Both the position numbers and the translations under genes were made by a program. Of a stretch of 36,655 nt of DNA, positions 1 to 36,655 are shown one piece after another (positions within the stretch are counted from its first letter, which is position 1; each line of letters starts with the position of its first letter). The notes beneath the pieces were generated by a model that saw nothing but the letters and a program-made list of their open reading frames with translations, was not told the DNA's origin and did no database searches. Source of the DNA: a virus; IMG/VR virus record IMGVR_UViG_3300008113_000491, positions 1-36,655 of that record. One strand, 5' to 3'.

Positions 1-64
1 CTGACCCCCTAAACTCTTCTTTCTGAATCCCCCCCTAAGTATAGAGCTTTTAAAATCTGGCATA

Positions 65-775
65 TTATGGCTTTTGAAGGAGCAAAGAATAAGTTTGAGA
101 GCACAGGTCAGCAATCTCCTGTCTCAATTTTTTGTGAGCATTCTCGTAATTCGTGTAGATCTCGTAGCGGTAATGCAGAGCCACAAACCATACTTTTGAA
201 TCAGATTCCCCTAATTTACAGTAAATAATCCAGCAAATCCCCCGTTGAAGCATGAATCCGCGATAGGGGCCTTCGGGGATCTTTTCCACTTCGCGAAGAA
301 TGAAATTACTCTCTTTAAAACGATTGACGATCGCCTTGATACACTCCGTTTGCTCTTGATTGAACTCCAAGGATAGTTCGGCGATCCCTGCGTCCATTAC
401 GGTTTGATTGACGATTTTTAAATCACTTAATTTTGTGTCAACCTCTAGAAGCATGGCTCTGTGTGCATTTGCCATAGCTCGAATCACCTGCATATTATTT
501 TCGATTTGCTCGATGATTCGGTAAGGTCGAAGCAGTTGACTTTTGTAGCGATCGTACCATCGCTGACCCCATTTCCTCCAAGCGATAAGACCAATAATAA
601 ATATTGGGGTTGCCAATGGTGAGTAAGCAGCTATCTCCTTTGGGATATCCCATTGAAGAGGTTGCTGCACAGGTTGCCCTTCTGTCGCTTTTTGGTTTTG
701 AGGTAAGATGGCGATCAATGTCTCCATAGGGTTAGCAATATATTGCGCTGTGATCGCTCGTTTTCGATATAACAT
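65..775 (-). CDS. Single-pass membrane protein of unknown function at the end of the tail-fibre operon
   Basis: I do not recognise the family. The product (about 236 residues from the ATG at 775) has a Gln/Pro-rich N-terminal part and one clear hydrophobic segment (PLATPIFIIGLIAW). A basic stretch and a long helical, charged region follow, with aromatic residues near the C-terminus. One membrane anchor with a cytoplasmic helical domain is the simplest topology. It is the last gene of the minus-strand fibre operon. The start is uncertain: the frame is open to a TTG at 802, and ATGs lie at 775 and 727, none with a good Shine-Dalgarno sequence. A role in lysis or host-envelope interaction is possible from position, but the protein is large for a holin and I do not claim this. 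Confidence 0.6.
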   Translation of the reverse strand: MLYRKRAITAQYIANPMETLIAILPQNQKATEGQPVQQPLQWDIPKEIAAYSPLATPIFIIGLIAWRKWGQRWYDRYKSQLLRPYRIIEQIENNMQVIRAMANAHRAMLLEVDTKLSDLKIVNQTVMDAGIAELSLEFNQEQTECIKAIVNRFKESNFILREVEKIPEGPYRGFMLQRGICWIIYCKLGESDSKVWFVALHYRYEIYTNYENAHKKLRQEIADLCSQTYSLLLQKP

Positions 776-820
776 GAGATTGTGTATGTATTTGCGATTC
801 AATAACTGCTATAAGTACCT

Positions 821-2260
821 CTAGAACAGCATAATACGGTGTAAAACAGTGAGAGTTTGCCCCAAGGAATAGAGCCAAGAAACCTTGTCCACTTCACTCT
901 CTTGATAACTCCAAGTCCACATACGATTGCCAATTGCCGCCGCGCCGTTGGTATAAATGTTTGTGGCAAAAGGTTCTAAATAATTACCGCGTACTGAGAA
1001 CTTGAAGAAGCGGGAAGTTGCTTCCTTCTGGATATAGATGTAGCTCCCTTTCCAAGTGTAGTGAGAGCCACTCCCAAATGTTTCCGCACCGATATAGGTA
1101 ATAGCTTCCCATGTACCTGCGCCGCCTGTACCACCAGCAATATCAAAACGATCTAACGTAGCTGTATTGCCACCTCTAAACGAATAGATATAGCGTCCTG
1201 CAAAAATATTGTTTTCGTTGTCTAGCTCTGTATTGTTAGTTTTTCCAATCCAGTCAAAACTACAACCTGCAACTGGTGCGCCACCTCTAGCTACTGTAGG
1301 TGCTACGGTTGCCCATGTATTAGCGGATATACTGTATTTATACATGGTGACAGCGTTATTGCCTACCAAATATATAAAGTTCTCATCGCCTTCTATCTCA
1401 TAGGTACTAGTAGCGTCAGGAGTTGTTGTCCAAGTTGCGACAGTGCCTTGAGTTGATGTGTTAGCCGTGATTACACGGGTTTGACCAATCCCTAGACCGC
1501 CCGTAATCCGAATTACTGAGTTAATCCATTGGCTTGCAGTCCATGTTTTTGAATCAGTGAAAGTAGTACCTGTTGCACTATCTAGAGTTCCCGTCGCAAA
1601 TGGCTTGCCCACATGATAGGCTAGCGTCATGTCGCCATCAGTACCCCATGATGCAGATAATCCTGTAATTGTAAGAGACGCTGACCACGCATAAGTACCA
1701 ACATCAAAAGCTTTAAAAGAGTTAGTAGCTAAAGTACCAGCGCAAAGTACAAAAAAGCGCCCTGTAGTAAGCCTAAAAGTATTAGTGTTAGCTACAGCGT
1801 TAGGTAATGGAGAATTAAGAGTAAGGGTAATTGTATTACCAGCTACTCCACCAGTGCGAATCTCTGTTACTGTTCGGCGTAGTCCAATATTGGAAGCATT
1901 TAAGAACTCAATTGTCTGACCGACGGCTAATCCATTAATATTATGGGTACTTAAAGCCACTGTAACCGTAGTTGTAGAACCACCGTTAGCTGTATAAGCA
2001 ATAGACCAAGGGTGAAATACTCCACAAGAACCTGCACCAAAAGTACCAGCAAGCGCACCTGACGGAATTTGTACCCATCCTTGTTCGTTGTTGTGCCAAA
2101 GGTAGTGAACCGTAGCACTAGAAACGAATAAAACTAGGTTGGATCGCCCTGTGCTGTCTGCAACAATGAACGAACCTGTCGATGTTGCCACTGGACAGGG
2201 GGTAAGTTGCTCAAACTGCTTACTATGCACCCCTGCTATATTTTTCTGGGTTAAAGGCAT
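821..2260 (-). CDS. Tail-fibre or virion surface protein, beta-rich, kelch-like repeats
   Basis: The 479-residue product is rich in Gly, Thr, Ser and aromatic residues and has almost no predicted helix. It contains recurring strand-turn units such as KAFDVGTYAWSA, YKYSISANTWATVAPT and DRFDIAGGTGGAGTWEAIT. These are the 'object-W-x' blades typical of kelch-like beta-propellers. Middle segments (residues about 95-165 and 215-290) look like inserted beta-sandwich pieces. Such proteins occur as receptor-binding or adhesin components of phage tails. The ATG at 2260 overlaps the stop of the upstream gene by one base (TAATG), so the two are translationally coupled. The tail-adhesin role comes from composition and the neighbouring fibre genes; no exact family is recognised. 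Confidence 0.6.
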   Translation of the reverse strand: MPLTQKNIAGVHSKQFEQLTPCPVATSTGSFIVADSTGRSNLVLFVSSATVHYLWHNNEQGWVQIPSGALAGTFGAGSCGVFHPWSIAYTANGGSTTTVTVALSTHNINGLAVGQTIEFLNASNIGLRRTVTEIRTGGVAGNTITLTLNSPLPNAVANTNTFRLTTGRFFVLCAGTLATNSFKAFDVGTYAWSASLTITGLSASWGTDGDMTLAYHVGKPFATGTLDSATGTTFTDSKTWTASQWINSVIRITGGLGIGQTRVITANTSTQGTVATWTTTPDATSTYEIEGDENFIYLVGNNAVTMYKYSISANTWATVAPTVARGGAPVAGCSFDWIGKTNNTELDNENNIFAGRYIYSFRGGNTATLDRFDIAGGTGGAGTWEAITYIGAETFGSGSHYTWKGSYIYIQKEATSRFFKFSVRGNYLEPFATNIYTNGAAAIGNRMWTWSYQESEVDKVSWLYSLGQTLTVLHRIMLF

Positions 2261-2823
2261 TATGTCACCGCCAAATTAAGAATATTGTTTAAAATTGCTG
2301 TTTGGTTTTGTATTGCAGGGATTACCTGTGTTGCTGGTTGCGCTCCTATTTGAGTTAGGTTTGTCACCGTGCTGACAGTCGTTACCGTGCTGACAGTCGT
2401 TACTGTAGTTACACCTGTTAATGTGCCTGTTACAGAAGTTGTACCGCCTAGCAGGGTTACACGTAGATCAGCAGCAATACCACAAGCAGCAGCTATCTTG
2501 TTTAATCGCTGTAATGCTTCATTTAGTGTGTAAAGCAAATCTTCGTGTACTAATTGTTCAGATAAATTTGCCCCTACTTCCCCATCATCATAAAAGATTT
2601 GGAGAACGTCGGTGTTTGACATTCCTGTAGTATTAAATACCAAAGTCAAAACATTACCTGATACAGTGCCGATTTTTGCGGATTGATTAAATTGATAGAT
2701 AACAATGCCGTCAGTAACATTGGCTATTTGCAGTATTCGCTCTGGCAAAATCGATGTGTAGTCGGTAAATGTGACCGTCTTTGCAGTAGGGTTGAAGGTG
2801 TAATTTTTAATCAGCGTTTTCAT
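2260..2823 (-). CDS. Phage structural protein with N-terminal beta domain and TTVSTV repeats
   Basis: The first 85 or so of 187 residues form a beta-rich domain (KNYTFNPTAKTVTFTDY and onward). A short helical region follows (EDLLYTLNEALQRLNKIAA), then a low-complexity tract of Thr-Val-Ser repeats (TTVSTVTTVSTVTNL), ending in an amphipathic tail. Proteins with this plan, including the Thr/Val tract, are common among small phage tail or baseplate-associated proteins; I know no biochemical function. The repeat tract is encoded by a perfect 18-bp tandem duplication. It lies 3 bp downstream of its upstream neighbour and overlaps the next gene by one base. Confidence 0.6.
   Translation of the reverse strand: MKTLIKNYTFNPTAKTVTFTDYTSILPERILQIANVTDGIVIYQFNQSAKIGTVSGNVLTLVFNTTGMSNTDVLQIFYDDGEVGANLSEQLVHEDLLYTLNEALQRLNKIAAACGIAADLRVTLLGGTTSVTGTLTGVTTVTTVSTVTTVSTVTNLTQIGAQPATQVIPAIQNQTAILNNILNLAVT
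2366..2401. repeat. Perfect 18-bp tandem repeat inside a structural gene
   Basis: The unit ACCGTGCTGACAGTCGTT occurs twice without mismatch at 2366-2383 and 2384-2401. The length is a multiple of three, so on the minus strand each copy adds six in-frame residues to the Thr/Val/Ser tract. This is an obvious substrate for replication slippage that changes length without breaking the frame. Confidence 0.9.
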
Positions 2824-2826
2824 TTA

Positions 2827-3339
2827 TTACCCCATTGCAATTATTAATGAAGTTACTTCTTCTACGACTTCCGCGATCGTGAAGCTTGGCGGCGATGACA
2901 CTCCGATCGTTGTGGCGACTAATTTCCACTTAGTTCCATTCCATCGAAAAGCGATCCAGTCTTCAGCGCCGCCACCAGTAGTAGCCAATGGTAACGTGAG
3001 GGAACTAGCTGCTTCATAAGCAGTGCCAAAAGAAATAGAACGGCTTGTACTGCTAGTAATTCTTATTTGAAGTAGTTGCCCGTCAGTAGGCGTTCCAGTA
3101 GGATTAGCAAAGGTTGTACTTTGCGAGAGGGTGAGAATCCCAATATCGGTAGTATTGGCATTTGGTGTTATTACCGCAGCGTCGATGAGAGAGACGACAC
3201 GGCTTAAAAAGCTTCTATCAATTTTCCCGCCTGAATCAGTCGCAACAATTTTATCAGCGTCGCTAGATCCTGATGAACTGGCGATCGCTGATAAAAGTTG
3301 GATTTTATTTGATAAAAACGAAAGGAATTTAGGAGTCAT
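2827..3339 (-). CDS. Tail-fibre protein with shared N-terminal module (paralogue of the next gene)
   Basis: The 170-residue product has two parts. Residues 1-45 (KFLSFLSNKIQLLSAIASS ... DKIVATDSGGKIDRSFL) are nearly the same as the N-terminus of the gene at 3343-3852. The rest is a beta domain of a kind common in phage fibres, with TPTDGQLLQIRI, a Ser/Thr-rich strand and a closing WIAFRWNGTKWKLVA strand. The shared part probably attaches the protein to the virion and the variable part is exposed; that is inference from the pattern. The ATG at 3339 lies 3 bp after the upstream stop, so it is in the same operon. Confidence 0.65.
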   Translation of the reverse strand: MTPKFLSFLSNKIQLLSAIASSSGSSDADKIVATDSGGKIDRSFLSRVVSLIDAAVITPNANTTDIGILTLSQSTTFANPTGTPTDGQLLQIRITSSTSRSISFGTAYEAASSLTLPLATTGGGAEDWIAFRWNGTKWKLVATTIGVSSPPSFTIAEVVEEVTSLIIAMG

Positions 3340-3342
3340 TTA

Positions 3343-3852
3343 TTAAGCTACTGCGATAGGGGTCGTAGGCTGGAACGCGATCGCGGTAGTAGAACTAGCG
3401 TAGCCTAGACCTTGAATCACATCACCCGAAGTTGTTGGGGCTGTAGCAGATTCACCTCCAGCCGTTGCAGACAGATAGTAGTAAGTACCAGTGGTCAAAC
3501 CTGTTCGACCTGTATTTGTTCCAGCCCTGTAAACAGTTGCGTTAGAAGCGCTTGTTACCGAAGATAATACAAACCCAGTTGCGGCTCTTTCAGGGTTTGC
3601 GTCTGCCTTGCGGACATTGGGAGTACCGCCGTTGTCATAAACGTTTACCCAATCACCAGCCGAAAGGTTCTCACTAGCCACAACTGATTGAGTGTCAGCA
3701 CCAATCCCCGTAGGCATGAGTGTGCTGTCAAGTTTGCCGTCAGAGCCAGTAGCAATGATCTTATTTGCGTCACCAACACCCGCGCTTGATGCGATCGCTG
3801 TAACGAGTTGGATTTTATTGGATAGAAAAGTTAGAAACTTGTTGGTAGTCAT
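3343..3852 (-). CDS. Tail-fibre or decoration-like protein with shared N-terminal module
   Basis: The product has 169 residues. The N-terminal 45 (KFLTFLSNKIQLVTAIASS ... NKIIATGSDGKLDSTL) match the N-terminus of the gene at 2827-3339. The C-terminal part is a beta module (SAGDWVNVYDNGG ... YYYLSATAGG ... GDVIQGLGYASSTTAIAF) of the kind found in phage capsid-cement and fibre proteins. The same module, diverged, closes the collagen-like fibre encoded just upstream. It overlaps that gene's stop by one base. Fibre versus decoration role cannot be decided from sequence; the operon favours fibre. Confidence 0.65.
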   Translation of the reverse strand: MTTNKFLTFLSNKIQLVTAIASSAGVGDANKIIATGSDGKLDSTLMPTGIGADTQSVVASENLSAGDWVNVYDNGGTPNVRKADANPERAATGFVLSSVTSASNATVYRAGTNTGRTGLTTGTYYYLSATAGGESATAPTTSGDVIQGLGYASSTTAIAFQPTTPIAVA

Positions 3853-4718
3853 TAGCTTATTTGCACTCCTTGCATAATATTAATGTTTACAATTGTTGGC
3901 GCTTCAGCATTCCCGACTGGAACAATAAAGCCAGATAAGGGGATGGAAGCAGAAAGTTGACCATTAGAACCGAGATATAGCGGCGATCCTCTTACCCAAC
4001 TCCAGCTAGAATCTGTTACCAATCCACTTAAGACAGTGATAGGTGCAACACCACTAGAAACAGCCTGAAAGGTTAAGCCTAATACTGTCGCATCGGTAGA
4101 ACTATCAGCATATACAAGCTGATTTGAGGCGTTTAATTTTACCAATCTAAGAGCGCTAAGCGAAGCACCCGCTAGATATGATTGAGTTACAGCTTGATTC
4201 TTGGCGGATGGGTTGATTGCCCAATTGCTGCCACTACCAGAGACAATCACATCACCTTTGTCTCCATCCGAGACTTCTCCATCCGCCCCCTGATCGCCTT
4301 TATCCCCCTTATCTCCCTTTTCCCCCCTAACAAGAGTAATTACAGTGGAAGTGATCTCGATTGGGGTATCGGAGATCTTTACGTCTAGGATTATGTCGTA
4401 GCCAGTATTTATCGAGCCATTACTAGCTGTTGCTGAAGGGGTGGCGTAAGCGATCGCTAGAACAAATTTCTTAACCCCAAAATTAACGTCATCAAGAAGT
4501 AATTCAAGAGGGTAGTAACTAGAACTTAACGCTGCCGACTCATCGGAAGAGATCTCAATCTTGAATACCCTGGGGTCTACGGTAGTGTTAGGCGCAAACG
4601 TATTACCAAACAAGGAAACCTTAATTTCTTGCAAGCCTAAGATGTCATAACTGGCATCAAGTCTAATGCCAATCGTATAACTATCGCCCTGCCGAAAACT
4701 AAAAGTGTTCGTCGCCAT
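3852..4718 (-). CDS. Collagen-like tail fibre
   Basis: About 288 residues in three parts. The N-terminal beta domain (residues 1-125) begins FSFRQGDSYTIGIRL and resembles the N-terminal domain of baseplate upper proteins. A short Gly-X-Y tract follows (GEKGDKGDKGDQGADGE), then GDKGDVIVSGSGSNWAI, a typical fibre linker. The C-terminal beta module shares its last strands (SPLYLGSNGQL ... FIVPVGNA) with the gene at 3343-3852. The collagen-like tract implies a trimeric shaft. I chose the ATG at 4718, with GAG about five bases upstream, over the TTG at 4727. A terminator precedes it, so it may have its own promoter, though none is convincing. Confidence 0.7.
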   Translation of the reverse strand: MATNTFSFRQGDSYTIGIRLDASYDILGLQEIKVSLFGNTFAPNTTVDPRVFKIEISSDESAALSSSYYPLELLLDDVNFGVKKFVLAIAYATPSATASNGSINTGYDIILDVKISDTPIEITSTVITLVRGEKGDKGDKGDQGADGEVSDGDKGDVIVSGSGSNWAINPSAKNQAVTQSYLAGASLSALRLVKLNASNQLVYADSSTDATVLGLTFQAVSSGVAPITVLSGLVTDSSWSWVRGSPLYLGSNGQLSASIPLSGFIVPVGNAEAPTIVNINIMQGVQIS

Positions 4719-4728
4719 TTGGCTCAAT

Positions 4729-4762
4729 AAAAAAGGATGGGCTTAAACTATCAAACCCATCC
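4729..4762 (-). terminator. Rho-independent terminator inside the fibre operon
   Basis: Read on the minus strand, a 7-bp perfect stem GGATGGG / CCCATCC (4756-4762 with 4735-4741) encloses a 14-nt loop and is followed by six T (4734-4729). It lies just after the stop of the gene at 4801-5235 and before the collagen-like fibre gene, so it should reduce transcription of the distal fibre genes. Confidence 0.75.
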
Positions 4763-4800
4763 AAAGCAAAAAACGAATTACCCGTATTAGCGATCGCCAC

Positions 4801-5235
4801 TCAAACTTCATCAAGTAGCACTGGCGTTAACCCGTGATCTGCATAGGGAGGTTGATACACTGTAGGTTGCCAATTAGGATCGGGTTCTCCCGCGATTACT
4901 TCGGCGATCGCTGATTGCAGAATAGTAATCGTTTCAGCGCTTAGTAGTCCACTCCCGATTAAGTTCTCAACATCCAAGCCCACATCTTGCACTTGCCCTT
5001 TATTAATATTAGTAAGAAGCGATTCGTAAGTACCTTTTAGTTGATTTTGAATTTTGACGCGATCGGCTGCCACGATTTGAGAGGAGACCGCAGTAAAATT
5101 AACCTGTTTCGGCACTGTTGGGCGATTCACAGGGTTGGGAATTGTTCGAGGTGTATTTGCGTAGCTCACGATTTGCTGAGCATTCCATTCAGGATTAGCT
5201 GTTTTTATTGATTGAATAAATTGCTGTTTGTTCAT
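4801..5235 (-). CDS. Small helical phage protein, unknown function
   Basis: The 144-residue product starts with an SAP/HeH-like amphipathic segment (NKQQFIQSIKTANPEWNAQQIVSYANT). A Pro-rich linker follows, then a helical core (AADRVKIQNQLKGTYESLLTNI ... ETITILQSAIAEVI) and a Pro/Tyr-rich tail. I cannot name a family. The ATG overlaps the stop of the upstream gene by four bases (ATGA), so translation is probably coupled, and a terminator follows directly. Position suggests a fibre-associated accessory or chaperone; this is a guess from context. Confidence 0.6.
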   Translation of the reverse strand: MNKQQFIQSIKTANPEWNAQQIVSYANTPRTIPNPVNRPTVPKQVNFTAVSSQIVAADRVKIQNQLKGTYESLLTNINKGQVQDVGLDVENLIGSGLLSAETITILQSAIAEVIAGEPDPNWQPTVYQPPYADHGLTPVLLDEV

Positions 5236-6020
5236 ACCGCACCTAATGCAGAGACTAAATTGTTGACGCGAAATTCAAGCTTAAGTAAATCAATAGAAGA
5301 CCCAATAGAGTAAAAAACAATACGTGGCGAACTATATCTAATTATTGAGGCTCCATAACTCAAAGCAAATACAGTGATAGGAATGGCTACAGCAGTGTCC
5401 GAACTTCGCGTAATTGTACTGCTTGCCCTTGCAATTCGCCCTACAAAATCAACACCATTATTTCTAGAGCCTCCGATAAATCCACCTGTGTTTGCTCCTA
5501 TAGCAGGATTCTCACCATATCGCATAAAAACGTTTATACCCCCTCCGACATCTAGATGAATAATTCTGCCAGAATAAAAACTAACGTCTTTCGACGCACC
5601 AATATAACTATAAACTCCCGCTGACTGAGAGCTAGGCTGGCTTACATAAGCAGATATGTGACAATCATTTAAAGGATCAGCATTGTCATTTCTATTAGTA
5701 TTTAGGTATTTGGTACTACCATCGCCTAGTAAACCTGTCTTGCGATTATAGTCACTGGCAACAAAATTAACATTGCTTGGCGCAACACCTTTAAGAGGAA
5801 TCAATGCCCCTGCTAAAGTTCGCGCTCCTGCAAGGATACAGCTAGAGGCGATCGCATTCCAATTTCCATCTTGCTTACAGCCAACAATAAACTCATTAAC
5901 GCCGATACGAACATTGCGCTCTAATGGTTGCCCATCAGTCAATTCAACAGCATTGATATATGCTTGGGTATCAGGATCTAAAGCGCCCGAAAGAATGATC
6001 TGTTGAGTACTCCTTTTCAT
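5232..6020 (-). CDS. Phage tail/adhesin structural protein
   Basis: 262 residues. The N-terminal segment DPDTQAYINAVELTDGQPLE, followed by FIVGCKQDGNWNAI, CILAGARTLAGALIPL and YNRKTGLLGDGSTKYL, is a pattern I recognise from many uncharacterised phage structural proteins of the tail/fibre region. The remainder is beta-rich and likely a jelly-roll or concanavalin-like sandwich. The start at 6020 is supported by GAGG five bases upstream, overlapping the stop of the upstream gene. It overlaps the next gene by four bases. Confidence 0.7.
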   Translation of the reverse strand: MKRSTQQIILSGALDPDTQAYINAVELTDGQPLERNVRIGVNEFIVGCKQDGNWNAIASSCILAGARTLAGALIPLKGVAPSNVNFVASDYNRKTGLLGDGSTKYLNTNRNDNADPLNDCHISAYVSQPSSQSAGVYSYIGASKDVSFYSGRIIHLDVGGGINVFMRYGENPAIGANTGGFIGGSRNNGVDFVGRIARASSTITRSSDTAVAIPITVFALSYGASIIRYSSPRIVFYSIGSSIDLLKLEFRVNNLVSALGAV

Positions 6021-6677
6021 TTAAGCCTCGATCGCCATTACTCTAATCGTTGCTGTTTCTGGATTAGCTGTAGGGACCCATGCGCCCTCCGTAACCAAAT
6101 AGCCAAACAAAGACGTACCTAAAAGTTTGAATTGCTGGTTTATGTTCATGCGAGAAAGGACTAGCGAGCCACCTCCGTTTGCGAGGGCTGGAGTACCCAA
6201 CGAAATGCCTTGAGGGGTAAGAATTGAAGCGCGATCGCCTGACGGAACAGAGAAGGCATTGTTATCAAGGTAAGCGCTTGGCGGCGTAACGTTGTAAAGA
6301 AAAGCTCGCAGATTTCCGATGCCGCTAGGAAGAGCTGTGGTGTTCATTACGAAGTGTATCTCCGTAAGAAAGATGGAGCCAGCATTATTACCAATGTTTT
6401 GAAGTTCAAAAGCTCCAAATATCACATCGTTCGCCAAATAAGAAGTGGTAATAGCGTTACCACGAGTGAGCGATGCGGAACTTTGAAAGGCGTTGGACTT
6501 TTGAATAACAGTGCCACCACCTCCGCTAGCGGCGATCGCCTGTTGAATTGCGGCTCGACGATTTATCAGTTCCAGATAAAGTTCAAGCTTTTCGTTAACA
6601 TCTATATTCGTTAGCCGAGCATCCACAACAGCTAATGCTGCTGTCAACGCATCTGATGCTGTTGCGAAACTTGCCAT
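6021..6677 (-). CDS. Phage structural protein, helical N-terminus with beta-sandwich C-terminus
   Basis: First gene of the minus-strand operon, 218 residues. Residues 1-50 form an amphipathic helix pair (ALTAALAVVDARL ... LELYLELINRRAAIQQAIA) followed by a Gly linker (SGGGG). The rest is a beta domain with FQSSASLTRGNAITTSY, IFLTEIHFVMNT and GNLRAFLYNVTPPS, the composition of phage head or tail fibre proteins. There is no Shine-Dalgarno before the ATG at 6677. The next gene starts directly after its stop. Exact virion location is unknown. Confidence 0.65.
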   Translation of the reverse strand: MASFATASDALTAALAVVDARLTNIDVNEKLELYLELINRRAAIQQAIAASGGGGTVIQKSNAFQSSASLTRGNAITTSYLANDVIFGAFELQNIGNNAGSIFLTEIHFVMNTTALPSGIGNLRAFLYNVTPPSAYLDNNAFSVPSGDRASILTPQGISLGTPALANGGGSLVLSRMNINQQFKLLGTSLFGYLVTEGAWVPTANPETATIRVMAIEA

Positions 6678-6772
6678 AATGGTCGCACTACTAAATACCG
6701 CAACTGTAGCGATCGCGTCTTCGGGAATTTTGAATGCAGTTAATTTAGCGATCGCTTATTATCGGGCAACGT

Positions 6773-6786
6773 ATTCAGATCTGAAT
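6773..6786. promoter_or_regulatory. Perfect 14-bp palindrome, operator-like, between divergent operons
   Basis: ATTCAGATCTGAAT is perfectly self-complementary and ends one base before the ATG of the gene at 6788. Its right half overlaps an imperfect palindrome running through that start codon (CTGAATCATGACTCAG, 6781-6796). The spot lacks a Shine-Dalgarno sequence. The 110-bp gap separates the minus-strand fibre operon from the plus-strand head genes, a natural place for a regulator site. No clear promoter for either direction could be assigned; TATTAT near 6757-6762 is the best -10-like hexamer on the plus strand. Confidence 0.5.
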
Positions 6787-6787
6787 C

Positions 6788-7357
6788 ATGACTCAGTGTG
6801 GCAAAGGATATATTTCGGCAGGTAAGCGCTGTCTCAAGAAGGAAGGTGACGGCATTAATTATGCTGGACATACCTTTCCTGGTTTTAACAAGCCAGTTAA
6901 GTCATGGCGACCAGGCAAGAAGCGAGCCGTACTGGTGAAGAAAGGTGATCGCGTCAAGGTTGTCCACTATGGCGCAACTGGATATCAGAACAACTACAGT
7001 GCCGAAGCCAAGAAAAGCTACTTAGCGCGATCGGCGGGAATTAAAAATAAATCTGGGCAGTCCACGGCGAACGATGTGTTCAGCCCAAACCATTGGGCAA
7101 GGAAAGATCTTTGGTCAAAGAGCCTGCCTGCGAATGGAAGTAATAAATATAAGGTGGACTCTATGGATGGGATGTGTGGATGCTCCGACTGCAAGAAGAA
7201 AGGCTTGAAGAAATCTCAGTGTGCTTGTGGTGGGCAGGACGAGAAGCCTAGTTATAAAAAGCCGTTGGCAAAGTCAAAACGGATTGACTCGACTAAGCCT
7301 GTTGAATATCAAGCCGCCTATTTGGAAGTAAAGAGACAGTATGCCAGACCTAGATAA
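6788..7357 (+). CDS. Small basic Cys-containing phage protein at the head of the plus-strand operon
   Basis: 189 residues, strongly basic. The N-terminus has C4-x10-C15 with GYISAG between the cysteines, a motif repeated at 25880 in this window. Residues about 35-115 (SWRPGKKRAVLVKKGDRVKVVHYGATGY ... SPNHWARKDLW) resemble a small conserved domain of phage head-region proteins, with its pattern of basic residues and closing W-x-R-x-x-LW. A Cys cluster near residues 129-147 (CGCSDCKKKG ... CACG) may bind zinc. The C-terminus carries VEYQAAYLEVKRQY, echoed at both ends of the next protein, which it overlaps by 17 bp. Function unknown; context suggests head assembly. Confidence 0.6.
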   Translation: MTQCGKGYISAGKRCLKKEGDGINYAGHTFPGFNKPVKSWRPGKKRAVLVKKGDRVKVVHYGATGYQNNYSAEAKKSYLARSAGIKNKSGQSTANDVFSPNHWARKDLWSKSLPANGSNKYKVDSMDGMCGCSDCKKKGLKKSQCACGGQDEKPSYKKPLAKSKRIDSTKPVEYQAAYLEVKRQYARPR

Positions 7358-9599
7358 GAACTACCTCGCGGGCCTATACCTAGACGAAATCACTCTTGAT
7401 GTTATGCCTCAAGAGTATATCGACGCAGCCCTTGAAGTGAAACTGCGCTACGACGCTTGTGCTCCAAGGGCGGGGTTTGTCTGCGTTCAGGATAGGCGAG
7501 TTAGAGGTGGTTTTTATTATCGAAAGGCTCCTCAAGGGCAGGGCGTAAATGCGCTACCTCCTTCTAAGCTGGAAAAAGCATTGGCGCGATCGCAGGAAGA
7601 ATCTCGCCCAAGATCTGAAATGGGTTTCTTGGGTAAAGCGGCGATCGGGGCAGGACTGGCGGTTGGTGGATTAGCATTGACTGGTGCAGTGATTAACGCT
7701 GGAAGGTCTAGTGAGCCATATCAAGAACCTGTCAGGCAAAGACCAACTTCTCCTGAGTCGAATAACGTAACAAATGTCGGACTGGGAGTTGGTGCTGCGG
7801 CGACTGTTGGGTTGGGGGTTGGTGCGGCGATCGCTAATAAGCCTGTTCAGCCCGTAAATACTGATATCAAGGAAGTGCAGCCTATTGTTGAGGAGAAGGA
7901 ATCTCAGCCACCAGTAAAATCACCTAAGAGTCAGCAACCAGAAATCAAAACGCCAGAGCAGGAAGAAGGGTACAAGATCGAGAAGGAGCTTATCGATTCA
8001 AAGTATATTTCTCAAAACAGGGGGTATGAATCGGCGCTATCAGCAAGTTTAAAGGAAAAACAGTATTCCCCAGAAGATATTCAAAGAAAGGTCTCTTCCC
8101 TTGACTTTGAAGGGGACGAAGGCTTTGTTCGGATTGAGGACGTAAAATCCCGAATCGGTGGTGGGCGCATTACAAAAGCTGGGCGAGATCGTCAGTCATT
8201 AGATATGCAGGCTCTTTACGACAAATTTAAGGACTATGGGCTTGAGGATGCGATCGAGTTTAGGGGTGCTACCAATAAGAAGGATGGCTCACCTCTTGGA
8301 TCTCCCAGCGCAAACAAATATTTAATCGATTTGCGTGACGGCAATCCACCTATCGCTGTTGGCGAAATGCGTTTTCGCAAAACTAGAGCAGAGGTTGAGG
8401 CGACGATCGCCGAGAAGCTCAAAAACCCTGAAGCTAAATCTCAGCCTCCACAAAAGTCAGCAAAGCCTCAAGCGCCAAAGTCAGACGTAGAAACTCCACA
8501 GCCAGAAAAAAATACAAGGCAGCAAAAGCGAACCTTGGTTGACGATCTGTCAGCAAAGCTCTCTCGAAACATATCTGAAGATGGTTTTGTCGCTCAGTCG
8601 GGATTAGTTAGCGAGCTAAGAAAGAAACCTCAGTACAAGAACACCGATATAGATCAAGAAATTGAAGACTTGGCAAAGAATAGTGGTGGGCGAATCCAAT
8701 TAGTTACCGACAAATACGGTAAGACGCTCGTAAGAGATTTAGATCAGGTAAAAACTTCTAAGCTTATCTCTGAAGCACAAAAACTGACCGATCCAGAAAG
8801 CGATCGCAAGAAATTGTTGGATGATGCTGTTGCCTACAAAGAAGCTAGAGCTACTAGCGAAGAGGAGAGGACTGGCGTTGCCGAGCTTAAAGCGGCGATC
8901 ACAGGTATCAAACCAAAAGAAGATACTCCAAAAAAAGGGCGTAGCAAGCCCCCCAAGGAAGAGGAACAAGTTACCTCCGAAGCACCTCCTGAAGTCACCA
9001 GCGATAAACCCCCTACTAGACCTAAAAGCAAAAAAGAGTTGGCACAAGAAGAGTCTGCGAGAATCTCCAAGGTTTTTGATGAGATTTCAAGTATAAAAGC
9101 CTCTTATGAGCTACAAAACACGAAGAAATTTTCTCAAGCAGATCAAGATGTCTTTGCTGAGAAAGCAACCCCAGAGCAGAAAACAAAACTATCAAACCTC
9201 ATCAGCAAGGAAATAGAGGTCTTAGGACTAGAAACTCCCGAAGGTAAGGGTTTGGCAAACCTTCATGAGGCGATGGTTGGCAAAAAGTATGTTAAGCCAG
9301 CATCCCAACAGTCAACCCCTGCGGCTAATACGGGTGAGCAGAATGCTACGCGATCGCAACCTACTACTATCGCCAACACTCCGAACCCTGAACGAGAAAA
9401 AGCCGCTAAACTAACTGTCGCAAAACTGAAAGAACTGCTTGATGCTAGGAACATAACTATTCCGAAAGGAGCTAAAAAAGACCAGCTACTAGATCTCCTT
9501 GTTCCTGAGAATAAAACCAATAACGACGCGATCGCGCCCTCAGAAGCCTACCTTGAAGCCTATTGGGAAACTCGCGACCAGCTTCGGAGGGTGGGCTAG
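7341..9599 (+). CDS. Large low-complexity protein with Gly/Ala hydrophobic segments and C-terminal SAP-like motif
   Basis: 752 residues. The N-terminus has EYIDAALEVKLRY and a Cys-containing stretch (FVCVQDRRVRGGFYYRKAP). Two Gly/Ala-rich hydrophobic segments follow (GKAAIGAGLAVGGLALTGAV, about residues 98-117, and GLGVGAAATVGLGVGAAIA, about 147-165). The middle is charged, with two alternating winged-helix-like pieces (EGFVRIEDVKSRIGGGRI and DGFVAQSGLVSELRKKP) between Lys/Pro/Gln-rich linkers. Near the C-terminus LTVAKLKELLDARNITIPKG resembles an SAP/HeH motif, usually DNA- or protein-binding. The architecture parallels the genes at 20101 and 21705. A structural or ejected virion protein is plausible; function is not known. 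Confidence 0.6.
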   Translation: MPDLDKNYLAGLYLDEITLDVMPQEYIDAALEVKLRYDACAPRAGFVCVQDRRVRGGFYYRKAPQGQGVNALPPSKLEKALARSQEESRPRSEMGFLGKAAIGAGLAVGGLALTGAVINAGRSSEPYQEPVRQRPTSPESNNVTNVGLGVGAAATVGLGVGAAIANKPVQPVNTDIKEVQPIVEEKESQPPVKSPKSQQPEIKTPEQEEGYKIEKELIDSKYISQNRGYESALSASLKEKQYSPEDIQRKVSSLDFEGDEGFVRIEDVKSRIGGGRITKAGRDRQSLDMQALYDKFKDYGLEDAIEFRGATNKKDGSPLGSPSANKYLIDLRDGNPPIAVGEMRFRKTRAEVEATIAEKLKNPEAKSQPPQKSAKPQAPKSDVETPQPEKNTRQQKRTLVDDLSAKLSRNISEDGFVAQSGLVSELRKKPQYKNTDIDQEIEDLAKNSGGRIQLVTDKYGKTLVRDLDQVKTSKLISEAQKLTDPESDRKKLLDDAVAYKEARATSEEERTGVAELKAAITGIKPKEDTPKKGRSKPPKEEEQVTSEAPPEVTSDKPPTRPKSKKELAQEESARISKVFDEISSIKASYELQNTKKFSQADQDVFAEKATPEQKTKLSNLISKEIEVLGLETPEGKGLANLHEAMVGKKYVKPASQQSTPAANTGEQNATRSQPTTIANTPNPEREKAAKLTVAKLKELLDARNITIPKGAKKDQLLDLLVPENKTNNDAIAPSEAYLEAYWETRDQLRRVG

Positions 9600-10306
9600 T
9601 GGCAACACCTGAGTACCTCAAGCTAAAACCTGTTGAAGCGATCGCTGCTTTACGCGATCGGTTAGCCATCCCGTTGTCCGATTACAAGGGACTGGATGCT
9701 CGTATTCACGACCACGCATTTATGGTATCTGGCTTAATGCGAGCTGACTTACTCGAAGCGACTAAGTGGTTAATCGGCAAAGCCCTTGAGGACGGCACAT
9801 CCTTTGAGCAGTTCACCCGCAGCTTTAATCGTCGCATTGGTCGCGCAGGATATCAGCCGAGTGGCCAGAGGATTAAGTTGATATTTGATACGAACATCAA
9901 CAAGTCTTATTGGCAGGGCAGGGAGAAGGTGATGCGGAGTCCTGAAATGCTGGCTAAGCGACCTTTATGGTTATGGCGGCATCGAGATTCCGTTGTACCA
10001 AGACCCACTCACAAGGCTTTGCATAATAAAGCCATCCCTGCCGATCACCCATTCTGGAAATCCATTTCTTTCCCCCTTGGATTTCAGTGTAAGTGTACCT
10101 GCATGAGTGTTACAGAAGATTACTGTAAACGCAACGGTATCGAAATCCTCTACAACCCGCCAGATCCTGATACTTTGATCGATAATCCTAGTTTTAAGCG
10201 TGGTACTGACACCAAGACTAGGGCGCAAATATTGGAACAAGGACTAAAGCGGTTGTCTCCAGATCTTCGCACCCAAGTTAAAAAGCAGATCAAAACTAAT
10301 GCCTGA
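9599..10306 (+). CDS. Phage head morphogenesis protein, MuF/SPP1 gp7 type
   Basis: 235 residues from a GTG at 9599. The start is chosen because GGAGG lies eight bases upstream and the GTG overlaps the preceding stop (TAGTG). The region from about residue 125 to 165 has the MuF signature: WRHRDSVVPRPTHKALHNK, then IPADHPFWKSISFPLGFQCK with a final CKCTC. MuF proteins bind the portal side of the procapsid and act in head maturation. Upstream helices (LRADLLEA ... TSFEQFTRSFNRRIG) are typical of the family. The next gene, the gpG type, overlaps by eight bases, the usual Mu-like order. Confidence 0.85.
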   Translation: MATPEYLKLKPVEAIAALRDRLAIPLSDYKGLDARIHDHAFMVSGLMRADLLEATKWLIGKALEDGTSFEQFTRSFNRRIGRAGYQPSGQRIKLIFDTNINKSYWQGREKVMRSPEMLAKRPLWLWRHRDSVVPRPTHKALHNKAIPADHPFWKSISFPLGFQCKCTCMSVTEDYCKRNGIEILYNPPDPDTLIDNPSFKRGTDTKTRAQILEQGLKRLSPDLRTQVKKQIKTNA

Positions 10307-10736
10307 ACCTATAGTCTCACTCGCTTACGACGACAAAGCTATTCAAGAGCGACTCCGAAAGCTTGTCAAAAAAACGTCCGACCTCACTCCAGTAATGAAT
10401 GAGATCGGACAGCAACTTTTATTGAGTACAGACCAGAGATTCGAGAAAGAGGTTGATCCTGACGGAAATCCTTGGAAGGCTAATACATCCTACACAAGGC
10501 GGCTAAAGAAAGCTAAGGGGTATATCGACAAAATTCTCCAAGCATCAGGTCGAGGTCGGGCATCCATAAACTATGCGGCAACCAAAGATCGTGTGGTTGT
10601 AGGTACTAATGTGGACTACATGCGGAAGCATCAATTAGGACTAGAGGGTTTACCCGTGCGTAAATTTTTGGGCATTTCCAAGGAGGATGAGGTGGAGATC
10701 GGGATTATTCTGGATGAATATTTACGCGAGGATTAA
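10299..10736 (+). CDS. Phage virion morphogenesis protein (Mu gpG / tail completion family)
   Basis: 145 residues with the family hallmarks: an N-terminal helical part (LRKLVKKTSDLTPVMNEIGQ), then STDQRFEKEVDPDGNPWKAN. The Q/DP-DG-x-PW-x pattern is followed by a basic helix, a short strand region (VVVGTNVDYMRKHQLG) and a closing VRKFLGISKEDE. In Mu-like phages this protein acts in head-tail completion. It overlaps the MuF gene by eight bases. The head gene series stops here and resumes at 14512 after the regulatory island. Confidence 0.85.
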   Translation: MPEPIVSLAYDDKAIQERLRKLVKKTSDLTPVMNEIGQQLLLSTDQRFEKEVDPDGNPWKANTSYTRRLKKAKGYIDKILQASGRGRASINYAATKDRVVVGTNVDYMRKHQLGLEGLPVRKFLGISKEDEVEIGIILDEYLRED

Positions 10737-10756
10737 CACAAAATCGCCACAAAATC
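10737..10756. promoter_or_regulatory. Direct-repeat pair CACAAAATC (11-bp period), putative operator
   Basis: CACAAAATC occurs at 10737-10745 and 10748-10756, one helical turn apart. A closely related pair with the same period lies before the XRE regulator gene at 14385-14405. The repeats precede a -10-like TACAAT (10761-10766) and so would occlude the -35/spacer region of a promoter for the BRO gene. Regulator binding is inferred. Confidence 0.5.
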
Positions 10757-10760
10757 AAGG

Positions 10761-10766
10761 TACAAT
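10761..10766 (+). promoter_or_regulatory. Putative -10 element for the BRO antirepressor gene
   Basis: TACAAT lies about 125 bp before the BRO reading frame, just downstream of the CACAAAATC repeat pair. There is no good -35 hexamer at the usual spacing (TTAACA at 10733 is 22 bp away). Activity is therefore uncertain or would need an activator. Confidence 0.35.
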
Positions 10767-10890
10767 ACTGGGATAGCGATCGCAAGTTTTTGAAGGTGCG
10801 ATCGCGTAACACATACCTAAAAAGGCTAGATATACGTCCAACACAAGTTTAACGCAGTTTGATTTTAATGGAAGCAGCATCAAGGTCTTG

Positions 10891-11586
10891 ATGATTAACG
10901 GAAATCCTTGGTTCGTAGCCCAAGATGTTTGCAACATCTTGGATCTGGAGAACGTAAGCAAGGCGTGCAATCCCCTAAAAGATCGCGAAAAGCAGGTGCT
11001 AAACTTGAAGGAGAGGGGTATCACTTTAAGTAACGAACCAGACATCACAAGGCTTCTAGCCATCTCCGAATCTGGTTTGTATCGTCTCACAATGAAGTCT
11101 CGCAAACCGCAAGCCGAGCCTTTCCAAGATTGGGTCTGCGAAGAAGTTCTTCCAAGTATTCGCAAGACTGGCAAATATGAAACCCCTTCAGTTCCTACCT
11201 CAACTCCGTCTCCTGCGCTACCCTCTCGTGTAATTGCACTCGAAACAGCGAAGTCGGTTTTCGAGATCAAGGATATGCTTGCCGATACCGATCCTCGCCT
11301 ATGTCAAATGCTTGTAGATGTTGTGATCAACGACGCAATGGCTGTTATCAAAGCGATTGCTCCAGCCTCAGAGACAAAGTGGATGGGAGCCGTAGAGATT
11401 GCAGAGTCCTTGAAGTTGCCCGTGACTACTCAGAGCCGTACTACTCTCGGCAAGTTCGTAAAGGCGACTTGTGGGGATCTTGGCAAGCAAGAAGAAAGAA
11501 TTTGCAACGGTCGGATGATGCCGATCTGGTGCTACCCGATGCCCAACAAAGACATAGAAGCGGCGGTCAGAAAGTTCTTCGACTAA
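10891..11586 (+). CDS. BRO-family antirepressor-like protein
   Basis: The product begins MINGNPWFVAQDVCNIL and continues through a BRO-N domain (residues 1-95), including AISESGLYRLTMKSRKPQAE and FQDWVCEEVLPSIRKTGKY, the classical closing part. After a Pro/Ser/Thr linker comes a C-terminal domain with a winged-helix look (MGAVEIAESLKLPVTTQSRTTLGKF). BRO proteins act as DNA-binding antirepressors in temperate phages. The ATG at 10891 has AAGG five bases upstream. However, the frame stays open back to 10810 and encodes LTQFDFNGSSIKVL, the missing first strand of the BRO-N domain, without a normal start codon. A bidirectional terminator follows. The facing minus operon encodes the likely repressor. 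Confidence 0.85.
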   Translation: MINGNPWFVAQDVCNILDLENVSKACNPLKDREKQVLNLKERGITLSNEPDITRLLAISESGLYRLTMKSRKPQAEPFQDWVCEEVLPSIRKTGKYETPSVPTSTPSPALPSRVIALETAKSVFEIKDMLADTDPRLCQMLVDVVINDAMAVIKAIAPASETKWMGAVEIAESLKLPVTTQSRTTLGKFVKATCGDLGKQEERICNGRMMPIWCYPMPNKDIEAAVRKFFD

Positions 11587-11597
11587 ACTACACCAAT

Positions 11598-11626
11598 AAA
11601 AAGGGTCTCAACTGAGACCCTTTTTT
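11598..11626. terminator. Bidirectional intrinsic terminator between convergent genes
   Basis: GGGTCTC (11603-11609) and GAGACCC (11614-11620) form a 7-bp stem with an AACT loop. Five A precede and six T follow the stem, giving a T-run on either strand. It serves the BRO gene on the plus strand and the ParB-like gene on the minus strand, whose stop codon (11625-11627) lies in the T-tract. Confidence 0.9.
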
Positions 11627-13529
11627 ATGCTTTAAATAAACTCTCAGGAAACTCAGTCCGATCGCACCAACGAGCGACTAAATCTAACTGAGTTGGGTTC
11701 GCCACAAGATAATCACACCGATAGCCCAAACTTTTTGCCGCAACTACGACCTCGCCACTGAAAGCAAATGGGTCTAAAAACGGCTCGTTAGGATCGCCAA
11801 AAGCGGTCAAGATATCGTGAACTGGTTCTAGTGCCATCCGAGGGAGGGGCGATCGCAATGGCAGAGGAGTATCATCCTGCGTAGTGAACAACAATAATTC
11901 TTCGTACTCTTGATGGATTAATGTACGGTTTGAAGCAGCGATCGCTAACCTTGGTTTTTCATCGTCGGAATATATACCGCCATCCAAGCCTCGAAGGTGT
12001 AAGCGACTAGAGCTAGCTACCTTATACTCAAGCTCCTCAATTACCGCGAAGGAGTATTTATGCGGCAATATTAAAGCGAATACTCCGCCCTCGGTGAGTG
12101 TTCTATAGATATAGTCGGTATTTTGAAAGAAGTCCTCCATGCCGCTATTACCAAGGCGAGAAAATATCAGCCCGTACTGTTTGCCATCATGAAAGGTGTA
12201 GTCTTCTAGGGAAGAAACGATACCTTTGGGTTGGTATTGCTCCTCAATCCATACTCGTTTTTCGGTGTCGAGTTTAGGCTTTGGTTCCGTGATAGGCGAT
12301 CGCGTAGATGTTGTTGGTGTGGATTTTGGCTTTGAGGTTGTCGGAGGTGCGATCGCAACAATCTCTTGCTCGATATGTACCGTATTTCCGATCTTCTTAA
12401 AGTTCTCGTATTTCTGTTCGATAAACGCATAGCGATCGATTACAGTTCGCGCAGCTTCGGCAACATCAACAAGCCTGTAAAACTTGGCGCTACGCCCTTC
12501 GATCTGCTTGATTAACTCAGTACGAAACTCCTCCTTGAGATTGGCGGTTCTCTCTTCAACCCTGTTACCAGTAACTTCGTGATAGTTATGAATAAATGGC
12601 AGGTCATCCGACTCGTAAGTTTTATTCGCCTCGGAGATTAGTTGAGGCAACAAACTTTTGGCTAGCTGTGATTCTTCGTTCGCCGCACACTGACTAGCCA
12701 CCTCTCCGCGTATATATTCCCATCGAAGCCATTGGCTCCAGCGATCGGGGTAGGAGGTAGACCTGTTAAGCAAATCCTTTGTATCTTTGATTGCTTTGGC
12801 TAGATTGACCCGTTGCCTTGCCGAGATCTGCATGTGGTGGCGGAGGTAGAACTCCGCAATCCATAACCAGTCCTCTTGATCGAAGTACATAAATTCAGCG
12901 ACGCGATCGACCGACCTAAATAAGCCATTTTTCGGTTCAGTTAAGACCTCGACATCTTGTAGCTCTTCAACTGGCGAGTTGGCGGAAATATAGTCAACAA
13001 ATCGACAGGCTTGAATCAACTTAGAAATTCGTGGACCATTTGGTTTTCCGCCTTCAAGGACGTACCCCACCTTTGCCGCATACTCAGGCTGAGACATACC
13101 TTTCTCAACGCAAGTGTAGTAAGCCAATCGAGCTAACCGCCAACCCTCCATCCTGCGCTGAGTATTGAGCGTACTTAACTTGATTAGAGCGTCCTCTTCG
13201 GATAGGTCTTCCACGATCGCGGGAATATAGTCCTGCTCAAATTCCTTGAGAACCTTGGTGAGCATCCACATCGCCACAAATCGGTGGTTGCCCTCAACGG
13301 CTTGGAGACGATCGCTAACTGGTCTGAGCAGCATAGGCTTATTGGGGTTGTAGCCCTCCGCCCTTAGCAGTTCAATCAAGGACTCGACCTGAGCATCCTC
13401 AACTCTGACGGGATAGCCCAATATTTCACTATACCTCTGTGATATAGGAGCGGGGTTCTGTGGATGAGTTTCGATCAGATCGATGGGAGCTTTAACTAAG
13501 CTTCCCGACGGCAGGGCTTCATAGGACAT
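11625..13529 (-). CDS. ParB-like protein fused to a degenerate DNA-methyltransferase-like domain
   Basis: 634 residues. Residues 1-110 form a ParB/Srx-like domain: DLIETHPQNPAP, RPVSDRLQAVEGNHRFVAMWML (the ParB box region) and IPAIVEDLSEEDAL. A long helical middle includes a ParB-type helix-turn-helix candidate near GMSQPEYAAKVGYVLEGG, then a Thr/Pro/Ser linker near residue 400. The C-terminal 200 residues resemble an N6-adenine/N4-cytosine methyltransferase. LDPFAFSGEVVVAAKSLGYR (about residue 586) matches the SAM-binding motif and YRTLTEGGVFALILP the following strand. The catalytic (D/N/S)PP(Y/W) motif is absent: LIFSRLGN stands in its place, so methylation is unlikely. Third gene of the minus operon, 27 bp after its neighbour. 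Confidence 0.75.
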   Translation of the reverse strand: MSYEALPSGSLVKAPIDLIETHPQNPAPISQRYSEILGYPVRVEDAQVESLIELLRAEGYNPNKPMLLRPVSDRLQAVEGNHRFVAMWMLTKVLKEFEQDYIPAIVEDLSEEDALIKLSTLNTQRRMEGWRLARLAYYTCVEKGMSQPEYAAKVGYVLEGGKPNGPRISKLIQACRFVDYISANSPVEELQDVEVLTEPKNGLFRSVDRVAEFMYFDQEDWLWIAEFYLRHHMQISARQRVNLAKAIKDTKDLLNRSTSYPDRWSQWLRWEYIRGEVASQCAANEESQLAKSLLPQLISEANKTYESDDLPFIHNYHEVTGNRVEERTANLKEEFRTELIKQIEGRSAKFYRLVDVAEAARTVIDRYAFIEQKYENFKKIGNTVHIEQEIVAIAPPTTSKPKSTPTTSTRSPITEPKPKLDTEKRVWIEEQYQPKGIVSSLEDYTFHDGKQYGLIFSRLGNSGMEDFFQNTDYIYRTLTEGGVFALILPHKYSFAVIEELEYKVASSSRLHLRGLDGGIYSDDEKPRLAIAASNRTLIHQEYEELLLFTTQDDTPLPLRSPLPRMALEPVHDILTAFGDPNEPFLDPFAFSGEVVVAAKSLGYRCDYLVANPTQLDLVARWCDRTEFPESLFKA

Positions 13530-13556
13530 GGTTTCTTCGGGTGATTCAGATCGGAA

Positions 13557-13790
13557 TTAGATAGATATTTTTGCTGCTGTGACCTTGGTTCGCGATCGCT
13601 TAATCTTCAATTGCTCCTCAAGACTTAGATACGATCTAATAGCTTGGGGCAATACGATTTCTTCTTCGCTATGGGAGTTGAGCACTAAGACTAGGCCTGG
13701 TAACTCTACGACCGTGACTAGCAAAACGCCACTCTCATGGCTTTCTCGAATGATTGTACCAGTGAATTCGGGACTTGAATGAAGACTCAT
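13557..13790 (-). CDS. Small HicB-like protein
   Basis: 77 residues. GVLLVTVVELPGLVLVLNSH followed by SEEEIVLPQAIRSYLSLEEQ resembles the beta-strand, ELPG, helix core of HicB-type antitoxins, with a short basic tail. The ATG overlaps the stop of the XRE gene by four bases (ATGA), indicating coupled translation. No HicA-type toxin is visible, so a toxin-antitoxin role is not supported. It may be an accessory to the regulator or to the ParB-like protein. The family assignment is tentative. Confidence 0.55.
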   Translation of the reverse strand: MSLHSSPEFTGTIIRESHESGVLLVTVVELPGLVLVLNSHSEEEIVLPQAIRSYLSLEEQLKIKRSRTKVTAAKISI

Positions 13791-14341
13791 AAGTATTTCC
13801 CCACACCATCAGGCAAAGACAACCCTTCTGAACAATAAACGATCGCGATTTTGTTGCGGCTGACATGTCGATACTTTTGAATACCTTCAATACTGCGTCC
13901 CAGATATCGGTAAGGAGCGAACGGGTCATTACTCTCCGCCAAGACATTTAACTCATCGGGGAAGAACGCCTCCATCGGTACGCCCAAGGCGAGGCTAAAG
14001 AGTCGTAGTTCGACCGCCTGCATGATGCGATCGCTATTCTCAACCTTGGACATCCAAGACACGTCGCCAGATACTTCAGTGTCTATGCCTGTGCTATGCA
14101 AGGTGTCGCGCAGTTTATTTAGATCTGCGGCTAAGTCTTTCTGACGTTTACCCCGAAACTCTCGAAACTTTGTCAGGTTTGCGGCAACAGACATTTCTAA
14201 TGCGGCAATAACTTCTGGGGATGAGGTGATTCTGTGGATTTCGTCGATAACTTCCTGCTGCCCGTAGTCGGCATCGGTACGTTCCTGTTCCAGTCTTCGC
14301 CCGATATACGCACCGAGCTTAACTTTACTTTTTACTGCCAT
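13787..14341 (-). CDS. XRE-family transcriptional regulator, likely phage repressor
   Basis: 184 residues from the ATG at 14341 (the frame is open to a TTG at 14347). A Cro/CI-type helix-turn-helix occupies the middle: LTKFREFRGKRQKDLAADLN is the first part, VSWMSKVENSDR the recognition and closing part, and LFSLALGVPMEAFFPDE the usual XRE tail. The N-terminal 50 residues are helical and charged. The C-terminus (RYLGRSIEGIQKYRHVSRN) shows no protease motif, so RecA-type self-cleavage is not evident. First gene of the minus operon. A repeat pair upstream matches the one before the BRO gene and is a candidate autoregulatory operator. Confidence 0.8.
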   Translation of the reverse strand: MAVKSKVKLGAYIGRRLEQERTDADYGQQEVIDEIHRITSSPEVIAALEMSVAANLTKFREFRGKRQKDLAADLNKLRDTLHSTGIDTEVSGDVSWMSKVENSDRIMQAVELRLFSLALGVPMEAFFPDELNVLAESNDPFAPYRYLGRSIEGIQKYRHVSRNKIAIVYCSEGLSLPDGVGKYL

Positions 14342-14384
14342 ATTCAAAACTGGTAACTCTACCCAGATTTTCGCACTGAAACGC

Positions 14385-14405
14385 GGATTTGTGGTGGATT
14401 TGTGG
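14385..14405. promoter_or_regulatory. Direct-repeat pair before the XRE gene, putative operator
   Basis: On the minus strand CCACAAATCC occurs twice, at 14405-14396 and 14394-14385, with an 11-bp period and no mismatch. It shares the CACAAA core and the spacing with the pair at 10737-10756. It lies 44-64 bp before the XRE start codon, a suitable place for autoregulation. Confidence 0.5.
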
Positions 14406-14465
14406 CGGTATTGAGCGTATTTAAAGAAAGGCGATCGCTAATTTCCATAAAACCGAATATTCATC

Positions 14466-14471
14466 TTGACA
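14466..14471 (+). promoter_or_regulatory. -35-like TTGACA before the protease/scaffold gene
   Basis: A consensus TTGACA lies 41 bp before the start codon, but no good -10 hexamer follows at 16-18 bp (the sequence there is about CCATTGAC). The capsid operon probably needs some promoter here because transcription from the upstream head genes meets the island; this element is only a candidate. Confidence 0.3.
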
Positions 14472-14483
14472 AAACAAGAAAGT

Positions 14484-14519
14484 AATGCCATTGACCTGAG
14501 TTATCGAGCCAATGGCATT
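14484..14519 (+). promoter_or_regulatory. Stem-loop enclosing the start codon of the protease/scaffold gene
   Basis: AATGCCATTG (14484-14493) pairs perfectly with CAATGGCATT (14510-14519), giving a 10-bp stem with a 16-nt loop. The ATG at 14512 sits inside the right arm and the only weak Shine-Dalgarno-like GAG is in the loop. In mRNA this would mask initiation unless opened. Confidence 0.55.
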
Positions 14520-16008
14520 TCGTTTTGATGACGTAAGTTTCGCGACCCGCACCGAAGAACGTGCGGACGGGCTGTATGCGTACAGCACGGTTTGTCGTGA
14601 CGGCATATTGACATACTTTCGAGGTGATGGGAAGAAAGTTCGTGAATTGCGACCTGCTTCGGCAAACCGCGATCGCGACTTCCTTGAGTCCCTAAAAGGA
14701 TTGCCGATGACTGTCGAGCATCCATCTTCGCTATTGCGGGGAAAACGAGATAGCGCTGTTGGTGAATTAACAAGGGCGGGTGAGTACAACGATAACGAGG
14801 GGGTTGTACAGAATATTGCCCGAATCTCTAACCCCGATTTTGCCCAGTCCGTAAAGGCAGGCAAAAAAAACGGTCTTTCTCTTGGATATGAATGCGAAAT
14901 CGTAGAAGCCCCGAATGGCGAATGGTTCGACGCGATCGACCAGATCACCTATCGGGGCGATTTTGATCGCGTTCAAACCAAGATTCGACCAGACCATTGC
15001 GCCGCAACCGATAATCCACGCGGGGGGAGCGCTGTGAGGATGCACCTCGATAGTGCCGATACCGATGAGGATGAGGTTGTTGAGTTAGTTCGCTTTGACT
15101 CGATCCAGGTTAAAGCCTCTACTCCGAACAGCGTTGTCGTTATTCCAACAATTAAAAATGAGGGTAGCTCCGCTATGTCCGATTTGAAAACAAAAACATT
15201 GCGCGTGGATGGCGCTGGCGAGTTTCAGGTGGAGGACATCGCGCTCTACCCCCTGTCGCAAAAACTCGAAGAACTATCTAAATACAAGTCTCGCGTAGAT
15301 TCCCTTGAGGTTGAACTCAAAGAGAAGGCTGATGCGATCGCCGATCTTACTTCCGAGGTTAATCGCACCAAGGGTCGTGCTGACGCTCTTGAAGATGAGC
15401 TAACCGAGACCCTAACCCAACTCGAAACCATCCGTCAGGACGGCAACATGTCGAAGTCAGAAGACGACAACAAAGATGCCGAAGATGATGGCGATGACGA
15501 AGAGGCTGAAGGTGAAATGCCTAACTTTATCAAGAAGAAGATGAAGAAGGGCAAGAAGATGGATTCTTCCGACCTTGCGATCGTTCTTGACTCCGATGAA
15601 GTCCGTGAATTTCTTGCCGAAGAAATTAATCGCCAGACTGCCGATCGCCTCGATGCAATTGGCAAGACTCATGAACTTCTTGCTTCCAAGGGCATCAACA
15701 TCGAGGATGCAGGCATTGAAACCACGATGGACTCCACTGAGATTCGTCGCGCTGCACTGAAGGCTATTCATCCTGAAGTTGATTTAAGCGATCGCAATGA
15801 TAGCTACATCGAAGCTCGTTTCGATAGCGCGGCTGAGTACGCAACTCTTGTTCCTGCGTCTAGCTACGCAGATCGCCTAGAGACCGTCGTGAAGGTTGGT
15901 CGCACTGAGCGTAAAGATTCCGAAGAGAAGAAGGATGCAGCAGCCCGCAACAACGAGCGCTACGGCAAGAACTACGCCAAGCCCTTAACTCGTTCTAACA
16001 AGAAATAG
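14512..16008 (+). CDS. Fused prohead protease and scaffold (DUF2213)
   Basis: 498 residues. Residues 20-190 fit DUF2213: VCRDGILTYFRGDGKKVREL, LKGLPMTVEHP (H70), KNGLSLGYECEIV (S123) and RPDHCAATDNPRGGSAVRM (H162). These His/Ser positions suit the serine-protease fold of prohead proteases; the catalytic assignment is inference. The C-terminal half is scaffold-like: a coiled coil (about 235-305), a very acidic stretch (about 318-337) and a basic KKKMKKGKK patch. An in-frame ATG at 15175 with GAGGG about ten bases upstream could give a separate scaffold of about 277 residues. It sits before the decoration and capsid genes, the normal order. Confidence 0.8.
   Translation: MAFRFDDVSFATRTEERADGLYAYSTVCRDGILTYFRGDGKKVRELRPASANRDRDFLESLKGLPMTVEHPSSLLRGKRDSAVGELTRAGEYNDNEGVVQNIARISNPDFAQSVKAGKKNGLSLGYECEIVEAPNGEWFDAIDQITYRGDFDRVQTKIRPDHCAATDNPRGGSAVRMHLDSADTDEDEVVELVRFDSIQVKASTPNSVVVIPTIKNEGSSAMSDLKTKTLRVDGAGEFQVEDIALYPLSQKLEELSKYKSRVDSLEVELKEKADAIADLTSEVNRTKGRADALEDELTETLTQLETIRQDGNMSKSEDDNKDAEDDGDDEEAEGEMPNFIKKKMKKGKKMDSSDLAIVLDSDEVREFLAEEINRQTADRLDAIGKTHELLASKGINIEDAGIETTMDSTEIRRAALKAIHPEVDLSDRNDSYIEARFDSAAEYATLVPASSYADRLETVVKVGRTERKDSEEKKDAAARNNERYGKNYAKPLTRSNKK
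15160..15177 (+). promoter_or_regulatory. Possible internal ribosome binding site and start for a nested scaffold
   Basis: GAGGG at 15160-15164 precedes an in-frame ATG at 15175 by ten bases, at codon 222 of the protease/scaffold gene. The start falls just after the protease domain and before the coiled coil, where other phages place an internal scaffold start (lambda C/Nu3). Confidence 0.4.
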
Positions 16009-16020
16009 GAGCCACTTAAA

Positions 16021-16869
16021 ATGCAAAAAGTTTATCGCCAGTATTACACACAGGCTCTCGCTGGAATGGTTGAGGGCATGGGCGTAGGTTCCGTTGAAGC
16101 CTATCACAACGACAGTGGCTATGTTAAGGAAGTGTGGACGGTTACAACCCCCGCAACCCCTGTTACGGCTACCGTGTACACCATCACTCTTTACGATGAT
16201 GAAACTTCCTCCAGCCCAATCACCATTTCCTTTACTACTACTACAACTGTTCGTGCTGATCTAGCCACAGGTCTGTTTAATGCTTTCCGCGCCAACCTTC
16301 GTGCTAGCCAGCTTGCCTCGGTAGTAAACAACACCTCCACCTTGGTCTTCACGCACCGCAAAGACAACACTCCAATGTTCGTCACGATTGGCGGTGGTGG
16401 TGCAGCACCTTTGACCGTGCCTACCACTCCAACCACAGCGGCGGCAAGTCCATCTCGCAAGATTGCTGGTGCAGCCCCTCGCGTACCTGGAACCCTCAAC
16501 GGCGGCAGTATTCGCCTCCCCAATAGTGGTGACGCAATTACCGCTATTTGCGGTATTACCCGCCTCAACACTTCCGTTCAAAAGGATCAAGTTGGACCTG
16601 CGGCAACTACGGCTTATGAAGCTAACCAGTTAGCTGTTGACGTTCAACGCCGATTGGGTGATCTCTCTGGTATTTGGGTTCCTACCTTGGAAACCAGCAT
16701 TGCTGAGTCCGATACCGTGTTTATCTCTGTTGCTGCTGGTTCTAAGGGCTACGCCCAGAAGACCAATGCGAACAGCGCGATCGATGCTTCGACCCGCGCT
16801 AGTTTCCGCTCGGATGTTGTAACCGACATCAACAACAACAGGGTTGTCAAAGTTTACGCAAACTTCTAG
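16021..16869 (+). CDS. Capsid decoration / structural cement protein (putative)
   Basis: 282 residues, Thr/Ala/Val-rich and beta-rich, with VYTITLYDDETSSSPITISF, a Pro/Thr/Ala linker and a C-terminal part ending NNRVVKVYANF. It lies between the protease/scaffold gene and the major capsid gene, where Mu-like and related phages encode the decoration protein. AGGAG precedes the ATG by nine bases. The function comes from position and composition; the closest alternative is another head protein of the same operon. Confidence 0.65.
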   Translation: MQKVYRQYYTQALAGMVEGMGVGSVEAYHNDSGYVKEVWTVTTPATPVTATVYTITLYDDETSSSPITISFTTTTTVRADLATGLFNAFRANLRASQLASVVNNTSTLVFTHRKDNTPMFVTIGGGGAAPLTVPTTPTTAAASPSRKIAGAAPRVPGTLNGGSIRLPNSGDAITAICGITRLNTSVQKDQVGPAATTAYEANQLAVDVQRRLGDLSGIWVPTLETSIAESDTVFISVAAGSKGYAQKTNANSAIDASTRASFRSDVVTDINNNRVVKVYANF

Positions 16870-16879
16870 GAGGAGTTCA

Positions 16880-17791
16880 ATGACTACAGCTACTGAAATC
16901 AAAAATGATGACTGGTCAGTGGGCTACTTCAAGGAGCAGCTCGTTGAACTAGAACAGACCCTCGAAAAAGAAGAGTACGAACAGCTTTACTGGGCGAACG
17001 GTACTCTCATTCCTCGCGAAGACTGGAATAAACCCGAACTCGAAGAAACTGGCTATCGCAAGGTAACAGGTATCGGTCGGTGGGAAGCTGCTCGCGACTA
17101 CACCACCCACGTTCCCAACGTTGAGATCGTGTCGAGAGAATTCCGCCAAAGAGTTTCTGAGCATATCGGTGCTTACACTCTCAATGACAAAGAGATCGAG
17201 CTTTCCCAGAAGTTCGGTACTAGCATTGAAGCAGAAAAAGTCCAGATCGTGCTTGAAGCAGGTCAGCAATACCTCGACAAGATGGTATTCCTTGGTGACG
17301 GTCAACTGCGTGGCTTCTTCAACCACCCCGACACCCTGAAGTCCTACTCGGCATTCGCTTTCAACAGTTCTACTACTGTCGCTCAGATGCTCGCAGTGTT
17401 GAACGATACTGGCAACTCGATGCGTCGCTTGACTCGTAATATCGAGACTCCTGACACCATCTTGTTTGCCCAAGCAACTCACGACGAAATCAGCTTCCGT
17501 CGTCTCAGTGACTTCAACAGCGATTCTGTCCTCGACTACTACCTCAGCAAGGCAACTTACATCAAGGATGTAATGCCCTTACTCCCCCTCGAAGGTGTTG
17601 GTGATGGCGGTTCTAACGTTGCTTGCTATTACAAGCGCGACCCGAACAAAATCAAGTTCCGTATCACGGAGCCTTTCTCCTTCAAGAAGTGGATTGAGCT
17701 ACCTCGTGGTATGCAACGCACCGCTCGCATGAAATATGGTGGCTTGATTATCAAGCGTCCCTACTCCGTACTCTGGCTACACGGATTGTAA
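16880..17791 (+). CDS. Major capsid protein (DUF2184 family, HK97 fold)
   Basis: 303 residues. The ATG at 16880 is chosen because AGGAGG lies directly upstream; an upstream ATG at 16844 lies inside the previous gene. Sequence features fit DUF2184 capsid proteins: GIGRWEAARDYTTHVPNVEI, SEHIGAYTLNDKEIELSQ, the helix EAEKVQIVLEAGQQYLDKMV with FLGDGQLRGFFNHPD, and a C-terminal strand KYGGLIIKRPYSVLWLHGL. The N-terminal part (residues 1-45) is acidic and helical and may be a delta-like arm. Position after protease/scaffold and decoration genes agrees. A strong terminator hairpin follows. Confidence 0.88.
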   Translation: MTTATEIKNDDWSVGYFKEQLVELEQTLEKEEYEQLYWANGTLIPREDWNKPELEETGYRKVTGIGRWEAARDYTTHVPNVEIVSREFRQRVSEHIGAYTLNDKEIELSQKFGTSIEAEKVQIVLEAGQQYLDKMVFLGDGQLRGFFNHPDTLKSYSAFAFNSSTTVAQMLAVLNDTGNSMRRLTRNIETPDTILFAQATHDEISFRRLSDFNSDSVLDYYLSKATYIKDVMPLLPLEGVGDGGSNVACYYKRDPNKIKFRITEPFSFKKWIELPRGMQRTARMKYGGLIIKRPYSVLWLHGL

Positions 17792-17801
17792 AGCGATCGT
17801 C

Positions 17802-17838
17802 AATATCGAGCGTGGGAATACCTGCGCTCGATATTTTT
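17802..17838 (+). terminator. Intrinsic terminator after the capsid gene
   Basis: AATATCGAGCG (17802-17812) pairs perfectly with CGCTCGATATT (17825-17835), an 11-bp stem with a 12-nt loop, followed by further T to 17838. It is placed to raise the capsid-to-downstream transcript ratio by partial termination. Confidence 0.8.
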
Positions 17839-17852
17839 ATATTTATTGAATT

Positions 17853-18290
17853 ATGAAACAAAACCCTGACCACCTCCTCCTTAACGCACCGCTTCTGCGG
17901 AACTTTACCTATTGCGATCGCGTAATTATCGGCACGATCGCCGATGAATTCGATGTTGTAATCAAGAACCACGCTGAAACCCTGCTCCATGCCAATCGCA
18001 ATCATATTGGCGAGAAGGGCATTATTATGTCCTGCATTAGCGATCAGTTCGGCGTAATTGCAAGGTTTATGCGCCCAGAAGCACTACGCGAACAGGCAGA
18101 TGGCGTTCAGGGTGAAGCTCATGCAGCGCTAAGTAACTACAACCCATTTGAGGCGATCGTGGTGATGCACGTTGGCTGGGATAGTCAATCCCATACCGAA
18201 GCAGTGCCTATCACTAAGCTTTATGAGTATGTAGCTAAAAGCAATGCGCTCCAAAAGCCAAAATCAGACCTTTTATACCTCCCAGCATAA
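17853..18290 (+). CDS. Unknown protein of the head module
   Basis: 145 residues, unrecognised. It has mixed alpha/beta composition with VIIGTIADEFDVVIKNHAET, LHANRNHIGEKGIIMSCISD and FEAIVVMHVGWDSQSHTEAV, and no signal or membrane segment. Starts at an ATG without a clear Shine-Dalgarno, 15 bp after the terminator's T-run. It lies between MCP and head completion genes, so a head-completion or tail role is likely by position only. Confidence 0.6.
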   Translation: MKQNPDHLLLNAPLLRNFTYCDRVIIGTIADEFDVVIKNHAETLLHANRNHIGEKGIIMSCISDQFGVIARFMRPEALREQADGVQGEAHAALSNYNPFEAIVVMHVGWDSQSHTEAVPITKLYEYVAKSNALQKPKSDLLYLPA

Positions 18291-18300
18291 AGAAGAAATC

Positions 18301-18924
18301 ATGCCTGAAGAAACTATCTCTCAAACCGAAATTAAAACCCCCAAGGCAAAATCTACAACTGCCGTCTTGGAAGCACCCACTCCAGAGCCAGAATACAAGA
18401 CTGAAGATCCCCATGCTTATGTGATCTGGTCGTTCAAACACAATGAAAAACGCAACGCACCGTTTAACCTTCAGTACCCTCCAAACGATCGCGCCAGAGA
18501 TATTCTTGCTGATGTTAATGTGCCCAAGGGTATGAGTTCCTTACCCCTAACAAGCTTGTGGATTAACTTTGGTCCAAACCAAATCCCTCTCGAAACCGCT
18601 CGCGCTATTCAATCCCATCGCCCTAGCGCCGAACATCTTGAGCGCCTAATAAAAGAAGGCGTTTTAGAAATCCTCACTCCTGATCGCGCAGACATCGAAG
18701 GCATTGCTAACGATACAGCAATGTCGATTCACTTTACCCCAGAAAAAGCAAAAGCACTGATCAAAGCTTCCTACGACAAGGCTGAGTTGGAGCTTTGGCA
18801 TGGTCGTGAATCTCAGTCTCGTCCAGACGTTGCCCGTGCAATTAAGGCAAGACTTGAAGAACTCAAGAACGACGAACTAGAAAGCCTCCGCAGTGCAGAA
18901 CGTGCTCACGTAGAAACAGTCTAA
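18301..18924 (+). CDS. Unknown protein of the head-tail region, helical C-terminus
   Basis: 207 residues from the ATG at 18301. An upstream ATG at 18244 lies inside the previous gene and is less likely. The N-terminal 45 residues are disordered (Thr/Lys/Pro/Glu-rich). A folded part follows with YVIWSFKHNEKRNAPFNL and TSLWINFGPNQIPLETARAIQ, then a long charged helix to the end (RPDVARAIKARLEELKNDEL). No family recognised. It is 10 bp after the previous stop and 4 bp before the DUF4054 gene, so it is in the same operon. Confidence 0.6.
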   Translation: MPEETISQTEIKTPKAKSTTAVLEAPTPEPEYKTEDPHAYVIWSFKHNEKRNAPFNLQYPPNDRARDILADVNVPKGMSSLPLTSLWINFGPNQIPLETARAIQSHRPSAEHLERLIKEGVLEILTPDRADIEGIANDTAMSIHFTPEKAKALIKASYDKAELELWHGRESQSRPDVARAIKARLEELKNDELESLRSAERAHVETV

Positions 18925-18928
18925 ACAC

Positions 18929-19348
18929 ATGGCAACATACCCCGTCGTTTCCGCAGATACTTTTACCTACGAGGCAGCATTCTCCGACTTTGTTGGGGAG
19001 TCGCCGATCTTTATGCAGAACTGGTTGAACTTCTATTCGCGGTTCTGTTCGATTGAGGAGTGGGGTGAGAATGCGGAGATGGCGGTAATGTTGTTGACCG
19101 CTCACTACCTTGCCTTGAACACCGAGGAAGGTACGGTGACGATTTCTAATGCTAAGGCGATTGATGCAGGTGAGTCTATGTCGAATCGGAGAACTTCCAC
19201 TCCCGCAAACGGTAATGGCAGATTCTCCGATGTATATCTATCTCGAACCACCTATGGACAGCAATTTTTGATGCTCAAGGAGTTAGTCCTAACAGGTGGT
19301 TTTATGGGTGACAGTATTCCTGCTGTGCCGCCATTTATTGCCTTCTGA
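18929..19348 (+). CDS. Head-tail adaptor type protein (DUF4054)
   Basis: 139 residues. TYEAAFSDFVGESPIFMQ, SIEEWGENAEMAVMLLTAHYL and a closing TYGQQFLMLKELVLTGGFMG give the pattern of DUF4054 proteins, small helical head-completion or adaptor proteins found next to DUF2184 capsid genes. It starts 4 bp after the previous gene. The order capsid, unknown, unknown, DUF4054 fits the head-tail junction module. Confidence 0.75.
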   Translation: MATYPVVSADTFTYEAAFSDFVGESPIFMQNWLNFYSRFCSIEEWGENAEMAVMLLTAHYLALNTEEGTVTISNAKAIDAGESMSNRRTSTPANGNGRFSDVYLSRTTYGQQFLMLKELVLTGGFMGDSIPAVPPFIAF

Positions 19349-19370
19349 GTTATTATTTAAAGAGGACACA

Positions 19371-19619
19371 ATGACATTCTCCGAAGCTTTGGAAGCTATT
19401 AAATCGGGTGGCAAGGTTGCCAGAACGGGTTGGAACGGCAAAGGTATCTTTATTCAGATTCAGCGTCCCGATGCACACTCAAAAATGACCCACCCGTATA
19501 TCTATATCGACACTACTGGTTTACAATCCGACAATCTGGATGCTCCAAGAAGTTTAGTACCTTGGCTTGCCTCCCAAACAGATCTTTTGTCCGACGACTG
19601 GATGGTTGTATCTCCTTAA
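19371..19619 (+). CDS. DUF2829 / Tad2-type protein (Thoeris anti-defence family)
   Basis: 82 residues. MTFSEALEAIKSGGKVARTG with WNGKGIFIQIQ, a central PYIYI strand and the closing LVPWLASQTDLLSDDWMVV match the DUF2829 family along the whole length. The family includes Tad2, a phage protein that sequesters the gcADPR signal of Thoeris defence; binding of cyclic dinucleotides has also been reported for Tad2 homologues. The ATG at 19371 has AGAGGA about five bases upstream. It sits inside the head-completion operon 22 bp after DUF4054, unusual for an accessory gene. The family call is solid; anti-defence activity of this copy is inference. Confidence 0.85.
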   Translation: MTFSEALEAIKSGGKVARTGWNGKGIFIQIQRPDAHSKMTHPYIYIDTTGLQSDNLDAPRSLVPWLASQTDLLSDDWMVVSP

Positions 19620-19654
19620 TTTAGCCCTATGTACCATGCGTACAAAAGGATCTT

Positions 19655-19689
19655 ACAAGCGATCGCTAAATCAACCAGCGATCGCTTGT
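19655..19689 (+). terminator. Strong hairpin of two inverted HIP1 sites, terminator-like
   Basis: ACAAGCGATCGCT (19655-19667) pairs perfectly with AGCGATCGCTTGT (19677-19689), a 13-bp stem with a 9-nt loop. The downstream T-tract is weak (TTGCTT). It fills the only sizeable gap (98 bp) between the Tad2-like gene and the next gene. Confidence 0.5.
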
Positions 19690-19717
19690 TTGCTTATGAG
19701 CATCAAACAATAGCAGT

Positions 19718-20104
19718 ATGTCTCTAGCCAACAAACTTATTACTAAACTTCAAGGACTGCGCGATCGTCGAGCAGGAGATGCGATCGGTGCGCCTAACGT
19801 GCTGCCATTAACAGTGGTGACTCGCACTGCGTCGGGCGAAACAAGGCTAGAGATATTGCCTCACCCCACGATTCTACGAGTTAACCCTCGTACCGTCGCC
19901 TTGTTTGAAAGCACTAATATCAAGGTTGGTATTGACGACTATCAGGTGAGTGGTATATCTGCGGCATACACCGAGGCTCAGCTTACGGGCAAGGGAAAGT
20001 ATTACATCGTTGACAACTCGATTAAGTGTAACGAAGTAATGGGGACTATCGAAAATAAGAGTTTTAGCTGGGAAATTATTTTAACGAGGATACCAAATCG
20101 ATGA
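19718..20104 (+). CDS. Unknown head-tail region protein
   Basis: 128 residues, mostly beta: LPLTVVTRTASGETRLEILP, TVALFESTNIKVGIDDYQV, GKYYIVDNSIKCNEVMGTI, SFSWEIILTRIPNR. The size and fold impression would suit a neck or tail-terminator protein, but I do not recognise a family. It overlaps the next gene by four bases (ATGA). No Shine-Dalgarno is clear. Confidence 0.6.
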   Translation: MSLANKLITKLQGLRDRRAGDAIGAPNVLPLTVVTRTASGETRLEILPHPTILRVNPRTVALFESTNIKVGIDDYQVSGISAAYTEAQLTGKGKYYIVDNSIKCNEVMGTIENKSFSWEIILTRIPNR

Positions 20105-21702
20105 GTACTGACAGATTAGATGCACAGGTAGAAGTAAAAGTCCCAGCACAAAATGGGCGTAAGGCTTATTCGTATTATCGCAATGTCGGAATAGCGAAGA
20201 AAGGTGCTGCGGGTATTGGCGCTGCACTTACCTTGGGTGGATTGGGGGCAGCAGCGATCGCGATGAGGAAGAAGCCAGAAGAATCAAAAGCCTTACGAAC
20301 ACCAGTTGAGGTTCCCGCTCCTGTTGTAGCACCTCAGTCCACCGCGAGTCGGGTTGGTGAGTTTGCCAAGAAAGCTGCGATCAGGACTGGCGAGACTGTA
20401 GCTACACTTGCGGGAAGTATAGCTGTAAATAAAGCCGTTTCTTTTGCGGTCAAAAAGGCGGTTTCAAAAATTACAGAGAAACCTGAAGAGAGTGGCGAGG
20501 CCCGTCGAGCTAGGTATGCGGCAGAGGATGCTGCGGAGGAAGAAGCGTATGAACAGCGTAAAGCGGCAAAGAAAAACAAAACGACAGAGAGAGAGCCGCT
20601 AAAGCTCACCGATTTTGAAGATGCCCCGCGAATGAGTGGTGATAAAACAGATGAATCGATTCGGCAAGCCGTAATAAAAGGTAATAGACCAGCTCCCCCC
20701 GATCGCCTACCATCGCCAAAACCAAAAGTACAAGTCGGTGGGGCATTAGTCCCTGTCAACAAACCTGAAGCCGCTACACCTCCTCCCTTAACCCGATTGC
20801 CTTACAATCCTCCTGCACCCAAGGTGTCTACTGGTGGATTAACTGTTACTGCGGGTGAATCGGGTGAGAATAGTGGGAGTGCGATCGCTAAACCACAAAA
20901 AACACTACTAACGAAAGTCTCAGGTTCTGCTGGTGCTGCGCTAGGCAGACTTGTCCGTAAGGGCAGGGAAGGATGGGAGCGCGATCGACAAGCTGGCGGT
21001 ATATCCTCGCTACCCGACAAAGAATATGATGTGAATCAGTTGGCTTATAAAGCTGGTCAAAAGACGCGATCGGTAGCCAAGTCTGCTGCTTATAAGGCTG
21101 GTCAAGGTACGCGATCGGCGGCTGAGTCTGTCGCTAATTTCGCCCAAAGTTTTTACAGCACTTTTGTCGAGAACAAAGCGAATGACGTGCAAGCCGAAGA
21201 GGTTAAAGAACCTAGCAAGGTTCAGAGAAAGCTTGGAGGTATAACCATTAAGGCCCTGCCTCAAGGTGGAAAGAGGAAACTCGGTCGTCCAAAGACCAAG
21301 TTTGGTCCCAAAGATTTTATTAAACCAGAGGATAAGCAAGTGAGAAATAATTCCGTTTACATGCGAATCGACAGCCTTGTTGAGCAGATCCGTGAAGATG
21401 CAAAGTGCGGCTCAGGGAGTAAGTCTTGCGGCAAGGTTTGCATCCCTCAAGAGAAGAATTGCTTAGGCGAAACCGCGAAAGCCTTTGGTGGTGGTGCAGT
21501 CCAGTCCTTAGCTGGCCCAATCGGTAGCGGCACTTATCGGGCGCTGCGTAAACGCGGTCATGGTCGAGGTATGTCCATTGGTGGCGCGATCGCTGCAAAT
21601 ACGGTTGCTACACTAACCCCTGCTGCGGGGGTATTAGCCTTGGGCGCTATGGCAGCAAAGAAGGAAGAAGACGAGGCAAACCGTAAAAAGGCTAAGAAGT
21701 AA
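20101..21702 (+). CDS. Modular virion-region protein A: shared N-terminus, Gly/Ala helix, Cys signature
   Basis: 533 residues of unknown function. The N-terminus (VEVKVPAQNGRKAYSYYR) repeats in the next gene. A Gly/Ala hydrophobic helix follows (GIGAALTLGGLGAAAIAMRK, residues about 39-60) and a second near residue 100. The middle is disordered and Pro/Lys/Glu-rich with two AYKAGQ repeats (near 320 and 335). At residues 436-453 is a four-Cys signature (C-x5-C-x3-C-x6-C; KSCGKVCIPQEKNC). The C-terminus is a long Gly/Ala hydrophobic region (GAIAANTVATLTPAAGVLAL) with a lysine tail. The hydrophobic ends suggest membrane contact. It heads a run of linked genes before the tape measure. An ejected or internal virion role is speculation. 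Confidence 0.6.
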   Translation: MSTDRLDAQVEVKVPAQNGRKAYSYYRNVGIAKKGAAGIGAALTLGGLGAAAIAMRKKPEESKALRTPVEVPAPVVAPQSTASRVGEFAKKAAIRTGETVATLAGSIAVNKAVSFAVKKAVSKITEKPEESGEARRARYAAEDAAEEEAYEQRKAAKKNKTTEREPLKLTDFEDAPRMSGDKTDESIRQAVIKGNRPAPPDRLPSPKPKVQVGGALVPVNKPEAATPPPLTRLPYNPPAPKVSTGGLTVTAGESGENSGSAIAKPQKTLLTKVSGSAGAALGRLVRKGREGWERDRQAGGISSLPDKEYDVNQLAYKAGQKTRSVAKSAAYKAGQGTRSAAESVANFAQSFYSTFVENKANDVQAEEVKEPSKVQRKLGGITIKALPQGGKRKLGRPKTKFGPKDFIKPEDKQVRNNSVYMRIDSLVEQIREDAKCGSGSKSCGKVCIPQEKNCLGETAKAFGGGAVQSLAGPIGSGTYRALRKRGHGRGMSIGGAIAANTVATLTPAAGVLALGAMAAKKEEDEANRKKAKK

Positions 21703-21704
21703 TC

Positions 21705-22919
21705 ATGTACGCGATCGCTGCTTTATCAAAAATAATCCGTAGTGATGCCCGAAAAGAGGTGAAAGTCCCTGCTACTCAGGGGCGGAAAGCCTACTCCTAC
21801 TTTCGCGAAGGTGCGGAAGGTGAAGCTGGTTCTTCGCGGAGACCTTCTCGGAAAGTTGTGGCGGGTGTTGGAGGCGCGATCACTGCTGCTGGTTTGGCTG
21901 GTTTAGCGGCGATCGCCATGAGAAGAAGCGAGTCCAACCGAAGAGGACTGCAATCCCCAGCTTTTGTGCCGCCGAAGATCGAAGGTGTTCAAGAGGCGAT
22001 CGCGGAAAAACTATCTCCACAAGAAACAAGGAAAATACCTGTTGGAAGATATCTGTCTTTGGGTGTGGGCGGAATGATCGGACTACAGGTTGTCAGAGAG
22101 AAGACTGCGGATATCAGGGCGTTCTCCGAGTTCAAGAAAGATCGCGAGCAGTTGGCTAAAGACGGCATTCCTAATGAATTGAAAAAATCATACCAACATA
22201 TGAACCCAGAGTTAGCGTTGAGCGTAGCTGCTGCGGAGGCGCGAATTAAAGACAACGATTTTGAGACGGTATACGCTTTTGATAAGGAGGGTAAACCTCT
22301 GATAATCAGAGGAGGAAGCAGGGCTGGTTTTGGGTACGGACTCACGGACTACGCAAAGCTATTCCCATTCGGGCAAAGGAAAAATATTAGCGTTATAACT
22401 CACAATCACCCCCTAGACGCAACCCTTTCAGCGCAAGACTTCGTTCTACTGGAAAAGCAGCAAAAAATGGGGTTTAACAGTCTCACGGAGTTTAGGGCTA
22501 CCAGCGCAAAAAACATGTATAGCCTTAGAGCCAGAAAAGGGGAGTTCCTTGGGGAGCAAGGGACAAAAACTAGGACTTCTAAGGTTGTATACCCGTCTAG
22601 TCGCTATTTCGCAGGGATAGAAATGAACAGACAGACCTCGAATGAGCTAAAGATGCTGAAGATAGCGACTATGAAACTAGATGAAGAGGTTTTAACAAAA
22701 AAGAGATCTGAGGGGCTGAAAGGCAAGGAACTGCTGGAGTCTGCTATTAAGGAAATTGACGAAAGGGGCGAGGAGAGGCATCAAGCTATTCTCGAAGCCT
22801 ACAAAGAAATGAATCGCAGAAAAGGAACTGGAGAAACATCCGGGAATGCTAAAGGCGCGAAATACGAATCGACTCCTTCTCGTTTGATTTATACACGTAT
22901 TCCTCGGAAGGGTAAATAA
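21705..22919 (+). CDS. Modular virion-region protein B with JAMM/MPN-like metallohydrolase motif
   Basis: 404 residues. The N-terminus (KEVKVPATQGRKAYSYFREG) matches the previous protein, followed by a Gly/Ala helix (GAITAAGLAGLAAIAMRR) and a second hydrophobic stretch near residue 115. The folded part starts near residue 170. VYAFDKEGKPLIIRGG leads to VITHNHPLDATLSAQDF, where H233-x-H235-P-x5-S242-x2-D245 fits the JAMM zinc motif (H-x-H-P ... S-x2-D), with LTEFRATSAKNMYSLR after it. JAMM enzymes are metallopeptidases or deamidating/isopeptide hydrolases. The distal part is helical and charged. ATG begins three bases after the previous stop. Enzyme function is inferred from the motif only. 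Confidence 0.65.
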   Translation: MYAIAALSKIIRSDARKEVKVPATQGRKAYSYFREGAEGEAGSSRRPSRKVVAGVGGAITAAGLAGLAAIAMRRSESNRRGLQSPAFVPPKIEGVQEAIAEKLSPQETRKIPVGRYLSLGVGGMIGLQVVREKTADIRAFSEFKKDREQLAKDGIPNELKKSYQHMNPELALSVAAAEARIKDNDFETVYAFDKEGKPLIIRGGSRAGFGYGLTDYAKLFPFGQRKNISVITHNHPLDATLSAQDFVLLEKQQKMGFNSLTEFRATSAKNMYSLRARKGEFLGEQGTKTRTSKVVYPSSRYFAGIEMNRQTSNELKMLKIATMKLDEEVLTKKRSEGLKGKELLESAIKEIDERGEERHQAILEAYKEMNRRKGTGETSGNAKGAKYESTPSRLIYTRIPRKGK

Positions 22920-22920
22920 T

Positions 22921-25554
22921 ATGTACGCGATCGCACCAGCACCAGTAATTCAAAACACAGATCCACTCGCAGCTAGAAGGGTAATCGCGAGACTATTGAC
23001 TCGCATTATTTCTCGCGCTTACGGGAGCATCGATCAGATTGTTAACATCAATATTGGCGATGACGGGCTAATTACCTGCCTGTTTCGCGATGACGATAAG
23101 GATCGCAAGCTGATTCGACTGGTGCTAGGCGATCACATTGAATACAAGCAAGTACTGGATGGACGCACTGATGCAGTAGATACTGACGCAGATCAGTACT
23201 TACTTGCGTATGCAAACAATATTGGACAGCGTGCTGACAAAATTTCTAAGCCTAAAAACTGTAAAGTTGGGCTGTCTTGTAAGGGAGCCTGCATCTCCAA
23301 GACCGATACCTGTCGTATTGACGTACCCGAAGCTTTAAATAGGCAAGAAATTTCAGATCTGAATGATGCGGTAAACGAGGTCCAAAAAGCTAAGTTCGTC
23401 GGCGTTGCCCCTGTTGAGGATGAATTAGATAACAAAAACATCCGCGAATTAAAAGATGAAGCTCGTAAACGTGGGGTTTATCGCTACTCGTACATGAGCC
23501 AATCCCAGCTACGCGAATCAATTCGCTTGCAAAAAGCCAACCCCGATCGCCAAAAGATTGTCCGAGAAGGGTTAAACCGTGCGGAGTCAAACAAGAAAGC
23601 TCTTAAGAGTTTATTACCTCAACCCGTAGCTGGTGCTTGGAAAGATATTGAGAAGGTTAGTAAGTTCTTTGGCGATAATCGTCCTGCGGCAGGGATATTG
23701 GCGGCAAGTATTTTATTGGGCATTCCTTCGTCGGTAATGATGTCGGCTCGCGATCGCTACAAGGAAGGATTGCCCGAATCGGCGCTAATGGCATACCAAA
23801 GAGCGCAAACCACTCCTATCGAGTCAACAAGCAAGCCTCAAATTACCTTTGCTGTGGGTGGATTTTCTAACCTTGGATCTTCGGGTGACAAGGTTGCTGA
23901 ATACCTGAAAACCCCTCTGGATACATCAAAGCGAGAGCAATGGTTTAACAAGACTCAGGAAATCATTCCTTTTAACAACACTGAGTTCAATGTTCCGCCC
24001 ACGAACATTGAACAAAAAGACAAGAATGGCAACTACAATCCCTTGTATTTGGGGTATGTCGCCAAGGAAAGTTTTGGCAAATATTTAAGCAATGCCGTGG
24101 GTGGCAGGAACGAGGCTGCGGTGGACTTAGCCTCCAAGCTATATGCTTATGGCTCCAAGTATCGCGATAAGCCTCTAAACGTGGTTAGCCACGGCTCTGG
24201 AGGTAATGTCGTTGACGAGGCTGCGGAGATTCTTAGTCGAATCAAACCGCCCAAAGGTATTGACGGCGGCGAAGTACTGAAACGACTCAATATTGCTCGA
24301 CTCGGAGGAGTATCCTTTGGGCTAACAGGTGGCACAACTCAGGACGATAAGAACTGGGCAAATATCAATAACCGCACTATCACGTCTAAGAACGACCCCT
24401 TCTCGATTTTACCCAAGAAGTTTGCCCAGTTTGTTAGCTCGGTAAAAGGGCATGAGATTGAGGACTACTTGACGAATGGCGCAGTCAGGGACAAAATTCG
24501 AGAAACTTTTGGCTTCTTTTCTAATTCTGTTGCGGGAAGTAAGTCTAGCGATAAGTCAAAGAAAGAGGTCTTTGAGGCAACAGGGACTTTGCTGAAGACT
24601 GTAAACCCCGCGCTTGGGAAACTGTGGAACCTGACTTCCGCTATTGGTGACAAATACAAGGATAATCCCACTGCTGCCACTATTAGCGCTGCGGCTGTAT
24701 TGGCGCAAACCACGGTAGGTGCAGCAGTCCTTGCTAGAGTTAAATACAATGACAATATCCAAAGATCAGCGCTTGAAGCCCAAGCCATCGTCGCCAGTGG
24801 CGGCACAACATCCCCTGCACCGACAAAACCCCAAGTAATCGTGGCTATTGGTGATGGTGAAACCCCTAGCAGTAACGTAGCCAAGTCAATTACCGACAAC
24901 AGCAAAAAAGTCAAAGACCAGACTGATCGCGATATGTATGGCCAGAGCGATGTAATCGCTTTTGATCGCACCCTTCCACCGCAGTCGAAAGGTCGGGTTA
25001 TGGGCATTATCGACACGATGGCGAAGAGTTACGAAGCCGTAATGAGTAAGTCCCTCAAGGCGGGTAGAGACCCCGAGGCGGTGAGGTTAGCTGCGGAGCT
25101 TTACCAGATTGGCAACTCCACTTACGGTGGTAATACGACAGAGCATCCCGCGATCGCTATTGTTGGACTAAAGCAAGGCGGCGAGACAGCAAAAAGAGCC
25201 TTGGATATCTTGGAGTCCATGCAAAAAGTCGGTTCTCAGGGCAATGTTTCTGGCTCTTACATCGCCAAGCAGATCCACCTCGTAACACTGGGAACTCCCG
25301 AACTAGGTTTTGGCGGAGATAAGGCGGACTCCAAGAAGCCAGACGGAGATATCCTGAAGACTCCAAAAACTGATCTCTGGTCAGATGGAGATCTCTGGAG
25401 TCGGACTCCTTTTAGGGGTAAAAATCCCGACAATTTCACTGGCTCCAATGGTAGTTGGGTGGACTACCTCTCGGTGGATGCTGCTGACGCGATCGCTAAG
25501 AAACTCAATGCCACATTAACTCAGCGCCGTAAAGCGAGGAAACAAACTCCATGA
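22921..25554 (+). CDS. Tandem alpha/beta-hydrolase-like protein with Cys signature and SAP-like motif
   Basis: 877 residues. N-terminal domain of unknown fold (1-105), then a four-Cys signature at C114, C120, C124, C131 (same spacing as the gene at 20101) and an SAP/HeH-like helix pair near 170-200 (NIRELKDEARKRGVYRYSY). Two homologous halves follow, each with a hydrophobic helix (about 255-275 and 580-605). Half one: PQITFAVGG, VVSHGSGGN (S426), SKNDPF (D492), KGHEIEDYL (H511), which fits a lipase-type Ser-Asp-His triad. Half two: PQVIVAIGD, IVGLKQGGE and GSWVDYL, with Ser and His lost. Half one may be active and half two decayed. Substrate unknown; it overlaps the next gene by four bases. 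Confidence 0.65.
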   Translation: MYAIAPAPVIQNTDPLAARRVIARLLTRIISRAYGSIDQIVNINIGDDGLITCLFRDDDKDRKLIRLVLGDHIEYKQVLDGRTDAVDTDADQYLLAYANNIGQRADKISKPKNCKVGLSCKGACISKTDTCRIDVPEALNRQEISDLNDAVNEVQKAKFVGVAPVEDELDNKNIRELKDEARKRGVYRYSYMSQSQLRESIRLQKANPDRQKIVREGLNRAESNKKALKSLLPQPVAGAWKDIEKVSKFFGDNRPAAGILAASILLGIPSSVMMSARDRYKEGLPESALMAYQRAQTTPIESTSKPQITFAVGGFSNLGSSGDKVAEYLKTPLDTSKREQWFNKTQEIIPFNNTEFNVPPTNIEQKDKNGNYNPLYLGYVAKESFGKYLSNAVGGRNEAAVDLASKLYAYGSKYRDKPLNVVSHGSGGNVVDEAAEILSRIKPPKGIDGGEVLKRLNIARLGGVSFGLTGGTTQDDKNWANINNRTITSKNDPFSILPKKFAQFVSSVKGHEIEDYLTNGAVRDKIRETFGFFSNSVAGSKSSDKSKKEVFEATGTLLKTVNPALGKLWNLTSAIGDKYKDNPTAATISAAAVLAQTTVGAAVLARVKYNDNIQRSALEAQAIVASGGTTSPAPTKPQVIVAIGDGETPSSNVAKSITDNSKKVKDQTDRDMYGQSDVIAFDRTLPPQSKGRVMGIIDTMAKSYEAVMSKSLKAGRDPEAVRLAAELYQIGNSTYGGNTTEHPAIAIVGLKQGGETAKRALDILESMQKVGSQGNVSGSYIAKQIHLVTLGTPELGFGGDKADSKKPDGDILKTPKTDLWSDGDLWSRTPFRGKNPDNFTGSNGSWVDYLSVDAADAIAKKLNATLTQRRKARKQTP

Positions 25555-25883
25555 GATTAGACACAACATGCGATCGCGGCAAACCATGCCAAGGCGAAGA
25601 CGGACAAACGTACTGTATCCCTCAAGGCGCTACTTGCAGCAAAGGTAAAGTCGGCAGAATTATCAAAGGCGTTGCTGGCGCAGTTGGTCGTGGTGTAATT
25701 ACTGGGCTGACTGCTGTGGCGATCGCTAAACTTACCAACAAGGACGAGGACGGCTTGAAGGGGAAGTTAAATACGGGGAAAGCCATATTTAACGCGGGTC
25801 GTGCCACGGGTAAAGTTGAATCTAGAGCCGCGAGTGGCGCTAAGGCTATTAGCAAGATAATCAAGAAGCGGAGTAAAAAATGA
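25551..25883 (+). CDS. Small Cys-signature protein with Gly/Ala hydrophobic helix
   Basis: 110 residues. Four cysteines near the N-terminus (C7, C13, C22, C29; CDRGKPCQGED then YCIPQGATC) repeat the signature of the two larger proteins upstream with a longer central gap. A Gly/Ala/Val helix follows (KGVAGAVGRGVITGLTAVAI, about residues 39-58) and a very basic C-terminus ends in KKRSKK. It looks like the N-terminal module of its larger neighbours without an effector domain. It overlaps both neighbours by four bases (ATGA), so it belongs to the same translation-coupled run. Function unknown. Confidence 0.6.
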   Translation: MRLDTTCDRGKPCQGEDGQTYCIPQGATCSKGKVGRIIKGVAGAVGRGVITGLTAVAIAKLTNKDEDGLKGKLNTGKAIFNAGRATGKVESRAASGAKAISKIIKKRSKK

Positions 25884-26038
25884 CGGGGGATTTAGCCAAC
25901 GATTTAGCCTACCTTGAAGGACAGGTATCTGTAGTTTTGCGCCGTGACAGCGGCAAGAAAATTAAATGTAAACAGGGGTATATCCAGCGTGGGAGTGCCT
26001 GTCAGAAGATTGGCGAAAGAAGGCTGCTGGTGATTTAG
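25880..26038 (+). pseudogene. N-terminal piece of a frameshifted modular protein
   Basis: 52 codons from an ATG that overlaps the previous stop (ATGA). The product reads MTGDLANDLAYLEGQVSVV, then RRDSGKKIKC, GYIQRGSAC and QKIGERR, ending at a TAG. C30-x10-C41 with GYI..G matches C4-x10-C15 of the gene at 6788. The reading continues sensibly in the -1 frame just after QKIGER: KAAGDLARNIGVGLGTAALV, the hydrophobic helix of the paralogues. So this piece and the following frame (to 26994) were one gene. No canonical slippery heptamer is seen near 26015-26025. A true mutation or a sequencing indel is more likely than programmed frameshifting. Confidence 0.6.
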
Positions 26039-26994
26039 CTCGGAATATTGGTGTAGGGCTAGGTACTGCGGCTTTGGTTGGTGGCGCGGCGGCGATCGCG
26101 GCAAAAAAGAGCGAAGGCGAGTCTTTATCAAGTAAAGCGACACGAAAATCGGTTGACGTATCTTTTGGTAATAACACGGAGAAGACCAACAATATTAAAC
26201 TCCGAGGTGCTGCAACTGGGGTTGGAGTTGCGGCTGCTTTAGCGACTTCTTATATCGGTGTTAACGCTCTTGATAAAAAGTATCAAATAACAGATGCTGC
26301 TCTGCTTTCTGCCTACCAAGCATCAATATCGCAGGGAGAAAAAGCGGACGCGATTATCGACAAAATGAATATCCCAAAAAAGCGAAAGGAAGAAGCGAAA
26401 GATCTAGTTGGAGCGACTAAAATGTTTTTTGCGAAACAGATAGTTCCTAGATGGGGTTTTCAGTTGTCTTCGGTAGATACGAAAAACAACTCTTTTACTT
26501 ACAAACACAAAGACAATGGTAGTGTTTACACAGTGGGTAGTGCAGGATCTGCGATTATTACATTTGGGAGTTTAAAAAGAGGTGAAAGAGAGGGCAGTCC
26601 TATATACGAAATGGGGTTTCAAGTTAACGAGTCTTTTGATAGAAAAGGGGGTATGGATTCAAGTACCGCTAAAAAAATAATAAAAATATCAAAAAACGCT
26701 TTTAAAGAACACCTAGATTTACTTCCAGAAGACTGCGTGATCAGGTGTTCTCCCTATGATAAGGATGACGCTGGAGAGAAAAGGAGAAGTATTTACGAAA
26801 AAGAAGGTTTTACCCCGTTGCCAAGTATGCCAAAAACTCAGTTGTACGCAGTAAAGATAGGAGGAGAGTTTACAAAGCTGGAGTCCGATTTCGAGAAAAA
26901 ATACGTGGCTAACTTGGTAAGGAATAACAAGCCTAGCTCCAGTTCAGAGCAAAAGAAAGATTCTTATCGCTTGCGAATACTGATCGCAAGATAG
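26023..26994 (+). pseudogene. C-terminal piece of the frameshifted modular protein, GNAT-like domain
   Basis: This frame has no ATG near its beginning. The first possible start is a TTG at 26074, inside the hydrophobic helix, and the frame is open back to about 25972. It encodes KAAGDLARNIGVGLGTAALV, a second hydrophobic helix (GVGVAAALATSYIGVNAL) and a folded domain. The latter has FQLSSVDTKNNSFTYKH, GFQVNESFDRKGGMDSS, VIRCSPYDKDDAGEKRRSIY and YEKEGFTPLP. The last motif resembles the end of GNAT acetyltransferase domains (Y-E-K-x-GF). Joined to the 25880 piece it would be about 370 residues with the same plan as its neighbours. The GNAT call is tentative. Confidence 0.55.
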
Positions 26995-27018
26995 TGAAAA
27001 CGTCGTTAGCGATCGCGC

Positions 27019-27024
27019 TATAAT
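27019..27024 (+). promoter_or_regulatory. Putative -10 element (TATAAT) before the secreted protein gene
   Basis: A consensus TATAAT lies 24 bp before the ATG at 27048, inside a 53-bp gap overlapping a HIP1 site. The -35 region is poor (GTGAAA at 26994-26999, spacing 19). This could give the secreted protein and the tape-measure gene their own promoter. Confidence 0.4.
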
Positions 27025-27047
27025 GCCACAAAGAAATCGTAAAAACA

Positions 27048-27398
27048 ATGAAAAAGATATTTGTTGTACTAGCCGTCTTGGTGGGCGGACTAGGTGTGGT
27101 TAGTCTCTTTAATCATGCTCGCGCCGATCTAGCCGTTTCAGCGATATATCCAGACTACAAACTGTGTCGGTCAGGCTACAAACTGTTAGGAGAAAAAGAG
27201 CAATTTTTAAAAAATATTGCGAGCTTCAATGAAAGCGAGGAGAAATACAGGAACACAATAGAGACTATAAACAGGGTAGAAGATAGTTGCGCTAGGTATT
27301 ACAAGTACCTTGGCGAGTGGAGCGATCTCAAGATTAAGCCGTCGGACGACTTGGTATGGGCTTTGGTATCTCGATATGAGCCAGAAAAAATAAAGTAA
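27048..27398 (+). CDS. Small exported protein with signal peptide
   Basis: 116 residues. The N-terminus is a classical Sec signal: MKK, a hydrophobic core (IFVVLAVLVGGLGVVSLF) and a likely cleavage site after NHARA. The mature part is helical and charged with two cysteines (about residues 40 and 81) that could form a disulfide. No lipobox is present. The family is not recognised. A phage-encoded periplasmic protein could act in superinfection exclusion or lysis, but nothing here decides. A TATAAT lies upstream; the stop overlaps an out-of-frame ATG (TAATG). Confidence 0.6.
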   Translation: MKKIFVVLAVLVGGLGVVSLFNHARADLAVSAIYPDYKLCRSGYKLLGEKEQFLKNIASFNESEEKYRNTIETINRVEDSCARYYKYLGEWSDLKIKPSDDLVWALVSRYEPEKIK

Positions 27399-27411
27399 TG
27401 GTTGACGCTGC

Positions 27412-27446
27412 AAGAATAACCAAGAAGACTATTTTTGGTTATTCTT
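27412..27446 (+). promoter_or_regulatory. 12-bp perfect stem-loop ending at the tape-measure start codon
   Basis: AAGAATAACCAA (27412-27423) pairs with TTGGTTATTCTT (27435-27446), loop 11 nt; the ATG of the tape-measure gene follows at once. There is no T-run, so it is not a usual terminator, and no Shine-Dalgarno precedes the ATG. It may control initiation. Confidence 0.55.
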
Positions 27447-30400
27447 ATGGCTCCGCAGACAAATGTTGTCGAAATCTTAATCCAAGCCAAGGATCAAGCC
27501 TCAAAGACTATTGGCGTATTAAGCGACTCCCTTGGAACTGCGGGAGCGGCAGCACAGTTTGCTCAGGGAAAAATAACAGCTTTCGGCGGAGCATTACTTG
27601 CAACTTCCGTATCGGGCATAAAGTCGCTAGGGTTGCTTGGCGATGCTGTTCAGTCAGTGCGATCGGCGCTAGACACTCCAGTTGGTCAAACACTAATTCA
27701 ACAGCTTTCGACCGCTGCGGACGAAGCCTTAAACAAGACCGCAAGGCTTTCGGTGTTAGTCAAAGAGGTCTCAGGGGTCTCTAAGGATTTTGGTTCGGGT
27801 TTTACCTCTAGATCCTCAAGTAGTACTATTCAGCTTTTTGATCCTGCGGTAATGGGCAAGCAGCTTGAAAATGTCGTCATCAAGACTGCCGACACATTCT
27901 CAAAGACACTTGAACAAAAAATTAAGAACTCCGATCTTGCTACCGCTTTTGAGTCAAAACTAGGTGTGAGTATCGACTCACTGTCGGCACAGCTAGACAG
28001 TTCCTTGTCAGAAACACTGTTATCGGGATTTGTAGGCAAAACACTACCTAGCGCCCTCGATACTGCACTAGGTAGTGTTTTTGGGGTGAATTTAACTTCA
28101 AAGATCGTTCAATCGATTCAAGCGGCGGGGAAGTCAAACCTATTGGGTGGAGTAGCTGGGAAGCTCGCTCAAGGATCGGTTGTCGGAGCTGCTAGAGAAC
28201 TGGCAGTTGGAGAGTTAACCCCGAACCTTGAATCAGCCCAGTTAGCTGGCGCAAAACTATCTAACGCATTTGGGAAAAAGGTAGCTCAAGCCGTTTTAGG
28301 TGAAAGAACCCCTGCAAGCGCAGAGTTTAAGGAGATAGACGCTCAACTTGGCGGCGCTTTGGGCGATGTTATTGATCGACTTGGACAGAGGTTCCCCGAC
28401 GTTTTAGAAAAAGGGAACCTGCCTATCGGCAAGCTGCTTGCCACCAAGTTAAGAGGGGCTGCACAGGTAACTTCTAAGAATGAACTCCAAGCGGCGGGGA
28501 ATTTTCTTGTAGAGACGGCTTTTTCTAATCTGAGGAATATTAGGAGAAATCTTTTAGACGACGATCTTAATGCGGTATTTGATCTTGTTGTTGCGCCCGC
28601 TTTTAATGCCCAGAAAGACAACTTAAAGAAGCTAATCGGAATTGATGCAGCGACTTTCTCTGTTGGGATTTTAGATCCCCTCAAAAAGACTTCAAGGGAT
28701 CTAGCTAAAGGCTTTGATGACGGGCTTGGTGCTGGGCTTGACAGTATTAAAGGTGGTGGCGCGATCGCTGAATATATAGCTCAGGTAGACGAGTTCCTTG
28801 GCGGCGGCATTACCGAAGCTCTGACTCTCGCGGGGAATAAAGCTGCTTCTAGCTTTGCTGAAGGTTTTCGCGCTGCTGTTTTTGAAGAAATTACAGGTGT
28901 TCTCGATAACATTGATGCGTTTGTACTTGGTAGCCTAGAAAAGATTTCTCAAGTACCCCAGAAGCTTGTTCAGCCAATCAGCTTAGTTTCTTTGGTGTCA
29001 GATCCGATCGCTGGCGCTACAGAACCATTAGAACTATTTGAACTGCTAGAGACGGGTGCGAGTAAAGCGACCAACGCTGTTTTTGAGGTTTCGCAGCGAC
29101 TTACTTTCCTGTCTTTTGGATTGCAAGCTTTACAGGGGTTTGTGCAGAACGGGCCATTCCAGTTATTAATTGGGCAAAACGCAAGGCTTCAAGAACAGTT
29201 GCTAGCGACACAAGCCAGCCTCGTTGCGACGAATCGTATTATCCAGAATGGTGTAACAATATCCGACCCAACCAAGGCTATTCAGGCTCTTGGTCCTGCG
29301 GTTGAAGGCGCGATCGCGAAGATTCGTAAAGACTCATTGGAATTAGTGGGGGTAACTTCAAAAGATCTCGTCGATTTGTTTCAAATCGTCGCGGGTCAAG
29401 CCAGTTCGATTGGGGCAAATCTAGATCAATCCGCAAATATCGTTACCTCGACGGCTGCGGCGCTAGGGACTCTGGGAGTGCCTTTGTTCCAAGCAAGGCA
29501 AGAAATAACCTCAATTGTTCAAGGAACTATCGACCAAAACTCTGTGCTTGCGAAGAATCTCAGCATCAATAATGAGATGGTCTCAAAGTGGAAGGCGCAG
29601 GGGACTTTTGTTGATGAACTACTCAGGAAGCTGGAAGCATTTAAGGTTGGCAACAAGCTCGCAAGCCAGACGATATCAGGGATCACGAGCAACATCCAAG
29701 AGGTATTTGACGAGATTGGACGCAAAGCTGGGGCTAAGTTCTTAGCTCCCATCGTTAAGGAGCTAGACGGTGTTTACAAATTTCTTGCGGCAAACCAAGA
29801 TGTTATATCAACACAGGTCGAGAAACTGGTTTCTATTTTCTTTCGAGCTTTCGACAAGATTGTTGTTCTGTTTAAGGCTTTAAGCGATCCCATAGCCCAG
29901 CTTTTTGGCGCAATTCCAGAGTATTTGGTGGAGTCATTAGCGGGGGCTATTACAGCCTTCTCAGATTCAGTAGTCTTTGCTATTAATATCCTTAAGCCAG
30001 CGATCGCGGTTTTCCTTGAGATCTTTAAGCTGGTGGCTCCTTTGGGCGGCGCATTTATTACCGCTTCTGTCGGAGCTAAAGTATTGTCGGCAGGAATATT
30101 GGGGCTAGGGCAAGGCTTTGGGTTCTTGTCCAAGATTCTTCCAGGGGTCGGTGAGTTACTGTTTATAGTTGACAAGAGATCGAATAGTCTCTTCAATCAG
30201 TTCTTGAACCTTACTTCTGTTCTCGGAAATAGAGGTGCTGCTGGATTTTTAACCTTTGCGGCTAACTTAGACAAGATACCTGGGGCAGCAAGCTTCGCAA
30301 CGAAACAGTTGCAGGGACTACTGGGAGGATTGGCTCCTTTGTCAGGGTTCTTGGTTTCCCTAGCTCCACAAATCGGCGGGCTAGGTATCAAGTTAGCTGG

Positions 30401-33400
30401 TCTTGCTCAAGCATTTCCCGCTTTAAAAACCGTTTTTGAGAAAGCGTTTATTGGCGCGCCAGGGGCTTTACTCGTTCTTTCTCGTATTGTCGGAAAAAGC
30501 GAAATCTTTGGTAGCCTCGCGCCCTTAATCAACGACGCTTCAAAACAACTTGCTAAATTTACTGGGGTCGCCAGCAATGCTGAAAAAGCTAACTCGCTCT
30601 TTGCTAAGAGCTTACAACTTGGAGGTGCGGCGGCGAGGGAATTTGCTGTTAATAGCGTACTGCTAGGGGCTGGGGTTGGAGTTGGTTTTGTCTTTTTAGA
30701 TCAGTTAATCCTGAAAAACAAAGGCTTACAAAAGATAATTCAGGACTTGACGGCAGCAATCCGTAAGTTTGCCGATACCGTTGGAGCTATATTAGCTCCC
30801 GTCTTTAAGTTGATTGGCGACACGATATTGCCACTCTTTACTTTTGGGGAGAATTCAAACCCCTTTCAAAAGATAGTTGGAGGGCTTTTAATAGCGATCG
30901 CCGTAGTAAAACTTTTTGGTGGTACGCTTTCTGCTGTTTTTAAGGGTGTTAACAACAGTATCGGAACCCTGAGTACTGGTATTTCAGAAACATTCACCAA
31001 GATTAAAAGAGCTAACGACAGCCTCAAAGAAATCTTGGGCTTAGCCAAGGAGGAGGGGAAGACAAAGACTTTTGTAGCGCCACTGCTGCCCAAGGACGAA
31101 GGATTAAGAAAGGAGGTTTCTCAAACAAGTTTAAGGGAAGCGCTTAAATCAAAAAAAGAAGAGCTAAGTTTGTTGGCTCAAGAAAAAAAAGCTATTCAGG
31201 AAAACAATCTAGCCAGAGCTTCTGAGCTTAGGGGAAAGGCATCCCAAGCTAGAGACGCAAAAGAGGCTGCGACAAGAGTATCCAAAGAGTTTAGGGAAGG
31301 AAAAACCGAAGTTAGTATTCCTCAAAAACTAATAACAGACAAGGATGTAGCCCAAGCAAAGCTTAGGGTGAAAGAAATTGAGAAGGATATTATTCGAGCG
31401 TCAAAAGAGGCTCGGATAAATGTCAATATAGATCCAGAAGCCTCCAAAATAGCAAAGGTTCAAAGGGAATACGCGATCGCCCAAGTCAATGCGGTTAAGG
31501 CATCCATCGAAGATCAGAAGCTGGTAGCGCCACTTAGTCAACTTGTTTTAGAAAAACCTCTAGCCCAGCTAGCAAAGATTAGGGATGCGGTTGGAGTTGG
31601 ATTGCTAAACAGCTTCCTAAAAGCGGGAGATCAGGTTCTTGCTTTTTCGGGCAAAATCGACTCTGCTCTGATAAAGCTCAGTCAGTTCGATCTAGGCAAA
31701 ACTCTTAGAAATATCGGATCTTTTGATGTAGGAGCTTTCGTCTCGAAGGGCTTTGAGAATGCTGTTGCTCAAGCAAAAGATACTGGGAAGGCGATCGCTG
31801 CATCTCTTTCTGGAAAAGGAGAAAAAAGTAATAGAAACTTCTTGCAAGAATTAGACGTTAGAGCGGGGCAATTTATTGATCCTAATCGAGCTGAAAGGCT
31901 TAAAACCCTAGAGGAATTAAAATCCTTTAACGAAAAGCGAAAAGCCCTTGCTGCTGAAGCTAAAACCATAGATCCGAGTACAGGGTTATCTGCTAACGGT
32001 TCTAGTCTGGAGAAGATAGGGAAAGACGCTCAGAATATAGACGCTAATATTCAAAGACTTAGCGCTCAAGCCGAACAGCTCGACATCCCTGTTAGAAAAG
32101 CAGCGAAGGGGCTTGTCAACTCATTCAAGAATGTTATTGCGGAGGTTGGACCAACCCTGCTACTGACGGCTCTGTTTGCTGGTATTACCACGTATATCGG
32201 GTTTATTGACGAACAAAACAAGACAGTGGCGAACGGGGCTGAGAGGCTTGGAAACGCACTTAAAGACACTAAACAAAAGATTGATATTCTTAATGCGTCC
32301 CAAGGTAAAGACGCGCTTGGCGAGCTTAATAAACTAACAATCGCTAGGCAGAAGTATGTTGACGCTATTCGAGATCCAAAAATCTTGGTTGACGATCCTA
32401 CCTTGAAACTTTATGATCGCCAGATAGCCAAGCTCCAACAACTCAGGAGCTTGCAAGCAACTCCAGTAGATCCCGAAGCAAGAATCAGGGCAGAAGTGGA
32501 AAAAGAATACGAGCAAGACTTTGGCAAAAAATTCATAGCTGGACTTGGCTCTCTTTCTGGGACGAATGCAAAAGAATCCGACATTCAAACAAGATCCGCT
32601 GCCGAAGATCTTGCTCTTTCTAAGGTAAGGGCGGAGATCAACCTCCAAAAAAGAGAAGGACTCGCCCAGCTAATTGCTGAACAGGAAGAACTGATCCGAC
32701 TGGAGCAGAAGAAGAACGTCCTTCAAGAGAGGGGTGATGCTGAAGCTGTCAAGGCAACTGAGTTGGCGATTGAGACCAAGAAGGAAGACATTGCCACTAG
32801 AATTGGAGATATCGATACTATTATTCAGCAGATCGAGAGTAACAAGAAGGCTAGCAGTCAAATAGCCAAAGACCTGATCGGTGAAGCCACAAAACTAAAA
32901 GAAGCCTTTAAGTCTGTTGATCTCAAAATCGCTCCGATCGATTTACCTCGCATCGGGAGTGCGATTGAGCAGTCAACGGCAAAATATAAAGCCGCCGAAG
33001 AAGCTCTGGCTAGATCTGCGGGAGACCCTGCGATATTCAAGACAAAGATGACTGAACTCTTGGAGGCTTCTACGGTCTTGCAGGAAGCTGGTATTTTAAG
33101 GGCTGACGAGGTTGCTAAAAACTTTATCAGTATCGCCACCAACGTCTCCGCTGATCGCGACCTCCAAATCAAAGCTCAACAAGCAATTACTGAGGCATAC
33201 AACAAAGAAGCTCAAAAGCGCATTGCCACAATCGACGTACAGCAGGCAAAGATTCAAGCTTTGCTCGCCACTGGCAAGATCTCCGAGTCTGAGGCTAGCG
33301 TCCTGACAGGTAAAAACGAGATAGACAAAATTGACGCTCAGTTTGAGGCTGAGAAGAAATCCTTTGAGGCGAGAAAGGTAATCCGAGAGCGAAATGCCAA

Positions 33401-36137
33401 GGAGCAGCAAGAACAGATTGAGCGCGATCGTCTAATAGCCGAAGCTCAGGTCGCGGCGGCAACTGGCGATCCATCCAAGATTGAAGCCTTAAGAAAGCAA
33501 CAAGCTCCTGCTCTTGATCAAAAGATATCGTCTCTAAACACGGACTTAAAGGCTGAGAAGGCGAAGAAAGATTCTTTGGATCAGATTAATAAGAGTGGTC
33601 TAGGTACGGCTGAAACTGTTCGGCAATTCAATGAGGTTTCTGTCTCGGTCAGTAACCTAGAAAAGCAGATTATTGGCATAACCACTCAGAAGGGTAAGCT
33701 AGATGATGTCTTAAAACTTAGTGAGGGATCTCAGAAGGATCTGGATGATGTTACCGCGCAGCTTGGCGGTACTAGCAAAGCTCTTGCTGAAGCTAGAGCA
33801 GAGAGAGGTCGATTACAGAAAGCCGTTGAACGGGGAAATACAACAACTTTATCTCCCTCGGAGACAAAGGATCTATTTAAAGACCCTAGAGTTGTTGCGG
33901 CGGCGAAGAGGGGTCAGTTCTTCGACATAAACAAAATTGTCGAAGAACGAAGGAATGCCGCCAACAAAAAGGTTGCAGAACTAGAAGCTCAGGAAAAAGC
34001 CCAACAAGCCCGTAAAGAGCAGATAGAGAATATTCTCAAGAAAAATCCTGAAGCCGAAGCTGCGGGTAGGGCTTCTTTAGCAGCTTCCAAGAAGGCTTCC
34101 GCTGATGCTTCTGCTATTGCGATCGCGCAGAGAAAGGAAGATGAAAGAAGGTTTGCTGAGGTGGAACAAAAAGCCGCAGCCGACAGAGCTAAAGCTCAAG
34201 CCGAAGAAGCGTTGCGAACTCTCGATTTCCGCATCAAGGAGACCCTCCAAGCCGAAAAGGTTGGTGAGACCCAGCGACTAGCGCAAATTGCCCAGCTTCG
34301 CAAGTCGGGGGTTAAGCTTGAATCCGAAATCAAGCTTCAGGAGGCTGCTGAGCGGAAGCGTAGTATTACTCTTGAACTTCAGCTTGAACAACAGAAGCAG
34401 AAGCAGATTGAAGATCTTAAGAAGAAAGGTGTTGGTGTTAGCAGGGAAACCGAGAATGCTAATCGATTAAAAGTTGCTGAGCTAACCAAGCAGCTTGCCG
34501 AAGCTGAACTCGCAGCAATTGAGGGACTGGTTTCCGCAGTACGCGATCGCCTAGTCCTAGAAGCTCAGAAATACGCAGTCACAATCGAGCAGCAAAATCT
34601 CAAGCTTGAGCGTCAAAAGCTACTATTTACTGCACTGGAAAAGAGCCTTGAAAATCAAAGCCGCCTGTCCGAGTCGGCAAATAAACTAGCTCAGTCCACT
34701 GTGGCTTTGCGCGAATCTGAGTTCAGTGCACTCAACAAGATTTACGATCGCCAACAAGCTGCTATCCGAAAGGCTGGTGGTGAAGGTAACTTTGCTGACC
34801 TTGAACTTGAAGAGAGAAAGCTAATCCTTGCAGAAAAATTGGCTGTACTGAAGCTTAACTCCCTCAAACAACAGCAAAAATTTGAAGCCGAGTCCTTGGA
34901 GCGTGAAATCCAGAAGCGGGACTTATTGCTTGAGCGCAAGAAGGTCGAGAATGACATCGCGATCGCCAAGAAGAAGGTGGACATCGCCTCACAGGATGCT
35001 GCCATCAAAGCCGCCGAACTTGAAGTTAAATTGCGTCCCCAGTCCGAGGAGGCGAAGCTTAAACTTGCTCAAGCCAAACTTGGTCAGGAAAAGAATTTCC
35101 TTGAATTAGGTGGATTGCAGCAGGAAAAGGGCTTCATTGCTGACGAAGCGAAGGTTAATGAGATTGTTAATAAGAACGATCGCCAAGCTCTCGCTAACAA
35201 ACAGCAGGGCGAAACCAATACGGCGATCGGTGATGTTATCGGCGCAACCAGAAATCCTGCACTGCAAGAGCGCCTACAACGAGAGCAGCTTGCTCGCCTA
35301 ACCCAGAATACGGGTACAGCAGCATTGACTACCACGGATGTAAGTAATGCCGTGGCTGCGGCAAGTCAACCTGTTAATGTTCGCGGTACTTCGTTTAGGA
35401 ACCCCACCTCAGCATTGCTTGGGCAGGTTGAGCAGGGCGGAGTATTTACGGCTGCACCTGAACCTAAACCTAATAACGCGCCGTTCGCCACTAGTTTTGA
35501 GGAGTTAGCCAAGAAGTATCCCGACAAGGGCGTGGCAGGCAGCTTTGAGGAGCTTAACAAGAAGTATCCTGCTCAAGCTAACTCGTTTGAGGAGCTTAAC
35601 GCTAAGTATGGTGGTAAACCTACGGAGGAAGCAAAGCCAGAACAGACGATCATATCTTCGTTCGACAAGTTAATTCAGCAAATCGATGAAGGCTTCTCCA
35701 AGGTGTTGGTTGCTCCAGATCTCAAGGTTAAAGATTTAACCGCAGGATTGGAGGCAGAATTCAACCGTGTGTCAAAGCAGATCTCCGAGAACCCCGTGAC
35801 GCTGAAGATCGACGATAAGGCATTTGAGGAAGCTCAGAAGAAACTCGACAAGCCGATCGCCTTGCTTGACGAAGCTCAGCTTCAAAGAGCAGAAGCATTG
35901 GCGCAGGCTTTTGGTAGTCTTGGCGGCAAAGATCTTGTTCCTCAGCAACAGGGCAATCCCACGGGCGCAGCTCTGGGTACAAGTGGGAATATTACGGTTA
36001 ATGCCCCGATCGCTATCAATACTCAAAGTAATATCAGCTCTGCGGCGGGTGTGGGCAACGATGTTCAGAAGGCTGTTAATGACACGCTTAATAATGTCTT
36101 GAGACGAGTAGCGGGTGTTACTAGCGGAGTGAGGTAA
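27447..36137 (+). CDS. Tape-measure protein, about 2,900 residues
   Basis: About 2,896 residues from the ATG at 27447 (a TTG at 27435 is in frame but lies in a hairpin arm). The N-terminus (VVEILIQAKDQASKTIGVLS) is typical of tape-measure proteins. Hydrophobic clusters lie near residues 835-890, 1146 and 1570 (TLLLTALFAGITTYIGFI), the membrane-inserting part in this class. From about 1650 to 2600 the protein is almost continuous coiled coil (Glu/Lys/Ala/Gln-rich). Near 2683-2720 there are three SFEEL-x2-KY repeats. The protein sets tail length and helps DNA ejection. The ruler relation (about 0.15 nm per residue) implies a tail of some 430 nm if the whole chain counts. Confidence 0.88.
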   Translation: MAPQTNVVEILIQAKDQASKTIGVLSDSLGTAGAAAQFAQGKITAFGGALLATSVSGIKSLGLLGDAVQSVRSALDTPVGQTLIQQLSTAADEALNKTARLSVLVKEVSGVSKDFGSGFTSRSSSSTIQLFDPAVMGKQLENVVIKTADTFSKTLEQKIKNSDLATAFESKLGVSIDSLSAQLDSSLSETLLSGFVGKTLPSALDTALGSVFGVNLTSKIVQSIQAAGKSNLLGGVAGKLAQGSVVGAARELAVGELTPNLESAQLAGAKLSNAFGKKVAQAVLGERTPASAEFKEIDAQLGGALGDVIDRLGQRFPDVLEKGNLPIGKLLATKLRGAAQVTSKNELQAAGNFLVETAFSNLRNIRRNLLDDDLNAVFDLVVAPAFNAQKDNLKKLIGIDAATFSVGILDPLKKTSRDLAKGFDDGLGAGLDSIKGGGAIAEYIAQVDEFLGGGITEALTLAGNKAASSFAEGFRAAVFEEITGVLDNIDAFVLGSLEKISQVPQKLVQPISLVSLVSDPIAGATEPLELFELLETGASKATNAVFEVSQRLTFLSFGLQALQGFVQNGPFQLLIGQNARLQEQLLATQASLVATNRIIQNGVTISDPTKAIQALGPAVEGAIAKIRKDSLELVGVTSKDLVDLFQIVAGQASSIGANLDQSANIVTSTAAALGTLGVPLFQARQEITSIVQGTIDQNSVLAKNLSINNEMVSKWKAQGTFVDELLRKLEAFKVGNKLASQTISGITSNIQEVFDEIGRKAGAKFLAPIVKELDGVYKFLAANQDVISTQVEKLVSIFFRAFDKIVVLFKALSDPIAQLFGAIPEYLVESLAGAITAFSDSVVFAINILKPAIAVFLEIFKLVAPLGGAFITASVGAKVLSAGILGLGQGFGFLSKILPGVGELLFIVDKRSNSLFNQFLNLTSVLGNRGAAGFLTFAANLDKIPGAASFATKQLQGLLGGLAPLSGFLVSLAPQIGGLGIKLAGLAQAFPALKTVFEKAFIGAPGALLVLSRIVGKSEIFGSLAPLINDASKQLAKFTGVASNAEKANSLFAKSLQLGGAAAREFAVNSVLLGAGVGVGFVFLDQLILKNKGLQKIIQDLTAAIRKFADTVGAILAPVFKLIGDTILPLFTFGENSNPFQKIVGGLLIAIAVVKLFGGTLSAVFKGVNNSIGTLSTGISETFTKIKRANDSLKEILGLAKEEGKTKTFVAPLLPKDEGLRKEVSQTSLREALKSKKEELSLLAQEKKAIQENNLARASELRGKASQARDAKEAATRVSKEFREGKTEVSIPQKLITDKDVAQAKLRVKEIEKDIIRASKEARINVNIDPEASKIAKVQREYAIAQVNAVKASIEDQKLVAPLSQLVLEKPLAQLAKIRDAVGVGLLNSFLKAGDQVLAFSGKIDSALIKLSQFDLGKTLRNIGSFDVGAFVSKGFENAVAQAKDTGKAIAASLSGKGEKSNRNFLQELDVRAGQFIDPNRAERLKTLEELKSFNEKRKALAAEAKTIDPSTGLSANGSSLEKIGKDAQNIDANIQRLSAQAEQLDIPVRKAAKGLVNSFKNVIAEVGPTLLLTALFAGITTYIGFIDEQNKTVANGAERLGNALKDTKQKIDILNASQGKDALGELNKLTIARQKYVDAIRDPKILVDDPTLKLYDRQIAKLQQLRSLQATPVDPEARIRAEVEKEYEQDFGKKFIAGLGSLSGTNAKESDIQTRSAAEDLALSKVRAEINLQKREGLAQLIAEQEELIRLEQKKNVLQERGDAEAVKATELAIETKKEDIATRIGDIDTIIQQIESNKKASSQIAKDLIGEATKLKEAFKSVDLKIAPIDLPRIGSAIEQSTAKYKAAEEALARSAGDPAIFKTKMTELLEASTVLQEAGILRADEVAKNFISIATNVSADRDLQIKAQQAITEAYNKEAQKRIATIDVQQAKIQALLATGKISESEASVLTGKNEIDKIDAQFEAEKKSFEARKVIRERNAKEQQEQIERDRLIAEAQVAAATGDPSKIEALRKQQAPALDQKISSLNTDLKAEKAKKDSLDQINKSGLGTAETVRQFNEVSVSVSNLEKQIIGITTQKGKLDDVLKLSEGSQKDLDDVTAQLGGTSKALAEARAERGRLQKAVERGNTTTLSPSETKDLFKDPRVVAAAKRGQFFDINKIVEERRNAANKKVAELEAQEKAQQARKEQIENILKKNPEAEAAGRASLAASKKASADASAIAIAQRKEDERRFAEVEQKAAADRAKAQAEEALRTLDFRIKETLQAEKVGETQRLAQIAQLRKSGVKLESEIKLQEAAERKRSITLELQLEQQKQKQIEDLKKKGVGVSRETENANRLKVAELTKQLAEAELAAIEGLVSAVRDRLVLEAQKYAVTIEQQNLKLERQKLLFTALEKSLENQSRLSESANKLAQSTVALRESEFSALNKIYDRQQAAIRKAGGEGNFADLELEERKLILAEKLAVLKLNSLKQQQKFEAESLEREIQKRDLLLERKKVENDIAIAKKKVDIASQDAAIKAAELEVKLRPQSEEAKLKLAQAKLGQEKNFLELGGLQQEKGFIADEAKVNEIVNKNDRQALANKQQGETNTAIGDVIGATRNPALQERLQREQLARLTQNTGTAALTTTDVSNAVAAASQPVNVRGTSFRNPTSALLGQVEQGGVFTAAPEPKPNNAPFATSFEELAKKYPDKGVAGSFEELNKKYPAQANSFEELNAKYGGKPTEEAKPEQTIISSFDKLIQQIDEGFSKVLVAPDLKVKDLTAGLEAEFNRVSKQISENPVTLKIDDKAFEEAQKKLDKPIALLDEAQLQRAEALAQAFGSLGGKDLVPQQQGNPTGAALGTSGNITVNAPIAINTQSNISSAAGVGNDVQKAVNDTLNNVLRRVAGVTSGVR
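35493..35609 (+). repeat. Three SFEEL-x2-KY coding repeats near the tape-measure C-terminus
   Basis: Codons for SFEELAKKYP (35493-35522), SFEELNKKYP (35541-35570) and SFEELNAKY (35583-35609) recur at 48- and 42-bp intervals, in frame. The DNA is similar but not identical, so the duplication is old or selected at the protein level. Confidence 0.8.
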
Positions 36138-36221
36138 CGCAATTTTATGGTAGTATTGTTGTGGCTTCGCGGTATGCGACTACCCAAGCCTCTACCAACT
36201 TAATACGGAAGTGATAGCATT

Positions 36222-36395
36222 ATGTCGATTGTACTACGCCACAAAGACGAAGATGGTGTTGAATTTTTTACCTTAGACTCCACGGGTGAGTCAGGTTTTT
36301 TGATCGCGAGGTTACTAAGCGATCGTTTACCAATACTACAAACTTATGACAGAAGGAATCACTATCGGCAAGGAGTTCATTCCCTGCGACCCTAA
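36222..36395 (+). CDS. Small protein, possible regulator fragment
   Basis: 57 residues: MSIVLRHKDEDGVEFFTLDS, then TGESGFLIARLLSDRLPIL and a basic tail ending HSLRP. The VEFFTLDSTGESG segment resembles the beginning of regulator-like proteins seen in cyanobacterial phages, but the helix-turn-helix that should follow is missing, so this may be a remnant. GGAAG lies about 11 bases upstream of the ATG. Its end overlaps the next gene by 50 bp in another frame. The 84-bp gap before it shows only a weak GGTAGT/ACTACC inverted repeat. Confidence 0.45.
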   Translation: MSIVLRHKDEDGVEFFTLDSTGESGFLIARLLSDRLPILQTYDRRNHYRQGVHSLRP

Positions 36396-36558
36396 CAAAA
36401 TTTCCGATGGCTACCATACCTTTGAGGAACTCTACGACCACCGATGTTTGTTGTTCATCCAACTTCTTGGACTACATCCAAAACTATCTTTCGCCTCTCA
36501 TTTTCATGATGACGGGACTCAATGGGATGGATGGTTTATTGCGGGAAATTGGGTCTAA
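36346..36558 (+). pseudogene. Conserved phage protein (SDGYHTF / WDGWFIAG family), cut short by an IS end
   Basis: The 70-residue frame contains ISDGYHTFEELYDHRCLLF, HPKLSFASHFHDDG and WDGWFIAG, an unmistakable pattern of a small conserved phage protein family of unknown function. Relatives continue for some 30-40 residues after WFIAG with a Thr/Tyr-His-rich closing part. Here only NWV and a TAA follow, and the palindrome and extended -10 of an IS200/IS605-type element begin within a few bases. I therefore read it as a 5' fragment interrupted by the insertion; the remainder would lie beyond the window. Confidence 0.7.
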
Positions 36559-36562
36559 AACC

Positions 36563-36579
36563 CCGTCCTTCTAGGACGG
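36563..36579 (+). mobile_element. Left-end hairpin of an IS200/IS605-type element
   Basis: CCGTCCT (36563-36569) and AGGACGG (36573-36579) form a 7-bp stem with a TCT loop, the type of short subterminal palindrome found at IS200/IS605 ends. It precedes a tnpB start by 50 bp. The element's boundary probably lies between about 36548 and 36562, where the interrupted gene stops resembling its family. The element continues past the window. Confidence 0.6.
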
Positions 36580-36594
36580 CTTTGTATTAATCTA

Positions 36595-36603
36595 TGCTAC
36601 AAT
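36595..36603 (+). promoter_or_regulatory. Extended -10 element before tnpB
   Basis: TGCTACAAT fits TGn followed by a -10 hexamer and lies 25 bp before the tnpB ATG. There is no good -35, as is common for extended -10 promoters. Confidence 0.4.
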
Positions 36604-36628
36604 ATACAGCATAAGACTTACTAAATCC

Positions 36629-36655
36629 ATGTTAGTACTTGAAGCAAAACTTAAA
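36629..36655 (+). CDS. tnpB: tnpB (IS200/IS605-type), first nine codons only
   Basis: The frame reads MLVLEAKLK to the end of the window. This N-terminus is characteristic of cyanobacterial TnpB/OrfB proteins, which usually start ML-x-x-EAKLKG. TnpB is an RNA-guided nuclease of IS200/IS605 and IS607 elements. The hairpin and extended -10 directly upstream support the call, but nine residues are little evidence and the gene may be intact or decayed outside the window. Confidence 0.6.

Follow-up and report, generated by a model that had tools for sequence, protein, structure and literature searches.

A Tad2-like protein with remodelled pocket loops, encoded in a variable slot of a putative cyanophage head operon, is a candidate sponge for a TIR-derived signal

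An 82-residue protein encoded among the head genes of an apparent tailed cyanophage is best read, from the analyses brought together here, as probably a sponge for an ADP-ribose signal made by TIR-domain enzymes. By sequence it belongs to a widespread branch of the Tad2 family, new here, in which the connector between beta2 and beta3 is short and the beta3-beta4 loop is long and near-invariant.

The gene lies in an IMG/VR virus contig (IMGVR_UViG_3300008113_000491), the 36,655 nucleotides of which are referred to as the window. The HIP1 site GCGATCGC occurs 55 times in the window against an expectation of 0.52, and the best relatives of the capsid protein are those of Aphanizomenon phage CL131 and Planktothrix phage PaV-LD. 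Because of these two observations the host is very probably a cyanobacterium, in agreement with the preliminary description of this DNA, which had called it a cyanophage. Further upstream in the window (6788-10306), two separate ORFs, at 6788-7357 and 9563-10306 (Phage_Mu_F), each carry part of a homology to phrog_220 (minor head protein/DNA pilot), and between the two halves there is a 752-aa ORF in another frame (7341-9599) with a C-terminal HeH/LEM domain. A contig near-identical to the window (L275) contains two pairs of ORFs, at L275:1189-2768 and L275:17877-19514, that resemble IS200/IS605 TnpA and TnpB by eye. The features surrounding the Tad2-like gene, termed tad2 below, are collected in Table 1.

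Table 1. Features of tad2 and its neighbourhood in the window, with predicted elements of the encoded protein
Feature	Position	Strand	Basis or remark
Major capsid protein	16844..17791	+	PF09950; phrog_264; candidate Thoeris trigger by analogy
DUF4054 / virion structural protein	18929..19348	+	DUF4054 E=3.5e-7; phrog_302 4e-12; upstream slot border
Variable cargo slot, flanked by DUF4054 and the head-operon gene that follows	19349..19717	.	Comparison with L026, CL131 and PaV-LD
Shine-Dalgarno sequence AAGAGGA	19360-19366	+	Start codon 19371; read directly
Tad2-like CDS, 82 aa	19371..19619	+	Subfamily motif SKMTxPYI...T..L.(T/S).N..AP
Beta1-beta2 loop, residues 20-26 GWNGKGI	19428..19448	+	Predicted signal-pocket element; topology from PMC12043709
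Extended beta3-beta4 loop, residues 48-61 TTGLQSDNLDAPRS	19512..19553	+	17 residues between D47 and W65 vs 8-9 in solved Tad2
Beta4-alpha3 element, residues 64-73 PWLASQTDLL	19560..19589	+	Predicted signal-pocket element
Hairpin with a perfect 13-bp stem, built from two inverted HIP1 sites	19655..19689	+	Downstream of tad2; z=-4.4
Conserved gene, weakly neck-like	19718..20104	+	Downstream slot border; 91% identical in L026

Translation of the ORF at 19371-19619 gives MTFSEALEAIKSGGKVARTGWNGKGIFIQIQRPDAHSKMTHPYIYIDTTGLQSDNLDAPRSLVPWLASQTDLLSDDWMVVSP. The whole of this protein is covered by the family PF11195, 'Tad2-like' (profile positions 1-73 of 73, E=1.5e-23), with a score of 83.5 bits against a curated cut-off of 25 bits. 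Judged on sequence, the match is far beyond chance, and the DUF2829/Tad2 pattern that had been described as complete is indeed so. A phmmer search of the PDB returned Tad2/AcrIIA7 chains only (8kbi, 9e-13; 8wjd, 4e-12; 9kzr; SPO1 Tad2, 8sme, 9e-11; 8v3e; 9eib), and an NCBIfam search with the 82-aa protein gave no match. The gene starts 22 nt past the DUF4054 stop codon and has a good Shine-Dalgarno sequence of its own, again as first described. No promoter of its own was found upstream of tad2 by a consensus scan; the one promoter-like match, at 19507-19535, falls inside tad2, and such matches are rarer than in shuffled sequences. The spacing of the genes suggests that tad2 is read together with the head genes. 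Just past the major capsid gene, upstream of both DUF4054 and tad2, there is a strong terminator-like hairpin (17802-17835; 15 pairs, T-rich tail), which may lower transcription into tad2.

A homolog from another locus (L003) shares 76% amino-acid identity with the window protein; the two genes are 81% and 86% identical at codon positions 1 and 2, and 35% identical at position 3. Among pairs of close Tad2 homologs, dN is 0.02-0.07 and dS is 0.5-0.9, with dN/dS ratios of approximately 0.02-0.11. This low dN relative to dS, together with the divergence being greatest at position 3, argues that 19371-19619 is protein-coding and that strong purifying selection acts on the family. An identical copy of tad2 is present on the near-identical contig 3300005805_000129 and, as this is the sole near relative, dN/dS has no value within the window's own lineage.

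An AlphaFold2 model of the monomer, built from an alignment of 80 homologs taken from the fetched loci, has a pLDDT of 94.1 and displays the Tad2 order of elements: alpha1 (residues 3-11), beta1 (15-18), beta2 (27-31), beta3 (43-47), beta4 (62-64), a further alpha helix (69-73) and beta5 (77-80). A structural comparison at the level of the monomer bore out the assignment. All 24 Foldseek matches in the PDB at E<=0.001 are Tad2/AcrIIA7 structures, with SPO1 Tad2 first (E about 1e-6), and they include SPO1 Tad2 with gcADPR (8smf/8smg), ModTad2 with His-ADPR (9eib) and HgmTad2 with cADPR (8kbj). Matches in a viral library are mostly Tad2-like/DUF2829 proteins, several matches being unnamed. The predicted fold of the 82-aa protein is that of a Tad2 monomer.

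According to a review (PMC12043709), one protomer contributes its beta1-beta2 loop, beta3-beta4 loop and beta4 to the gcADPR pocket, and another contributes its beta1-beta2 loop, beta4-alpha3 loop and alpha3. Twelve columns are invariant among 80 diverse homologs (R18, G20, W21, G23, P64, W65, S68, Q69, T70, D71, D76 and W77), and nine of the twelve (G20, W21, G23, P64, W65, S68, Q69, T70 and D71) fall within the pocket elements named in that review. Taken element by element rather than atom by atom, the core pocket motifs can be regarded as intact.

Outside these motifs the protein departs from the Tad2 proteins of known structure. In a FastTree tree it falls within a clade of 86 sequences with a local support of 0.988, in a tree where HgmTad2 is partly masked, the clade was partly gathered via its own motif search and short sequences weaken support. 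The clade excludes SPO1, Hgm, Spt and Mo Tad2, that is, all four solved Tad2 types, and no solved structure was found for any of its members. In 78 of the 86 sequences the connector between beta2 and beta3 is 11 residues long and 17 residues lie between D47 and W65; in solved Tad2 the connector has 24-42 residues and the beta3-beta4 loop 8-9, and outside the clade a loop of 8 or 9 residues is found in 50/64. Among the long-loop members of the clade (n=81), conservation is close to complete at T48 (99%), L51 (99%), T/S53 (100%), N55 (99%), A58 (99%), P59 (95%) and V63 (96%). The 17-residue loop of the window protein, while unlike the 8-9 residues of solved Tad2, is typical of its own PF11195 clade, loop length at this position being a variable and not a defining feature of the Tad2 family.

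SPO1 Tad2 (Gp34.65; 8sme/8smf/8smg/8wje) resembles the window protein in its fold, in the GWNGK, W..SQTD and DW motifs and in having no long cyclic-dinucleotide insertion. It differs in the beta2-beta3 connector (24 vs 11 residues) and the beta3-beta4 loop (8 vs 17), as well as in the near-invariant T..L.(T/S).N..AP...V that distinguishes the window loop. HgmTad2/AcrIIA7 (8kbi-8kbm, 9kzr) and SptTad2 (8wjd) are the best sequence matches and share the fold and the WLASQTD motif; however, their 35-42-residue beta2-beta3 stretch is missing in the window protein, whose beta3-beta4 loop is longer. The Tad2 of a Myroides odoratus prophage (MoTad2; 8v3e, 9eib) has the same fold and GWNGKG, but SVSD in place of the window protein's SQTD, and 29-33% identity in Foldseek alignments. 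A homolog in phage CBW1004C-Prop1 (MZ188970) is 64% identical and carries the subfamily motif, although its gene lies outside the head operon, between lysis protein and terminase genes, and HIP1 sites are absent.

It had been stated beforehand that Tad2 sequesters gcADPR. This holds for SPO1 Tad2 but not as a general rule, as MoTad2 binds His-ADPR (PMC13299392) and other members of the family bind cyclic dinucleotides as well (PMC12043709). Since family members bind other signals and the pocket loops differ here, gcADPR cannot be assumed as the ligand. A gcADPR/cADPR isomer serves as a first guess that may equally well be right or wrong and, given the remodelled beta3-beta4 loop, His-ADPR or another TIR product is possible. 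The window protein shares the SQTD motif with SPO1 Tad2, HgmTad2 and SptTad2; MoTad2, which binds His-ADPR, has SVSD at that position. The likeness to the cADPR binders offers a hint as to the ligand, a single SVSD sequence having been compared. As the beta3-beta4 loop differs from that of every solved Tad2 in both length and sequence, affinity for gcADPR may be altered or lost. A more speculative and rather doubtful suggestion is that the remodelled connector and beta3-beta4 loop form a lid over the pocket, tuned to a TIR product unlike those of characterised Tad2, in which case phages with an additional canonical Tad2 would cover two Thoeris signals.

The site occupied by tad2 differs among related phages. 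In contig 3300046328_001165 (L026), the capsid protein of which is 91% identical, the DNA is co-linear with the window as far as DUF4054 extends, and becomes so again with the gene beyond the slot. The slot itself (L026:8479-9202, 0.7 kb) has no tad2; in its place are a strong terminator-like hairpin and a 94-aa ORF in convergent orientation (8569-8853, minus strand). A Pfam search with this ORF gave no match, and a search of all 92,683 bases of the L026 record found no Tad2. In CL131 the genes flanking the slot overlap by 4 nt, and in PaV-LD the slot contains a 61-aa ORF. Since L026 has the same operon without tad2 and the flanking genes overlap in CL131, tad2 appears to be dispensable in this lineage, and is to be seen as optional cargo in a variable slot rather than an essential head gene.

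The preliminary description had placed tad2 between DUF4054 and a neck-like gene. The former identification stands, but a neck identity for the gene at 19718-20104 is weakly supported, its model being too poor (AlphaFold pLDDT 39) and its sole PDB profile match, to 'Neck gp7' (8kef), weak (E=0.15). The hairpin reported to follow tad2 was found, with a perfect stem; as a terminator it was discarded, as it has no U-run, does not appear in the list from a terminator scan and is not canonical. A HIP1-related imperfect hairpin precedes the counterpart of gene 19718 in L026.

A profile search of IMG/VR matched more than 560 loci, a number that is a lower bound. Relatives 55-76% identical to the window protein come from contigs whose taxonomic assignments include Bacillota, Bacteroidota, Pseudomonadota, Actinomycetota and Omnitrophota. 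Because the contigs of the nearest class members show no HIP1 enrichment, phages infecting distant hosts have probably exchanged the gene. Its patchy presence, with no copy in L026 and similar Tad2 in many phyla, is in keeping with a mobile counter-defence gene. A window-type and a canonical Tad2 occur together, approximately 8.5 kb apart, in two Paenibacillus-type records (L031/G005 and L114/G015), the canonical copies of the two being identical and the records possibly representing one prophage seen twice. Such co-carriage fits non-redundant roles.

Placement was assessed in IMG/VR records with a detectable terminase (phrog_2), against a crude null of uniform placement and with records that are partly dependent (L172 and L173 are near-duplicates). 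Window-type Tad2 (n=22, short-loop neighbours included) lies within 7 kb of the terminase in 15/22 records, 14 of them on the same strand (9.2 expected, P=0.006), and within 3 kb in 11/22 (4.8 expected, P=0.003). For a canonical subfamily the figures are 12/21 within 7 kb (7.6 expected, P=0.03) and 9/21 within 3 kb (3.9 expected, P=0.007). Placement of Tad2 near packaging genes is common. The enrichment is not specific to the window's subfamily, the canonical one being enriched also (15/22 vs 12/21 within 7 kb), and a difference in the side on which the terminase tends to lie, upstream in the former and downstream in the latter, is only suggestive. Among the proteins encoded beside window-type Tad2 there are frequent matches to portal, terminase, scaffold and head proteins, as well as to others. 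Not every homolog is so placed: some adjoin genes for ribonucleotide reductase, a DNA polymerase subunit or NAD salvage, and those of Acinetobacter phage XC38 and Pseudomonas phage PaBG are located in DNA-metabolism regions. In Aeromonas phage Ahp1 (L308:2983-4911), an SKMT-type Tad2 gene is followed, after 114 nt, by a gene for nicotinamide phosphoribosyltransferase (NAD salvage); the two are a possible joint answer to NAD depletion. A general link between Tad2 and NAD-salvage genes was discarded, nicotinamide phosphoribosyltransferase being present in only 1/36 records.

Several roles other than that of an ADP-ribose sponge have to be weighed. HgmTad2 and SptTad2, the best sequence matches in the PDB, bind cGG (8kbk, 8wjd), and the window protein might likewise be a sponge for cyclic dinucleotides, directed against CBASS. 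Binding of these ligands has, however, been placed in the long insertion after beta2 (review, PMC12043709), and where HgmTad2 and SptTad2 have 42 and 35 residues between beta2 and beta3, the window protein has 11. SPO1 Tad2, with 24 residues at this point, does not bind 3'3'-cGAMP (PMC11722364), and the window protein is shorter still. Because the insertion is missing, cyclic-dinucleotide binding is very unlikely. Names in the databases point instead to an anti-CRISPR of the AcrIIA7 type: PDB entry 8kbi is called 'Inhibitor of Type II CRISPR-Cas system' / AcrIIA7, and 'anti-CRISPR protein' is the annotation given to homologs from phages of Escherichia and Klebsiella. Yet the AcrIIA7/HgmTad2 protein has itself been solved with cADPR and cGG as ligands, and the chance that the window protein acts on CRISPR appears very slim.

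The location of tad2, next to DUF4054 and a conserved, weakly neck-like gene, might instead indicate a virion or assembly protein, and there is a weak Foldseek likeness to the phage 812 neck chain 8qkh_S (E=0.07, TM 0.51). Such a role is quite improbable, however, as L026 has the same capsid operon with no Tad2 anywhere in its 92.7-kb record, CL131 leaves no gap at the slot, and homologs in other phages adjoin the reductase, polymerase and NAD-salvage genes mentioned above. The variable slot and the optional presence of tad2 would also suit a passenger gene that at present serves no function in the phage, and the identical copy in the only near relative provides no dN/dS for the lineage. This explanation is improbable in view of the intact ORF, the good Shine-Dalgarno sequence, the retention of all invariant family residues and the strong purifying selection on homologs.

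The preferred reading, that of a sponge for an ADP-ribose signal, leads to the following proposal. As an accessory counter-defence gene in the variable head-operon slot of a tailed cyanophage, tad2 would encode a protein that, by analogy with SPO1 Tad2, assembles as a tetramer and binds, without cutting it, a small ADP-ribose-derived alarm molecule from a host TIR-domain enzyme of a Thoeris-like system. With this signal soaked up, the NAD-destroying effector would not be switched on. Read with the head genes, the sponge would appear as the capsid protein, a known Thoeris trigger, accumulates. For the window Tad2 itself we infer the tetramer, the ligand, the anti-Thoeris effect, the co-transcription and the timing. 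Thoeris genes have been reported among Synechococcus sequences, but Thoeris is absent from the listed complete systems (PMC10696648).

The late, head-operon placement of tad2 had earlier been considered odd and a hint of some other role. Against this view are the frequent occurrence of Tad2 near the terminase, the optional nature of the slot in L026 and CL131, and the activation of staphylococcal and streptococcal Thoeris by the phage major capsid protein (PMC12578639). Since the capsid protein triggers these two Thoeris systems, a sponge produced alongside the head would not come at the wrong time, provided that the host system is alike.

A cyanophage head operon may now be considered within reach of the anti-Thoeris sponge family, and capsid-triggered Thoeris gives a concrete reason for reading such a gene with the head genes. 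The large Tad2 branch with remodelled loops, for which no solved representative was found, has a ligand that is directly testable; if this ligand differs from gcADPR, it would reveal the TIR signal faced by these phages.

Follow-up and report, generated by a model that had tools for sequence, protein, structure and literature searches.

We analysed a 36,655-nt stretch of virus DNA (positions 1–36,655 of record IMGVR_UViG_3300008113_000491), hereafter the window, which is that of a virus of cyanobacteria. The major capsid protein, at 16844..17791 (+), serves as an anchor (Pfam Major_capside, 4.4e-24; PHROG 264, 2e-37), and further downstream an array of closely packed genes (spacing −4 to 2 bases) lies between a putative neck or tail-joining gene and the tape measure gene. 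The upstream border, 19718..20104 (+), matches ORF077 of Planktothrix phage PaV-LD (blastp, 2.9e-13), itself matching gp043 of Aphanizomenon phage vB_AphaS-CL131 (hereafter CL131), and its neck role is suggested by gene position. The downstream border, 27435..36137 (+), matches the tape measure proteins of CL131 (blastp, 9e-128) and PaV-LD (5e-96) and has no PHROG match at 0.01; a 116-aa gene at 27048 comes after the array genes.

The array genes, referred to here by their start positions, are all on the plus strand. Gene 20101 (20101..21702, 533 aa) consists of a KVPA head (~20101–20310), a hydrophobic stretch, a long charged region, a four-cysteine module that we call Cys4 (21388–21465, E 3.5e-13) and a Gly-rich tail. 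Gene 21705 (21705..22919, 404 aa) has a KVPA head (21705–21959), a hydrophobic stretch and a JAMM domain at ~22224–22544 (E, HNHP, S, D), while 22921 (22921..25554, 877 aa) has a beta-rich head, Cys4 at ~23245–23322, a hydrophobic stretch at 23686–23742 and two alpha/beta-hydrolase-like copies. The short gene 25551 (25551..25883, 110 aa) holds a Cys motif and a Gly/Ala-rich hydrophobic stretch, with no cargo seen. The last one, 25880..26994, is in two frames in the window contig and shows a Cys motif, a hydrophobic stretch and a tail that is GNAT-like by eye only. Neither Pfam nor PHROGs yielded a reliable match for the five array frames (rows such as FKBP_N and Rho_N were below cut-off or weak), no NCBIfam match for the set exceeded its cut-off, and no enzyme domain was found in 20101 and 25551 with Pfam or PHROG.

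The preliminary description of this locus assumed one plan for these genes, a common N-terminal part followed by different C-terminal domains. Modules indeed recur and the C-terminal parts differ, however the window contains three heads, KVPA, Cys4 and the beta-rich head, and not one. A single shared head is rejected, since KVPA and Cys4 are different modules and both occur in one 152-aa protein of the sister phage L004, which carries the KVPA motif and whose residues 44–152 are 80% identical to 25551. The motif KVPA..GRKAYSY opens 20101 and 21705, and the similarity noticed between their N-terminal stretches is real: residues 5–81 of 20101 share 49% identity with 21705 (tblastn, E 4.6e-12), and the two score 5.8e-36 and 7.6e-37, respectively, with a KVPA profile of five rows, both proteins among them. 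L004 has an internal copy that shares 76% identity with residues 11–77 of 21705, and the JAMM part of 21705 has no blastp match there. Among virus contigs, KVPA was found only in those of L003, which is 99.9% identical to the window, and of L004. A profile scan of genomes gave no relatives among 140 candidate stretches; the virus-contig and genome scans both need exact short peptides, so distant copies could be missed. With tblastn, 21705 gave no phage record at E 0.01.

The beta-rich head stands before Cys4 in 22921 and is found at 6.9e-16 by a profile built without the window. Cys4 itself is present in one strong copy (20101, 2e-13) and four weak ones (22921, 8e-4; 25551, 2.3e-3; the 25880 gene, 4.8e-3; 6788, 0.012), which are the top five in a ranking of the 31 window proteins and the L003 reading of the 25880 gene by profile A7 (25 rows, one from 20101); the sixth protein scored 2.1. 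The 6788 copy is outside the slot between the neck gene and the tape measure, and its E value falls below HMMER's inclusion line. The strong copy sits in the C-terminal part of 20101, so the tail of this protein is not only the long disorder that it had been taken for. The Cys signature and the hydrophobic helices reported as common to 22921 and 25551 were both recovered, and Gly/Ala-rich hydrophobic stretches are present in 20101, 21705, 22921, 25551 and the 25880 gene (best 19-residue Kyte-Doolittle values 1.64–1.86), although such a stretch alone is not distinctive, since 6 of the 27 other proteins in the same run reach at least 1.64.

The Cys4 profile gave 77 matches in ten related records (E down to 1e-15); these records were chosen for holding the module, some are near-copies of each other, and 25 of the matches, or close copies of them, had served as profile rows. 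The 11 other phages scanned gave no match below E 0.02, the values for two of them being 0.021 and 0.023. Five of 388 cyanobacterial-class genomes match, including the Nostoc genome that gave profile rows, and the three Nostoc-family genomes with at least four copies have all but one of their 18 copies on a single contig per genome. Cys4-like motifs are also present in 5 of 289 genomes of a proteobacterial class, mostly in short, secreted-looking proteins, so having the motif does not by itself mark a protein as a virion component. With one Cys4 core, from L014, tblastn hit neither phage records (E 10) nor plasmid records (E 1); a core from CL131, at E 5, gave CL131 and one phage (two records). 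A hydrophobic stretch follows Cys4 in 40 of 71 copies, with hydrophobicity controls that were drawn at random from long open frames of either strand and therefore include some non-genes. Five of the six Cys4-JAMM copies read have no such stretch, and in PaV-LD it is missing from five copies out of six, the remaining one being Pro-rich; therefore a membrane step is not general.

Across the relatives, modules are shared, cargo is swapped, the gene slot is repeated and, in one genome, Cys4 is fused to portal and MuF parts. Seven records, namely the window, CL131, PaV-LD, L011, L012, L016 and L060, have the array between neck gene and tape measure; we define a Cys4-headed cyanophage array by the module and this slot, and the window has both. 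Cys4 also occurs outside the slot, in ORF065 of PaV-LD before the head genes, in three genes beside MuF in L014 and in 19 genes over about 75 kb in G007, and virus records hold up to 19 copies. Cys4 proteins carry about ten types of cargo in all, some recognised by motif only, among them JAMM, alpha/beta-hydrolase, J-domain, ADP-ribosyltransferase (ART), zincin, LRAT and exonuclease; Pfam finds RNase_T, LRAT twice, DnaJ in three records, alpha/beta hydrolases, ART and an eCIS_core metallopeptidase. A segment of 36 residues that surrounds one Cys4 copy is common to CL131 and L011; beyond it the two differ by eye, and L011 has a J-domain later in the sequence. Together with the pair of 21705 and L004 described above, this strongly supports the proposal of a conserved head with swapped tails. 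Several conflict-type domains stand on one polypeptide in relatives (hydrolases and DnaJ in L011; CL131 gp048), not clearly so in the window. In one cyanobacterial genome, G248, Cys4 is located between a virion part and a cargo-like part (E 9.6e-6 and 1.1e-5): one fusion joins Portal_Mu (2.9e-96), Cys4 and a C-terminal part matching positions 979–1327 of PHROG 21 (portal protein; 5.9e-64), the other Phage_Mu_F (1.5e-11), Cys4 and Peptidase_C39 (7.5e-5). Cys4 is also fused to a protein with a below-cut-off match to a Mu-like protease.

The JAMM-like domain suggested for 21705 is well supported by a profile E value of 3.1e-14, a kept motif and a modest fold match. The JAMM/MPN+ signature is E ... 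H-x-H-P ... S-x2-D, and in 25 aligned sequences including the window E5, H51, H53, P54 and D63 are invariant and S60 is nearly so. The profile was built without the window from 27 sequences, with L059, L077–L080 and L082–L084 omitted as near-duplicates. AlphaFold2 reached pLDDT 73 for the 25-row JAMM core of 21705 and 45 for a 285-residue stretch with four rows. The top Foldseek rows for the JAMM model are an Rpn11 homolog and RadC with probability 1.0, but at E 7.7e-3, none being at 0.001; VIA aligned the model to P. furiosus JAMM1 with Z 7.8 (rmsd 5.1, 100 aligned), and this tool warns of common arrangements below Z 8. A search of PDB sequences with the JAMM profile returned designed repeat proteins and a few others, none named JAMM, which we take as spurious. 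The supposed link with MuF is supported by this domain: of 34 virus loci that have it, found with a query that also contained Cys4, 7 join it to Cys4, and 11 of 20 scanned loci without Cys4 have it on MuF or minor-capsid heads (by Pfam, nine Phage_Mu_F, two Phage_min_cap2 and nine neither). The scanned loci were 20 of 27, the other seven being near-duplicates. One of the nine with neither match, L069, is cut by the contig end.

The protein of 22921 matches CL131 (tblastn, 5e-31) and is 68% identical to its L004 counterpart. Both of its hydrolase copies are without the catalytic Ser of G-x-S-x-G (SHGSGG and VGLKQGG, elbows placed by pattern and by eye against relatives), so the enzyme-like tail looks catalytically dead and these copies probably serve structure or binding. 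The table of 23 elbows from the window and its relatives has 15 with Ser and 8 without; the pattern missed three (LTGHSAGG in CL131 and in L011, AHCNGG in L016). The last hydrolase copy before the tape measure is without Ser in CL131, L011, L012 and L013, and likewise its counterpart in the window and in L004. As for the 25880 gene, its reading in the preliminary description has to be revised: it is frameshifted in the window and forms one intact 371-aa frame in L003 and in L004, which does not support a functional frameshift, and a contig error or a real indel remain as explanations. Its GNAT-like tail was not confirmed, as the full gene in the L003 reading has no match in Pfam or NCBIfam, a two-row profile of the C-terminal part has none among PDB sequences, and the GNAT profile scan found no carriers beyond the L003 and L004 contigs.

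Outside the array, 6788..7357 (+; 189 aa) has an N-terminal Cys motif, CGKGYISAGKRC, and a body that resembles part of a minor head / DNA pilot family (residues 17–130 match phrog_220 positions 513–625, E 4.5e-31). A MuF-like minor head protein is encoded apart from the array at 9563..10306 (+; Phage_Mu_F, 1.6e-9; phrog_220 positions 896–1087, 7.8e-54). Between them, 7341..9599 (+; 752 aa) has an N-terminal Cys/aromatic stretch, a hydrophobic helix (Kyte-Doolittle 1.94 at residue 100), a long charged region and a C-terminal HeH/LEM domain (HeH, 3.6e-7). It had been counted as a looser relative of the array genes, but its similarity to the KVPA head is weak (profile E 0.0017) and it is absent from the Cys4 matches, so we consider it a doubtful member.

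It appears from these comparisons, with a probability of roughly 0.6, that the array encodes virion-borne, probably ejected effectors and is related to polyvalent and MuF-linked proteins, as a modular form split into separate genes. Cys4, KVPA and beta-rich heads, often together with the Gly/Ala-rich hydrophobic helix, would direct variable cargo into the particle by attachment or sorting; when the phage infects, this cargo would probably be ejected together with the DNA and act in the cyanobacterial cell or its envelope. For the free-standing array proteins we infer packaging, ejection and action on the host. The JAMM metallopeptidase-type domain of 21705 is the likely active cargo in the window, with perhaps the GNAT-like domain of the 25880 gene. 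A more tentative idea, with the odds somewhat against it, is that Cys4 is a general virion-loading tag, a short module held by zinc or disulfides, with which many unrelated enzymes are loaded as separate proteins; in this view, the JAMM cargo may work against ubiquitin-like conjugation that the host uses in defence against phages. To our knowledge, the targeting signals of T4 internal proteins and Alt and of phage P1 Dar are not Cys4.

The repeated slot adjoining the tape measure could also be expected if the array encoded neck or tail structural or assembly proteins, such as tape-measure partners, in which enzyme-like domains are recruited binding folds and no effector is ejected. To this may be added that the last hydrolase copy, or its counterpart, is Ser-less in the records listed above, yet the window and L004 proteins are 68% identical, and that 20101 and 25551 are without a detected enzyme domain. 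We regard this as unlikely, however, because cargo varies among close relatives, catalytic motifs are retained in JAMM copies and in most of the listed hydrolase elbows, and exonuclease, LRAT and ART would be odd structural parts. Still less probable is that the proteins are made late in the infected cell and stay out of the virion, as membrane-anchored factors for exclusion, lysis or anti-defence might do: Cys4 is fused to portal, MuF and the protease-like protein, the array sits inside the head-tail block and 6788 matches a minor head / pilot family, while the hydrophobic stretch after more than half of the Cys4 copies and the secreted-looking bacterial Cys4 proteins speak for it. Chance similarity of low-complexity and cysteine motifs, with no family behind it, is very improbable. 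The Gly/Ala helices are compositionally simple and four of five window Cys4 copies are weak, but for strong copies this explanation is already refuted by the 77 matches in ten records, and the control phages, none below E 0.02, and the beta-head profile also contradict it.

The proposed virion-borne effectors have known counterparts. Iyer et al. 2017 (PMC5512222) describe the polyvalent proteins of phages and conjugative elements; those of portal-terminase phages have several domains each and are predicted to enter the particle and be injected. They carry peptidase, ART, GNAT, JAB/RadC and DdrB-like ParB domains as well as MuF/portal fusions. In the array, by comparison, the cargo is distributed among many genes, of which most have a small head in common, and the array family has lipase-like, LRAT and J-domain cargo; in the main text of PMC5512222 cysteine, DnaJ and transmembrane are absent as words and cyanobacteri is present once. 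MuF polymorphic toxins (Zhang et al. 2012, PMC3482391; see also Jamet et al. 2017, PMC5576092) have a conserved virion head and variable C-terminal cargo like the array, and the JAMM domain of 21705 is found on MuF heads in other phages. In contrast to them, the array proteins are without a MuF domain (Pfam found no Phage_Mu_F on 20101, 21705, 22921, 25551, the 26074 frame or the L003 371-aa gene) and MuF is the separate gene 9563. The suggested likeness to polymorphic toxins holds for the variable domains on a conserved head; as for immunity genes, there is no room for them inside the array, given its gaps of −4 to 2 bases, and the 116-aa gene at 27048 follows it. T4 internal proteins and Alt and the Dar proteins of phage P1, which the head carries and which are ejected along with the DNA (PMC5512222), resemble the proposed role of the array.

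Among the matches listed in our literature search, titles and abstract openings gave no description of this array set. Its members include gp044, 045, 047 and 048 of CL131, a phage whose virion proteomics is already published (23 proteins by LC-MS/MS of CsCl-purified particles, PMC6293099), and ORF078–081 and 085 of PaV-LD; they have the same module and slot, their cargo sets differ from that of the window, and they are deposited mostly as hypothetical proteins. If our reading is true, hypothetical proteins of phages of filamentous and bloom-forming cyanobacteria would become a readable list of delivered enzymes that a single short motif identifies, with JAMM, ART, zincin and J-domain proteins as counter-defence candidates. 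The array may also offer a natural route for loading proteins into particles.

The variable region of the window consists of five genes (20101, 21705, 22921, 25551 and 25880, named by their start coordinates) that are separated by gaps of only -4 to 2 bases and lie between a further neck-type gene at 19718 and a 2,900-aa tape measure at 27435, with a small gene at 27048 standing after the array and before the tape measure. Both flanking genes were matched to the isolated phages vB_AphaS-CL131 of Aphanizomenon (CL131) and PaV-LD of Planktothrix. The structural block also holds a MuF-like gene (9563-10306; Phage_Mu_F, 1.6e-9), a virion-morphogenesis gene (10299), a DUF2213 head protease (14512), the major capsid protein (16844) and a DUF4054 gene (18929). 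On the opposite strand within this block, a 634-aa gene (11625-13529, minus strand) resembles, by eye, a ParB-type domain with a methyltransferase-like end, and a Pfam scan of it gave no match at E 0.01; another minus-strand gene (3852-4727), which contains a collagen-like GEKGDKGDKGDQG stretch, is tail-fibre-like by eye. The window, an entire IMG/VR record of 36,655 bases, is probably a fragment of a longer genome, since a record 99.86% identical to it (L003) extends to 49,116 bases. The sequence GCGATCGC, which we take to be the HIP1 site, was counted 55 times against 0.4 expected and therefore points to a cyanobacterial host.

The preliminary description had proposed one shared N-terminal plan for these proteins. 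Shared parts do exist, but they belong to three heads and not to a single one. The N-terminal stretch common to 20101 and 21705, the KVPA head, is 49% identical between them (E 4.6e-12), and gene 7341, loosely included before, is at best a weak member (KVPA profile E 0.0017). The second head is a four-cysteine module, Cys4, with a consensus close to C-x5/7-C-G-x2-C-I-x5/6-C, often preceded by R-x-D-A. Its profile, built from 25 copies of the window and relatives and run over 32 proteins (31 from the window and one read from L003), ranked 20101 (2e-13), 22921 (8e-4), 25551 (2.3e-3), the 25880 gene (4.8e-3) and 6788 (0.012) as the top five, the sixth being at 2.1; the only strong window match, 20101, supplied one of the profile rows and carries its copy C-terminally, not N-terminally. 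The Cys signature attributed earlier to both 22921 and 25551 is recovered in weak form. The third, beta-rich head lies upstream of Cys4 in 22921 (E 6.9e-16 with a profile of 12 copies, all from records other than the window). The 25880-26994 gene is broken into two frames in the window by a frameshift at 25880-26080, and is a single 371-aa frame in both L003 and the sister phage L004.

That a conserved head carries swapped tails, as first suggested, is borne out by relatives. A counterpart of 20101 in L004, 614 aa long and 43% identical, bears two KVPA heads; L004 also has a separate 148-aa protein that matches the Cys4 end of 20101 (67% identity) and a 152-aa protein that fuses KVPA to the Cys unit of 25551. 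The second KVPA head of the 614-aa protein is 76% identical to residues 11-77 of 21705, but past that head the protein has no match to the JAMM part of 21705. Around one Cys4 copy, 36 residues are identical between CL131 and the related locus L011; the two diverge afterwards by eye, a J-domain standing downstream in L011.

The JAMM-like C-terminal domain reported for 21705 holds up well. A profile of 27 sequences excluding the window gave it E 3.1e-14, the runner-up among window proteins being at 0.062, and an alignment of 25 sequences keeps E, HxHP and D throughout and S in nearly all of them. Structural scores alone are modest for the predicted core (pLDDT 73, pTM 0.66): the top Foldseek rows, an Rpn11 homolog and RadC, have probability 1.0 and E 7.7e-3, with none at 0.001, and the Z score against P. 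furiosus JAMM1 is 7.8. Most rows shown are nevertheless JAMM/MPN proteins, which favours a possible JAMM fold.

No array frame of the window has a Pfam match above cut-off. In relatives, the domains matched above cut-off on Cys4 proteins comprise RNase_T, LRAT (two genes), an eCIS_core metallopeptidase, DnaJ (L011, L014 and L033), ART (PaV-LD ORF079) and DUF676/Lipase_3/DUF900-type hydrolases; further zincins (PaV-LD ORF080/081, L014, L015, L032) and ParB-like parts were seen as motifs or below cut-off. Proteins that join JAMM to Cys4 occur in L056-L062, and L033 has two, the second being the gene of L062. In a 1549-aa protein of L033 (5576-10222), Cys4 occurs four times, together with two hydrolase-like domains and, at the C-terminal end, a J-domain (DnaJ 9.8e-14). 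PaV-LD (HQ683709) has eight places resembling ORF085 (Cys4 plus an ART-like part), a large paralogous set. The gene 22921 is probably not an enzyme: neither of its hydrolase-like copies has the Ser (SHGSGG, VGLKQGG), and this residue is missing too from the matching copy in CL131, L011, L012, L013 and L004, L033 retaining SHSVGG; Ser is present in 15 of the 23 hydrolase elbows listed.

All 10 records searched with the Cys4 profile had matches, 77 in total and 1 to 19 per record; they had been picked for holding Cys4 and include several near-copies of one another. A set of 11 other phages, of which nine are cyanophages, gave best E values of only 0.021 and 0.023. Within the cyanobacterial class the profile matched 5 of 388 genomes, and within the Nostoc family 7 of 217, both counts including the Nostoc genome that supplied profile rows. 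In the class to which a Caulobacteraceae genome belongs, it matched 5 of 289 genomes, mostly in short proteins, some of them secreted in appearance. Those at L090, L092 and L094 from the latter class, short and secreted-looking by eye with one or two Cys4-like motifs, suggest that the motif is also a cellular, perhaps disulfide-bonded unit. Nostoc-family genomes (L098-L101) hold single genes with a beta-rich head (by eye) and Cys4, unlike full arrays; that of L099 has a HEMGH zincin motif. The 118.6-kb virus contig G007 (L015, L030-L032) has 19 copies on both strands, and its host may be non-cyanobacterial, because the three stretches counted contain no HIP1 site. Downstream of Cys4, a hydrophobic stretch (Kyte-Doolittle at least 1.4 within 90 residues) is present in 40 of 71 copies; among 110 control stretches, 14 reach this level (Mann-Whitney p 1.7e-4, the copies not being independent). 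The feature is frequent without being universal, since 5 of 6 PaV-LD copies and 5 of 6 of those that bear JAMM lack it. The Gly/Ala hydrophobic helices noted before are likewise present but not distinctive, as 6 of 27 other proteins are equally hydrophobic somewhere.

The best comparative argument that Cys4 would be a virion head is that JAMM cargo occurs both on it and on a known virion head. Cys4 is on 7 of 34 virus JAMM loci, found with a query itself carrying Cys4, and 20 scanned loci without it have Phage_Mu_F (9), Phage_min_cap2 (2) or neither (9). In the cyanobacterial genome G248, Cys4 lies between Portal_Mu (2.9e-96) and a C-terminal part that matches PHROG 21 (portal protein) at its far end (5.9e-64), and again between Phage_Mu_F (1.5e-11) and Peptidase_C39 (7.5e-5); in G007 one copy is within a protein that matches the Mu-like protease below cut-off (4.5e-5). 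In the window, the body of 6788-7357 resembles positions 513-625 of PHROG 220 (minor head protein and DNA pilot) and the MuF gene 9563-10306 positions 896-1087, as if 6788 and 9563 were pieces of one long minor head protein, split in this phage. The slot from neck gene to tape measure is common to the window, CL131, PaV-LD, L011, L012, L016 and L060 (only its JAMM gene was read there), and L013 has the neck gene, an array and a weak tape-measure match. Outside the slot, Cys4 occurs in PaV-LD ORF065, which precedes head genes, L014 has three Cys4 genes adjoining MuF and one after the neck gene, and the G007 copies are spread. PaV-LD ORF081 and ORF085 are deposited as virion structural protein and minor virion protein. 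For CL131, 23 proteins were detected by LC-MS/MS in CsCl-purified virions, and the main text of that report does not name ORF044, 045, 047 and 048 (PMC6293099).

Most likely, the heads would place the array proteins inside the particle, close to portal and neck, and the cargo would leave together with the DNA. Packaging of the array proteins has, in our estimate, a probability of about 0.7, and we favour ejection, with activity in the host, by a narrower measure. The earlier statement that no description of this set was known agrees with our search of the open-access literature, which turned up no report of arrays headed by Cys4 and split over several genes, polyvalent and MuF-linked proteins being the closest published idea. 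Since structural matches of the JAMM core include the Cap3-CD-NTase complex and a bacterial ubiquitin-like deconjugase complex, one may speculate that JAMM cargo could strip ubiquitin-like tags set by host defence.
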